From: Pseudo-nitzschia pungens
Lineage: Eukaryota > Bacillariophyta > Bacillariophyceae > Bacillariales > Bacillariaceae
DNA length: 64,000 bases
Reading direction: 5' to 3'
Assembly: GCA_037355855.1 (NCBI GenBank)
Contig: CM074759.1
Span: 5,456,001-5,520,000 of the forward strand
Under the pieces are notes generated by a model. The model was given only the letters and a program-made list of their open reading frames with translations. It was not told the origin of the DNA and ran no database searches. Numbering within the stretch: the first letter of the stretch is position 1; each line of letters opens with the position of its first letter. Of the stretch, positions 1-64,000 are shown one piece after another. A program made the position numbers and the translations under genes.

Positions 1-175
1 ATGCCCTCCCCTTTCGATCGATTCCGATGTACCTCTAGGGAAGTACCTTGTAGTAACTGAGTGTATGCAATAGAGACTGAACAGTATCTTTTGTAGTCTC
101 ACTATTTGCCAGGACTTTACGTGCTATTGTTGTTAGGACTTTCCCCTATTTGCTGACGAGCAATATCAACGCAAA
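1..175. repeat. Dispersed repeat, copy 1
   Basis: This stretch resembles 42213-42462: both open with the same ATGCCCTCC block and share the segment about an ACCTCTAGG-GAGTACCTTGTAGTA core and the later CTCAC-ATTTGCCAG segment. The second copy is longer, with extra sequence before the shared ATATCAACGCA end. No coding potential is seen and the left limit is cut by the window edge. It abuts the 3' end of the LINE-like remnant on the minus strand. Confidence 0.6.
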
Positions 176-1530
176 CCATCACAGACAGCGCTGGCAGTTC
201 CACTCTGAATGGCATCAGCAAGAGCCTGACAACCATCTTGTGGGAGGGAAAACTTGTGGGGAAGCACTCTTGGAGACTCACAGAGAGTATCAAAGGCATC
301 CTCAGTGGAGGCTGGAAGACTTTCTAATGGGTTGTACTTCAGAGAATCCACTTCAGGAAGTGCAGAGGCAAAAGCAGAGGAACCAACCACACAAACAACT
401 TGGCCACGGGTCACAGGAGAGACAAGCACATCTGCACAGGCTGGCTTACCAGGAAGAACTGCATAGGAAAACCTGTATGTGCCCCTACCTTGGGAGGTGC
501 CCACCATCCAACCCGTAGAACATTTGGAGAATAATCTGTTGGTAGAGGGAGACAAAAACCAAGGCCAAAGAGAAGCTATCCGGGGAGAGAGCCAATGCCC
601 AAGGTGACATGAGGCGCAAAGAGCTCTAGCTGAAGGGGATGGACAAGGGGGAAGAAAGCATGTCTGAAGAGCCTTAGTCCACAGATGCTGTGCTGCTGGA
701 GGCCAAGGTGGGGGACATCTAGGCCAGTCAAGATGATCTCTCAAGTGGTTGGAAGACTACAACTGGAAGGCCATATGAGAGAGCTGTCTGCCATCTGGAG
801 TGCAGAGATCAGCAAGGGAGACAGCCTTGAGAGACATCCTAATGAGATTCAAGAGGGAAAGGTCAGCACCCCGGAAACCAGTAGTGACAAAGGTTTGCAC
901 CATGAGGTAGCAATCATTGGAGCACAGCAGGGGAAGGTCTGGGAAGTCTTCAACCAAGCTCACAGGGTGCAGAGAAAAGAATTTCCACACATGCCTATAC
1001 AAGGGGTAACTTAAGAAGCATAGGGATGGTATGGTGTGACACCAAGATGGAGAGGGATACCCAGTTCAATCCTGAGAACTTCAGCAGTCAGCCTGAGAAT
1101 CTTGCCAGTCTGGGATGACCTGACAGATTCCTGGAAGAGGGTTGCAATGTGGCTGAACTCCTAGAGAAGAAATGGATGAATGAATACAAAGCCTTCATAC
1201 AGAGATGGACCGAAGAATACTGGTCTGGGGAAGTTCCAGGACATCCCAGCCATATTCAACACTGGGACAAGGGCTGGATGAAGAATCTTAGTCCAGATAG
1301 CAGCATCAAGCTGAGTGACAGGCATGGGATATTCAACAGACTTCATGAAAGAATACTTGAAGGTGTAGAGGGAGGCCCTCTTCTCACACTTGGAAGCCTT
1401 GAGTTGAGACCCAAAAGACTTAGACTGGGTCTTCATGTGAGCAATCAGGGCATCCTCATTGCCATCCATGGAAATAAAAACACCAAGGGTTTTGTCAGCA
1501 TGGTCAACCTCAAAGCAATCCAGGGTAGCA
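120..1530 (-). pseudogene. LINE-like reverse transcriptase remnant, C-terminal half
   Basis: Reading the minus strand from 1530 to about 166 through several frames gives blocks typical of a diatom reverse-transcriptase ORF after the catalytic palm. They include a thumb-like stretch with LDAAIWTKILHPAL and a later MSWNFPRPVFFGPSLYEG (about 1469-1161), a segment with NDCYLMVQ and LSLADLCTPDG-like spacing (about 1002-757), and a final block ending AVCDGL where related ORFs read V-S-D-G-S (about 744-166). Frameshifts and stops separate the blocks, so it is a dead copy. It continues upstream at 7362-7790, because gypsy element A has inserted between the two halves. Assignment to a LINE-like family rests on the similar copy at 12305-13542, whose 3' end carries an ATT-repeat tail. 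Confidence 0.6.
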
Positions 1531-1535
1531 TGAGC

Positions 1536-1722
1536 TGCCGTGCACCAGAACAGTCACGAGCCCACTTGTGATTAAAGTGTGATTAAGAATTAGCGAGTCT
1601 CCGTATCGCTGAATTACAAGGGGACTCACAACTGTCGGAAGCAATAGCAATAGACTAATTGATAGAGCTCACAATTTGCATATCACTACTATTCTAATCA
1701 CTAGTAGACCCGGGGTATGGCA
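1536..1722 (+). repeat. 5' LTR of element A
   Basis: The 187-bp repeat begins TGCC and ends GGCA, pairs with 7170-7356, and is preceded by the TSD copy TGAGC. Confidence 0.93.
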
Positions 1723-1736
1723 TGATTTTAAAATCA
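1723..1736. promoter_or_regulatory. Perfect 14-bp palindrome at the primer-binding position of element A
   Basis: TGATTTTAAAATCA starts at the first base after the 5' LTR and equals its own reverse complement. The same palindrome abuts the 5' LTR in copies B (22620-22633), D (35034-35047) and E (50969-50982). A tRNA-primed element would normally show TGG at this position, and none is present. Its function is unknown; priming or RNA dimerisation is a guess. Confidence 0.6.
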
Positions 1737-2459
1737 AGCTGAGCGCTGAAGACCATGAGCAGAAACAACCGATCAACCGACCGAAAAGGGACCGGCAACG
1801 GAAACTGCCAAAAATGGAGGCGCATAGAAGCAAACAGGGAGAAGGACATCCGGTGTCTGCAGCACTAAGGAATACCAACCCCAGCAACAGTTGGCTCCAT
1901 TACAGGGAGCAACTGGAGCAACAGAGACACCTAAGGACCTAAACAGGACCATGGTCGACAACAGAAATAATCGAACAAAAATAATGAGTGTCGAAAAAGA
2001 GACACATAATCCAGTGAGTGGACTAATTGGACCAACACTGAGTGGATGGACAGACCGAAGAGGGGACGCCAACCAAAACCAGAACATACAAATATCCGTA
2101 GAGGTATATAACGAATACCGGAACACCACTAAATCCCACGGGAAACGGGAAGTGGGACCGGCCCGGTGATTGCTTAATAGGGAAGCAACGCCAGAGAACC
2201 ACGGGAATCGAATCCCACAAAACAAAAACAGAAACAACTCCGGAGAAGCACAGGATTCCCGGGAGATAAAGAGAGAAACAACTCCCACCATCACGATGGT
2301 TGAGAGCAAAATCAGTTACAACACGAGTTATCGCGTGGAAACTAAATTCAGAAGCAAAAACTGGAGCAATCACTCCTGCTCATTTCCACACTAAAATTAG
2401 CAGATGATAAAAATAACGGAACTAAACTAAATTAAATAAAAGAAACTGATTAACCAACC

Positions 2460-3865
2460 ATGGCATCTAAAGGAACCAAACAGAAACCCTTTAACTTCAC
2501 ACGCGAGGATTGGCCAGAAGACGCCACCACCGTGAAAATGAGTATCGACTCAGAAAAAGGAGGGGTAGCCTTCAGTGACTATCTGAAGGTACTCACCAGC
2601 ACTGAAAGACCGGAACTCTTTATCATCTGGAAAAGAGACTTTGACCAGAAAGTTGCTGGCAATGACAAACTCCAAGGAGACCAAAAACTGGACGTCCTCC
2701 AAAGGATCCTCTCCAACGAGGCACTCTCCATTGTCCAAATGACTCTGGGCCGGTCCTACTACGCCGAACCAGGTCACAAAACACACAACAATAAACTGGT
2801 CCAAAAGAGGATCCAAACGGTCGAAACAACCAAACCACCAACAACAGCAGCTCCCTCTGGAACACCCAAGGAGCCGGTCGAAGGGGACACTACCCCCAGG
2901 ACCGACAAAACCAAACCGACTGCTACGGCAAAATCGGATGAGGAAACAGAGTCCGAGGACCTCGGCACTCCAATCCCCAAAAAGAAGGTACCCGATGCCC
3001 TCACAAAGTACTACCAATCCGAGGAGTACAAGAAGGATGTCATCGAGGAATGCATGTACGCCCTCAAACTAAAAGTCTTTGGCAATGACATGAACGGGAA
3101 ACGCTCCTACATCCTCCTCCGCCGCTTTATGCGGGGGATGCGAGTCGACATGAAACACGGCATCCAAGCCTGGGCCAACCGAATGGCCGAACTCCAAAGC
3201 TACCTACCGGAATGCCTCTGGGAAAGTGGCGCCACCACAGGAATGGCACCCTCCAGCTTCACTCAGGACGAGATGAAGGAAATTCTGGACACCAGCTTGA
3301 CCCACACCCAGAGGGACAAACTGGAACATATTGGATGGGACGTCTTTGCCCATTCCTTCAACACCACCATCGACAAGCTCGAAAACTTGGAAACCACCAT
3401 TCGAAACGAGGAAGAACGCTGCAAACGGATCACCGAACTGGAAAAACAGAACAGTGGCGCCAAGAAACACTCCAAGGCCACTTCTGGGGGAGGAACTGGA
3501 AAGTCTCCCAACAAAAAGAAGCGCCCAATGGACAACAACAAGCAACTATGCAAAACTTGTGGCAAGACCCACGCCGGCAAATGCTGGAAACGAGCCGGAG
3601 GACCCCCAAGAAGGGGAAATTTGACCGGGAAACCATCAATTTGCTCAAGGAGCATTTTGTTGCCAAAGAAGACTCAGACAATGAGCAACACTCCAAACCC
3701 CACTGGGGAAGGAACCTCTCCAACCACGAGTACTCCTATGTGCTGGCCACGGCCCAAGCCGACCATGAAGTCTCCGACGATGAGATTGATATCTCCGAGA
3801 GGGAACTCAAAGAGTACAGGAGAAAGTACAGAAAAACCTTCAAGAAGAAAGGATCCCACAACTGA
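2460..3865 (+). pseudogene. Gag of element A, frameshifted
   Basis: This is the capsid/nucleocapsid polyprotein of the gypsy lineage, closely matching the intact 468-residue Gag of copy B. The start MASKGTKQKP is shared with B. Residues about 120-180 are a Thr/Pro/Lys-rich linker. A zinc-knuckle variant with spacing C-x2-C-x3-H-x3-C (CKTCGKTHAGKC) lies near residue 365. One C is missing from the C run at about 3601-3606, so the original frame runs on to 3899 with an unrelated tail while the true C-terminus (VAKEDSDNEQHSKPHW, ending KKKGSHN) continues one frame over to the stop at 3863-3865. That stop is a UGA directly followed by the pol ATG. Confidence 0.88.
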
Positions 3866-6800
3866 ATGGTCGACGCCATCCACACCGGACCACGCGTAAT
3901 CAACCAATTTGCAGACGTTTGTGTGGAGGTGCTGGACCACAAGGGAAGGGGGAGGATGCTCCGGGGTCTACTGGACTCAGGTTGCTCCAAGTCAATAATT
4001 CTGAAGCACTTTGTCGACCGAAGTCAACTTACGAACCAGGACCAACGATCTGTTACCTATAATACCTATGGGGGCAAATTCCGAACAAAGTCTTCGGCTT
4101 CAGTGGGACTAAGGCTGATAGAATTTTCAAATTCTAAGACCATCAAATGGACCTTCCAAGTGGATGAGTACCATCACCACGAGGAGGTGCCCTATGATAT
4201 GATCATAGGATCCGACCTGATGGCACAAATGGGACTGGATATCAAATACAGCTCCCAAACAATCACATGGCAGGGTGACTCCATCCCCATGAAGGGAATG
4301 GGGGAGCTCTCTGACCCGGACAAATGTGAGGCAGTATTCTTCGCCAACACACAGAGTCCAATCCTCCAACAGGAGGAAGAGAGGCAAGCCAAAATTCTGG
4401 ACGCAGACTACTCCAAAGTTGATATCGACGCTATGGTCGATGACCTGGAGATCACAGACAAGTCCAAGGAGGCCTTGAAACAAACACTAAAGAAATTCCC
4501 GACACTCTTTGGAGGAGGCCTGGGATTACTCAAAAATATCGATCCGGTATCCATTGAACTCCAACCAGGGGTTAAACCGGTCAGGCAGTGGTACTACTCG
4601 GTGCCCCATGCCTTTGAACAAGCACTCCGGAAGGAAATCAACAGGCTCTGTGATATTGGAGTCCTGGAGAAACTTCCACATGATGATGACTCCCCGTGGG
4701 CATCTCCTACTTTTTGTCAACCTAAGAAAACCGGGGACATCTGAGTGCTAACTGACTTTCGAAAGATGAATGCAGCAATTCAAAGAAAGCCGTTTCCGCT
4801 ACCACGAATAGGGGAAACCATCCAAAGACTACAAAAATTCAAGTCCGCTACGGCACTGGACTTATCTCAAGGTTACTACACCATCCCCATCTGCAAGGAG
4901 AGCCAAAAGATTTGCTCTACCATCTTGCCATGGGGGAAGTATGCCTACAAGAGATTGGCTATGGGGATTGCATGCGCACCGGATATCTTCCAGTCCGTCA
5001 TGATGAACCTACTCGGCGACCTGGACTATGTCCTTGTCTACATCGATGATATCTTAATCATCCAACGCGAGGGGGAATCTGAACAGGATCACCTCCACAA
5101 AATCGATCAAGTCCTCCAGAGACTGGATGGTGCTGGCTTTCGGGCCAACCTCAGAAAATCCTTCTTCATGCAAAAAGAAGTGGAATATCTGGGATTTCTA
5201 TTAACAACAGAGGGCATCCAACCCCAGCCAAAGAAGCTGGAGGCGATGAAGCGTCTGGAAGCCCCCAAGAACACCAAGCAACTCAAGATGTTCCTTGGAA
5301 TGGTCAACTTCTACAGGGACATGTGGAAGCGCCGCTCGCACATCCTCGCCCTGCCCAACAAACTGGCAGGGAAAAAGGGAAAAACAAACTGGTACTGGGG
5401 TCCAGCAGAGCAGACAGCTTTCATGGAGGCAAAGAGGATGCTCGCAGATGAAGCAAAGCTAGCATTCCCAGATTTTACAAAACCATTTCATCTCTACTCA
5501 GACGCCAGTGACAGACAGCTGGGAGCAACTGTATGCCAAGATGGGAAACCACTTGGATTCTACACCCGGAAGCTGAACTCAGCACAACTCAACTACACCG
5601 TGGGAGAAAAGGAACTCCTGGGCATAGTCGAAGGCTTAAAAGCATTTGAAGGAATCCTGCGAGGCCAGGATGTAACCATTCACACGGATCACCTGAACCT
5701 ATTGTATCAGCAGATGCCGACCCAAAGAATGGTCCGGTGGAGACTCCTTATGGAGGAGTTCCACCCGGTAGTCAAGCATGTTGCTGGCAAAGAAAATGAT
5801 GCAGCAGATGCGCTGTCCCAACTGGACATTACAGATGATCCAGCGGATACAGTGGAGTGGCTACCACCAAATAAGCCCCTCACCTATGCAGACGAGGAAG
5901 CGCACCTCCGGCAACTCCTATTCCCACTTGCGGAAGAATCGCCGGAAGAATTCCAGGGCAATAGTGCATTCCCACTTGCCCCGGACATGATTCAGTTCTA
6001 CCAACAGAAGGACACAAAAATCATGAGTGGTCTGGAGAAAGACAAAGGCCTAACCACCAAAAATGTGGAAGGGTTCAGTCTCATCCATAAAGAAGGCAAG
6101 ATCCTGATTCCCGACAAACTCAAACAACGAGTAATGGAGTGGTACCACACAATGTTGGTCCATCCCGGAGAAAAGAGAATGGAACAAAGCATACGCTCAG
6201 TATTCACATGGAAAGGCCTGAGGAAGGATGTCCAGGACCTCTGTAAACACTGTCACACGTGCCAGATGTTTAAGAAAAGTGGCCGGAAGAAGTACAGACT
6301 ACTACCGGAGAAAGCAGCTGAGGTCACCAAGTGGCAGAGGGTCAATGTGGACCTCTGGGGACCTGCAACTGCCCACAATAAAAACGGTAAAGACTACCAA
6401 ATCCATGTCCTCACCATGGTGGATCCAGTGACTGGATGGTTTGAACTGGCTCACCTGAAGGACTCCCCAAATGCAGCAGAAACTCAACAATTGTTGGACA
6501 GTACCTGGCTAGCAAGATATCCGCGCCCAAAGGAAATTGGCTTTGATGGCGGGAGTGAGTTCAAAGCAGAGTTCCAAGAGCTCTGTGAGAACATAGGGAT
6601 GAAGAGGAAGCCCAGTGGGGCTTGGAATCCGCAATCCAACTCAGTGTTGGAAAGGATCCACCAGGTATTAAAGGATTGTTTGCTATCCTTCAACCTGGAG
6701 AACAGGGACCTCCACGAGAAGGACCCCTTTGAGGAATTCACCACCAAGGCAGCATACGCCATCAGAAGCGCCATCCACACCACCCTGGGGTACTCCCCAG

Positions 6801-7138
6801 CGCAACTGGTGTTTGGAAGGGACATGTTCATGCCTGTGAATTTCCCAGTGGATTGGGAAGCAATCCAAACAAGGAAGCAGAAGAGCATCCACAAGAGCAA
6901 CATCCGGGACAACCAAAAGAGGATCCCCCACGTCTATAAGGAAGGAGACTATGTCACCCTGGAAAGGAAGGGCATTATCCCAAAACTATCCTTCCCCCGG
7001 CAGGGACCTTACAAGGTGCTCAAGGCCCATGACAATGGAACTGTAACTATTGAAACTGCTCCCTTTGTAACTGATCGGGTTAACATTAGGAGAGTACACC
7101 TCTATTATTGCAGGAATAGCACTGAATCAAACAAGTAA
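3866..7138 (+). pseudogene. Pol of element A (PR-RT-RH-IN) with an in-frame stop
   Basis: The ORF spans about 1090 codons. The order is: protease with LLDSGCSKS near residue 37; reverse transcriptase with the catalytic box YIDD near residue 391; RNase H with SDASD near 545 and HTDH later; integrase with an HHCC zinc-binding region near 760-800; integrase catalytic residues in VDLWGP, FDGGSEF and NSVLERIH (near 828, 893 and 929); and a terminal GPY module with QGPYKVLKA. A TGA at 4742-4744 replaces the Arg codon found at this point in copies B and D, between the protease and the RT core. The frame is otherwise open. Pol starts immediately after the gag stop and in the same frame. Confidence 0.92.
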
Positions 7139-7169
7139 CCAATTGTGACAGTACTACCATGGAGGAGCA

Positions 7170-7356
7170 TGCCGTGCACCAGAACAGTCACAAGCCCACT
7201 CGTGATTAAAGTGTGATTAAGAATTAGCAAGTCTCCGTATCGCTGAATTACAAGGGGACTCGCAACTGTCGGAAGCAATAGCAATAGACTAATTGATAGA
7301 GCTCACAATTTGCATATCACTACTATTCTAATCACTAGTAGACCCGGGGTATGGCA
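7170..7356 (+). repeat. 3' LTR of element A
   Basis: This is the second 187-bp copy, preceded by a short purine tract GGAGGAGCA that fits a polypurine tract, and followed by the TSD TGAGC. Confidence 0.93.
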
Positions 7357-7361
7357 TGAGC

Positions 7362-7790
7362 GCCATGTTTGTCAGCAACAGTAAAATCACCTGGCATGTC
7401 AGCAATGGAGCAATAATCCCAACCAGAGCTAGTCCATTTGAAATCAATCAAATAACAGAAGGATTTGGCAGGTTCAATGCCACCTCCCGTACCTCCTGAT
7501 GGCAATGATGCCACCTGCCCTGCTTTTTCTATCAGGTAAGTCAGCAGATTTGTGACCATGCCAAAACCCCTTCCCATCAGGCCCCCTATGCCAGCAACAT
7601 TTTCTCCCACACCAGCTCCCTTGACCACACCAGTGAGCGATGTGCCTTTACCCACTCTGAAATCCATTATTACTGGATTAACCCACAATCCCCCTATGAT
7701 CTATCCTCTATTCCACCCCAAAAAAAATTCCGCCTGGCCTACCCCTGCTGATCTGTTGGTCACCACCCCCAGATAAGATGGCTGGAAGGT
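7362..7790 (-). pseudogene. LINE-like reverse transcriptase remnant, upstream half
   Basis: The minus strand from about 7688 encodes a degenerate stretch containing LIEKAGQVASLPSGGTGGGI followed by EPAKSFCYLIDFKW. This matches the conserved reverse-transcriptase block with a GG-alnp-KCfwy pattern in this diatom ORF type. The reading then continues across element A into 1530 and below. Upstream of about 7700 recognisable similarity fades. Frameshifts and stops show it is dead. Confidence 0.55.
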
Positions 7791-8566
7791 GTTTTGATCC
7801 CAGTCCACACAGCACACTCCCAACACAGCTGATGCAGCTCAACCAGATAGCGGCAGAGGGTGATGCACCTTTGCACTGCTACTAGCATGGGACTTAAGCC
7901 CTGCTGTATGCAATCACAAATGTGATCACATTTTCTCTAGCTACTAGCCAACCAACCTATGTCTATTAGTAGTTAATATTTAGACATTGGACCCCAGGTC
8001 CCATAGTAGCCCTAGGAGGGTTGATCCACGAGCAACACGAGAGACCGGTAACCTTAACCTTAGTTGCTTTCCAGGCGAGACGGTGCCCTGGAATTGGGCG
8101 TAGCAGATTCTAAGAATATTTCAATCTGAAGTTTTTTCAAGCGTTAAGTTTCTGTTGAACGATGTTTTTTGTAGTTAGCAGAAAATAATATTGCCTTCTC
8201 TGTAGATAGATCCAAACGCATTGTGTACATTACGAAACTTGAATCTTTGGTCACTGGATTCGCGCCGCGCACTGATGACGACAGTTTTTGTCCTGGAACG
8301 TACAGCTATCCGTTTAGAAAGTACGTACAACGGAGTGTAATTATCGTACGGCACGAGTATCTTCCTGGATTCTACGAGACAAAACTAGCGGTTAAGCCTT
8401 ACTCGTACTTGTACGGTAAGGTTACTCGTTCAACCCTCCTTTTCATTTGCGTTGTGCTCGTAGGAGAACAAACTTTGAATTCGTTACAAGGAAGACGACT
8501 ATTGTTTGCCATATCACATCCAGGTATAGAATCTCTTGAGGTTCGAATTTCCCTCAACTATCATGA
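7791..8566. other. Intergenic stretch, no supported gene
   Basis: No convincing coding or repeat structure is seen. A 126-residue ORF at 8223-8603 has no recognisable motif and overlaps the region just upstream of the next gene, where a 5' exon or promoter may lie. Confidence 0.4.
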
Positions 8567-8644
8567 CAGTGCCTCCTTCAAAGATCAGGGATACGAGGGT
8601 TAGAAACGATCCGAATAGAGGAAATCGATCGCATTAGAGACGAA

Positions 8645-10681
8645 ATGAACGTCTCTCTGGAAAAACAAAACCTGTCGTCAGACTCGAAACAGGAAATCAA
8701 TTTTACGACAAGTTTACCCTCCTCCCAAACCAAACCGTTGGTTAATGATGCCAGACAATTGCCGTATACTAATGAACACGAGACTGAAGGATACTTAAAA
8801 GATAAAATTAATTTCGTTGGCGTTACAAATACAGAGAAAAAACGATCACCGGAAAAGGCAAACAAAATCAGTGTAAAAGGTGTTGAATGTCTTTCTGACG
8901 AGAAAGGAAAAAAAGGGAAGATGCCAGGTGACTTTGATTCATTTTCGTCTATCGGACAACAACATGTTGAGAGACAGGACTTGTTTCATTCTCAGGCTTC
9001 GGTTACTTTCCCGCAATCAGAAGACGATGGAAATATGTCAGAATCGATTTCTGATTGTGTTGAACGAGAGAAGGAATTCGACGTGAGTTCCACAATGCCG
9101 AAAAAAGTGATTTGTATTGGCAATAGAGAACAACTTGACGAGAGAATAAAGGTCGGCAACAATAGTAAAGAAAAAGATGTCTTCGAAAAATCAGGAGAGA
9201 AAAGTTGGCTCGAGCCTGTGACAAATTTCAGATCTATTTCAACGAAAGGTAAAGAAACGTCTGTTTCTTTAGAGGACTTAATCAGGGGTATAGTAGGGGC
9301 GCTGAAATGTAAGCAAATGAATAAAATCAACATTGACGGTTTGCTATCAAACATCGATGACACCGTGAATCTTCTTATCAATCAAGGGAGGCTTCCTGGG
9401 AACGAAGTGAGTGGTGAATGCTCAGACTTGCAACAGATGACATTACGAAACAAGACTGCCGAACTCCTGCAAAACCTATCCACTCTTCGAGCTCGAAGTG
9501 CTGCGATGTCTCGACTAGAAATAAATATTGGCTCTCAGATGACTTCGATTCCATGTACGATACCACCCCGACCAGGACCAACCGTGACAGCCTGCGAAAG
9601 TAAATATGGAGAGAAACTTCACCGAAAAGGGAGCAAATCTGTTTTACATCATCGTATGCATAAATCAATGTCGAATTTGGCACAACTACGAGCTAGACGG
9701 GATGAAGCAGCATTTCGTATTAGGCAGCAAAGACACAAACTGACACGGATAAAAGACTATATCAATCCCTCAACAGCTCATCGAAATTTCCACGAGGAGA
9801 AAAAGAGTTCCAGTAGAGTAATAGCTGATGATAGTTGTGTTCCCTCAAGCTCATTACTTTACTACAAGTCGAAGCAAGGACCAAAACCAGAAACCCTTGC
9901 GTTTGGACTCAGTAAAAAATTTGACATGAAATCGCGTTCCGACGAGAAGTCAAATTTGATGTCTTCTAACGTAACCTCAAAAGTGGATAGAATTTTATCG
10001 ATCAACTCAGGAGAAGGGAAGTTTATTCCTCTGGAACATAGCATGGTAGATTCATCGCTGTCGTTCAATCCGAAACCAATTTCTGGTTGTAACAACTCGG
10101 CTCGGATATCGAACAATTATTCGCACCAAACAAAGGCAAAAGATCTCGCCATCATAGAAGCACCAGAGCTCGAACTACGTGATAAGCGGACGCTGCCTTC
10201 TGAAAATTATGGACGCGAACTGTCAATGAGATTTTTTCCTCCACCAGATCCATACGACCAGCCTACAGAACAAGAAAGCAGAGGTGCAGTCCCCGTTCAA
10301 AAGATATTTGATGTTCACGAGATGGTTTCAGGTATTCCTCGCTTGAAATCACCTTTGGAAGTATCAGAAATTAACAGTCGAGATTTATTGAAAAAAACCG
10401 TTCTGTCTTCCACGTCTGATGGTGATATGCAAGATTGGGAGAAAGCTGGACTAGAGAAGCTGCCTCTTGTTTTGAAATTTTCTAAATGTGAAGAAGGTGA
10501 GAGCAGAGACGAGTGCGAAGATTATGGTTCGATGACTCTGAAGGAAGCGTACGAGGCTGATAAGAACCATACATCGTCTGATGCGGAGGACACAATGTGT
10601 GATGGGGCGATTGGTCCTATCTCCCATTCACAGCATTTGAAGCACATTGTCAATATGATGGACGAATCAAGACACAAATAG
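8645..10681 (+). CDS. Unrecognised 678-residue, Ser-rich hydrophilic protein
   Basis: I do not recognise a family. The protein is strongly hydrophilic and rich in Ser, Lys, Glu and Asn, with no signal peptide or membrane segment. A basic helical stretch (SNLAQLRARRDEAAFRIRQQ) lies near residues 345-365, another helical stretch near 255-285 includes LQNLSTLRARSAAMSRL, and an acidic tail near 640-665 includes TSSDAEDTMCDG. The in-frame sequence upstream of the chosen ATG stays open to 8567 (IEEIDRIRDE just before the ATG), and AG dinucleotides there could be splice acceptors, so the true start may be further upstream in a spliced 5' exon. Base composition is like the host gene island at 43-48 kb and unlike the neighbouring transposons. 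It may be a regulatory or scaffold protein, but no function can be assigned. Confidence 0.65.
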   Translation: MNVSLEKQNLSSDSKQEINFTTSLPSSQTKPLVNDARQLPYTNEHETEGYLKDKINFVGVTNTEKKRSPEKANKISVKGVECLSDEKGKKGKMPGDFDSFSSIGQQHVERQDLFHSQASVTFPQSEDDGNMSESISDCVEREKEFDVSSTMPKKVICIGNREQLDERIKVGNNSKEKDVFEKSGEKSWLEPVTNFRSISTKGKETSVSLEDLIRGIVGALKCKQMNKINIDGLLSNIDDTVNLLINQGRLPGNEVSGECSDLQQMTLRNKTAELLQNLSTLRARSAAMSRLEINIGSQMTSIPCTIPPRPGPTVTACESKYGEKLHRKGSKSVLHHRMHKSMSNLAQLRARRDEAAFRIRQQRHKLTRIKDYINPSTAHRNFHEEKKSSSRVIADDSCVPSSSLLYYKSKQGPKPETLAFGLSKKFDMKSRSDEKSNLMSSNVTSKVDRILSINSGEGKFIPLEHSMVDSSLSFNPKPISGCNNSARISNNYSHQTKAKDLAIIEAPELELRDKRTLPSENYGRELSMRFFPPPDPYDQPTEQESRGAVPVQKIFDVHEMVSGIPRLKSPLEVSEINSRDLLKKTVLSSTSDGDMQDWEKAGLEKLPLVLKFSKCEEGESRDECEDYGSMTLKEAYEADKNHTSSDAEDTMCDGAIGPISHSQHLKHIVNMMDESRHK

Positions 10682-11062
10682 TGATGAGCAATGTAAAACT
10701 GGGGCATCCAAAAAAGCTCAATTCCAAACTTGGGAAAAAGACAGTGGTGGTAAGGCCCAGTACTTTTGTTTTTTAGCTGTTGTACATTTTCAATGAAGCT
10801 ATTCCATGAATGTCATTGTAATCGAACCAATCGTAAATGAAACAGTCATTACTTGCGGGAATGACAGTGTTGAAGGAAAATCGCATACCTTAGCGACCAT
10901 GTAACAGGTATGTGAAGGTAACATACACAACAGCCGGATTGGTGCGGTAAGTGTGTGCAGCCTATACCTTATAATTTAAGAAATCTCTTTGTTATCAACC
11001 AATTCTATTCAAACTACCCCGTTACATTGCATTATTGTCAGTAATTATGAGCCCAATCTAAC
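10682..11062. other. Intergenic stretch downstream of the 678-residue ORF
   Basis: No gene is seen. The stretch presumably contains the 3' untranslated region of the preceding gene. Confidence 0.4.
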
Positions 11063-11500
11063 AATAATAATAATATACTTACTTAAGCAACTTTAACCAT
11101 CAAAGGTGGAACTAAATTACTCAGTCCATAACCAGACTTTAACATCACCTTTATCAAAGAGTCAGGACCCCAAGTGGTAGAACAGAAAGTTTTCAAACAA
11201 CCCTTGAACAACAAGCAGGGAAAGAAACAAAACAAAACCAAAAGAATAGGGACTTGAGAGAAAGTGAAATGGAAATGAAGATAATGGGAGAATTCGCACT
11301 GGACAGGAGGCAGGAAAAGAGTGGAAAACACCAAGTCTCAAAGTACACATTGAGTGCAAAAAGTGCACTTCCAAAGTGAAAAAAATGCACTGTCCCAAAG
11401 TGCAAAAAGTGAAACACAGCACTAACAACATCATGACACTGTGACAAAGGACTAGGATTGGTTCCCACTGCAATTTGACCAAATCAATCCAACAAGCGGA
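11063..11500 (-). repeat. 3' end fragment of a LINE-like element (inverted copy)
   Basis: The reverse complement of 11067-11265 closely matches 23083-23290: both share a CCACTTGGGGTCCTGACTC segment, a following TTAAAGTCTGGTTA segment, and a terminal ATT-type microsatellite (ATAATAATAA at 11063-11074 here). In the other copy this segment is the 3' tail of the LINE-like ORF at 12305-13542. Upstream parts (11340-11430) contain repeated GTGCA-TTT-CACTTT motifs. No ORF is retained. Confidence 0.65.
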
Positions 11501-11761
11501 CATACAGAATATGGTTTTTGATTTTGCTACCGTCTTATGTGTAGGCACTAAAATAGTAGTAAAAGGTTGACATTTTTTCCAAATTATATGGACTGAATCC
11601 TTAATAGATAGGGTTGTGAATCGTACTGGACTCCCTGGATTCCTTTAAAGAGTATTTGAGAAATTAATTCGTCACAGCTCTCAAACAGGCTCAAGGGTCT
11701 TGGCCATTGGTTATATCCCAGAAGTCTTCTGATTATGTCTATGTCATCCGCAACATGCTTT
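11501..11761. other. Intergenic stretch
   Basis: No gene or clear repeat is seen. Confidence 0.3.
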
Positions 11762-12088
11762 TGTGACACGGTAGCGTAGCTACGAAGATCACGAATGAAT
11801 AATTAACCGAATCCCATATGGTAATCGAATATATATATATCTTCCTGAACGGATACATATTATATGTACCCTAACTATTATGGTCGAGTCCCAGAAGATG
11901 ACATATGCCTAGTCTTGGGAACCGACAATGAATCAACATTTATGGCAGAGCATGCCAAAATGTGGCTATGCTCGCGACCTCAAATTTTATATGTTCCCAT
12001 TTTCAATTCGCATAACAAATATCCCGTAAAGTATCTAAACATTCACAATATTCATACCACTCCGAATTTTCTACCTTAACGTGTAACA
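11762..12088 (+). repeat. LTR of an F-like retrotransposon (5' LTR of a truncated copy)
   Basis: The sequence runs TGTGACACGGTAGCGTAG...GTGTAACA. It resembles the LTR at 57212-57519 at its 5' end (GTAGCGTAG, then AATAATTAAC-GAATCCCA) and at its 3' end (ACTCCGAATTT-CTAC). It is followed by CAGTAATTACT, the same sequence that follows the 5' LTR of element F at 58146, and then by a gag start at 12197. Confidence 0.7.
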
Positions 12089-12196
12089 CAGTAATTACTG
12101 TTTATCTTTAAGTAGAAAGACAGTAACAATCAGTACTGAACTCAAAACGAACGACAGCCTCAACAATAGAGGCAAGTTGTATCTCCAACAAGCAAC

Positions 12197-12304
12197 ATGG
12201 CAGGTCTACTATACAGGGACCCCCCAATCTCTTACAAGAGCTCCTTCGATCGAACCAAGCCCAAGCTTTTCACCCTTTACAACATCGACGCTAACAGCTT
12301 TCTG
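12197..12304 (+). pseudogene. Gag N-terminal fragment of an F-like LTR element
   Basis: The first residues, MAGLLYRDPPISYKSSFD, parallel MAGLYRDPPIPYKRAFD at the start of the F gag (58397). Similarity ends at about 12300, where the reading frame enters unrelated LINE-like sequence, so only about 35 codons remain. It follows the LTR at 11762-12088 at the spacing expected for the 5' end of the element. The LINE-like element appears to have inserted here. Confidence 0.75.
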
Positions 12305-13542
12305 CTCTTCCCATTTCAGTGCACTTCCAGTGGGTCCAAGGGCATCAAGCTGGATTCTTTCTTGACTGGTGGGCCCTTCGCAATCACCAGGTTGATGGCA
12401 TGGCCAAGGCTTTTCTCTCAGTGCATAGAGCTTCTGCCTACCACTATCCCAGACTTGTGTTTGAGCCTTGGGCATTTTCCCTCAATGGTTCCAAGTGCTA
12501 AAGGTTTGATTAGAATGCTCTGCATGTTGCCATTTCTGGACCTCCTCTCCTCCGATACTGGCAGACCCACCATGATATCCCCATTCCCCAACCAGCGTTG
12601 GGTTCCATCCATTGGTGTGTACATCAGTCTGCCTTCAAGCGTCTCCCTCCTGGCATGCAAAGATGGTTTGTCAAGTTTGCCTCTGGATGCATTGGTGTTG
12701 GCAACCAGCTACTTCACTACCAGCATCAGGATCACTCCAGGTGCCCCTTGTGTGATGCTGATAACGAGAAGGTTTCTCATGTGCTCTCCTGCAAGGACCC
12801 TGGGGCTGTCAAGCACAGTGTGTCTGCCTTCAAGGGCCCCTTGCAGCAGAGGCTTGAGGTTGAGCAGACTGATCCGTCTTTGGTGGCTGCCATTGTGGAT
12901 CTTCTCACCAGGATTTGGAAGGGCCAGAGCATTTATCCCTCCTCCTATTCCCATGCAATTGCTGGTGCTGTCAGAGCACAGCAGGCCATTGGTTGGCACA
13001 AAAGGCTTCTTGGTAGGTGGTCTCCTCTCTGGCATCACATCCAGGCTGATTACTACTCCCACATAGGCAGCAAGCGCTCCCCCAGACGCTGGGCAACAGC
13101 TATCATCCATCAGTTCTTTCTCACCTGCTGGGATCTATGGACTTATAGGAATGAGCGACTCCATGGTCCTGGGGGTACACTTGAGGCTGAACAACACCAA
13201 TCTCTTGATGCTTCCATCTCCTCTGAATTGGCCATTGGTGCAGCCGGTGCCCTTCCCCAGTCACACTCCCTTCTCCAAACCCCTTTCCAAGTCCTACAAG
13301 GTTATACCATCACTGCCAAGAGGCAGTGGCTTACAACTATTCACCTTGCCAGGAAACAGTATGCAGCTCCTCCCCCACCAGTGCAGCCATACCAACAGGA
13401 GGCTGCTCTGATGCGCGCTTGGCTTAGTGCTGGATCTTAGGGTTGCTTCCCCCTTGTTCCTTGGTGGTCTCAACTATTTCCCTGCTCCCCGTCCTGTACA
13501 CCATTATGCTACTGGGAAGTCTTCCAGTCTCTTCCTTCCCAC
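12305..13542 (+). pseudogene. LINE-like retroelement, C-terminal part of the RT ORF
   Basis: Two frames carry the product. The first (12319-12501) has a GHQ...D..AK motif (WVQGHQAG, then VDGMAKAF) typical of the RNase H-like end of this ORF class. After a frameshift, 12598-13440 encodes about 280 residues with a zinc-binding motif of spacing C-x2-C-x8-H-x3-C (RCPLCDADNEKVSHVLSC), a GRWSPLWHHIQADYY segment and a WDLWTYRNERLH segment. The upstream RT core is missing, as is usual for a 5'-truncated insertion. The 3' untranslated region is split by element C and resumes at 23073. Confidence 0.72.
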
Positions 13543-13786
13543 TGAACTACGCTGATTGTAAAATTGTGTGCTATTGAGTTTTAGAACCAAAAGGACTCAA
13601 TTGAGAAACTTGTAGGTTCGATGAATTTATCTATTCGTGAAAATACTTAAGAAGACCGACTTCGTCTAACGGTCGGAATTGTATCAGAACTTGAAGGAGA
13701 AGGATGATCAATTCATACGATTGAATAATGACTGATACTCGTGAGTGAATCAGTGAGTCATGAATCGAGTGTCTGTGCGTTGTTCA
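13543..13786 (-). repeat. 3' LTR of element C
   Basis: This 244-bp repeat is paired with 22829-23072, has matching TGAAC/GTTCA ends and is preceded by CCAC. Confidence 0.92.
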
Positions 13787-13807
13787 GTCTTCCACACCAA
13801 GAAAATC

Positions 13808-15567
13808 TTATGATTGTGCTTTGCATGGAATAAGATTGCGAATATTGATACGTTCATGTTCGAGACCGCGTTGAATGGTGACAGTGTTGTTGGTGTGAAC
13901 TTGAATGATGGGATAAGGGCCTTTTTGTTTGATGACAGCGCCAAGTTGGAAATCTGAGGCGTCGGTGAAGATGTGGAATTCGACATTGTGGTCGGGGTAT
14001 GCTAACATGGTTTCGACGGAGATGAGGGATTTCATGTCTTCGAAGGCTTTTTGGCATTGGGGGTTCCATTGGAAGGTTCGTGGGGTTTTCAAAAGGTTTG
14101 TCAGGGGAGCGAGGATATGGGAACGACGGGGCCACATGTCTCTGTAATAAGTGACGAGGCCGAGGAAGGCGCGAAGTTGTTTGAGGTTCTTGGGAGGTTG
14201 CATGGCGAGTATGGCTTTGATTTTCTTGGACCAGGGTTTGACTCCTTTGGGGGTAAACCAGTGTCCAAGGAAATCTGTTTCTTTGATTGCCCATTCACAT
14301 TTGAGGGGATTGATGACGAATCCTTTGTCTTCGAGATGGGTGAGAACGGTGTCGATGAGGTCGAGGTGAGATTGGTAGTCGCCACTAAAGCAAGCGATAT
14401 CGTCGATGTAGACTTTGAGATCAGGGATGTCACGGAGGACTTTTTCCATGATTTCTTGGGCGACGTCTGGAGATTGACAAATACCCATGGGGAGGCGGTT
14501 GTATTTGTAAAGACCAAAGGGGGTAGTGATGGTGGTGAGGTCTTTCCTTTGTCGTTGAGCATGAATGTGTAGTATTGCATGGAGATGTCGAGTTTGGTTA
14601 GGTATTTGTATCCGGATTGTTGAGAGAGGATGTCTTGGATGCGGGGTATTGGGTAGACTTTGCGTTGTATGGCCTTGTTGAGGGCACAAAAGTCAGAGAC
14701 CCATCGAATTTTGCCGTCTTTCTTTGGGGTGATGAAGGTGGGGGAGATCCAGTTGGATCGACCTTGTGGAGAGAGGACGCCAATTTTGACTAGGCGATCG
14801 AGTTCTTTCTTGAAGAGGTCGAGGTTGGTACGAGGGACGGGGTAAGCTCTTGAGCGATGAGGGGGGATGGTATGGTCGACATCGAGGTGAATTTCTTCGT
14901 CGGGGTAATGTTTTAGGATACCGTCGAAGATTGTTTGATGTTTTCGAAGGACGTTGTAGAGCATGTCACGTTGGTCGGGTTGAAGATGTGTGCAGTCGTT
15001 GCAGACTGCGCGGACGTCATGGCGGTCGTATTTGGATTCTTGGATAGTGGCAAAGGTGTCGGTTCGGGTGGAGTTCAGTGGGTCGATGTGATTGGAGTGG
15101 AGTTGAAGTGCGAGGTTGATGGAATCTGTTGCGCTTCTTGGGTATACTCGCATGGGGATAATGAGTTGATTGCTTTCGATGAGGTTTTCATTGAAGTTGA
15201 GGATTATTTTGAAGTGACAGAGGGCATCTCGACCAAGGATGATGTCGTAACGACACGGGGCGGTGAAGACGCGTGTTTCGAGTTGGTCGAGGTGTGTGGG
15301 GGTAGACAGTTCGGGCAAGATAAAGTGATGGAGAGTGATCTTTCGGTTGGAGCTGAATTCTCCGGCCATGGTGACTCCAGAGATGTTTTCGGTATGGGTA
15401 GGTGTGGTGTCGGGGGGTAGGGCGTGTTGACTAAACCAAGTGGTTTTGGATCCAGAGTCACATAGGATGAGGTATGGACGTTCGGAGGTGTTGGATTGGA
15501 TGGTACGGGCTAGGGCGATGGTGAATGGGACCGGTTCGGAGGGAGTACGATTCTGGGGGCGTGATAG
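13808..15567 (-). pseudogene. Pol of element C: protease, RT, broken RNase H and integrase tail
   Basis: The frame opens directly after the gag UGA at 15568-15570 and stays in the gag frame. Protease is marked by LILCDSGSKTTW near 15465. RT follows with a YIDD box (VYIDDIACF) near 14395. A 1-nt loss at about 14540 shifts the frame inside RT. RNase H begins with TDASDFQLGAVI, then at about 13920 jumps to a GPYPIIQVH integrase-tail module, deleting the RNase H end and the integrase core including all catalytic residues. The copy must be non-autonomous. Confidence 0.85.
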
Positions 15568-16923
15568 TCAATAGTCGACTGAGTCGTGTTCTTGGTGATA
15601 GATGTTTTGGTGGTAGCATTCATTGTCGTAGTCTTGGTAATAGTTGTCTTGGTTGTCTTGATCTTCTTCTTGGGTGAGGGCTGTTCCGTTGTTCTCGCAT
15701 TCTTGGTAATAGTTGTCGTCCTGGGTGTTGTCGAAGTTGGTGTCGTCGTGGTGTTCTGAGGAGTTGTCGAAATACATGTCCGAGTTGAGGTCTAAGTGGT
15801 GAGCATCGGATCGGTTGTTGCTGTTGGTTGTGATGCGACGTTGTTGGAAGCGTGTGTTGTATCTAGGGGGTCCACTGGGGCGATTGGTGTTGTTGGGTCC
15901 ACGTCCGTTGTTGGGGCAAGAGTTGGGGCGGTTGGTGGAGCCATTGGGGCGGTGTCCATTGGTGTAGCCGTTGGGATGGCCGTTGGTGTTGGGACGAGGG
16001 CTAGTTTGGGTGAACTGGGTGCGTTGGTTGTTGTTGTTTGGACGATAGTTGTTGTTTGGGCGGTAGTTGTTGTGGAACAGAGCGCGTGGGGTGGCTGAGT
16101 TGTAACGAGGGCGTTGGGTGCGGGTGTTGTTGTTTCCGTTGAATTTGCGGCGGTTTTGGCGGAATTGTTGACCGGCGTCGTGGTGAAGGCGTTGTTGTTC
16201 CATGAAGGCAACGAGACGTTGGAATTTGTAGTTTGTATCGTTGAGTTGATTTCCTGTTTCATTGAACTTGAGTTGCCAGGCTGGAAGCATGAGGCGGTAG
16301 AATGCGTTCTTGAGGGAGGTGTCATTGGGAAAGAGTTTGTTGCCGTTGGAGCCGGGGAGATGGATGCTGAGGACGTTGATGAGACGGAGGCGTCCTGCTG
16401 CTGCGAAGCAGTCCATGTGGAATGGTTTGGTTGCGTGAAGCATGTATTCTTGTTGGATCAAAAATGCGTTGGAGGGGAGGAACATTCCGATGAAGGTGCG
16501 GATGTTCTTGTTGAAGTCTGCGTCGGTGAGGTTGTTATTGCAGGTGATGATGGAGTCCCAGGAGTGTTTGAGGTCGCCACCAAGGACGTTGCGGGTTTTC
16601 TTGTGGAGAACGTCGTCATGGAGATCGAGGTTGGATGTGCTTGCGGCGTCGATGAAGTCTTCGATGACTCGGATGAGACGTTCCTTGTCGGAAGAATCGG
16701 GGCAGAAGGTGGTGTCTTGTTTCTTGAGGATCGTGGTGGAGGAAGAAGCAGGTGCAGGGGCTGCTGCTGGGGCTTGTGCGGGGGAGTTTGGTGCTGCGGT
16801 GGGGGGTGGAGGGAGGGTGAAGCGGTGAACGAGGCGAGTGGTGGCGTAGTCCTGGTAGGAGATGACGGGTTTGAAGGGTATGGGCGGTTGCTTGGTAGCT
16901 TGAAGCTGAGCGATGGCGGCCAT
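15568..16923 (-). CDS. Gag of element C
   Basis: This 451-residue ORF belongs to a gypsy lineage different from A/B/D. Residues about 35-65 are Pro/Ala-rich, 70-250 form the probable capsid region (DLHDDVLHKKTRN and HDAGQQFRQNRRKF mark its ends), and the C-terminal 200 residues are Asn/Gln/Arg- then Asp/Tyr-rich with NNYRPNNN repeats. No CCHC knuckle is visible, so RNA binding may depend on the Asn/Arg-rich tail. It ends DSVDY followed by UGA CUA, in frame with the protease. UGA-CUA is a known leaky stop context. It is open from end to end. Confidence 0.8.
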   Translation of the reverse strand: MAAIAQLQATKQPPIPFKPVISYQDYATTRLVHRFTLPPPPTAAPNSPAQAPAAAPAPASSSTTILKKQDTTFCPDSSDKERLIRVIEDFIDAASTSNLDLHDDVLHKKTRNVLGGDLKHSWDSIITCNNNLTDADFNKNIRTFIGMFLPSNAFLIQQEYMLHATKPFHMDCFAAAGRLRLINVLSIHLPGSNGNKLFPNDTSLKNAFYRLMLPAWQLKFNETGNQLNDTNYKFQRLVAFMEQQRLHHDAGQQFRQNRRKFNGNNNTRTQRPRYNSATPRALFHNNYRPNNNYRPNNNNQRTQFTQTSPRPNTNGHPNGYTNGHRPNGSTNRPNSCPNNGRGPNNTNRPSGPPRYNTRFQQRRITTNSNNRSDAHHLDLNSDMYFDNSSEHHDDTNFDNTQDDNYYQECENNGTALTQEEDQDNQDNYYQDYDNECYHQNIYHQEHDSVDY

Positions 16924-17013
16924 GGTGTTCAGGTGTTACAGTGGTTTTTAGAAGGTAAGAAACTTTATCGATAAAGAGAAAAAAATTTTCAGCGATATTG
17001 CAATTGAATTCAA

Positions 17014-17201
17014 TGCCATACCCTGGGTCTACTAATGAATAAAGTAGTGATATGCAAATTGTGAGCTCTATCAGTTAGTCTATTGCTATCGGATCAAGAG
17101 GCCGTCTCCTTGTTGGCGATAAGGAGACTCGCTAATCGTATCTTATTCTTATCCTTAATCCAATCACGGATGGACTCGTGATTGTATTCCGGTGCACGGC
17201 A
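17014..17201 (-). repeat. 3' LTR of element B
   Basis: This 188-bp copy begins TGCCATAC and ends ACGGCA as read on the plus strand. The adjacent minus-strand purine tract GGGGGAGCA fits a polypurine tract. Confidence 0.93.
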
Positions 17202-17219
17202 TGCTCCCCCATGGTACTG

Positions 17220-20200
17220 TTATTTCTGCGATTCAGTGCCATCCCTGCAATAATAGGGATGGACTCTCCTGATGTTAACCCGGTCGGTTACAAAGGGAGC
17301 TGTTTCAATAGTTACAGTTCCATTCTCGTGGGCCTTGAGTACCTTGTAAGGTCCTTGCCGTGGGAAGGATAGTTTTGGAATAATGCCCTTCCTTTCCAGG
17401 GTGACATAGTCTCCTTCCTTGTAGACATGGGGGATCCTCTTCCGGTTCTCCCTGACGTTGCTCTTGTGGATGCTTTTCTGCTTCCGTGTTTGGATTGCTT
17501 CCCAATCCACCGGGAAATTCACTGGCATGAACATGTCTCTGCCGAACACCAGTTCTGCTGGGGAATACCTCAACATGGTGTGGATGGTACTCCTGATAGC
17601 ATATGCTGCCTTGGTGGTGAATTCCTCAAAAGGGTCCTTCTCGTGGAGGTCCCTTTGCTCCAGGTTGAAGGATAACAGGCAATCCTTCAGCACTTGGTGG
17701 ATCCTCTCCAATACTGCATTGGATTGAGGGTTCCAGGCGCCACTGGGCTTTCTTTTCATTCCCATGTTCTCACAGAGCTCTTGGAACTCTGCTTTGAACT
17801 CACTCCCGCCATCGAAGCCAATTTCCTTCGGGCGCGGATATCTTGCTAGCCAGGTACTGTCCAACAATCGTTGCGTTTCTGCTGCATTTGGGGAGTCCTT
17901 TAGGTGAGCCAGCTCAAACCATCAGGTCACTGGGTCCACCATGGTGAGGACATGGATTTGGTAGTCTTTACCATTCTTGTTGTGGACAGTTGCAGGTCCC
18001 CAGAGGTCCACATTGACCCTCTGCCATTTGGTGACTTCAGCTGCTTTCTCCGGTAGTAATCCATACTTCTTCCGGCCACTCTTCTTAAACATCTGGCATG
18101 TGTGACAGTGCTTGCATAGGTCCTGGACGTCCCTTAGGACCCTTCCAGGTGAAGACTGAGCGTATGCTCTGTTCCATTCTCTTTTCTCCCGGGTGTACCA
18201 GCATCGTGTGGTACCACTCCATTACTCTTTGTTTGAGTTTGTCGGGAATCAGGATCTTGCCTTCTTTGTGGATGAGACTGAAACCTTCCACATCTTTGGT
18301 GGTTAGGCCTTTGTCTTTCTCCAAAGCATTCATGATTTTGGTGTCCTTCCGCTGGTAGAACTGAATCATGTCCGGGGCAAGTGGGAATGCACTATTGCCC
18401 TGGAATTCTTCCGACGCTTCTCCAAGTGGGAATAGGAGTTGCCGGAGGTGCGCTTCCTCATCCGCGTAGGTGAGGGGCTTATTTGGTGGCAGCCATTCCA
18501 CCATGTCTGTTGGGTCATCTGTGATGTCCAGTCGAGACAATGCGTCTGCTGCATCATTTTCTTTGCCAGCAACGTGCTTGACTATCGGATGGAACTCCTC
18601 CATGAGGAGTCGCCATCGTACCATTTGCTGTGTAGGCATTTGTTGGTACAGTAGGTTCAGGTGATCTGTGTGGATGGTCACCTCTTGTCCCCGTAGGATT
18701 CCTTCAAACGCCTTTAACCCTTCTACTATACCAAGGAGTTCCTTTTCCCCGACAGTGTAGTTGAGCTGCGCTGAGTTCAGTTTTCTTGTGTAGAATCCAA
18801 GTGGTTTGCCATTTTGGCATACAGTCGCGCCCAGTTGTCTATCACTGGCGTCTGAGTAGAGATGAAATGGTTTTGTAAAGTCCGGGAATGCGAGTTTTGC
18901 TTCATCTGCGAGCATCCTCTTCGCCTCCATGAAAGCTTTCTGCTCTGCTGGACCCCAGTACCAGTTCAGTTTCCCCTTCTTGCCCGCAAGCTTGTTGAGG
19001 GGGGCCAGGATGTGGGAGCGGCGCTTCCACATGTCCCTGTAAAAATTGACCATTCCGAGGAACATCTTGAGTTGCTTGGTGTTCTTAGGGGCTTCCAGAC
19101 GCTTCATCGCCTCCAGCTTCTTTGGCTGGGGTTGAATGCCCTCTGTTGTTAATAGAAATCCCAGATATTCCACTTCTTTTTGCATGAAGAAGGATATTCT
19201 GAGGTTGGCCCGAAAGCCAGCATCATCCAGTCTTTGAAGGACTGTGTCGATTTTGTCGAGGTGATCCTGTTCAGACTCCCCCTCGCGTTGGATGATTAGG
19301 ATATCATCGATGTAGACAAGGACATAGTCCAGGTCGCTGAGTAGGTTCATCATGACGGACTGGAAGATATCCGGTGCGCATGCAATTCCCATAGCCAATC
19401 TCTTGTAGGCATACTTCCCCCATGGCAAGATGGTAGAGCAAATCTTTTGGCTCTCCTTGCAGATGGGGATGGTGTAGTACCCTTGGGAGAGGTCCAGAGC
19501 CGTCGCAGAGTTGAATTTCTGCAGGCGTTGGATTGTTTCCCCTATCCTTGGTAGGGGGAACGGCTTCCTTTGGATTGCCGCATTCATTTTACGGAAGTCC
19601 GTAAGGACCCGAATGTCCCCTGTCTTTTTGGGTTGACAAAAGGTAGGAGATGCCCATGGTGAGTCATCATCATGTGGAAGTTTCTCCAGGACTCCAATAT
19701 CACAGAGCCTGTTGATTTCCTTCCGGAGCGCTTGTTCGAAGGCATGGGGTACAGAATAGTACCTCTGCCGGACCGGTTTGACGCCTGGTTGGAGTTCAAT
19801 TGATACCGGTTCTATGTTTTTGAGTAGTCCCAGGCCTCCTCCAAAGAGTGTAGGGAACTTCTTCAATGTGGTCTTCAGGGCTGCCTTAGACGTGTCCGTG
19901 ATGTCCAGGTCATTGACCATGGAGTCTATATCTACTTTGGAGTAGTCTGCATCCAGAATCTTGGCTTGCCTCTCTTCCTCCTGTTGGAGGATCGGACTCT
20001 GTGTGTTGGCGAAGAATACCGCCTCACATTTGTCCGGGTCGGAGAGTTCCCCCATTCCCTTCATGGGGATGGAGTCTCCCTGCCACGTGATTGTTTGGGA
20101 ACTGTATTTGATATCCAGCCCCATTTGTGCCATCAAGTCGGATCCTATGATCATGTCATAGGGCACCTCCTCGTGGTGATGGTACTCATCCACTTGGAAG

Positions 20201-20487
20201 GTCCATTTGATGGTCTTGGAGTTTGAAAACTCTATCAGTCTTAGTCCCACTGAAGCCGAAGACTTTGTTCGAAATTTGCCCCCATAGGTATTATAGGTAA
20301 CAGAACGTTGGTCCCGGTTCGTAAGTTGACTTCGGTCGACAAAGTGTTTTAGGATTATGGACTTGGAGCATCCTGAGTCCAGTAGACCCCTGAGCATCCT
20401 CCCCCTTCCCTTGTGGTCCAGCACCTCCACACAGACGTCCGCAAATCGGTTGATTATGTGAGGTCCGGTGTGGATGGCATCGGCCAT
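17220..20487 (-). pseudogene. Pol of element B, frameshift and stop in integrase
   Basis: Protease (LLDSGCSKS near residue 37), RT (YIDD near 391) and RNase H (SDASD; HTDH) are continuous from 20487. At about 18130 a 2-nt loss inside the integrase zinc-binding region turns the frame, giving an 800-residue product ending HMPDV. The integrase frame then has a TGA at 17922-17924 where the A and D copies read Gly (GTG ACC TGA TGG). The remainder, with FDGGSEF, NAVLERIH and the GPY module, continues to 17220. So B encodes an intact PR-RT-RH but no working integrase. Confidence 0.92.
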
Positions 20488-21894
20488 TCAGTTATGGGAT
20501 CCTTTCTTCTTGAAGGTTTTTCTGTACTTTCTCCTGTACTCCTTGAGGTCTCTATTGGAGATATCGATCTCGTCGTCAGAGACTTCATGGTCAGCTTGGG
20601 CCGTGGCCAGCACATAGGAGTACTCGTGGTTGGAGAGGTTCCTTCCCCAGTGGGGTTTGGAGTGTTGCTCATTGTCTGAGTCTTCTTTGGCAACAAAATG
20701 CTCCTTGAGCAAATTGATGGTCTCTCGGTCGAATTTCCCCTTCTTGGGAGGTCCGCCGGTTAGTTTCCAGCATTTGCCGGCGTGGGTCTTGCCACAGATT
20801 TTGCAAAGTTGTTTGTTGTTGTCCATTGGGCGCTTCTTTTTGTTGGGAGACTTTCCAGTTCCTCCCCCAGAAGTGGCCTTGGAGTGTTTCTTGGCGCCAC
20901 TGTTCTGTTTTTCCAGTTCGGTGATTCGTTTGCGGAGTTCCTCCTCGCTTCGGATGGTGGTTTCCAAGTTTTCGAGCTTGTCGATGGTGGTGTTAAAGGA
21001 GTGGGCAAACACGTCCCATCCAATGTGTTCCAGCTTGTCCCTCTGGGTGTGGGTCATGCTGGTGTCCAGAATTTCCTTCATCTCGTCCTGAGTGAAGCTG
21101 GAGGGTGCCATTCCTGTGGTGGCGCCACTTTCCCAGAGGCATTCCGGTAGGTAGCTTTGGAGTTCGGCCATTCGGTTGGCCCAGGCTCGGATGCCATGTT
21201 TCATGTCGACTTGCATCCCCCTCATGAAACGGCGGAGGAGGATGTAGGAGCGTTTCCCGTTCATGTCATTGCCAAAGACTTTTAGTTTGAGGGCGTACAT
21301 GCATTCCTCGATGACATCCTTCTTGTACTCCTCGGATTGGTAGTACTTTGTGAGGGCATCGGGTACCTTTTTCTTGGGGATTGGAGTGCCGAGGTCCTCG
21401 GACTCTGTTTCCTCATCCGATTTTGCCGTAGCAGTCGGTTTGGTTTTGTCGGTCCTGGGGGTAGTGTCCCCTTCGACCGGCTCCTTGGGTGTTCCAGAGG
21501 GAGCTGCTGTTGTTGGTGGTTTGGTTGTTTCGACCGTTTGGATCCTCTTTTGGACCAGTTTATTGTTGTGTGTTTTGTGACCTGGTTCGGCGTAGTAGGA
21601 CCGGCCCAGAGTCATTTGGACAATGGAGAGTGCCTCGTTGGAGAGGACCCTCTGGAGGACGTCCAGTTTTTGGTCTCCCTGGAGTTTGTCATTGCCAGCA
21701 ATTTTCTGGTCAAAGTCTCTCTTCCAGATGATAAAGAGTTCCGGTCTTTCAGTGCCAGTGAGTACTTTTAGGTAGTCGCTGAACGCGACCCCTCCCTTCT
21801 CACTTTCCACACTCATTTTTACGGTGGTGGCATCTTCTGGCCAATCCTCGCGTGTAAAGTTGAAGGGTTTCTGTTTGGTTCCTTTGGACGCCAT
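20488..21894 (-). CDS. Gag of element B (intact)
   Basis: This 468-residue Gag is the best copy of the lineage in the window. It starts MASKGTKQKP, has a Thr/Pro-rich linker (about 120-170), a capsid-like helical region (about 175-340), a basic stretch (SPNKKKRPM) and a zinc-knuckle variant C-x2-C-x3-H-x3-C (CKICGKTHAGKC), and ends KKKGSHN. Its UGA stop is directly followed by the pol ATG in the same frame. Confidence 0.9.
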   Translation of the reverse strand: MASKGTKQKPFNFTREDWPEDATTVKMSVESEKGGVAFSDYLKVLTGTERPELFIIWKRDFDQKIAGNDKLQGDQKLDVLQRVLSNEALSIVQMTLGRSYYAEPGHKTHNNKLVQKRIQTVETTKPPTTAAPSGTPKEPVEGDTTPRTDKTKPTATAKSDEETESEDLGTPIPKKKVPDALTKYYQSEEYKKDVIEECMYALKLKVFGNDMNGKRSYILLRRFMRGMQVDMKHGIRAWANRMAELQSYLPECLWESGATTGMAPSSFTQDEMKEILDTSMTHTQRDKLEHIGWDVFAHSFNTTIDKLENLETTIRSEEELRKRITELEKQNSGAKKHSKATSGGGTGKSPNKKKRPMDNNKQLCKICGKTHAGKCWKLTGGPPKKGKFDRETINLLKEHFVAKEDSDNEQHSKPHWGRNLSNHEYSYVLATAQADHEVSDDEIDISNRDLKEYRRKYRKTFKKKGSHN

Positions 21895-22619
21895 GGTTAA
21901 TCAGTTTTATTTCATTTAATTTAGTTACTTTATTTTGTTATCTGTTAATTTTAGTGTGGAAATGAGCAAGAGCGATTGCTCCAGTTTTTGCTTCTAAATT
22001 TAGTTTCCACGCGATAACTCGTGTTGTAACTGATTTTGCTCTCAGCCATCTTGGTGGTGGGAGTTGTTTCTCTCTTTAGCTCCCGGGGATCCTGTGGTTC
22101 TCCGGAGTTGTTTCTGTTTTTATTTCGTGGGATTTGATTCCCGTGGTTCTCCGGCGTTGCTTCCTTGTTAAGCAATCACCGGGTCGGTCCCACTTCCTGT
22201 TTCCCGTGGGATTTAGTGGTGTTCCGGTATTCGTTATATACCTCTACGGATATTTGTATGTTCTGGTTTTGGTTGGCGTCCCCTCTTCGGTCTGTCCATC
22301 CACTCAGTGTTGGTCCAATTAGTCCACTCACTGGACTATGTGTCTCTTTTTTTTTTTTTTTTCAGCACTCATTAATTTGTTCGATTATTTCTGTTGTCGA
22401 CCATGGTCCTGTTTAGGTCCTTAGGTGTCTCTGTTGCTCCAGTTGCTCCCTGTAATGGAGTCAACTGTTGCTGGGGTTGGTATTCCTTAGTGCTGCAGAC
22501 ACCGGATGTCCTTCTCCCTGTTTGCTTCCACACGCCTCCATTTCAGGCAGTTTCCGATGCCGGTCCCTTTTTCGGTCGGTCGATCGGTTGTTTCTGCTCA
22601 TGGTCTTCAGCGCTCAGCT

Positions 22620-22633
22620 TGATTTTAAAATCA
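22620..22633. promoter_or_regulatory. LTR-adjacent palindrome of element B
   Basis: The perfect 14-bp palindrome TGATTTTAAAATCA directly abuts the 5' LTR, identical to that in copies A, D and E. Confidence 0.6.
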
Positions 22634-22821
22634 TGCCATACCCCGGGTCTACTAATGAATAAAGTAGTGATATGCAAATTGTGAGCTCTATCAGTTAGTC
22701 TATTGCTATCGGATCGAGAGGCCGTCTCCTTGTTGGCGATAAGGAGACTCGCTAATCGTATCTTATTCTTATCCTTAATCCAATCACGGATGGACTCGTG
22801 ATTGTATTCCGGTGCACGGCA
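22634..22821 (-). repeat. 5' LTR of element B
   Basis: This 188-bp repeat is paired with 17014-17201 and followed by the TSD copy TTCAA. Confidence 0.93.
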
Positions 22822-22828
22822 TTCAATA

Positions 22829-23072
22829 TGAACTACGCTGATTGTAAAATTGTATGCTATTGAGTTTTAGAAACAAAAGGACTCAATTGAGAAACTTGTA
22901 GGTTCGATGAATTTATCTATTCGTGAAAATACTTAAGAAGACCGACTTCGTCTAACGGTCGGAATTGTATCAGAACTTGAAGGAGAAGGATGATCAATTC
23001 ATACGATTGAATAATGACTGATACTCGTGAGTGAATCAGTGAGTCATGAATCGAGTGTCTGTGCGTTGTTCA
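22829..23072 (-). repeat. 5' LTR of element C
   Basis: This 244-bp repeat is paired with 13543-13786 and followed by CCAC. Confidence 0.92.
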
Positions 23073-23290
23073 CCACCTTTTTTTTCTCACAAGTCCCTGT
23101 TTTGTGGGACTTGTTTTGTTTATTTCCCTGCTTGATGTTCAAGGTTTGTTTGCAAAATTGTTGTTCTACCACTTGGGGTCCTGACTCTTTGTTGGAGGCA
23201 ACGTTAAAGTCTGGTTACAGACTGAGTAATTTAGTTCCACCAGTGGTGGTAAAGTTATTTAAATACGTATATTATTATTATTATTATTGA
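23073..23290 (+). repeat. 3' tail of the LINE-like element, after element C
   Basis: The sequence resumes the 3' untranslated region interrupted at 13542 and ends in an ATT/TTA microsatellite (23268-23289), the kind of tail some LINE clades have in place of poly(A). It matches the inverted fragment at 11063-11265. Confidence 0.68.
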
Positions 23291-24535
23291 GAAATTAATT
23301 CGTCGCATTGAGATTCTTAAGGATCAAAAATTGATTGATCGGTTTGGAAATAATTTATGTGAGGTAGGGATTCTTGAGGTGCTTGAAATAATTTCAGTAG
23401 TAGTGACAGAAATAATGAATTGGAGACAAACAAAGTGGAAGTGGGAAATTATTCTTTGATGATCGCATGAGAAATTAGAATGGGATTGGTTAATTTGATT
23501 AAATGATCAAAGAAATATTTGAGTATTAAAAAATAAATTTGAGTCGGGTTTGAGTTTTTCCCTTTTCTCGCCAATGGGGTAGTATCTGGGTTGTGATTGG
23601 GGTTGAGGATTGCGAGGTATCCTATGGGATACCTCGGTCCATGCAACGAGGGAGTGGATGCACTGGAGGACATGGTGCTTGTCGAGGTATGCGTACCGGG
23701 TGTGCAGGGTGTTCAGGAGGTTGGAGCAGTGAGCTATTTTCCCTGGTTTACCGAGGGAGAGGAGGAAAGACTCGCGGGTGGTGTTGTGGATGGTGGGGTT
23801 GTTGGGCGGCGCGTCTGAGAAAGTCAGTTTGCCGGTGGAGAGGCAGCGCATCTGGAGCTGGGTTAGTTCAGTGTGTCGGGATGGTGTTCTGGAGGGTGGG
23901 GGAACGGAGCGGTGGGTTGGCGAGGATATGTGTCAAGTTGGGTTCACTTTGGTTGGCGAGGTCTGGTGTCAAGCTGGGTTCGCGCTGATTGGCGAGGTCT
24001 GGTGTCGAGGATTGGGGCTGGCGCGCAAAAATTGTCTCGGGGCCTTCTTTAGGCTCGTTGGGTAGGGGGTAGGGGAAACCCTGGTTTGGGGGGGGTTGGG
24101 TGGTGGGTGGTCGACGGGACCGGGTGGTGGGTGGGGTAGCCAGCCAGTGGGAAGTCGCATGTTGTCGGCGACGGGAGATTGACAGGATCGGGGAGGTGAT
24201 CGGTGTGATCGGGGTAAATGGGGAATGATCGGCGTGATCGGGGTAAATGGGTGGGTGGGTATACTGGGGTAGCCAGTGGCGTGACGCGTAATGGTCGGGA
24301 GGTAATTGGGGGGATCAGGGAGCTGGGGTAGCCAGCGTGCTGGGGTAGCCAGCGGGTGGATGCGGACAGGGGCGGCGTTGGATAGTGGCGTTGGCAGTGG
24401 GACGCCGTCATTTGGGTTGTGCGGAGGTGCGTGGCTGGGGAGGGGGGTAAAAGTTTTGTTGATCCACTCCCACAGGGAACAGCACTCCTCATTGTCGTCG
24501 GCTTGGTGTTGGCCAAGGGACAATGAGGTGAGCAG
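23291..24535. other. G-rich accessory stretch with short tandem motifs
   Basis: The plus strand is G-rich with repeated GGGGTAGCCAGC-like units (about 24137-24360), a repeated TGATCGG-GTAAATGGG unit (about 24220-24255) and a repeated GGCGAGGTCTGGTGTC unit (about 23955-24005). Minus-strand ORFs (23507-23851; 23969-24523, Pro-rich) are open but carry no motif I recognise. The upper one contains CSLWEWINKTF and could be a decayed retroelement ORF. Confidence 0.4.
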
Positions 24536-24911
24536 AGGAACATGATGGAAAAAAGTTTTTTTGGGAAAATTTCCATATTCAAGCTCGTTTCGCGCGATAA
24601 AATTGACATAATTTCTAACGGCTGTTTTTGTTGTATATCCCCTTTAACGGTAGAGTGTCCTCAACGATTGTCCTCAAAACTGTCCTCAAAATGTGTCCTC
24701 AAAAAGTGTCCTCAACAATTTCGTCCTCAACAGCTTGTCCTCAACCATTATGTCCTCAACAATTATGTCCTCAACGTTTTGTCGACCGTTATTATGGTCG
24801 CTTAGCATAATTAAAAATATACTTAGTGACCCTCAGATTTTTTTGAGAATAGTGGCGCATGTGCGCGTGAATATGGAAATTTTCCAAAAAAAAAATTTCC
24901 ATAAAGTTCCT
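24536..24911. mobile_element. MITE-like element with inverted ends and TCCTCAAC repeats
   Basis: The ends are inverted copies: the left reads AGGAAC-ATGGAAA, then GGAAAATTTCCATATTCA, and the right is its reverse complement. Between them lie about nine units of (T)GTCCTCAA(C/A) at 24655-24782, then a segment TATGGTCGCT-AGCA shared with 56945-56975. The same ends and repeats occur at 53830-57077. Confidence 0.65.
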
Positions 24912-25404
24912 GATGGGGAAGGCGTGTCCCCACCCGCATCCTGCAGTTGCGGTGACCTGTGTCTTGCCCAACAGGTTCTACAAATGGAGCTACATCGAAA
25001 ATGAGCCAGGAGTTCATCGCGACCCCCCAAATAAATTCTCCAGAAGGGTCGTGAAACAGTTTTTGGACGATCTGACAAGAAATCCATCCATAATATCTGT
25101 CAGTCTGCCATCCCTCCAGTTTATGCTGAAGCTTTTCCTGACAGTTCTGATTGGAGAACTGTTTCTGTGGATTCCTTGGTCTCCCTTGCATTTGCATGCT
25201 TTCAAGGCTCTGCAGACTGGACCAAGCAACCTTCTGGTCATGCTCTCAAGAAATTTCTTATTGGTTTGGCCAAGAAAAATGAAGCAAGGGGCATAGCCTC
25301 ATTGGTTTGGCCAAGAAAAATGAAGCAAGGGGCATAGCCTCTGGTCAATTATTCAGCCCAAAAAGACCCACACAATAATTTTTGACCCACGTCAAAAATC
25401 AGTT
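24912..25404 (+). other. Uncharacterised remnant with a 41-bp tandem duplication
   Basis: A 127-residue ORF (24913-25296) has no motif I recognise. A neighbouring frame reads CFQGSADWTKQPSGHALKKF followed by an LIGLAKKNEARGIA segment, which looks more like coding sequence, so this may be a frameshifted relic. A 41-bp unit with TTGGTTTGGCCAAG is repeated directly at about 25260-25341. Confidence 0.3.
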
Positions 25405-26960
25405 ATTAGAGGTAGGAGTCCTACACAAGAACCTGGGTCACTTGACTGTTAGCACCCTGTCGCTAAGCCTGTAACTAAGCCTGTTGCTAAGCCTGTTGCT
25501 TAGCACAAAGCCTAACACCTTGTAGATAGCTCGTCCTGTTGCTGGGGCTGATACCTGTAGACCTGGTACAGTCCCCTACACAGGAACCTTAGCATCTTGG
25601 ACGAGGTGACTATCAACATACAATAGACTTCCTCAGGCCATGTGTTCCTGATACTACATGTGCGGTCACAATTGGGTCAGGGCAGCATTTAGCAAGTGCA
25701 TTGTAGCAATCTTCCTTCTGACTATGCTTGGAATCCAGCTTGCTCCTCCAAGTATAAGTCATACTTTTCTTGAGGGCTTTTGGTTTGTTCCTGAACCTTC
25801 CGGAACTGTAAATATTTTTGCGTGAATCCCGCAATTTTTGAGTCAAACTTGTCAACTCACATCCCCCTTTCGGATAATTTGGGGGGATAAACTCGCACTT
25901 TTTCTCGCACTTTTTTTGAGACCAAAAAGTGCAAGTTTTCACCGGACTAAAAAAACGTTCTTTTTCAACTCGCATTAAATGCGAGTTTCGTTCAACGGAC
26001 AAAAAAAGTGTGAGTTTTCTTTGCAATTTTTTTTTTGACGAGGGAGTCAATATGTTAATAGAGGCGCAATGACGGAGTCGATTTGGTAAGAGAGGCGCAA
26101 CAATGCGGGAGTTGATTTGCTAAGAGAGGCGCAACGACGAGGGAGTTGATTTGTTTTAATTAAAATTATGCTACGAGTTTTTGGTTGAAATTTTTGTTGA
26201 AAACACTCTTTTTCCAAAGAAAACTCTGCATTTTTTAAAGAAAACTCGCATTTTACTGCTGAAAACTCGCATTTTGTAATGAAAACTCGCATTTTTCTGC
26301 TGAAAACTTGCGTTGATTGCTGTATATACGTGTTTTTTTTCTAGAGCAAAAATGCAAGTTTTTTAGTACCATAAAAATCCGTTCTTTTTTCGATCCCAAA
26401 AAATGCAAGTTTCTTTGGGGAGATAATAAATTTGAGGGGATACCCTCAAAATGACTAATGGAATAAGAAAATCGCGCAGTATGCGCATTGAAAACTAACT
26501 TTGTTCTGGAAGGTCCTGGGTTCAATGAGAATAACAAGTGAAGTCAATTGTGGATTGCTGGTATGCTGTGTGTCAAAAGAACAGGAAGTACATTGACAAA
26601 GAACACTGCACTGGGAACATGACATAACAGGAACATAAGAGGACAGTGGCAGAGAAAGAAAGATTAGTCTTGGGATTTAAATCAAGGTTTTTGTCAAGAA
26701 TGGACAAAACTGGCTCCAGCTTGACTGGTGTATATTGAATATTCACCTCCTCCAAGATGCTAAGGTCTCTGCGCTAAGATCCTGTGTAGAGATCTGTACC
26801 AGAGCTACAGGTCTTAGCGTTAGCAACAGGCTTAGCAGCAGGCTTAGCAACAGGCTTAGCAGCAGGCTTAGCGACAGGCTTATTTCAAGTGGTATGGGGT
26901 GCTACAGTCAAGTGACCCGGGTTCCCGTGTAAGATTTGTACCAGTTGTACATACCCCGGG
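25405..26960. mobile_element. Fold-back element with (AGGCTTAGCAGC)n arms
   Basis: The left arm (about 25408-25605) and right arm (about 26746-26945) are inverted copies: TACACA-GAACC-GGGTCACTTGACTGT outermost, a run of GCTAAGCCTG units, then TACACAGGA and CTTAGCATCTTGG innermost. The interior includes a second fold-back (25845-26460). Related arms occur at 49090-49165 and 63640-64000. No transposase is seen, so it would be moved in trans. Confidence 0.6.
25845..26460. mobile_element. Fold-back repeat with GAAAACTCGCATTTT units, copy 1
   Basis: The stretch is built of AAAACTCGCATTTT-like units at both sides and about four roughly 30-bp units with AGAGGCGCAACGACGGAGT in the middle (26035-26155), and ends in TTTGAGGGGATACCCTCAAA. 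A second copy in the opposite orientation, enlarged by a minisatellite, is at 51970-53770. Confidence 0.6.
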
Positions 26961-27080
26961 TATAGCACCGGCATTAGCACAATGTAGCTGAGTGCTACAA
27001 GGTTAGGGTTGCTAATGCTACGAGATACTGGATATGCTAACCTACCATGCTACTATGCTAACATACGATGCTACCGCCGG

Positions 27081-27480
27081 GGCCATCCGATGGTTTTATT
27101 TTGGCGCGGTTTTTGAGGACCGCGCGTAACTATAACCGTTAAAACCGTTATTAGACGTTAAAGTTATGCGTCTAAAAACTTTTTTAGACGCATAACTATG
27201 CGTCTAAAACCTTTTTTAGACGCATAACTATGCGTTTTTTTTTAGACGCATAATCGTGGGTTATGCGTCTAATATTAGACGCATAACTATGCGTCTAAAA
27301 AATTTTTAGACGCATAACTTATGCGTCTAAAACATGTACTAACGTGTGTACAATTCTACAGAGTTATGCGTCTAAAATTTTTTTAGACGCACAACTGGTC
27401 CAAATTAGCGTAGAACTCAGTAGTAAACTGAAGAATTTTTAGACGCATAACGCAAAAACACGCTGAACTCGAAATCAGCA
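27081..27480 (+). repeat. Left terminal and subterminal inverted repeat of H
   Basis: This is the GGCCATCCGATGG terminus followed by a hairpin GCGGTTTTTGAGGACCGC, then roughly ten copies of AGACGCATAA or its complement, often arranged head to head as TTAGACGCATAACTATGCGT. These are candidate transposase-binding sites. Confidence 0.8.
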
Positions 27481-27800
27481 ACCCAAAGCAAAGACGCACT
27501 AACTTGCTGCAACTCAGAATAATACGGTAAGATTACCGGTATCTTACCGTAAGACACACTAACTCGCTGCAACTCAAAAAAATAAAGAGGAGGAATAACG
27601 TAAGACACACTAACTCGCTGCAACTCAAAATCAAACACACTAACTTGCTGCAACTCAAAATCAGACATCAGACACACTAACTCGGCGGAATTCAAAATCA
27701 GAAACACCAACTCGTCGGAACTCGTCGGAATTTAAAATCAGACGCACTAACTTGTCGTAACTCAATCAGACACACCAACTCGTCGGAACTCGGAAAAATA
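27481..27800 (+). repeat. Imperfect tandem repeats inside the left end of H
   Basis: About eight to nine degenerate units of roughly 30 bp are present, typified by CACACTAACTCGCTGCAACT followed by CAAAATCAGA. They lie only on this side of H. Confidence 0.6.
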
Positions 27801-28008
27801 TGACACACAAAACGATGGCAACCTATGCTGATCTAAAACAATCTGGATTACAGCGATACAGTCCATACAGAAACATTGATCTAGGATAAACTGGAGTACA
27901 GCGATACAGTCCATGGTTCACTTACTACCTCTCTAACAATCTGATCCGAACCACCTTACCTAACCTCACTTCACCTCCCCTCGATCCGGTCCCGTCGGAA
28001 AATTGAAC

Positions 28009-28803
28009 ATGGTAAGAATATCGCTACGCGCTGGAGTGGGCGCCGAAGCGTCAATCTTAACAAAATTCATCAAGCCGGAACAGTCGTGCCCACGTAAAGA
28101 TCACCGAAGCTGTGTTGTTTTGGACAGCGAATTTGAAGAGAACGGAAAGAAGTTCTATCGGTTTAGGTACGCTTGCGATCCATCAGGCCAGCTCATGCAT
28201 GGATTACGCCATTGGGTCAAGATTACGAAAGAAGGCAGTCCAGCTCATTACTTTGAAGATGGGCAAAGAGCACAAGAGAGATCATCTGATGCCGCATTTC
28301 AAGAGCCGAAAGTAAAATGGAAAAACTCCCTTGCAAGAAAATTGCTCTACAAGGACATGAAGGATAGGATTGTGCCTCTTGAAGCAGGAAGCTTAACGTT
28401 GAAGGAAATATATTTGATGCGTCCAGAATACGCTGAGTATGCTGCGTACGAAAAGTTCTCTTCTCGAGTTTCAGCCCTCCGGAAGAGCATCAAGAAGAGC
28501 ATATCAAGGGCCGAAGAAGATAAAGCTGCTTTCGATTTGTACGTCCAAAACAACAAAATATCTTATTACAGCCAGAAAGGCTATACGGAATGGCAGGGCT
28601 CTCAATCTCAGCAATTGCTACGAAAAGACATAGCCGAAGGACTTGTGGACCAGATGAAGAAAATGGAGTTATGGAAGTCTCGGGAAGAATACCATGGGGA
28701 GTATCCTTTGAATGTATTTCGTGACAAAGTCCATCAAGAGATCAGTACAGCGAAGTACCTTTACACCTTGAGAGTAAAGGGCAAGCAATACAAAAGTAGT
28801 TGA
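28009..28803 (+). CDS. H ORF1: LLYKD-family protein of unknown function
   Basis: The ORF encodes about 264 residues from the ATG at 28009 (MVRISLRAG). It is hydrophilic with no membrane segment. Its middle part has ARKLLYKDMKDRIVPLE, then LKEIYLMRPEYAEYAAYEKF and RVSALRKSIKKS, and the C-terminal part has GYTEWQGS, then LLRKDIAEGLVDQM and VFRDKVHQEI. The pseudogene at 62775-63540 shares all these blocks, so the family is conserved at protein level. I recognise the LLYKDI/EIY-PEY pattern as recurring in diatom genomes but know no function. It is the outermost ORF on the left of H and converges with ORF2. Confidence 0.75.
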   Translation: MVRISLRAGVGAEASILTKFIKPEQSCPRKDHRSCVVLDSEFEENGKKFYRFRYACDPSGQLMHGLRHWVKITKEGSPAHYFEDGQRAQERSSDAAFQEPKVKWKNSLARKLLYKDMKDRIVPLEAGSLTLKEIYLMRPEYAEYAAYEKFSSRVSALRKSIKKSISRAEEDKAAFDLYVQNNKISYYSQKGYTEWQGSQSQQLLRKDIAEGLVDQMKKMELWKSREEYHGEYPLNVFRDKVHQEISTAKYLYTLRVKGKQYKSS

Positions 28804-29710
28804 GCTAACTGTAGTCTAGCGTAGTCTAGCGTAGTCTAGCGTAGAGTAGAAAGCCCAGCGTAGAGTAAAAAATATATATAATCTAAAGTAAACCAATCAT
28901 GAACCAATCATGTAATTTTCCAACTCAGCAAGGAGGAAACTAGCTTCTTCCAATGTTTTGATCGGATCAAGCGATGAAGAGCTTAGCGAGTCGTCAATAG
29001 AGTGGAATGAACTGGTTTCAACATTATTATCTTGGAGTCATTCTGCCAACGGAGTTCGAATGTTGGGCGCAGGAGCCCCTTGCTTAGGAGGCATCGGAGG
29101 GTACTCTGCAATAGGGATCGGTGAAACAGGGATCGGAGAAGAGTTTTCTGCACGGATCGGTGAAGAGATTGGTGTGACATGATGCTCTACAAATTCATCC
29201 TGATTTGGTACAGTATATTTTTCGTATTGTTCACTCCCCTTAAATTCAAGTACTTCTCCAATTTCGCACATCATCGAGTAAGGGATTTGGGCCATGGCAC
29301 AATCGTGGGCGGGCTCCCCGTCAATGTAAACCTCGATATCCTCCTCATAGATCAGCGTGACTTGAAGTGTGCGCGGCAAAATCTGGTGTTCCTGAAAGAG
29401 TGCTTCTGGAACAGTGTAGTCATCATAAGCCCTGTCTGTTCCCTTAAAACGGAATACAGTACCAACTCTGGCTCTGACTTCTACATCAGTTCTTGGAGGA
29501 ATACTATAGATCGATCCATCATAGGAACAGTCGACTTGCCTTTCGCAATAAAATTTGACAGAAACCATGTAATCTTGCGAGCTCATTCGATTTTGTAGTA
29601 CCTTCTGAGAACGCTTGTCCTTGTTCTTCTTATCCATGCGCTCAGCTAAATCAGAGGCTTTGTTCTTTTGTTTATCAAGTTCTTGTACACTTCGACTCTT
29701 TTCTCGTTGT

Positions 29711-29892
29711 TGCCATACCCCGGGTCTACTAGTGATTAGAAAAGTAGTAGTGATATGCAAATTGTGAGCTCTATCAGTTAGTCTATTTGCTATCGGATCC
29801 AGCAGTCTCCAAATCGGCGATTCCGGAGACTCGCTAATCGTATTCTTACTCCAGTCCCGAGTGGACTCGTGACTGTATTTTGGTGCACGGCA
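29711..29892 (-). repeat. 3' LTR of element D
   Basis: This 182-bp copy is bounded by TGCCATAC and ACGGCA and preceded by GTTGT. Confidence 0.93.
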
Positions 29893-29910
29893 TACTCCTC
29901 CATGGTACTG

Positions 29911-32855
29911 TTACAATTTAATAGGATCCCTGCAATAATAGGGGTGTACTCTCCTAATGTTAACCCGGTCGGTTACAAAGGGAGCAGTTTCAATAGTTAC
30001 AGTTCCATTATCATGGGCCTTGAGCACCTTGTAAGGTCCTTGCCGTGGGAAGGATAGTTTTGGAATAATGCCCTTCCTTTCCAGGGTGACATAGTCTCCT
30101 TCTTTATAGACATGGGGGATCCTCTTCCGGTTTTCCCTGATGTTGCTCTTGTGGATGCTTTTCTGCTTCCTTGCTTGGATTGCTTCCCAATCCACTGGGA
30201 AGTTCACCGGCATGAACATGTCTCGACCAAACACCAGTTGCGCTGGGGAGTACCCCAGGGTGGTATGGATGGCGCTTCTGATAGCATATGCTGCCTTGGT
30301 GGTGAATTCCTCAAAAGGGTCCTCCTCGTGGAGGTCCCTGTTTTCCAGGTTGAAGGACAACAGACAGTCCTTTAATACCTGATGGATCCTTTCCAACACT
30401 GAGTTGGATTGTGGGTTCCAAGCCCCGCTGGGCTTTCTTTTCATCCCCATGTTCTCGCAGAGCTCTTGGAACTCTGCTTTGAACTCACTCCCGCCATCAA
30501 AGCCAATCTCCTTTGGGCGCGGATATCTTGCCAGCCAGGTACTGTCCAACAATCGTTGAGTTTCTGCTGCATTTGGGGAGTCCTTCAGGTGAGCCAGTTC
30601 AAACCATCCGGTCACTGGGTCCACCATGGTGAGGACATGGATTTGGTAGTCTTTACCATTTTTGTTGTGGACAGTTGCAGGTCCCCAGAGGTCCACATTG
30701 ACCCTCTGCCATTTGGTGACCTCAGCTGCTTTTTCCGGTAGTAGTCCATACTTCTTCCGGCCACTCTTCTTAAACATCTGACACGTGTGGCAGTGCTTAC
30801 AAAGGTCCTGGACGTCCTTCCGTAGGCCTTTCCAGGTGAAGACTGAGCGTATGCTCTGTTCCATTCTCTTTTCTCCGGGATGGACCAACATGCTGTGGTA
30901 CCATTCCATAACTCTATCCTTGAGTTTATCGGGAATCAGGATCTTTCCTTCTTTATGGATTAGGTTGTAACCTTCCACCATTTTGGTGGTTAGTCGATTG
31001 TCTTTTTCCAGAGCATTCACGATTCCTGTGTCCTGTTGCTGGTAGAACTGAATCATGTCCGGGGCAAGTGGGAATGCACTATTGCCCTGGAATTCTTCCG
31101 GCGCTTCTCCAAGCGGGAATAGGAGTTGAGCTGCGCCGAGTTCAGCTTCCGGGTGTAGAAACCAAGGGGCTTGCCATCTTGGCATACAGTTGCTCCCAGT
31201 TGCCTATCGCTGGCGTCTGAGTAGAGATGAAATGGTTTCGTAAAGTCCGGGAATGCAAGCTTAGCTTCATCTGCGAGCATCCTCTTCGCCTCCATGAAAG
31301 CTTTCTGCTCTGCTGGACCCCAATACCAGTTCATTTTGCCCTTTTTCCCTGCGAGTTTGTTCAGAGGGGCTAGGATGTGGGAGCGGCGCTTCCACATGTC
31401 CCTGTAAAAATTGACCATTCCAAGAAACATCTTGAGTTGCTTGGTGTTCTTGGGGGCTTCTAGTCGCTTCATCGCCTCCAGTTTCTTTGGCTGGGGCTGA
31501 ATGCCTGCTGTTGTTAACAGAAATCCCAGATATTCCACTTCTTTTTGCATGAAAAAGGATTTTCTGAGGTTGGCTCGGAAGCCAGCATCGTCCAGTCTCT
31601 GTAGGACTGTATCGATTTTGTGGAGGTGATCCTGTTCAGACTCGCCTTCCCTCTGTATGATTAGGATGTCATCGATATAGACGAGGACATAGTCCAGGTC
31701 CCCTAGTAGGTTCATCATGACTGACTGGAAGATATCGGGTGCGCATGCAATTCCCATTGCCAATCGTTTGTAGGCATATTTTCCCCATGGTAAAATGGTA
31801 GAGCAGATTTTCTGGCTCTCCTTGCAAATGGGAATGGTATAATATCCCTGGGACAAGTCAAGCGCCGTAGCTGACTTGAACTTTTGTAGTCTTTGGATCG
31901 TTTCCCCTATTCGTGGTAGTGGGAATGGTTTCCTTTGGATGGCTGCGTTCATCTTTCGAAAGTCGGTTAGGACGCGAATGTCCCCTGTCTTCTTGGGTTG
32001 ACAGAAGGTAGGGGATGCCCACGGTGAGTCGTCATCGTGGGGGAGTTTTTCCAGGACTCCAATATCACAGAGCCTGGTGATCTCCTTTCGGAGTGCTTGT
32101 TCAAAGGCATGGGGTACAGAATAGTACCTCTGCCGGACCGGTTTGACCCCTGGTTGGAGTTCAATGGACACCGGTTCTATATTTTTGAGCAGACCCAATC
32201 CTCCTCCAAAGAGTGTTGGGAATTTCTTCAGTGTTTTCTTCAGCGCTTCCTTGGACGCGTCTGTAATCTCCAGGTCATTGACCATAGCATCTATATCGAC
32301 TTTGGAGTAGTCGGCGTCCAGGATTTTGGCTTGCCTCTCTTCCTCTTGTTGGAGGATTGGACTTTGTGTGTTGGCAAAGAATACTGCCTCACATTTGTCC
32401 GGGTCAGAGAGCTCCCCCATCCCCTTCATGGGAATGGAGTCACCCTGCCATTCGATCGTACGGGAGCTGTATTTTATATCCAGTCCCAGTTGTGCCATTA
32501 GATCGGATCCTATAATCATGTCATAGGGTACTTCCTCATGGTGATGATACTCATCCACTTGGAAGGTCCATTTGATGGTCTTGGAGGTTGAAAATTCTAT
32601 CAGCCTTAGTCCCACTGAAGCCGCAGACTTGGTTCTGAACTTGCCTCCATATGTGTTGTAGGTGACAGATCTTTGGTCTCGGTTCGTTAGTTGACTTCGG
32701 TTGACAAAGTGCCTTAGTATGATGGATTTGGAGCACCCGGAGTCGAGTAGGCCCCGGAGCATCCTCCCCCTTCCCTTGTGGTCCAATACCTCCACACAGA
32801 CGTCCGCAAATCGATTGATTATGCGTGGTCCGGTGTGGATGGTATCAGGAGCCAT
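29911..32855 (-). pseudogene. Pol of element D with an RNase H deletion
   Basis: Protease (LLDSGCSKS) and RT (YIDD) are intact from 32855. Within RNase H the frame runs normally to KLNSAQLN and then, at about 31124-31130, jumps to the segment that in A encodes QLLFPLAEE, losing roughly 320 bp that include the HTDH part of the active site, and shifting frame. A shared CAACTC at both edges suggests a microhomology or template-switch deletion. Downstream the integrase frame (31185-29911) is open with its zinc-binding region, FDGGSEF, NSVLERIH and the GPY module. The first frame reads on to 31053 with a spurious tail. Confidence 0.92.
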
Positions 32856-34295
32856 TCAGTTGTGGGATCCTTTCTTTTTAAAGGTCTTTCTGTACTTTCT
32901 TCTGTACTCTTTGAGTTCCCGTTCGGAGATGTCGATCTCGTCGTCGGAGACTTCGTGGTCAGCTTGGGCCGTGGCCAGTACATAAGAGTACTCGTGGTTT
33001 GATAAGTTCCTTCCCCAGTGGGGTTTGGAGTGTTGCTCGTGGTCCGAGTCTTGTTCTTTTGCCACAAAGTGCTCCTTGAGCAAGTTGATGGTCTCCCGGT
33101 CGAACTTTCCCTTCTTGGGGGGTCCGCCGGTTAGTTTCCAGCATTTGCCGGCATGGACCTTGCCACAGGTCTTGCATAGCTGTTTGTTGCTGTTGTCCAC
33201 AGGGCGCTTCTTTTTGCCAGGGGATTTCCCGTGGTGGGTTCCTCCCCCAGATGCGGCCTTGGGGGTCTTCTTGGTGACACCGGTCTGCTTTTCGAGGTCG
33301 GTGATGCGTTGTTGCATTACTGCTTCCTTCCGGATGGTGAGTTCCAGATTTTCGAGCTTGTCGATAGTGGTGTTAAAGGAGTGGGTGTAGAGGTCCCAAC
33401 TAATGTGCTCCAGCTTCTCGCGTTGGGAGTGGGTCATGTTGGAATCCAGGATTTCCTTCATTTCTCCTTGGGTGAAACTTCTTGGTGTTTCCATTTGGTC
33501 ACTGCCACATTCCCAGAGGCATTCTGGGAGGTAGCTTTGGAGTTCGGCCATTCGATTGGCCCAGGCTCTAATGCCATGTTTGAGGTCCACGCGCATGCCT
33601 CGCATGAATCGGCGGAGGACGATATACGAGCGCTTGCCGTGTTGGTCATTGCCAAAGATTTTGAGCTTGAGGGAATGCATGCATTCCTCGATGACATCCT
33701 TTCTGTACTCCTGGGATTGGTAGTACTGGATGAGGGCGCTTGCGACCTTTTTCTTTGGGATTGGAGACTCGAGGTTGTCGGTCTCCGATTCCTTGTCGGA
33801 TCTCGCCGTGGCTGTGTCGGTTTTGTCGGCGGTTGGAGATTTCTCCTTTGCCGTCTCCTTGGAGGCTCCCGTGGGAGTTTCGGTGGCGTCTTGCCCCATT
33901 GATAGTAGTATGTTTGCTTGGTCCCTTTGCTCGATCTCTTGGATCTTTTTCTGTACGTGTCTGGTGTGATGGACCTTGTGGGTTGGTTCGGCCAAGTAGG
34001 TCCGAGCGAGCGTTCGCTGGACAAGTCCGAGTGCCTCAATAGAGAGGATTCTCTGTAGAACCTCCAATTTCTGGTCTCCGTTGAGTTTGTCATTGCCAGC
34101 AATTTTCTGGTCAAAGTCTCTCTGCCAGATAAGGAAGAGTTCTGGTCTCTCAGTACCATTGAGAACCTTCAGGTAGTCGCTGAATGCGATTCCACCTTGT
34201 TCGCTGTCTACGTTCATCTTTACGGTGTTGGCGTCTTCCGGCCAGTCCTCCCGTGTGATGTTGAAAGGTTTCAGTTTGGTTCCTTTGGTCGCCAT
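32856..34295 (-). CDS. Gag of element D (intact)
   Basis: This 479-residue Gag is homologous to that of B but diverged in the linker (residues 120-170) and near the knuckle. The knuckle variant reads CKTCGKVHAGKC (C-x2-C-x3-H-x3-C) and the C-terminus ends KKKGSHN. The UGA stop is followed at once by the pol ATG in the same frame. Confidence 0.9.
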   Translation of the reverse strand: MATKGTKLKPFNITREDWPEDANTVKMNVDSEQGGIAFSDYLKVLNGTERPELFLIWQRDFDQKIAGNDKLNGDQKLEVLQRILSIEALGLVQRTLARTYLAEPTHKVHHTRHVQKKIQEIEQRDQANILLSMGQDATETPTGASKETAKEKSPTADKTDTATARSDKESETDNLESPIPKKKVASALIQYYQSQEYRKDVIEECMHSLKLKIFGNDQHGKRSYIVLRRFMRGMRVDLKHGIRAWANRMAELQSYLPECLWECGSDQMETPRSFTQGEMKEILDSNMTHSQREKLEHISWDLYTHSFNTTIDKLENLELTIRKEAVMQQRITDLEKQTGVTKKTPKAASGGGTHHGKSPGKKKRPVDNSNKQLCKTCGKVHAGKCWKLTGGPPKKGKFDRETINLLKEHFVAKEQDSDHEQHSKPHWGRNLSNHEYSYVLATAQADHEVSDDEIDISERELKEYRRKYRKTFKKKGSHN

Positions 34296-35033
34296 GGTGA
34301 TTTAATCAGTTGTTTATTAAGTTACTTTAGTTACACTATTTCTGTTATCTTTGCTGCTTGTGTTGAAATTGAGCAAAAAGTGATTGCTCAGTTCCTCCAG
34401 TTCTTTTGCTGGATTTTTACACTGTTCTCGTGATAACTCGTGTTGTAACTGATTTTCCCCCTGGTTTGTCCAGTGGTGGGAGTTGTTTCTCTCTTTAGTT
34501 CCCGGGAATCCTGTGGTTCTCCGGAGTTGCTTCTGTTTTTATTTTGTGGGATTCGATTCCCGTGGTTCTCCGGCGTTGCTTCTCTATTAAGCGTTCACCG
34601 GGCCGGTCCCACTTCCCGTTTCCCGTGGGATTGGTGGTGTTTAGGTATTCATTATATACCTTTCCGGATATCCGTATACTTCGGTTTTGGTTGGCATTCC
34701 CTATTCGGTCTGTCCATCCACTCAGTGTTGGTCCAATTAGTCCACTCACTGGATTATGTGTCACTTTTTCGACACTTATTTCATTATTTCTTTGTTCGAT
34801 TATTTCTGCTGTCGACCATGGTCCTGTTTAGGTACTTAGGTGTCTCTGTTGCTGCTGTTGCTCCCTTCTTTGGGCGCCAACAGTTGCTGGGGTTGGTCTT
34901 CCTTGTGCTGCAGACACTGGATATCCTTCTCCCTGTTTTTGCTTCTCTGCGCCTCCATTTTTGGCAGTCTTTCGGTCTCGTCGGCGCCTTGGCCGATCGA
35001 TCTCTTTCTGCTCATGGTCATCAGCGCTCAGCT

Positions 35034-35047
35034 TGATTTTAAAATCA
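35034..35047. promoter_or_regulatory. LTR-adjacent palindrome of element D
   Basis: TGATTTTAAAATCA directly abuts the 5' LTR of D, as in A, B and E. Confidence 0.6.
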
Positions 35048-35229
35048 TGCCATACCCCGGGTCTACTAGTGATTAGAAAAGTAGTAGTGATATGCAAATT
35101 GTGAGCTCTATCAGTTAGTCTATTTGCTATCGGATCCAGCAGTCTCCAAATCGGCGATTCCGGAGACTCGCTAATCGTATTCTTACTCCAGTCCCGAGTG
35201 GACTCGTGACTGTATTTTGGTGCACGGCA
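35048..35229 (-). repeat. 5' LTR of element D
   Basis: This 182-bp copy, identical by eye to 29711-29892, is followed by GTTGT. Confidence 0.93.
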
Positions 35230-35914
35230 GTTGTGCCCTGCGAAGTTGGGCTTCGTCAGATTTATTCTTTGCCTTTTGGACCGAAGCTGCCCGCTCAGCT
35301 GCTTCACTCGGGTTTGGGGCAATCTGGGCTGCGTCGGCTAGCTCCGTCAAAAAATCATTGTCCACACGCTGAGCCTGCTCTAACTCTCTTTGTCGAGCGT
35401 GGTCATCCTGCTCTAACTGAAGTTGTCGAGCTTGCTCAGCCTGCTCTAACTCGTACTGGTGGCGTCGAGCTTGCTCAGCCTGCTCAAGGCGTCGAGCTTG
35501 CTCAGCCTGCTCTAACTCGTACTGAAGTTGTCGAGCTTGCTCAGCCTGCTCTAACTCCTGATGACGTCGAGCTCGCTCAGCCTGCTCTAACTCTCTCTGA
35601 CGTCGATCACGCTCAAACCGCTCCATCCTCTCTTTATGAAGTCGAGCTTCCTCAGCCTGCTTCATCTGCCATCGGACATACTCTTCCTTCTCTGCCTCTC
35701 TCTGACGTCGAGCACGCTCAGCCTCCTCCATTTTCTGACGTCGAGCACGCTCAGCCTCCTCCATTCTCTGACGTCGAGCACGCTCAGCCATCTCTCTCTG
35801 GTGTCGAGCACGCTCAGCCTGCTCCATCATCTTAGCCTTATCTAACAAAGGTAATAAAGTGATGTGAGAAAAATTCAGTTTACTTTATACTGTGTAAGAA
35901 TATCCAACATTGAT

Positions 35915-37207
35915 CTACCACGCACCTCCCATACCTTCATCATCATCTCCAAATGAAAGCGAACCCCACTGTTCGATGCAGCCTTCAATGTCCTCCTCGA
36001 TAGAAGATTCTACTTGGATGTCTACGATGCTCTGCTCGACAGCAATCTCATAAGAAACAAATGGTAAAAGTTGGCTTGTTTTCCCTGAGAATTCGGTTTG
36101 GCATACACCAAAATGTCGCTTGAGTTTCAAGCCATGGGAATCATCGAAACCATGATTGAAGAACTGATTTGTAACAGTCATTCCATGCGGGAACCTATAG
36201 TGGCGGACAACAGTTTGTCTTCCTTCAGTATTCATGCGGGTTCGAAAGACCTCGTAACTTTCGTAAGTCTTCTGGCATCGTGGCACCATTTTTTTCTGTT
36301 TTTTTGATTCTGTCATGTCCATGCAGAGCCTATCAATATCTTCAGTTAGAAAGAACGGTTGTAGTGGAGAGCGGATAAAGACACCCCTTCGATCCTCACT
36401 CAGCCAGGCTTCGTACATTATAGGTTGAGTTGAGCGAAAGTCGCGTATGTCGATGACAGGTTGATGGATTGTGATCTTTTCCATTCTTTTCGAAACCATT
36501 CCAGATGCAGCTGGATAAGAAACACGAACATCTCGAGTCAGCATTACCTGGATGCCTTGGTGTGCTTCAGGCTGTTCTAAGTTGATCTGAAGCTTTTCAG
36601 ATGTCTCTTCATCGCCATTGCGAATACTTCGGCTTCGAGCACTCATGGTCACCGGAGTTGAGGCGAATCTAGTGGACTTGGGAGTCGTCTTGGGAGTCGT
36701 CTTGGGAGTCGTCTTGGGAGTCGTCTTGGACGGAGGTCTAGAGAGGAGTTTAGGTGACTTGCTGGATGCCTCCCGTGAGTGGAACAGATCCCTTCTAGGT
36801 TGCGTCTCGCTGTCGCTGTCTATGTCACTGTCACTTTCCGAAGCCACACTTTCCGAAGCCACACTTTTCGAAGCCACACTTTCCGAAGCCACACTTTCCG
36901 AAGCAACACCTCCCGAGGTCACACTTCCTGGAACTCCCTTCGGAAACAATTTTCGGTTGATATTGGTAAACTCACCCTTTTTCTCCAGCTTTCTCCAATA
37001 ATTTACTATATTGCGAATCTGCGTCCGCGCTTCTGATTTCGGAGGACCGTAAAGTTCTTTATTGCCGTCAAGGATTTTCTGGAGCACTCTATTCGACCTG
37101 TCTTTGCAAACTTTGTCAATCCCTCCCTCTGCAATGATATCGAGGTAAAGTCTTTGTCGGACAAAAACTGGTAGAGATGATTGTTGTCCGCGCCGATCGA
37201 CTGTCAT
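35915..37207 (-). CDS. H ORF3: 430-residue protein with tandem VASES and TTPK repeats
   Basis: I do not recognise a family. The N-terminal 95 residues look like a small helical domain (RQRLYLDIIAEGG, then RTQIRNIVNYWRKLEKKGEF) that could bind DNA, which is inference only. Residues about 100-125 are VASES repeats, an acidic Ser/Asp stretch follows, and residues about 155-180 are TTPK repeats. The C-terminal 220 residues form a distinct region with FRSTQPIMYEAWLSEDRRG and a later HFGVCQTEF, ending in an acidic tail. It lies 85 bp upstream of ORF2 on the same strand. As a second conserved-looking protein near a Harbinger-type transposase it is a candidate DNA-binding partner. Confidence 0.68.
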   Translation of the reverse strand: MTVDRRGQQSSLPVFVRQRLYLDIIAEGGIDKVCKDRSNRVLQKILDGNKELYGPPKSEARTQIRNIVNYWRKLEKKGEFTNINRKLFPKGVPGSVTSGGVASESVASESVASKSVASESVASESDSDIDSDSETQPRRDLFHSREASSKSPKLLSRPPSKTTPKTTPKTTPKTTPKSTRFASTPVTMSARSRSIRNGDEETSEKLQINLEQPEAHQGIQVMLTRDVRVSYPAASGMVSKRMEKITIHQPVIDIRDFRSTQPIMYEAWLSEDRRGVFIRSPLQPFFLTEDIDRLCMDMTESKKQKKMVPRCQKTYESYEVFRTRMNTEGRQTVVRHYRFPHGMTVTNQFFNHGFDDSHGLKLKRHFGVCQTEFSGKTSQLLPFVSYEIAVEQSIVDIQVESSIEEDIEGCIEQWGSLSFGDDDEGMGGAW

Positions 37208-38322
37208 CTGATATTATGAAATGAGAATCGCGAAGCAAAAACGCAACACATTTCTTCAGCCGCTACTTTCCTAGTAAACCTTGGACCACCATCAGCTTAG
37301 AGTACGGCGGAATACTTCTTATTCCTTCTTTCACTCGTTCAATCCGGCATTGCACTGCTCAATGGAATCCACGATGAAAGGGCCGTTAGTTCTTTTCCTT
37401 CTTTTCGTATGGTAAGGTTAACCTTACCGTAGTCTTGCTTCAACCAAGTTTTTGATTACTGGAAATTACTCCTAATAAGCAGCTGTCAAACGGTAAACCT
37501 TACGGTAGATTATTGAAAATAATAACTTCTCACCAGCTGTCATCAGTAATTTATGTGCATCTGATCGTGGATTGTCAACGTGGTACGTAATTAAGATTAC
37601 TACTACTTCGTAAATTTTACTGTGCGCAGGGCCGTGATACGGTGGGAGAGCAAGTCAGGCCGTGATGCGGTGGGAGAAAAGGCCATATAGCCCAAGTTTT
37701 TTTAAGCATACCAGTTTTGGTATGTACCGTACTGATAAACCTTACTCAACGGGCCGACTGAGTTTTCACATGTAAGATTACGGTAACTTAAGACTTACTG
37801 GTTCGTGTTGATACATAGTGATACTCAACGCGCCTACTGAATTTTCACGATTGCTTTGTTTTTTAAAACAAAATTGTTGATACCGGTAAGGTCTTACGTC
37901 CACGACGGTCTGTTGTAAGGTTACTTAAATATTGTGACTGATAATCTACTCATACATAACTTACTCAACGGGCCTTACGTACAATCATGTTGGGATGTCC
38001 ACGACGGAATCCCGTGTCTGTTGTTTTTTGTGTTCTTTCTACAACCATGTAGTTGCCAATTGCAACATGCCGGCATGTGGATTTGTATTCTGCTATGGAA
38101 TTGTGATTCCCACAAAGAACTTGTGCTTCCCACGATGAACTTGTAATTCCCACGATGAACTTGTAATTCCCACGATGAACTTGTTTTATTTCAAGGTTGG
38201 CTATGCTATAGCGGTAGTACGTCGAATGATTCTTCACAAGCTGTGCAAGCATCAGGTGCTGTGTGATATTTTCGCTTTTCTTCAGCGTTCACACTCTGGC
38301 CTCATAATGTAGAATTCTCATC
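37208..38322. other. Intergenic region inside H between divergent ORF3 and ORF4
   Basis: No ORF is supported. It is rich in palindromic TACCGTAAG/CTTACGGTA-type motifs (for example 37405-37430 and 37730-37800), has a 26-bp direct repeat with GGCCGTGAT-CGGTGGGAGA at 37629-37683, and about four copies of a 22-bp unit with TTCCCACGATGAACTTGT at 38105-38182. It may hold divergent promoters. Confidence 0.5.
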
Positions 38323-39534
38323 ATGTCATCCTCATCCGAGAACAGCCTCGAGGGGCTGACGGATCAACAGTTGCAAATAATTCTACGAACCTGTAAGGGC
38401 ACTGACCTGGAAAGGAAAGCTGAGAATGAAGTGTTGGCTAGGTGCAAACGCGAAAATGATGTTCCTTTCGAGATCAAATCGCCGGAAGCTTCTGATGAAT
38501 CATCAGAACGCAGCAATGAGTTTGATAGGGCTATCACCAAGCTTAGTATGATCATCACCAGAACCGAAGAAGTCAGAGAAGCATGTATTGACACAGTTTC
38601 CCGTGTCTTGGACGAGTTGAAAACTGCCGCGGACGCCGTTGAAGAAAGCATCACGCAGGCGAAGCTTTGCAAGAAGAGGCGGGCTTCGCAATCGCTATCC
38701 ACCAACAAGAAGAAAGCAGCGAAGACCGACCCGACCGACGCTCAAGCAAAGACCGCCGCTCAAGCAAAGGCCGACGCTAACGCAAAGAAGAACTACCGGT
38801 ACATGGAAGACGATACCCCGGATGACATCGATTTTATGGAGAATCAGAGGAGAGCTCCAAAAATTGGTCTAAACTACGAGAGGGTAACGGATCAAAACTT
38901 CGGCAATAGCCGTTGTAACAGTGTTGCACCTGGAAGTGCCGTCAATCTTTTTTCGAAATCCAGGTGGGTTTTCGATCCCCACAAACTATCGTCTTTCAAC
39001 CTAAGCAACAACCCCGATTGGAAGCTTGTCCCTAATGCTAGCATAGCCATGTACGCATTTTACAAATCGATGCCACAACCCAAGCCAAGGAAGTGCAATC
39101 TGGAAAGAATGAACGGTATTGTGGAGAGTAACAAGGACGTCATGACCACTGAGTCGTCTATCGATTACTTTATGTCCCAGTTCCCATCCATGAGAAAAAT
39201 AAGCAGCATTGATTTGTGCGGACTGCTTACATCTCAGCCTGGAGATGGGGAAGTCTTGCATGACCCTACCCAGAACACTGTCGTCGTCTTTTGGTTGGGG
39301 GGTAACGATTTGAGATACCACTTTATGTTGTTCAATGCCAGGAAATCTCTGTTCCTCCCGATGTATGGTTGGGATGGTATTTATGTTGGCAAAAACGTCC
39401 TCGATGATGCTCTCCTTAGGAATGAGAAAGAGGTTGTCCGTGTTCTGGCACCTCATATTTGCAACAATAAGAATGCCTCCAATCATCCACCAATTTTTGT
39501 TGGTGCATGGCAGCTTGATTGTGAGGATGTTTGA
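38323..39534 (+). CDS. H ORF4: 403-residue protein of unknown function
   Basis: The N-terminal part is a Ser/Glu-rich helix region (SSSENSLEGLTDQQLQ) followed by a probable coiled coil at about 65-115. A basic patch resembling a nuclear localisation signal follows (KKRRASQSLSTNKKKAAK), then an Ala/Lys/Gln/Asp repeat (AQAKTAAQAKADANAKK). The C-terminal 200 residues form a compact domain with SKSRWVFDPHKL, VVVFWLGGNDLRYHFMLF and FVGAWQLDC. No known motif is recognised. The frame is intact. A role with the transposase is inferred only from position. Confidence 0.68.
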   Translation: MSSSSENSLEGLTDQQLQIILRTCKGTDLERKAENEVLARCKRENDVPFEIKSPEASDESSERSNEFDRAITKLSMIITRTEEVREACIDTVSRVLDELKTAADAVEESITQAKLCKKRRASQSLSTNKKKAAKTDPTDAQAKTAAQAKADANAKKNYRYMEDDTPDDIDFMENQRRAPKIGLNYERVTDQNFGNSRCNSVAPGSAVNLFSKSRWVFDPHKLSSFNLSNNPDWKLVPNASIAMYAFYKSMPQPKPRKCNLERMNGIVESNKDVMTTESSIDYFMSQFPSMRKISSIDLCGLLTSQPGDGEVLHDPTQNTVVVFWLGGNDLRYHFMLFNARKSLFLPMYGWDGIYVGKNVLDDALLRNEKEVVRVLAPHICNNKNASNHPPIFVGAWQLDCEDV

Positions 39535-39599
39535 TCAAAAGAGTTTTTTCCTTGATATAAGCGGTCTGATAATGTCCCGTCAAGAGTGGTTGAGAGTGG

Positions 39600-40030
39600 T
39601 TGAGTCACTGACAAGGATGTTCCTTTCCCCGGCAAGTCCGAAAATGTTCCGTTGTTCCTCAGTAAGATAGCTTGTCTGTTCTTCACTTTCGGTGATATAC
39701 TTTCAAGTCCGACCATTTCCCGCTGAGTTTCCCTATTCTCTCTTCACTTTCGAATTTCAAGTCCGAACATGTTCCGCTGTTCCCCGGCAAGATACCTTGC
39801 CTGTTCTATCTTCACTTATGGTGATATATTTCCCGCTGAGCTTCCCTGTTCCGCTGTTCCCTGGCAAGATACCTTGCCTGTTTTTTCTTATATTTTCAAC
39901 TCCGAACATGTTCCGCTGTTCCCCGGCAAGATACCTTGCCTGTTCTTCACTTTCGGTGATATAAATCGTCCGTTCCGCTGTTCCACGACAAGATACCTTG
40001 TCTGTTCTTTCTTCACTTTATTATAATCTA
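39600..40030. repeat. Minisatellite between convergent ORF4 and transposase
   Basis: About five degenerate units of roughly 60-75 bp share TTCCGCTGTTCCCCGGCAAG, then ATACCTTGCCTGTTC and CTTCACTTTCGGTGATATA. There is no ORF. Confidence 0.7.
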
Positions 40031-40085
40031 TTGAAAAATTTCATACTTTACTTCTCCGTTAGGTAGAACAATTATAGCAGCTTAT

Positions 40086-41093
40086 CTACATCCATTCCGC
40101 TCCCACCTCGGCGTATAAATCTTGTTCTGGTTCATTGACCAAGTCATCGATGAGTATATCGTAAAGGGGCTCATTGATTTCAATTTTATACTGGCATATT
40201 ACACAAACGGCTTCGAATGCAAGAGGAAATTTTTTCAAAGGATGCCGGAATCTATCACGGAGAATTCTAAACACCTTTGTCTTCCCATTGTAGTCTTCGT
40301 GACGTTTAAGCGCTCGCGCCTTAAATCTTTTCACCCCATATTCATCGTGTGCATTTGGGGTTGATGCAGTCTCGTTGTGCCCACGATAGCCTCCATCTCC
40401 GATACATTTCTTGCCAAGATATGTAAGACGCTGCTCTAGCCCTTTTTCGACAAAGATGGTAACATCATTCTGACCAGCTTTAAATGGTCCATTCATCCAG
40501 ATCAGCTTGCTTGAAGCTAGAGCGATGCCAAGTTCGTAGTTTATGCCAGCTTTGTTGAATTTATGGCTAAAATACTCCCGATCTTGGGAAAAGTTTGGAT
40601 ACCCCGGTTCCGCAATCCAGCAATGAGTGCCATCAACAGTCATAATCCAAAGATCGTCCCCTCCCAGATCATCTGGCCAGGTAATTTTTTTGGCTTTCAA
40701 AAGTTGGATTCGTTCAATGATGTCCCATATTTTGTCACGTGCATGGGATATATTCATGTTGAAATGTCTTTCAAATTCATTTTCAGTCGGGTAATTTCTC
40801 AAGTAATACATCGTCCTGAGGAACCACTTAAAATTGGTGTAGGAAGCCGGCAAACGCATTTCTCTTGGGGGATCGCAGGTATCCTCCAAAAAATCATGCG
40901 CAACTAAATCTTCGTATATATAGCACAAGACTGTTGGCGATGCGCCGAATGCGGAGTTAAACCGGTCATAATTTGCGGATGGTTGGGACCGCTCTATCTG
41001 TCTTGGCGTGAATCCTGCAAGAGTAAGCCCTTGATGTAGCATTGCATCGGGGTGCATAACGTGGTCATCTGGATATTCTACATTGTCCGCCAT
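40086..41093 (-). CDS. H DDE transposase (Harbinger/IS5-like, DDE_Tnp_4 type)
   Basis: This 335-residue transposase has an RNase H-like catalytic triad: first Asp in IMTVDGTHCWI near residue 154, second Asp in CIGDGGYRGH near 242, and Glu in LKRHEDYNGKTK near 274, followed by FRILRDRFRH. The N-terminal part (residues 70-145) is helical, with NFKWFLRTMYYLRNYPTENE and ISHARDKIWDIIERI. Length and motif spacing suit a complete Harbinger-type enzyme. It is the rightmost ORF of H, about 400 bp from the right subterminal array, with no stop or frameshift. It should cut and join the GGCCATCC termini. Confidence 0.85.
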   Translation of the reverse strand: MADNVEYPDDHVMHPDAMLHQGLTLAGFTPRQIERSQPSANYDRFNSAFGASPTVLCYIYEDLVAHDFLEDTCDPPREMRLPASYTNFKWFLRTMYYLRNYPTENEFERHFNMNISHARDKIWDIIERIQLLKAKKITWPDDLGGDDLWIMTVDGTHCWIAEPGYPNFSQDREYFSHKFNKAGINYELGIALASSKLIWMNGPFKAGQNDVTIFVEKGLEQRLTYLGKKCIGDGGYRGHNETASTPNAHDEYGVKRFKARALKRHEDYNGKTKVFRILRDRFRHPLKKFPLAFEAVCVICQYKIEINEPLYDILIDDLVNEPEQDLYAEVGAEWM

Positions 41094-41479
41094 GTTGGAT
41101 CGATGGAAGTTAAGTGAGCTTTCATCAAACTATCGCACCCTGTTTCATTTGTTAATACGTACGTCTAGGCTGAAGCTGGATAGGTTAAGGCAGGCCTAGT
41201 GTACCGGTACGGATACGGTAAACCTTACTGTCGACGAGGCCAGGATGGATTGAGAGGTCGAGGCCAGGATTAAGGTCGAATGTTTTTGTTCGAAAGAACA
41301 AAAAAGAATCCAAGTGATTGTAACTTACCGTAGGTTACCGTAGGTTACCTTAGGTTACCGTAAGATTACATGAACGAGAATGACTCGCAACTGTGCTTCT
41401 ACTACGTATTTTTTATTAGGCTGCGCTAGAAAGAACAAACCCAAGTTATTGCAACTTGCAGTTACTTGGGTCGTGTCAC

Positions 41480-41861
41480 GATTTCGAGAACGACTCTTGT
41501 GCGTCTAAAACTTGTACCAGGCTACGTAGGATTATACAAGACAATGCGTCTAAAAAATTTTTAGACACATAATTATGCGTCTAAAACTTGTACTAGCCTG
41601 CGTACGATTATACGGGGCCAATGCGTCTAGACGCATAATTATGCGTCTAAAAAAATTTTAGACGCACAGTGCGTCTAAAGTTAGACGCAAGACGCATAGT
41701 TATGCGTCTAAAAACTTTTTTAGACGCATAGTTATGCGTCTAAAAACTTTTTTAGACGCATAGTTATGCGTCTAAAGTTAACGGTCGTTAACGGGTTTTA
41801 ACGGTTATAACTTTTGGCGCGGTCCTCAAAAACCGCGCGAAAATAAAACCATCGGATGGCC
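41480..41861 (-). repeat. Right terminal and subterminal inverted repeat of H
   Basis: This is the inverted counterpart of 27081-27480: arrays of AGACGCATAA/TTATGCGTCT in head-to-head hairpins, then GCGGTCCTCAAAAACCGCGC and the terminus CCATCGGATGGCC. The TSD CGG follows. Confidence 0.8.
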
Positions 41862-43229
41862 CGGGGTGGGGTCGTTGGTGTACTATTAGTACCATGACCG
41901 GATACCTGACCCAGACAGTTCTTAAGTTAGCACACGAGCAAGCGAGCTAGCGCTAGCATATGATTAGATCCAATCTAATTAAGCGCTAACGCTACTCCGT
42001 GCATTGCGCTACTCCGTAGAATACAGTACTAAGCCTACAGCGCTGTACCCTGTATGCTAATCCACTACGCTACTCCACTCTGTACAAGCCTACAGGATTA
42101 CAGTACTGAGTGGATACGAACGAGTTCTCCTTTTAGATTCGCTCCGGAGCTCAGCGCTTCAGCTCAGCGCTTTGCTCACTCTTTTCTTTTCTATGTAAAA
42201 TAAAACACCATCATGCCCTCCACTTTCGATTGATCCCGATGTACCTCTAGGGGAGTACCTTGTAGTATTTGAGTGTATGTAATAGTATTTGAATCAGTAT
42301 CTTCTGTAGACTCACGATTTGCCAGCACACAACGTGCCCTTGTTGTTGCTGTTTCAGTATAGTTGACCCTACGAATTACAAGCAGTTTATTCTACGAGTC
42401 GAACTACTACGGATTGAAGTTACGAGTCAAGTTGCCGACGGGCATAAATATCAACGCAGGTGCTCATGTTGTCACTGTCCAAAACTAATTTGTGTAGAAT
42501 TTGTACCAGGCCTCCATTGGTTAGAAATGAACAACAATATTTTGGGATTTTGGCCACGGGAGGGCTTACTAAAGGGGTCTGTAGCTTAGTTGCCAAGTCA
42601 TGGATAGCAATATTGGTATACTCTGCCAGTAGAATGTAACTATTAATATATAATTCACATGTTACTTGGGTGAGTTATGGCATCCCTTACTAAGCGGGAA
42701 ATTTGTTTAAAAAAAATAATGTTCACTACCTTCGGATTTTTGACTTGCAAGCACTCGTACCGGTAAGCCTTACTCGGTTTCTTATTCATACTGTAATTAC
42801 GGTAAATTACTCTACTACGTACGTAGTACGTAGTACTGTTGTTATCGGAATGTACATCGTCTGTCCGTCTAAACGACTAGGAGTAGTGGTAGATTTTCAT
42901 GCAAAAAATTAATGATTCTTCTGATGTTTTGGCCGGATTTGAGAGGCTGCAGGCAATCAATCAATAATACGGGTATTCCTACGATTTTGATAGTCGAGAC
43001 GGGTCATGACGTTTATCCAACAATTATCTTTTCCTGAAGTGAGATCTCAAGTTAGTAATGGAAAGGGATAACTTCTGCTGAGGGGATCACAAGAATAAGG
43101 CCACGAAAAGTTCATAGCACCATCTACAGCCTTCACAAACTGATATTGTCTAAATTCAAACTCAATTGACATTGCGACTGGGTCGCATGACACCTGCCAA
43201 TCCCAAATTTTTGCATCACGGCAACAACC
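41862..43229. other. Intergenic region with dispersed repeat copy 2
   Basis: 42213-42462 is a longer relative of the repeat at 1-175. The rest has short repeats (CTACTCC, GCGCTA and TACGTAGTA motifs) and no supported gene. The last part is presumably the promoter of the acetyltransferase gene. Confidence 0.45.
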
Positions 43230-44799
43230 ATGGCTTCGATTTTGTCTTCCGTTATTCTCTCCACGTCGAAAAGGATGTTGGCTTGCTCCGCGCAGCTACG
43301 GCAGAGTAGAGTGTATATTGTTTCAAAGACGCAAATCGCTGCCTCTGGATGTTCCATTGCGACTGATGTGTCCTCCATCCCTGGAGGATGCCGGTTATAC
43401 TCGGAACGCCGTACAATAGCATCATCGACGTGTTCACCGTTATCATCGACTGTATCGTCTTCACCCCAGACAATGTCTCAAATGATATCACTTCAAACTC
43501 ATCGAAAATTCCGCACGAGTAACTTTACGCAGCAATCGCAACGCGCGGAGGAGATGAAGGATGAGTATGGCGAAATGACAGATGACGGAGAAACCTTTAC
43601 CAAAAATGATTTCATCCTCGAAAACGGAGATGTTTTGCCCAAGGCTGAATTGCGATACCAAACATACGGAGAGCTCAACGAGGCTAAGGACAACGTTATT
43701 GTCGTTTGTCACGCTCTAACGGGAAATGCAAGCTTACATTCGTGGTGGGGTGGTTTGCTTGGTGACAACAAGGCATTTGATACGTCCAAGTATTTTATTG
43801 TTTGTTGCAATATTCTTGGAAGCTGTTATGGCTCAACCAATCCTCAATCTACGAATCCAGAAACAAATGCACCATATGGGAAGAACTTTCCAGATGTATC
43901 TGTGAAAGATACCGTCAAATTGCAGCTACATCTGGTCAAGGAAGAACTAGGTGCTTCGTCTATAAAATGCGTGATAGGAGGTTCCTTTGGTGGCATGCAA
44001 ACAATGGAATTTGCGGTTCAAGGTGGTATATCGGACGGAGAATTCGTTGCTGATAATGGTAAGGTGAAAAATTCGTACGTTCTATCCGAATTCGTACGTT
44101 CTATCCGAAAGCAATTAAGTAAGGGGTAAAATACGGTTTTGCTTCAACGATACTCTCACCTTTTTATCCTACGATTTGCCATCAGGATCACCATTTGTTC
44201 GATCTGTTATTCCTATCGCATGCGGAGCATCACATACAGCATGGCAAATTGCTATTTCCGAGGTACAACGACAAGCAATTTATGCCGATCCTGAATGGAA
44301 AAATGATCCGTTCAATGCAACCAAAGGGCTTGAGGTAGCACGGCAAATGGGAATGATCAGTTATAGGACAGCACATGGATATCGTAGTAAATTCGGGAGG
44401 GATATCCGCAACGACGACGATAACAAAAACACAAATTATGGATCAAACGCTTCATGGCAAGTGAAGTCTTATCTCGAATACCAAGGGATTAAATTTATCG
44501 ATCGGTTCGATCCTATAACCTACGTCAAAATGACGGAGCAAATGGATTCCCACGACGTTTCGCGGGGCCGTGGGACCTCCGTGGCAGAAGTATTACAAAG
44601 AGTTGAGATTCCGGCCTGTGTCTTAGGTATCGATAGTGACGTCCTCTACCCCCTCTCTGAACAAGAGGAAATCGTACAGCACATGCCTAATTCGAAGCTG
44701 GTGATTATTCGCTCTGATGAAGGGCACGATGGTTTCTTGCTCGAGCAAGAACAGGTGAATCGCTGTATCGTGGATTTTCTCGCCAACCTAAGCACCTAA
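43230..44799 (+). CDS. metX: Homoserine O-acetyltransferase (MetX/Met2 type), two exons
   Basis: The enzyme transfers acetyl from acetyl-CoA to homoserine in methionine synthesis. Joining 43230-44058 and 44186-44799 gives 480 residues. The alpha/beta-hydrolase core starts near residue 110 (TKNDFILENGDVLPKAEL). The nucleophile is in GGSFGGMQ near residue 252, the Asp in IDSDVLYP near 426 and the His in EGHDGF near 457, completing the Ser-Asp-His triad. HALTGNASLHSWWGG is a typical family block. The first 90 or so residues are Ser/Thr/Arg-rich and probably an organelle-targeting extension, with an upstream ATG in a good context (AACCATGG). The intron 44059-44185 (GTAAGG...CAG, 127 bp) restores a continuous family alignment across FVADNGSPFVRSV. 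Confidence 0.9.
44059..44185 (+). other. metX: Intron of the acetyltransferase gene
   Basis: Donor GGTAAGG and acceptor ATCAG give a phase-1 junction. The intron contains a direct duplication of the 19-mer ATTCGTACGTTCTATCCGA (about 44071-44109). The exon-1 frame runs into the intron and stops at 44127-44129. Confidence 0.8.
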
Positions 44800-45494
44800 A
44801 AAAATTCTTGCATCCGATGTGGGAGCCTCTTTTAGATTTTCTCGACATAATAATGATTTTTGGCAACTTATCCTCTTCACAATAGCTATCAATTTATGCG
44901 GTTCTCTTTTGTCAAATCAAAATGGATTTGTCAGGATTCAGATGTAGTAAGATCTTACCGTTTTCATGGAAATTGCATCTCGACCAACAACGAACATGCC
45001 ATTGCACAGGGGAAACATTAAACTAGTGATACCGGTACAATCATCGTCAACACGAAGTACGATTATTTTTTGACGTAAGCTTACAAGTAAGTTACTGGTA
45101 CGGTACGAGGAAGTTACTTCGTACCACGTATAGTACGAAGTACTTCGTACGAAGTAATACGAAGTACGAAGTAAGTTAACTTAACCTGTACCCGGTAATA
45201 CAAAATGCAGAATACCCAAATGTTTGTGTCCAACGGGTCAAATCGTGTGCGCGCCAATTTCTTTTGTTGGGATGAGAGAAAGATAGGAGTCTTGATTGAT
45301 TCGACCCTACCAATGCTTGGAGTTCCTCACAATGCGTAATGCGAGTAACCTAACCCGATACCCGGTAAGTGTAAGATTCCCGGTAAGGCTTTTAAGATTG
45401 CCTTGCACTTGTAATCGTATGATGTTGAACGGCGACCTGCGAAATGCAAAACCTGAACGAGAACTAACACCACAAGACGTTAAAATCACCATCG
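44800..45494. other. Intergenic region
   Basis: No supported gene. 45100-45180 is a dense cluster of palindromic CGAAGTACTTCG/TACGAAGTA motifs. Confidence 0.5.
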
Positions 45495-46955
45495 ATGAGG
45501 TTGATGACCAAGGTTTCAACAGTTGTAAAGTGCGACAGTGAAGCTAGCATTTCCAGAGAAAATCTTTTTGTCGAGGACGGCATGAATAATCTGTTGTGTT
45601 TGCATGACAAAGAAAGCGGCGCACCACGCCAACATCACACGAGTGAATTGGCTGAAAAGTACTGTGACCTGAAAAAAAACTCTGCTCAACGACCAAACAC
45701 ATTCCCATGTGTATTCACAGACAGGATGCTTCCAAGACACCCTTCGACATGGCCTCAGCGTCCCCTTATGATCCGCCCAACACCACATTCTTCAACGAAA
45801 GTAATTGGTATTGTAAGTCGCATATCGGTTCCGTTAGTATCAATGGAGTATTTTTTATAACCATGATATTGTTCACTCGTACATATTCCCTCCAGCGACG
45901 GGTAGCATCAGTCGAATACGAACATTTCGAGGGATTCTGTGCTGGTTGCACACTTCCGATCAACAATGGCAAGGAGATTGACGGTGAATCACTTGTGGTT
46001 GACTTCGAATCCGTGTTTTTTGTAGGGACGCTTTTGCTGAGAATTAGAAAGGCAGAACGGGTGCAAAGAAAAGAAAATAGCATTAGGAAAGGAAACGAAA
46101 ACGACTATGCTGGGGACGGTCAACGTCACAACGATGATTATTTTGAAAACAAAAAGCGGAAGTTCCAGGCTGTTATCACTGGTCGCTTCAAGAAGTCATT
46201 ATCAATGAATCGATGCGTTACAGGACAAACCTTTGATCGACCCGCCGGTCAATTACCGGCCAGATGGCTCGTGAAAAGCTTTGTCAAATTTATTTCCGTC
46301 TTGGCACCACAATTAGATGCTTCTTTGGATGTCAACAAGCCTCGATTCCTGACACCATTGTTAGCCACAGCCCAAACTCTTTTGTCGGAAGATGCCGACT
46401 TCAAGGAAACTTGCGGCAAGAGAAACAATGTGAATGTGGGTAGTATATCGCACTTGTTGAGAGGCAATGGCCATTCTCTCAAGATTGCAAGCAAGTCTGA
46501 CCTTCGAGAACCTGCTTCACTGGAACCATCCAGTGTTCTCTCGTGCCTTCGTACGCGAGAACGCGATTTAGGGATTTCTATACCAGATACAACTTTGTCA
46601 TCTGCAACAGACCGTGCGAAGGTTCGGAAAAAGATTTTCAATGCCTTGTGTGCCACTGAATCAGAAGAACCCCGATTCGATTGCAATAAGACTTATTTTC
46701 GAGTTCTATCAACATATAATAGAATTTTCTCAATTTGCCGTTGACATGGGAAGTATTGGAGGAATGATACCATTAACACCGGCTATGGATGGTCAACCTC
46801 TTAAGATTATGGCCGCTCACAGAAAAAACAAAGAGAGTAAGGAACTCGAATCGCTTTGGAGTTTTGATATCTTTCACGAATCACTGTATCGTGACGCAGA
46901 GATGGCATCAAGGCAAAGCAAAGTTAAAAAGTCGCGTGCTAAGTCTAAAGATTAG
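45495..46955 (+). pseudogene. DUF1769-family protein, two exons, with an apparent 1-nt frameshift
   Basis: Joining 45495-45812 to 45896 onward across an intron with consensus donor GTAAGT and acceptor CCAG (83 bp) brings together WPQRPLMIRPTPHSSTKVIG and RRVASVEYEHFEGFCAGC, the typical N-terminal blocks of DUF1769. VVDFESVFFVGTLLLRIR and FKKSLSMNRCVTGQTFDRP follow. At 46697-46700 one extra base shifts the frame: the reading Y-F-E-F-Y-Q-H, expected in the family, needs one base fewer. The C-terminus (GQPLKIMAAHRK, then ELESLWSFDIFHESL) continues to 46955. The frameshift could be real or a sequence error. A fission yeast member, Duc1, is reported to bind phosphoinositide at the plasma membrane; a similar role here is inference. 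Confidence 0.75.
45813..45895 (+). other. Intron of the DUF1769 gene
   Basis: This is an 83-bp GTAAGTCG...CTCCAG intron, phase 0. Splicing is inferred from the recovered family motif across the junction. Confidence 0.7.
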
Positions 46956-47052
46956 AATTAATACTACGATACACCAATAACACCGAAAGCATTTTATATG
47001 GTAAGCATTGTCCTGATATATATAGACTTAAATTAGTTACGAACTGCCTCTT

Positions 47053-47877
47053 TTATGGGGCCTCCTCGTCGTCAACGGTCCCTTCTCGCATTGCTTGAAC
47101 TTCTTTGCTGAGGGAGCAGAGAATGTCAACCATTTTCACTACAGAATACTTCTTCCCTTCTATGGTAACATCATTTCCAGCATAATCTTTGAATTTGATG
47201 CGTTCACCGACCTCGACCGGACACGGTGAGAATTCCCCACTGCTATTCAAACGGCCTTCTCCCACTTTGATGACCGTTCCCTCGCACGGAACGTCGTCAG
47301 CAACTACTTGACTGGCGATCACAACACCGCTACTGGTCGATAGAGATTCAGGACTCTCGTCAAGGGCAACGAGTACATAATCTCTGACTGGGTAGACATT
47401 GTCTAGCTTCATTGTAACACCTTCGTAATATAACAAACAATCATCGTCCCGAATCATTTGACAAGAATCATCGTTGTACACAATCGCCTTGCCATCATAT
47501 TTTCCATATAACACAGACATGCCCTCCTTGATTGGGTTGGTTATACGAATCCCAGTGAACGGATGGATCTTTCCTTTGCCAGCAGCAATAACCAATCCCT
47601 CTGTAGGACGCTCCTTCGACTGATCGGGTAGGAGAATCCCTCCTGATGTCGCCGTGAGAGTATCTTTCACCTTCACTAGTATGAAGTTGCGGAGTGGCGT
47701 GATAGGCCCTCGAATTTCCTCCCCGTCCAAAGTGTAAGCGGTACCAGTTGGCGACGACAGTCCTGCTTCCGTCGCCCGCATTTGTGTCGACGGCGTTCGT
47801 GAAACACCGTTGCTAGGGGACACAGAAAATGCGGCAGCTGATGCCAACAGATGAAAAAGGTATAACGCGATCTTCAT
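47053..47877 (-). CDS. CPN20: Plastid co-chaperonin Cpn20 (two fused Cpn10 domains)
   Basis: This 274-residue protein caps the plastid Cpn60 chaperonin. It starts with a hydrophobic signal (MKIALYLFHLLASAAA) whose cleavage before FSVSP matches the diatom ASAFAP-type motif with Phe at +1, followed by a Ser/Thr/Arg-rich transit region: a bipartite presequence for a complex plastid. Domain 1 spans about 58-152 (PLRNFILVKV, mobile loop TSGGILLPDQ, then LLYYEG). Domain 2 spans about 158-258 (PVRDYVLVAL, mobile loop STSSGVVIA, then YSVVKMVDIL). Tandem Cpn10 domains are the hallmark of plastid Cpn20/21. It is a single exon, convergent with the DUF1769 gene. Confidence 0.93.
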   Translation of the reverse strand: MKIALYLFHLLASAAAFSVSPSNGVSRTPSTQMRATEAGLSSPTGTAYTLDGEEIRGPITPLRNFILVKVKDTLTATSGGILLPDQSKERPTEGLVIAAGKGKIHPFTGIRITNPIKEGMSVLYGKYDGKAIVYNDDSCQMIRDDDCLLYYEGVTMKLDNVYPVRDYVLVALDESPESLSTSSGVVIASQVVADDVPCEGTVIKVGEGRLNSSGEFSPCPVEVGERIKFKDYAGNDVTIEGKKYSVVKMVDILCSLSKEVQAMREGTVDDEEAP

Positions 47878-48433
47878 TGCAAAGTTGTAGAAACAGAGAT
47901 CTATTCAACGGTGAAGAAAGACAGCAAAAGGTGATGCACTTCGAGTTCCGATTTGTTTCGTTATGTTGTGGTGCAAAGGAGATTCTGCCTTCCTTTTCAC
48001 CAATTTTGATTGACACATGGCACACTCCTGGTAATTAATCTTACTTGTATCGCACACATCAATAAAAAAACGAAAAGAAGATCAGAGATTTTCGTACGGG
48101 ACAGACGTCACAAGCAGCAGCAAGGGCACCAAAAAAGGCAACACGATAATCGGCTGTCCTTTGTAATACAGTTCGTACCCGTACCCGTACGTACTTGATA
48201 CGTAAGATTACTTCAGTAATATTTTTCGAATTACTTTTTTAAAAAAAAATTAGAGTACTAGTACGGTAGTACCAAGTACTAAACGTACGAACCACGAACG
48301 TACCGGTATGATAGGTTTGATGTGGCCAGGTTGGAGTAATTACGTACAAGGTAAACCTTATCGTTTCACCATGAAAAATTAATGTTTATGAATTCCATAT
48401 TCTATATTCCCTCCTATGGGTCGACAAGTAGGT
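47878..48433. other. Intergenic region upstream of CPN20
   Basis: No gene is seen. It contains palindromic GTACGT/TACCG motifs (48180-48360) and presumably the CPN20 promoter. Confidence 0.45.
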
Positions 48434-49068
48434 CTATCGTTTAGTGATGGCGGACGGATCTACCGTAAGGTTACCGTAAGATTACTGTGCCACAGTTGAT
48501 TTTCCCATATTTTTTCAGTCCAATTAGTCAAATTTCAATAAAATATTAATCAAACTAGTCTTATTTTACTCCATTTCCGAAATAAATTATGGTGCTATGA
48601 ATCAGACTAGTCTTACCATCCTTTTTTCCAAGTCGTTTTAGTCAAATTTCAATTTGATATTAATCTGATGAGTCAAAGCACATAAGGTGTTGTCAGGAAC
48701 ACTTGGTCCGGTGACAATTTTCTCAGTCCTATTAGTCAAATATCAGTTGTTTACTGATCTGATGAGTCCTATTGGTTAATCGGTGTATGAATCGAACTAG
48801 TCATTACTAGTAAATACACAAGGGGAAAAATATGCAAAAATTGGCGCATATGCGCCAATACAAAAATTTCATGTGCAAAGATAGTTGAGTATTTGCAACA
48901 GTAAGAGCACCTCTGAAGTCTATAGAACCATATACCTATGGAAAGAGGAGAGTAAGAGCTTTCTAACAAGCCATTACTTATTGGATGAATACTTCAGAAG
49001 TTAGGATTGCTCCAAAATGAACAAGCGCATATGCGCCGATTTGTCCATGCGCCATCACTAAACGATAG
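48434..49068. mobile_element. MITE with 19-bp inverted ends and 3-bp TSD
   Basis: The terminal inverted repeat CTATCGTTTAGTGATGGCG occurs at 48434-48452 and, inverted, at 49050-49068. The direct flanks GGT (48431-48433 and 49069-49071) form a 3-bp TSD. The interior has no ORF and contains GGCGCATATGCGCC palindromes and repeated ACTAGTC/GTCAAAT motifs. A 3-bp TSD suits a Harbinger-derived MITE. Confidence 0.78.
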
Positions 49069-49071
49069 GGT

Positions 49072-50045
49072 GCTAGAGCTGTGTTATAGAGCTGTGTGCG
49101 AAACGCTTAGCAACAGGCTTAGCAGCAGGCTTATTACAAGGGGTATGGGGTGCTACTAACTACTACCTCCGGTCCGAAATAACTGACCACCTAGCACATA
49201 CAAGGTTGACTATGGATCAATTTTCAACCGATTCAATTCGTTCTTTTTGGGTTGAACTCTCCTCAACTACGTCCTTATGCCTGGTTAGACACTAGTTAGA
49301 TCAGTGGTCTTGGTCTACCTTTCATTGGGACTCGAACAGGGACTGTCCCGCCCTGCAAATGTGATTTCACCGCATGAAAGGGTTCCACCTGGCATTTGAG
49401 AGTCTGAAAACTTTCTTTGAGAAGCTGAGACACTGAATTTTTGTCTAGCAATAGGTAATAGAAACAAGAAGAGAGTTCTTGTACCTTTACTTGTGTTCCA
49501 AATAGACCCATTTTATAGCCCTGGTGGGGTGTCCCATTTGCATTGTTTTGGTCTACACGATTTTGTTAATGTTAATATAGCTGAACCTCTATCGCGCATG
49601 CCATCTCTCTTGAGACCACCAAAATCTTTAACAATCTATCCTGAAATTTTGATCAGTTTTCAATTTTTTAGATTCCGTTTGAGATTTATGTCATCTGAAA
49701 ATCTAGACAGTCGAGAGGCAACTGCTGCTAAATTTAATGTGTTTTGATACCGATTTTACATTAAATGAGACTAACACCTCTCCCAAAAACGTTTTTTTTA
49801 TGTGTGACACGACCGTTATATTTATCTAATACATTTTCGGGAATGACTCAATTATGCACAATTGCACAATTATGTGGATTAATTACGCAATTACCTGGAT
49901 TAAGTACGTAAATAAGCTGAGTTATAACTGGTCCCCTAAGTGATGATTATAGCCTGCTCTGTGTGTGGCGATTGAAGCCTCTTTAAATGGTGATAGATCT
50001 ATAAGTGACGCTTATAGCCCCTTTCATTGGAGCTGATAGCCTCTT
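49072..50045. other. Intergenic region with a fold-back arm fragment
   Basis: 49090-49165 is a fragment of the (AGGCTTAGCAGC)n arm. 49940-50070 holds repeated AGTGGCGCTGATAGCCCCTTT-like units, related to motifs at 54420-54500 and 55600-55870. No gene is supported. Confidence 0.45.
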
Positions 50046-51158
50046 TCAGTGGCGCTGATAGCCCCTTTTAGTACCGATGTTCCAGATAATGAAGAGTTCA
50101 GGTCTTTCAGTGCCGGTGAGGACTTTCAGGTAGTCACTGAACACAACTCCTCCCTTCTCACTATCGATACTAATTTTCACGGTGGTGGCATCTTCCGGCC
50201 AGTCCTCTCGTGTAAAGTTAAAGGGTTTCTGTTTGGTTCCTTTAGACGTCATGGTGGGTTAATCAGTTATCTATAGTTACACTATTTCTGTTATCTGTTA
50301 ATTTCAGGCTGGAAATGAGCAAGAGTGATTGCTCCAGTTCCTTCAGTTTTTCCACTGGAAATTTTCTGTTCTCGTGATAACTCGTGTTGTAACTGATTTT
50401 TCTCCAAATCATTTCAGTGGTGGGAGTTGTTTCTCTCTTTAGCTCCCGGGAATCCTGTGGTTCCCCAGAGTTATTTCTGTTTTTATTTCGTGGGAATCGA
50501 TTCCCGTGGTTCTCCGGCGTTGCTTCTCTATTAAGCGCTCACCGGGCTGGTCCCACTTCCCGTTCCTTGTGGGATTGGCGGTGTTTGGGTATTCATTATA
50601 TACCTTGGCGGATATCCGTATATTTCGGTTTTGGTTGGCATACCCTCTTTGGTCTGTCCATCCACTCAGTGTTGGTCCAATTAGTCCACTCACTGGATTT
50701 TTAGTGTCACTTTTTTGACACTTTTTTGATTATTTCTGTTGTCAACCATGGTCCTTTTTAGGTCCTTAGGTGTCTCTGTTGTTGCTGCTGCTCCATCTAA
50801 TGGTGCTAGCTGCTACTGGGATTAGTGTTCCTCCTTAGTGCTGCAGACACTGGATTTCTTTCTCCCGTTTGCTTCTTTGCGCCTCCATTTTTTGGCAGTC
50901 TTTCGATCTCGTCAATCCCTTTTTCGGTCGATCGAGATCTTTCTGCTCATGGTCATCATCGCTCAGCTTGATTTTAAAATCATGTCATACCCTGGGTCTA
51001 CTAGTGATTAGAATAGTAGTGATATGCAAATTGTGAGAGCTATGGATTAGTCTATTGTTATTGCTTTCCAGCAGTCTCCTGTATTCTGCGATAAGGAGAC
51101 TCGCTAATCGTATTCCAATCACACGAGTGGACTCGTGATTGTATTCCGGTGCACGGCA
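50046..51158 (-). mobile_element. Truncated gypsy copy E (5' LTR, leader and gag start only)
   Basis: The 176-bp LTR (50983-51158) begins TGTCATAC and ends ACGGCA. It is followed on the minus strand by the 14-bp palindrome (50969-50982), the leader and the first 60 or so codons of Gag (start at 50252, similar to B). Similarity stops at about 50082 and nothing of pol or the 3' LTR remains. It lies against an unrelated integrase remnant. Confidence 0.88.
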
Positions 51159-51935
51159 TCATAGGCCCACGGAAGATTACAGCTCAAGGCAAGAACTACA
51201 ACTTCAAGGCCCTGACCTGTATTGATCCTGTTACCAACTGGAAATCATCAGGATCAGAGACAAGTCCTCCCAGCATGTATCAGATCAGTTCAAGAACTGT
51301 TGGCTCTCCAGATATCCAAGACCTATCAGATGTGTTCATGACAAGGGTGGTGAATTCCTAGGAGCTGAGTTTCAAACTACCCTCAAACAGTATGGGATTC
51401 AGTCCATTCCTACCACAGTGAAGAACCCCCAGTCGAACGCCATCTGTGAAAGGGTCCATCATACAGTTGCCGACATTCTAGGAGTCCTGGTACATGTTAA
51501 CCTCCACAAGCTAATACCAGAGCCAGTCAGCTCATGGACAAATGCGTTATCAACATGCATGCATGCCTCCAGATGCGCCGTCAATGCTGCCCTACAGACT
51601 TCTCCAGGTTCGCTAGTATTCAATCGAGATGTGTTGATTGATCTACCACTGACCTCTAATCTGTTGGCCCTGCAGCAAGAACTTAGGCAACAAGGGATTA
51701 ACAAGAACCTGCTCAGGGACAATGCCAAGAGAATTCAGCATACCTTCCAAGTTAATGACAAGGTGTGAATGCAAGAGCCGGACCCTGACAAGTTACAACC
51801 CTGAAAGATTGGTTCCTTTCCAATCATATGAGTCAATCCTAATGGAACAGTACGACTGCAAAGTGCCCCTTCAGTGGTCGAAACTGTGAATATTCAAAAG
51901 ATCACTCCATATCAGGACCTTCCGGAACAAAGATA
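51159..51935 (+). pseudogene. Integrase remnant of another LTR retrotransposon
   Basis: Reading through frameshifts gives ITAQGKNYNFKALTCIDPVTNW, then HDKGGEFLGAEF and KNPQSNAICERVHHTVADIL, which hold the Asp-Asp-Glu catalytic pattern of a retroviral-type integrase. The C-terminal part (51418-51768) is open, followed by stops at 51766 and beyond. It is not the A/B/D or C lineage. Element E appears to have inserted at its upstream side. Confidence 0.7.
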
Positions 51936-51969
51936 GTTTTCGATGCGCGGACCGCGCGATTTATTATTG

Positions 51970-53770
51970 CAGTTAGTCATTTTGAGGGTATCCCCTTAAA
52001 TTAATTATCTCCCCCAAAGAAACTCGCATTTTTTGGGATCGAAAAAAGTGCGGATTTTCATGGGTCTAAAAAACTCGCATTTTTGCTCTAGAAAAAAAAC
52101 ACGTATATACAGCAATAAATGCGAGTTTTCAGCAGAAAAATGCGAGTTTTCAGCACTAAAATGCGAGTTTTCGTTAAAAAATGCGAGTTTTATTTAAAAA
52201 ATGCGAGTTTTCTTTGGAAAATGAGTGTTTTCAACAAAAATTTCAACCAAAAACTCGTAGCATAATTAGTAAACCTTTTTTTTTTAAAAAAATAGAGGCG
52301 CAACAGCGGAGTCAATTTGTTAAAATAGAGGCGCAACGACACGGGAGTCAATTTGCTAATAGAGGCAAAACGACGGAGTCGATTTGTTGATAGAGGCAAA
52401 ATGACGGAGTCGATTTGCTAAGAGAGGGGCAACGACGGAGTCGCAAGCAGCAATGCGTCGATAATACAAGAGGGGGGACAGCAAGCAGCAGCAACGCGTC
52501 GATAATACAGGGGGGGACAGCAAGCAGCAGCAACGCGTCGATAATACAGGGGGGGACAGCAAGCAGCAGCAACGCGTTGATAATACAGGGGGGGGGGGGA
52601 ACAGCAAGCAGCAGCAAGCAGCAACGCGTCGATAATACAGGGGGGACAGCAAGCAGCAAGCAGCAACGTGTCGATAATACAGGGGGGGGACAGCAAGCAG
52701 CAAGAAGCAACGCGTCGATAATACAGGGGGGGACAGCAAGCAGCAAGCAGCAACGTGTCCATAATACAGGGGGGGACAGCAAGCAGCAAGAAGCAGCAAC
52801 GCGTTGATAATACAGGGGGGGGACAGCAAGCAGCAAGAAGCAGCAACGCGTCGATAATACAGGGGGGGGACAGCAAGCAGCAAGAAGCAACGCGTCGATA
52901 ATACAGGGGGGGACAGCAAGCCGCAAGAAGCAGCAACGCGTCGATAATACAGGGGGGGACAGCAAGCAGCAAGCAGCAGCAACGCGTCGATAATACAGGG
53001 GGGGACAGCAAGCAGCAAGCAGCAACGTGTCCATAATACAGGGGGGGACAGCAAGCAGCAAGAAGCAGCAACGCGTTGATAATACAGGGGGGGGACAGCA
53101 AGCAGCAAGAAGCAGCAACGCGTCGATAATACAGGGGGGGGACAGCAAGCAGCAAGAAGCAACGCGTCGATAATACAGGGGGGGACAGCAAGCCGCAAGA
53201 AGCAGCAACGCGTCGATAATACAGGGGGGGACAGCAAGCAGCAAGCAGCAGCAACGCGTCGATAATACAGGGGGGGGGACAGCAAGCAGCAAGCAGCAAC
53301 GCGTCGATAATACAGGGGGGGACAGCAAGCAGCAAGAAGCAACGCGTCGATAATACAGGGGGGGACAGCAAGCAGCAAGAAGCAGCAACGCGTCGATAAT
53401 ACAGGGGGGGACAGCAAGCAGCAAGCAGCAGCAACGCGTTGATAATACAGGGGGGGGGACAGCAAGCAGCAAGCAGCAGCAACGCGTCGATAATACAGGG
53501 GGGGACAGCAAGCATAATTTTAATTTTAAAAGGACCTCTGTTAGCAAATCGACTCCGCCGTCGTTGCGCCTCTCTTAAAATTAAAAATTTTTGCAAAGAA
53601 AACTCACACTTTTTTTGTCCGTTGAACCAAACTCGCATTTAATGCAAGTTGAAAAAGAACGTTTTTTTTAGTCCCGTGAAAACTTGCACTTTTTGGTCTC
53701 GAAAAAAGTGCGGAAAAAAAGTGCGAGTTTATCCCCCTAAAATTGTGCTCCAAAAGGGGGATGAGCATTG
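51970..53770. mobile_element. Fold-back repeat, copy 2, expanded by a minisatellite
   Basis: The flanks match 25845-26460 in the opposite orientation: TTTGAGGGTATCCCC on the left, six or so AAAATGCGAGTTTTC units (52105-52245), AGAGGCGCAACGACGGAGTC units (52290-52445), then the minisatellite, then an inverted GACTCCGCCGTCGTTGCGCC (53540-53575) and CTCGCATTTAATGCAAGTT. Confidence 0.65.
52446..53515 (+). repeat. G-rich minisatellite
   Basis: About 26 units of 36-44 bp share the core GCAACGCGTCGATAATACAG followed by a run of 6-9 G and ACAGCAAGCAGC, with variation in the number of AGCAGC/AGAAGC triplets. Unit order shows higher-order duplication (for example 52745-52980 resembles 53000-53240). 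There is no coding sense: all three minus-strand frames are open over most of it. Confidence 0.88.
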
Positions 53771-54597
53771 ACCAGGTCGACTTAAAATCGTGCAGTCTGC
53801 GCGAAATATTTTCAGTTCCGGAAGGTCCAGGAACATTATGGAAAAAAAACTTTTCTGGAAAATTTCCATTTTCATGCGCGTTTTGCGCGATAAAAGTTTT
53901 TAACTGGAGCGGTCGGAAATAGAAAAACGTGCGCACCGCGTGACAGGTTAAGTTTTTTCAAAATGATACATATGAACTTACCGTACATACTACATATATC
54001 AATGTGTGATTTACGTATTAATACGTAGAACGAGATAAGTAACGTTCATGAAAAAATCGCCACGATTCAAATTTAAAAAGGGGGAACCGGGAAACTAAAA
54101 CCGGGAAACTAAAAATAGTTGTTTTTGGTTCACATAATTAATTAATTACGTACGTAATTAATTAATTACGTACGTAATTAATATTACGTACGATTGGATT
54201 TAATTACGTACGATTGGATTTAATTACGTACGATTGGATTTAATTACGTACGATTGCAGTTAATTACGTACGATTGAAGATTAATTATGTAACTATGTGG
54301 CTTAAATAGGTAAAGTAGCCAGTTTAATGACGCAATAATAATTTAAATATGCCCTCTATCAATATAAAACATAAGCCTTGTATTAAAGCCTCCAAATTCC
54401 TTTAATTTGATGACAAGGACGATGTATGCGCCTTTTAAAGTGCCGCTAACAGCCACATATGGCGCCTTTACTGGTAAGGTAAGCCCCTTTAAGTGGCGCT
54501 ACCGTACATACCAACAAATGGCTGTCTTGAATGAGCCAATCAAAAAATTCGATTTTCCAGTACAAATTGTACAGGGTTTTATGTGGAAAAAAAATTT

Positions 54598-55560
54598 AAT
54601 ACAGGGGGGGCAGCAAGCAGCAGCAACGCATGATAATACAAGAGGGGGGGACAGCAAGCAGCAAGCAGCAGCAACGCGTCGATAATACGGAGGGGGGGAC
54701 AGCAAGCAGCAGCAACGTGTTGAAAATACAAACGCGTCGATAATACAGGGGCGACAGCAAGCAGCAGCAACACGTCGATAATACAAACGCGTCGATAATA
54801 CAGGGGGGACAGCAAGCAGCGACGCGTCGATAATACAGGGGGGACAGCAAGCAGCGACGCGTCGATAATACAGGGGGGGGGGGACAGCAAGCAACAGCAA
54901 CGCGTCGATAATACATTATTCGTACGTGCCGTCACGTACTTTACGTAAGCAGCAAACAGCAAACAGCAGCAACGCGTCGATAATAGGGGGGGGGGGGACA
55001 GCAAGCAGCAACGCGTCGATAATACATTATTCGTACGTGCCGTCACGTACTTTACGTAAGCAGCAAACAGCAAACAGCAGCAACGCGTCGATAATAGGGG
55101 GGGGGGGGACAGCAAGCAGCAACGCGTCGATAATACAGGGGGGGGGACAGCAAGCAGCAACCAACGCGTCGATAATACAGGGGGGGACAGCAAGCAGCGA
55201 CGCGTCAATAATACAGGGGAGCAAGCAGCAACGCGTCGATAGTACAGGGGGGAACAACGCGTCGATGGGGGTAACCAGGCGCCATTTAAAGTGGCGCTGA
55301 CAGCCACTTATTCGTACGTGCCGTCACGTACTTTACGTAAGCAGCAAACAGCAAACAGCAACAACGCGTCGATAATAGGGGGGGGGGGGACAGCAAGCAG
55401 CGACGCGTCGATAATACAGGGGAGCAAGCAGCAACGCGTCGATAGTACAGGGGGGGGGGACAGCAAGCAGCAACGCGTCGATAATACAGGGGGGGGGCAG
55501 CAAGCAGCAAGCAGCAACGCGTCGATAATACAGGGGGGACAGCAAGCAGCAGCTGCGCGT
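54598..55560 (+). repeat. Second array of the G-rich minisatellite
   Basis: Units have the same GCAACGCGTCGATAATACAG-G(n)-ACAGCAAGC core as 52446-53515, interspersed three times with a TTCGTACGTGCCGTCACGTA segment followed by CTTTACGTAAGCAGC (about 54917, 55028 and 55310). Confidence 0.85.
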
Positions 55561-55637
55561 TAAATCACTAGAGCTGAGTACCGTACGAATAAGTGGCTGT
55601 CAGCGCCACTTTAAACGGCGCCTTTACTGGTAATTAC

Positions 55638-55945
55638 CGGTACCGTAAGATTTAAAGCAGGAATTGACGGTACGTACGAATAAGTGGCTGTCAGCGCCAT
55701 TTAAAGTGGCGCTAGTGCAAGTAACCTTAATTAACCTTACTACAAAATTCTTATCAGCTGTCCCCCGGTTCGCCACTTTAAACGGCGCCTTTACTGGTAC
55801 CGGTACCGTAAGATTTAAAGCAGGAATTGACGGTACGTACGAATAAGTGGCTGTCAGCGCCATTTAAAGTGGCGCTAGTGCAAGTAACCTTAATTAACCT
55901 TACTACTAAATTCTTATCAGCTGTCCCCCGGTTCTAGGGACAGCT
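55638..55945 (+). repeat. Tandem duplication of about 160 bp
   Basis: The block from GGTACCGTAAGATTTAAAGC through TTCTTATCAGCTGTCCCCCG occurs twice (from about 55639 and from about 55801) with nearly identical sequence. Confidence 0.8.
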
Positions 55946-56658
55946 GATACCGGTAGGAATTCTGTAGTAGCGGGTATGTATACATCGTCCTTGTCATCAA
56001 ATTAAAGGAATTTGGAGGCTTTAATACAAGGCTTAAGTTCAAATTGATACAAGGCTTATTCAAATTATTACTGTGTCGTTAATTTGGCTGCTTTACCTAT
56101 TTAATATTAGTACGTACATACCGAATAAGTGGCTATCAGCGACACTTTGAATGGCGCGTATACCTTGTACGTCTATAGTACGAAGTAGTAATAGCCTAAG
56201 CGCTACATTGATAGGCTTGAGTACATTTTTTAATATTATTATCTAACTTATTTAATTATGATATAACCCACTTAGAGCTTAATTGTGAAATCGTGCGTAA
56301 TTAAATCCAATCGTACGTAATTAAATCCAATCGTACGTAATATTAATTACGTACGTAATTAATTAATTACGTACGTAATTAAATCCAATCGTACGTAATT
56401 TTAATTAATTACGTAAAAAACCCCAATTTTTAGTTTCCCGGTTCCCCCTTTTTTAAATTTGAATCGTGGCGATTTTTTTCATGAACGTTACTTATCTCGT
56501 TCTACGTATTAATACGTAAATCACACGTTGATATATGTAGTATGTACGGTAAGTTCATATGTATCATTTTGAAAAAACTTAACCTGTCACGCGGTGCGCA
56601 CGTTTTTCTATTTCCGACCGCTCCTGCTGTTTTTTGTTGTATATCCCTTTAACGGTAG

Positions 56659-56935
56659 AGTGTCCTCAACGATTGTCCTCAAAACTGTCCTCAAAACGAT
56701 TGTCCTCAAAACATGTCCTCAACAATTTTGTCCTCAACAGACTGTCCTCAACCATTATGTCCTCAACAATTATGTCCTCAACGTTTTGTCCTCAACCTCT
56801 ATGACTTCAACGTTGAGGTTGAGGACAAAACGTTGAGGACATAATTTTTGAGGACATAATGGTTGAGGACAGTCTGTTGAGGACAAAATCGTTGAGGACA
56901 CGTTTTGAGGACAGTTGTTGAGGACCAAGATTTCA
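56659..56935. repeat. Long hairpin built of TGTCCTCAAC units
   Basis: About twelve units of (T)GTCCTCAA(C) on the left (56661-56797) are followed, after a loop of about 15 nt, by their inverted counterparts (GTTGAGGACA, 56808-56930). Roughly 105 bp of stem pair almost perfectly. Confidence 0.85.
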
Positions 56936-57211
56936 GTTTAAAACCGTTAAATTATGGTCGCTCAGCACAATTAAAATTATAGTTAGTGACCCTGAGATTT
57001 TTGAGAATAGTCGGGCATACCGTACAATGCGCGTGAATATGGAAATTTTCCAAAAAAGCTTTTTTCCATAACGTTCCAGGAACCGACTCAATCGAATGAA
57101 CCCCCTAATCTACAATCTAGTCAATCAGATGACTCGGATTGCTCCAACTCAGATTGCTCCATGAGTCACTGGACGGCTTAACTGTGGGATTCATTCAATC
57201 ATGAGGCACTA

Positions 57212-57519
57212 TGTAACATGCTAGCGTAGGCTAGTAGTTACGAATCGATAATTAACTGAATCCCACATGGGAATCGAATATAGAAATATCCATATATGGA
57301 TATCCCGTATGTATGAACAAGCATGCAGAAGAGAGCGAGAACACGCTTAAGCTTACATACAGAATATATTATGTCATATACAGGGATGTAGATTACATAA
57401 AGAGGTTGCGATGACATCATCGCTCATTATTTCCTCTCTTTAATTTGAATCCCATCTCGTAAAGTGAAATAACACACAATTATTCATACTACTCCGAATT
57501 TCTACTTCAGAGTGTTACA
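57212..57519 (+). repeat. Isolated LTR related to 11762-12088
   Basis: The sequence runs TGTAACATGCTAGCGTAG...GTGTTACA and ends with ACTCCGAATTTCTAC before the terminus. No matching TSD is visible; the right flank is directly the broken pol of copy G. Confidence 0.6.
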
Positions 57520-57826
57520 GTTGAATGGTTTCCCCTATACGTGGCAGTGGGAATGGCTTCCTTTGAGTGGCTGCATTCATTTTTCAAAAGTCAGTGAGCA
57601 CCCGGATGTCCCCAGTTTTCTTGGGTTGGCAGAAGGTAGGGGATGTCAATGGTGAATCATCATCATGGGGGAGTTTCTCCAGTCACACAGCCTGTTGATT
57701 TTCTTCCGGAGTGCCTGTTCAAAGGCATGAGGTACCGAATAGTACCTCTGCCGGACCAGTTTGACCCCTGGTTGGAGTTCAATGGATACCGGTTCAATGT
57801 TTTTGAGTAGTCCCAGACCTCCTTCA
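57520..57826 (-). pseudogene. Gypsy copy G, RT segment of pol (left of F)
   Basis: The minus strand encodes the start of the RT domain of the A/B/D lineage in mixed frames, including an EVWDYSK-NRYPLNSNQGSN reading that parallels EAWDYSKISIRYPLNSNQGL in the same off-frame of A. It joins 60899-61443 across element F. The left edge abuts an isolated LTR. Confidence 0.8.
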
Positions 57827-58145
57827 TGTTACGGGCTGACGTAGGTACCCTACGAATCCAGCATATACTCCAATATGTATGATATTCATGTACATATACT
57901 GAATATTCAACGTACAAGAATACACATACAATTCAAACAAAGATTCCCATGACTCACTGATTATTGATATTATGCCCGACAAACAATTATATCATTGTTC
58001 GATCATTCATTCCATACTCAAGGAATCATTCCCATCTCGTAAAGTATTCAACCATTCTCTTTGGTAACACAATTTTTATAACAATTCATCTTTAAAATAC
58101 CTCTATCCCGTATTACTCCATCTAATTCTACCTTAGACCGCAACA
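57827..58145 (+). repeat. 5' LTR of element F
   Basis: This 319-bp repeat matches 60494-60591 plus 60781-60898 over its last 215 or so bp. It is followed by CAGTAATTACT, containing the palindrome AGTAATTACT. Confidence 0.8.
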
Positions 58146-58396
58146 CAGTAATTACTATTTGCTTTTGAAGTAGAAACAGAACCAACTCAGAACTGAATTC
58201 AAAAACAACTTTATCCTAAACAACAGGGATACATCGATACCCTGACAAGCAAAACCCTACGAAACAAGAACCGATTGAACATCGAAACGATCGCTATCTA
58301 TGAAATGCCAATACGAATCAATCGCACAACGAATCGATCGAACGCTCCACAAGCAATTCAAATCTCTGATCAATTGATACGACCGAACCAAGAAAC

Positions 58397-59419
58397 ATGG
58401 CAGGACTTTACAGAGATCCTCCAATCCCGTACAAGAGAGCCTTTGACAGCTCCAATCCCAAGCTTGTTATGCTAACAGTTTACAATCAAGATCAAGAAGA
58501 CAGCGTCAAAGTCCCTCTATTCACGAACGTCGATTTAGAAGAACTCCTGCATACAGAAGAAGCCTTTCTAAATGCAGCAGAAGATCTTGATCTATCAGCA
58601 AATAAATACATCAAATACTTTGGTCGATGCCTTTGTGTCGATGCCCAAACCAAGTGGAGAGCCTTAACAAGAAGCCAATGTGATTATCCATCTACAAGCA
58701 ATGGATATAACAGAGCTTTTGCGGCCTTCATCAAGCAAGAACATTGCAGTGCCGAAGATTCAAAAGACATCATGCACACTTATCTCCGAACTTGTAAAAA
58801 ACCAAGCAACGTTTCGTGCCAACACCATGCAAACCGAATGAAACAACTCTTCAAATACACTGCAAAGCTACAGGGTTTTGCAGCTGATCTAAACCACTTA
58901 CAACAGACGACAATCTTGCTCCACAGCTTCCCAAATGAATGGATTGAAGACTACTGCACAATCCATAGTGGAATCAGACAGCACACCACTGTGCAATTTA
59001 TAGTGGACCATATGAGCTCCCTCAATCGGTTGAGCAAGAGCAACTCCACCGACAATCCATACGATTCTGATATCAACAGCGTCAGCAATTCTGACAGCAA
59101 TCTAAACGCAGATAACGATTCAGACGCTGAAAGCAACAACAGCTCTAATTCAGACAGTAACAGCGACGCTGAGTCTGAAGAAGAACAAGAAAACAACAAC
59201 AATACCAGCAAGCGCAAGTACAACAACCCTTGCAGAATCCCCGGACACGATCACGATTGGTCCGATTGCCCAAAGAATAAATATTCCAAAGAAATAAGAG
59301 CAATAGCAGCAACAACAGTACTGCTTCGGCTCCTAACAAGGAAACTGGAAGCAATGAAAATGGCAGCACTGCTGCTTCCACCAATGAATCCTTCCAAGCC
59401 CATATCAGGCAAGCAATAG
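58397..59419 (+). CDS. Gag of element F
   Basis: This 340-residue ORF starts MAGLYRDPPIPYKRAFD, shared with the fragment at 12197. The middle is a helical capsid-like region (FGRCLCVDAQTKWRAL, then MKQLFKYTAKLQGF). A long Ser/Asn/Asp tract follows (about 215-270). A zinc-finger-like motif with CRIPGHDHDWSDC lies near 280, a pattern common in diatom retroelement Gag proteins. The C-terminal 50 residues look frame-altered (LLRLLTRKLEAMKM), so the true end may be disrupted. Confidence 0.75.
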   Translation: MAGLYRDPPIPYKRAFDSSNPKLVMLTVYNQDQEDSVKVPLFTNVDLEELLHTEEAFLNAAEDLDLSANKYIKYFGRCLCVDAQTKWRALTRSQCDYPSTSNGYNRAFAAFIKQEHCSAEDSKDIMHTYLRTCKKPSNVSCQHHANRMKQLFKYTAKLQGFAADLNHLQQTTILLHSFPNEWIEDYCTIHSGIRQHTTVQFIVDHMSSLNRLSKSNSTDNPYDSDINSVSNSDSNLNADNDSDAESNNSSNSDSNSDAESEEEQENNNNTSKRKYNNPCRIPGHDHDWSDCPKNKYSKEIRAIAATTVLLRLLTRKLEAMKMAALLLPPMNPSKPISGKQ

Positions 59420-60490
59420 AATCCTATTGCATGGAACATGGCGGCCGCATCGAAAGACACTATGACGGCAGCCTTAAATGGCAACCATAGCCACCACAAA
59501 ACAAATAACAATATAAGCATCATGATATCCACAGCACCGTGCCTTCAGCTCCACTGGACCTGAATGCCAGTACAGCACTGCTGTCTGGGAAGACGCATGG
59601 AGGCGAACTCCCAAATAAAAGAAGGGAAGGAATCTACAGAGATGAGCCCGGTTGCAAACAAAATGTTAGAACTAAATACAAATTGCGCTCAGTCCGATCC
59701 AACGTGACGGCAACAATCAACAAATAAAATAATAAAATATAAAGCAAGAGATCTGGACGCGGATCAACTTGCACGGGTACAGACGCTAACGCCATGAGCC
59801 ATGAATCATCAAGAATCAAATCGACAATAGCAATATCGATAAGGGTACAGACGCAAAACAAAAAAAAATAGGGTACAGCAGCAGCAATAACAAAGGCAAC
59901 CTTGTTCCGGACAAACAAATAGTCCACAGGGAGCTCCAAAGATAAAAGAGCAATCCCACAAAAACCATATTCAAAACCCACAGAGGTGCTCTGGAGTTAC
60001 AAAATTCGAAACTCCAATAGACTGCTGCAAACACACCCAAATAAAGACCGGCAAAGTATACGGCAAATCGCAACTGAATTTAACATCCATTCAACTGCTA
60101 ACAATGCGTCCCTTCTCTGCTTCACAACATACAATCGCAGACACGGCAAGCAACACATCCAACGCTCTGGCTTTTCACCTACCTTAACTCCTACTACAGG
60201 AGGTGTTTTTATGCCTACCGGTACAGAGCAATCGATTTCAAATCAATCGAACTCAAAATCAGCTCCACTACCTAAGAGAGGTCCATCACAGTTGGGGGAG
60301 GAAAAGAATTTTCTTTGACTCTTTTTCTATTTTTAACAATATTTCGTTATGAAACTCCAACAACCATTTCAAAGAACAAGAAACAAATCAAAGAACAAGA
60401 AACAAGTCTTCAATTCCTTCAGTGTCAAAGAACCTTCTTCAAGCCCGGTTCGATCTACAGTACCATATATCTTTCGAAATATTTCAAACA
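59420..60490. other. Internal region of F without pol
   Basis: Short ORFs only (for example 59986-60318). No motif of protease, RT or integrase is seen in either strand. Confidence 0.6.
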
Positions 60491-60493
60491 TTC

Positions 60494-60898
60494 AAACAAA
60501 GATTCCCATGACTCACCGATTATTGATATTATGCCCAACGAACAATTATATCATTGTTCGATCATTCATTCCATACTCAAGGAATCATTCCTGCCGTGCG
60601 CCAAAATACAGTCACGAGTGCACACGGGACTGGATTAAGGATAAGGATAAAAACAATCGGCGAGCCGATAGAATCCCCGATCTGGAGAGCTCTTAGAACT
60701 GTAGCAGATAGACTAACCACTAGAGCTCACAATTTGCATATCACTACTATTCTAATCACTAGTAGACCCGGGGTATGGCAATTCCCATCTCGTAAAGTAT
60801 TCAACCATTCTCTTTGGTAACACAATTTTTATAACAATTCATCTTTAAAATACCTCTATCCCGTATTACTCCATCTAATTCTACCTTAGACCGTAACA
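60494..60898 (+). repeat. Partial 3' LTR of element F, split by a solo LTR
   Basis: Identity with the 5' LTR begins at TTCAAACAAAGATTCCCATG; the first roughly 105 bp of the LTR are not recognisable here. The LTR resumes after the insertion at 60781 and ends CCGTAACA. Confidence 0.75.
60592..60780 (+). repeat. Solo LTR of the A/B/D gypsy lineage
   Basis: This 189-bp LTR runs TGCCGTGCGCC...GGGTATGGCA, flanked by the TSD ATTCC (60587-60591 and 60781-60785). No internal sequence remains, as expected from LTR-LTR recombination. Confidence 0.92.
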
Positions 60899-61443
60899 CT
60901 TCAAAGAGAGAAGGGAACTTCTTCAGCATTTGTTTCAAGGCGTCCTTGGACGCTTCCATGATTTCCAGGTCATCAACCATAGCGTTGATGTCCACCTTGG
61001 AGTAATCTGCATCCAAGATTTTGGATTGTCTCTCTTCCTCCTGCTGGAGGATTGGACTTTGTGTGTTGGCAAAGAATACTGCCTCACATTTGTCCGGGTC
61101 AGAGAGCTCCCCTATTCCCTTCATGGGAATGGTGTCTCCCTGCCATTCAATTGTTTGGGAGCTGTATTTGATATCCAGTCCCATTTGTCCTATCAGATTG
61201 GATCCTATGATCATGTTGTAGGGGACCTCCTTGTGGTGGTGATTTTCATCCACTTGGAAGGTCCATTTGATGGTCTTGGAGTTTGAAAATTCTATCAGTC
61301 TTAGTCCCACTGAAGCCGCAGACTTGATTTGAAATTTGCCCCCATAGGTGTTGTAGGTGACAGATCTCTGGTCTCGGTTCGCAAGTTGACTTCTGTTGAC
61401 AAAATGCCTTAGAATGATGGATTTGGAGCATCCGGTGTCCAGT
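60899..61443 (-). pseudogene. Gypsy copy G, protease segment of pol (right of F)
   Basis: The minus strand from 61443 encodes LDTGCSKSIILRHFVNRSQL, and further on a DPDKCEAVFFANTQSPIL block and KKFPSLFE, i.e. the protease and linker of the A/B/D lineage with a D-T-G active site in place of D-S-G. The reading continues at 57826. The right edge (61443) is an abrupt break into unrelated sequence. Confidence 0.85.
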
Positions 61444-62757
61444 ACTAGTTCACAAACAACCAAAACAGAAACAGGAGGAGTTAGCTTTCAAACTCCAACA
61501 ACAGGATCCAAAAGGACAGCACATTCTGCTAGAAGGTCGGCAAAGTCACAATGGTCGCCACACAGACGCCGCAATAGAAGGTCTTCACAGACGGGTAGTC
61601 TTCAGACGGGCAGTCTTCAGAATTTGGTGGACAGTCAACTGCTCAATCTTTTGCCACTCCTTCAGGCTTTGGTGGAGCAAGCTCTTCTGGTTTTGGTGGA
61701 TTTGCTGCAACTACTGCTTCGGGTTTTGGGTGGACAGTCTGTGGCAAGCTCATCTGCTGCAAGTTCATCGCAACCATCTTTTGCTTCGAGACAGTCATCG
61801 CAAACCATCTTTTGCTTCGAGACAGTCTGCTGCAAGTTCATTGCAACCATCTTTTGCTTCGACTGCCACAAGGTCATCCAACCATCTTTTGCTTCGAGAC
61901 AGTCTGCCACAAGCTCATCACAACCGAGACATTCTGCTGCAAGCTCATCGCAACCATCTTTTGCTTTGAGACAGTCATCTTTTGCTTCGACTGCCGCAAG
62001 GTTGTCACAACCACCTTTTGGAGAGGAGTCTGCTGCAAGCTCACAACCATATTTTGCTTTGACTGCTGCAAGCTCATCACAACCATCACAGCCATCTTTT
62101 CTCATTTGTGGAGGGGGAACTTTTGGTGGGCACGGTCAGCTTGCTAGAGTAAACTCTCCTGATGAGCAACACATTAGTAACAACCGTCCTGCAGCCAGTG
62201 AGCAAGGAACTGATCGTCAGGAGTCCAACAACCGTCAGGAGTCCATAGATCTTCCACCAGCCCCATCTCCGCCAAACCCGCTCCATCTCCGCCAGCTCCA
62301 TCACCGTCTCCATTTCAAGAACATAGTCAAAAAGAAATTGATGAGATGCTTGAGGACATTGAACTGCCAAATATTACTGTAGATTGGTTCTCACCGCCTG
62401 GAAATCCTGACCAGCGCAAGCCCCCATCACCCAGTCCTCTTGACCAGCGCAAGCCCCCACCACCCGGTCCTCTTGACCAGCAGCGCAAGCCCCCATCACC
62501 CGGACAGAAGCGCAACAAGGCACCACAGCCCACCAGTTCTGATGATGAGGATGAGTTTCCAAAACGTCCTCCTGGTCAATTTCGTAGAAATAGGCTTCGT
62601 GAAAGACTCCATGGCAAGGTTGGTACTCCTGGTAATCCTGTGTTCATCAGTACAACAGTATGTGTAGGGGACAAGAAGCTGAAATCTAATCACAATCCGA
62701 ACAGTGTTGTCATTGATGATATTCATACTAACATTTGGTCCAATAAATCGAAGTAAA
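61444..62757 (+). pseudogene. FG/Ser/Gln-rich ORF, frameshifted
   Basis: Switching frames gives an FG-rich stretch (ATPSGFGGASSSGFGGFAAT near 61660-61720), then several 14-residue repeats of the type SAASSSQPSFASRQ encoded by a 42-bp minisatellite (61745-62100), a linker, and an intact acidic/Pro-rich C-terminus (62310-62757) with EIDEMLEDIELPNITVDWF, PPSPSPLDQRKPPPP repeats and SSDDEDEFPKRPPG. The FG and Ser/Gln composition resembles nucleoporins, but composition alone is weak evidence. At least two indels break the frame. It converges with the LLYKD-family pseudogene, as ORF2 converges with ORF1 in H. Confidence 0.55.
61745..62100 (+). repeat. 42-bp minisatellite encoding SAASSSQPSFASRQ
   Basis: About seven degenerate units contain CTGCAAGCTCATCGCAACCA and TCTTTTGCTTCGAGACAGT. 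Indels between units change frame. Confidence 0.75.
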
Positions 62758-62774
62758 CTTTGTAAATTATATTT

Positions 62775-63540
62775 TATGCATATTTGTAAGTTGCCTGCTT
62801 GCCCTTTGTTTTTAATGTGTAAAAGTATTTTGATGGACGAATCTCTTGTTTAAAACCTTGTCACAGAATACATGCAGGGGGAAAGCTAAATATTTGTCTC
62901 TTGATTCCCATAGATCTTTCTTTTGACTTCCAAATTCCTCCACAATTCCATCTTCAATGTCTTTCAACAACAATTTCTGCTGTTCCGACCCCTGCCATTG
63001 AATATAGCCTTTGTAACTGTAATATGAAATGGGGTTGTTTGCAATAAATAATTCAAAAGCTTTTTGGTTGGCCTCTGCTCTTTGATTGCTGATTTGATTG
63101 TTTTGGGAAGGCTACTCAATCTACTTGAGAACCTACTGAAGTGATATTCCGCATATTCTGGATGCATCAAATATATTTCTTTTAGCGGTATTGTAATCCT
63201 CCAGTTATAGTCTTTGGGTTCAAGAGGAACTACTCCGTTCATTATATCTTTGTACAATAGTTTCTTTGCTTTTGAATTTGCCCATGGAATACTAGGTTCT
63301 TGGTAGACCATTACTAAAAAAAAAGCATCGGATCTCCTTCTTTGACAACCTTCAGAAAACTGGGCAGGGTCCAGTCATGGTGGAAACAAAATCTTCGTTT
63401 CCTGATTCATTGTCATGAAGATAACAAAACTCATACTCATTTCCTTTGCGGCCTAGAAGCACTATGTTGCTCCGATGCTGTGGATTCGGAAGTAATTGAA
63501 GAGGTTGATATATTTCTTAAGAGTTGTTGCTGCTTGAGCT
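62775..63540 (-). pseudogene. LLYKD-family pseudogene, homologue of H ORF1
   Basis: Read on the minus strand through several frames, it has FLKVVKEGDPMLFF, then AKKLLYKDIMNGVVPLE, LKEIYLMHPEYAEYHFSRF, GYIQWQGSEQQKLLLKDI and KQEIRPSKYFYTL. Each aligns with a block of the protein encoded at 28009-28803. At least three frameshifts and internal stops (upstream of 63312 and near 62995 and 62830) show decay. No H-type terminus is seen to its right within the window. Confidence 0.8.
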
Positions 63541-63639
63541 AAAAAAACCGATCCTGCTCTTAATTTCTGTGTTGTCGGCATTTTCACGGTTCACCGGAAA
63601 GTTGATGTTGATACGTGAGTATGAAGATATCCAGGGTGC

Positions 63640-64000
63640 TATGATCTGTGCTAAGGCTCCTGTGTAGGAGAGTGTACTGGGGCTACAGGCAGCAGCCTCC
63701 AGTAACTGACTAACAGGTGCTGAGGCTGAGTGCTAATTGGTAGCATACAGGCTTAGCAACAGGCTTAGACAACAGGCTTAGCAGCAGGCTTAGCAGCAGG
63801 CTTAGCAGCAGGCTTAGCAGCATGACCTATCCTGTTTAGTATGGATGCTAGCAAAATTACTAGGGTCGCCGCGTACGATTTGTACCATTTTTTAATTAAA
63901 TCGTACGTACCCCGAGTAAAAGCACCTTTTTATGGTGTAGCTAAATGCTACAGGGTTAGGGTTGCTAAGCCACGAGATATTGGTGGTGCCCCTCTTAACC
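63640..64000 (+). repeat. Fold-back arm with (AGGCTTAGCAGC)n, third copy
   Basis: It resembles 26750-27045 in the same orientation: CTGTGTAG, a run of about eight AGGCTTAGCA(G/A)C units, GTACGATTTGTACCA, then CTACAGGGTTAGGGTTGCTA and CACGAGATA. It is cut by the window end. Confidence 0.65.

Follow-up and report, generated by a model that had tools for sequence, protein, structure and literature searches.

A CWG-targeting PIF/Harbinger-like transposon with probably four genes in the diatom Pseudo-nitzschia pungens

Introduction

Within the PHIS superfamily, the NuwaI group described in PMC4482050 has CWG target duplications, animal hosts and mostly two genes. The elements in that description are about 4.5 kb in length, with a terminal inverted repeat (TIR) usually starting with GGG and a second ORF that carries a Myb/SANT domain, and the function of the Harbinger companion proteins is called unknown there (PMC4482050). 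Here, we analyzed a window of 64,000 nucleotides (the whole stretch of DNA under study) from the diatom Pseudo-nitzschia pungens, in which a first-pass annotation had proposed a giant five-gene Harbinger-like element. The analysis makes it likely that this locus is a cut-and-paste PIF/Harbinger (PHIS) transposon that targets CWG, is about 9.3 kb in length without a nested LTR element and holds about four genes, with the products of ORF1 and of a joint ORF3/ORF2 gene being putative binders of the element ends or of chromatin.

Results

The whole element spans 27081..41861, with the termini GGCCATCCGATGG...CCATCGGATGGCC, and was delimited by its inverted arms, by 32 paired copies that share its ends and by empty sites. 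The left TIR (27081..27125, plus strand) and the right TIR (41817..41861, minus strand) were recognized from inverted arms of 49 nt that are 96% complementary (27077-27125 versus 41817-41865), while the target duplication CGG is located at 27078..27080 and 41862..41864, as seen at each end of the sequence and in the comparison of paired copies. Both the inverted termini and the 3-bp duplication on either side had been proposed in the first-pass annotation, and both are borne out. Subterminal iterons were observed at the left end (27148..27451, palindromes TTAGACGC/GCGTCTAA), with 13 motif copies in 27081-27480, and at the right end (41496..41780), with 12 motif copies in 41480-41861, and the motif count gave no copy in the interior stretches or flanks that were counted.

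An LTR retrotransposon with gag/pol-like minus-strand ORFs is nested in the element (29711..35229, minus strand), as identified from its repeats, its ORFs and a 5-bp target duplication of GTTGT. Its two LTRs, 29711-29892 and 35048-35229, are identical and 182 bp each. It cuts ORF2 in the window copy and is missing from this place in two other copies, L044 and L039. The size of 14.8 kb first given for the element counts in this 5.5-kb insertion, whereas the accompanying estimate of about 9.3 kb without it stands (about 9.26 kb after subtraction).

A search of the 66.9 Mb genome with the terminus, as suggested in the first-pass annotation, yielded 85 matches (41 forward and 44 reverse), compared with two for a reversed control pattern. 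From the part of these matches that was fetched by place, 32 pairs with the same ends were drawn, leaving out L044/45, L046/47, L048, L049, L077 and L078, which have no second recognized terminus. GGCC was observed at both ends in 31 of the 32 pairs, the right end of L074 being AGCC, and 27 pairs are short derivatives without genes, ranging from 409 to 1,593 bp, that have the same ends as the full element. Identical 3-bp flanks were found in 29 pairs and unlike flanks in three (L060, L074 and L075). Among the matching pairs, the flanks were CAG (14), CTG (12), CGG (2) and CCG (1), and TWA was found in none of the 29; L059 and L063 share their flanks and therefore represent one insertion that was duplicated, still counted as two of the 29. 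Empty sites carrying a single CGG, also proposed as a check, are present in the genome as paralogous sites. The element thus inserts as one unit, with GGCC at its termini and a duplicated target of 3 bp; this target is CWG, with CGG as a minority form. CGG, singled out earlier as an unusual target, is not the typical one, since 26 of the 29 matching pairs (32 pairs examined) carry CAG or CTG, and the CWG target itself has been described before for the NuwaI group (PMC4482050).

The transposase (40086..41093, minus strand, 335 aa) matches DDE_Tnp_4 (PF13359) in Pfam with E = 7.1e-9 and 35.9 bits against a cut-off of 24.8. When 120 relatives from databases and six from this genome were aligned, its triad was conserved at D154 in 125 of 126 sequences, at D233 in all 126 and at E266 in 122. 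With its frame open, the enzyme is complete, as originally reported. The features that define the PHIS superfamily are all present, namely the DDE_Tnp_4-type domain, the D-D-E triad, and terminal inverted repeats with a short target duplication.

ORF1 (28009..28803, plus strand) encodes 264 aa, with a predicted N-terminal SH3-like barrel and a helical unit that is present twice as an internal repeat; the structure model has a mean pLDDT of 83.3, and 32 relatives were found. The predicted barrel resembles Tudor and chromo domains. Comparisons between copies gave dN/dS values of 0.10 and 0.15 for ORF1, and 0.10-0.17 for ORF1 and the transposase taken together, so both genes look constrained at the sequence level.

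ORF3 (35915..37207, minus strand, 430 aa) is the probable first exon of an ORF3/ORF2 gene and has a predicted helical N-terminal domain. A candidate GT-AG intron of 93 nt (35842..35934, minus strand) keeps the frame, and alternatives of 84 and 123 nt use the same acceptor. The upstream part of ORF2 (35230..35841, minus strand), taken from the ORF list and copy comparison, carries coiled-coil-like repeats and is the probable second exon up to the LTR insertion, while the downstream part (29038..29710, minus strand), also in the ORF list, was severed by the LTR element and has a dN/dS of 1.46 versus L044, in which the ORF2 frame of 437 aa is open. Pseudo-nitzschia gene models fuse ORF3 with ORF2, and the two ORFs probably belong to a single gene split by an intron. 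The five genes claimed at first would therefore be about four, although several ORFs do travel with the transposase. Three ORF3 relatives were found in Pseudo-nitzschia multiseries, where an ORF1 relative and the ORF3+ORF2 model have consecutive numbers. The genome search also placed ORF3 relatives in other families of P. pungens; the resemblance to those of the 59% family is weak and piecewise (hhalign E of 1e-4 and 2e-3), and that to the 33% family has an E of 1e-7 in the genome search but no support from hhalign (E = 0.03).

ORF4 (38323..39534, plus strand, 403 aa) is of doubtful coding status. It is open in the window copy, as the first-pass annotation stated for ORF1, ORF3, ORF4 and the transposase alike, and in L045, and its matches in this genome (at least six) are all in copies of this element's family. 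Its dN/dS is 1.58 versus L045 and, for its two pieces, 3.24 and 0.67 versus L039, so the comparisons with these two copies gave no sign of purifying selection. Because dN/dS exceeds 1 for ORF4 and part of ORF2, and ORF3 reaches only 0.61 between copies, not every ORF need be required.

The co-occurrence that the first-pass annotation had asked for was observed in L039 (C2:3880186-3889124, 8,939 bp, CTG/CTG flanks), which has no LTR element: between termini like those of the window copy, it holds relatives of all the ORFs in unchanged order, several of them broken. The same gene order, complete or partial, was observed in five family-1 copies. It recurs in L044/45 and partly at C3 and C1. Had separate insertions and host fragments merely been trapped between two termini, with functionally unlinked ORFs, an unrelated LTR insertion in the window copy and further insertions in some other copies would be natural, and both occur. 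Nevertheless, the recurrence of the genes together in other copies makes such a chance composite barely credible, and so does the occurrence of ORF1 and ORF3 relatives beside transposase relatives in three families besides the element's own, four in all.

For the neighborhood count, matches less than 5 kb apart were merged, so that at least 33 transposase matches gave 28 loci, at least 20 ORF1 matches gave 19 and at least 15 ORF3 matches gave 11; the genome-search counts are lower bounds, and the ORF1 relative found in the 33% family was left out. Among the matches listed, a transposase relative was located within 20 kb at 13 of the 19 ORF1 loci and 9 of the 11 ORF3 loci, and at none of the remaining six and two, against a chance expectation of 1.7% per locus. 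Genes of the ORF1 and ORF3 types thus accompany relatives of the transposase, and the description of a Harbinger-like transposon with co-travelling ORFs is sustained by the termini, the empty sites, the DDE_Tnp_4 domain and this co-occurrence in several copies and families. The same counts make a recent capture of host chromatin genes, with ORF1 and ORF3 as cargo and not as transposition factors, very improbable. The Tudor/chromo-like fold predicted for ORF1, common in host chromatin proteins, would suit such a capture, but between families 1 and 2 the ORF1 proteins are 49-56% identical and the transposases about 59%, as expected for old partners.

Discussion

In other Harbinger elements, a Myb/SANT partner brings the transposase to the ends. 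In the mechanism that we propose, the proteins of ORF1 and ORF3/ORF2 would bind the subterminal iterons, chromatin or both and bring the transposase to the element ends, which the enzyme would cut and then join at C^WG with a stagger of 3 nt. The same proteins would also mobilize the short copies in trans.

An ordinary NuwaI-type element, with a transposase, one DNA-binding partner (ORF1 or ORF3 as a diverged Myb/SANT-like protein) and other ORFs that are passengers or decayed, would have the same CWG duplication as described for NuwaI (PMC4482050). The tandem helical units predicted in ORF1 could be diverged Myb-like repeats, and ORF4 and part of ORF2 show no constraint between copies. Fold searches yielded nothing informative for the helical parts of ORF1 and ORF3. 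However, Pfam gave no Myb/SANT match in the companion ORFs searched or in the 32 ORF1 family members, the ORF1 and ORF3 types both recur beside transposase relatives, and neither the size nor the TIR start agrees with what is described for NuwaI (PMC4482050), so we consider this simpler arrangement unlikely. More tentatively, and as a possibility that we would not yet favor, a diatom lineage of CWG-targeting Harbinger elements might have swapped the single Myb/SANT partner for a multi-protein machinery, in which ORF1, combining a Tudor/chromo-like barrel with a helical domain present twice, and an ORF3/ORF2 protein of ARID-like and coiled-coil type read the end iterons and chromatin. If so, these two proteins would assemble the transposase or choose targets. 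Given two recurrent companions without a Myb-like appearance, dozens of short derivatives and clear iterons at the ends, the question of companion function becomes testable, and some algae of this kind are transformable.

Compared with classical PIF/Harbinger elements as described in PMC4482050, the diatom element shares the superfamily, a DDE_Tnp_4-type transposase, a 3-bp duplication and the expectation of a companion DNA-binding ORF, but has CWG where those have TWA, with two ORFs and about 4.1 kb. The brown alga Ectocarpus, likewise a stramenopile host, has Harbinger elements whose autonomous forms are reported to carry two genes arranged tail to tail and to duplicate ANT or TNA targets (PMC12477816). 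The Harbinger-like elements mentioned for Thalassiosira pseudonana (PMC2806351) are, as here, from a diatom. Membership in PHIS fits the sequence features. Relative to the NuwaI group as characterized in PMC4482050, the PIF/Harbinger DDE transposase, the CWG duplication and a companion ORF besides the transposase are shared, whereas the diatom companions gave no Myb/SANT domain by Pfam, the TIR starts with GGCC and not usually with GGG, the length without the LTR element is about 9.3 kb versus about 4.5 kb, the gene number about four versus two, and the host is a diatom and not an animal. CWG-targeting elements now extend beyond animals, the sole hosts given for the NuwaI group in PMC4482050.

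Termini, target site and internal organization

The PIF/Harbinger-type DNA transposon at 27081-41861 is bounded by an inverted terminal pair of 49 nt that is 96% complementary, and a search of the same genome (66.9 Mb, 28 contigs, the window being C2:5456001-5520000) for the terminus pattern, allowing ≤2 mismatches, returned 85 matches versus 2 for the reversed control, which upholds the ends at 27081 and 41861 proposed by the first-pass annotation. From the loci fetched around many of the 85 matches, 32 paired elements were obtained, the window copy included. GGCC was observed at both ends in 31 of the 32 pairs, the right end of the remaining pair being AGCC. Identical 3-bp flanks were present in 29/32 pairs, with CAG in 14, CTG in 12, CCG in one and CGG, which had been taken as the element's target, in only two; none of the 29 matching pairs showed 4-bp flank identity. 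The three other pairs carried unlike flanks (CTG/CAG in two, CTG/TTG in one).

When fused with one CGG, the flanks of the window copy matched many places in the genome, the closest match being 96% along the full 260 bases, and in three fetched places GCCGGGGT was uninterrupted at the element's would-be position. The anticipated sites with a single CGG do exist, and 27081-41861 is therefore one insertion into repeated sequence. The insertion-site sequence is present at dozens of genome places, and 12-bp tandem repeats (TTAGCAACAGGC/TTAGCAGCAGGC) lie near it, at 26820-26879 and 63740-63830 of the window.

The element contains a nested LTR retrotransposon of 5,519 bp (29711-35229), whose 182-bp LTRs are identical and whose insertion duplicated GTTGT; without it the element measures about 9.26 kb. 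From left to right, the element carries iterons, ORF1 (+), ORF2 and ORF3 (-), ORF4 (+), the transposase (-) and iterons again. The subterminal motif TTAGACGC/GCGTCTAA has 13 copies in 27081-27480 and 12 in 41480-41861, and, with the LTR element left out of the count, it is absent from 27481-29710, 35230-41479 and the rest of the window. Gene-less derivatives with the element's ends, ranging from 409 to 1,593 bp, make up 27 of the 32 pairs. Relatives of the same LTR retrotransposon were located inside or adjoining several copies of the transposon's family (L040, L041, L048 and L078), some of these copies being short derivatives. An 832-bp derivative of family 1, the window copy's own family (L050, C1:4309168-4309999), lies between ORF4 and ORF3 of a larger truncated family 1 copy. 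The element at L042/L043 (C7:2437875-2448866) is 10,992 bp long and has family 1 ends with a CAG duplication. A relative of ORF1 lies on one side of it (C7:2436685-2437044) and a relative of ORF3 on the other (C7:2448889-2449386), an arrangement that would fit insertion into an element of a different family.

Gene content and selection

L039 (C2:3880186-3889124, 8,939 bp, CTG/CTG) carries a relative of each ORF, arranged as in the window copy and bounded by the two termini, which bears out their proposed co-occurrence; its ORF2, ORF3, ORF4 and transposase frames are broken. In L044/45, the frames of ORF1, ORF2, ORF3, ORF4 and the transposase are all open, with an extra insertion of ~8 kb and no right terminus recognised. 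The copy at C3:4009-4019 kb keeps the order, and its frames, checked for all but ORF2, are broken. The copy at C1:4307-4321 kb also keeps the order, with ORF4, ORF3, ORF1 and the left terminus, and no transposase was found near it.

The first-pass observation is essentially right, though its five genes become about four, since ORF3 and ORF2 are most simply read as one gene. In pairwise comparisons, ORF2 matched the Pseudo-nitzschia database models P0153, P0154 and P0155 (E 1e-21, 4e-27 and 4e-43). These models, presumably ab initio predictions judging by their names, match ORF3 as well, so ORF2 is in the same protein in 3/3 ORF3 relatives found in Pseudo-nitzschia. A candidate GT-AG intron of 84, 93 or 123 nt links ORF3 and ORF2 in frame in the window. 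L044 has an open ORF2 frame of 437 aa; in the window that frame is interrupted by the LTR element. Most of the named sequences related to the element's proteins are Pseudo-nitzschia multiseries models. A profile search of the host genome for silicon transporters gave 11 PF03842 matches, all above the cut-off (best 775 bits), versus none above it in 14 control genomes. On both counts the host is taken to be a diatom.

Between copies, dN/dS was 0.10 and 0.15 for ORF1 and 0.17 for the transposase, values resting on few changes (2-3 non-synonymous and 5 synonymous for ORF1, 4 and 6 for the transposase), and 0.61 for ORF3, 1.46 for the downstream part of ORF2 and 1.58 for ORF4. Against L039, the first piece of ORF4 gave 3.24 and the second 0.67. 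Judged from these ratios, ORF1 and the transposase look constrained, and ORF4 may be evolving rapidly or may not encode a protein.

Companion genes in other transposase families

Family 2, with transposases ~59% identical to that of the window copy, has ORF1 relatives alongside (49-56% identity), and in L079 (C9), the single family 2 copy whose interior was read, ORF3 also has a relative, split into two pieces (hhalign E 1e-4 and 2e-3). In five ~59% copies, two of which share a flank, the right end has GGCC adjoining CAG or CTG, and a sixth, more distant copy has GGTC adjoining CTG. In the 33% family, hhalign supports a relative of ORF1 (97% probability, E 3e-10). The genome search also gave a relative of ORF3 there at 30% identity (E 1e-7 to 1e-5), which hhalign with its partial sequence did not confirm (E 0.03). 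In the 36% family, three transposases have weak ORF1 relatives nearby (E about 1e-6, 30%), and one has a weak ORF3 relative nearby (E 8e-4). Overall, 13/19 ORF1 and 9/11 ORF3 loci lie ≤20 kb from a transposase relative, with 1.7% expected per locus, and because the copies are not independent, the fair unit for these counts is the four families.

In Pseudo-nitzschia multiseries, a model related to ORF1 (73% across 62 residues) and an ORF3+ORF2 model are numbered consecutively (40156 and 40157), from which we infer that the two are neighbours. The window itself holds a family 2 remnant at 62346-63590: positions 62346-62744 on the forward strand match a family 2 protein at 81-90% identity, and adjoining them on the reverse strand is a decayed ORF1 relative (62795-63368). 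A further companion protein of 174-445 aa, 'ORFX', is common to two other transposase families at 25-34% identity (L012, L032-L037, L079) and gave no Pfam match. The 36% family transposase (L022:1498-2553) has lysine for the catalytic glutamate, as do 4/126 aligned sequences. Mechanistically the element belongs to an ordinary class, and what is unusual about it is a pair of companions without assigned function that recurs across several families.

Proposed mechanism and comparison with known elements

Insertion duplicates 3 bp of target, mostly CWG, and the element's ends are shared by gene-less derivatives. The DDE enzyme would act by cut-and-paste with a 3-nt stagger, while the ORF1 and ORF3/2 proteins may bind the end iterons and possibly also chromatin. 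Such a role would parallel that of the Myb partner in Harbinger elements, whose movement requires it in the systems where this has been studied.

Literature searches on Harbinger elements with many genes or from diatoms, which took in passages of PMC12477816, PMC2806351 and PMC3212892 and had Repbase and most subscription journals outside their scope, yielded no description of an element of this kind. Han et al. 2015 (PMC4482050) divide the superfamily by target duplication into PIF/Harbinger (TWA), NuwaI (CWG) and Pangu (ANT). NuwaI is reported there from 16 animal genomes, most of its elements having two ORFs and a length of about 4.5 kb. As far as that description goes, the element has NuwaI's target, CWG, but is unlike NuwaI in size, gene number, TIR start and host range. 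By these features, the element is filed as a CWG-targeting member of the superfamily and not under NuwaI.
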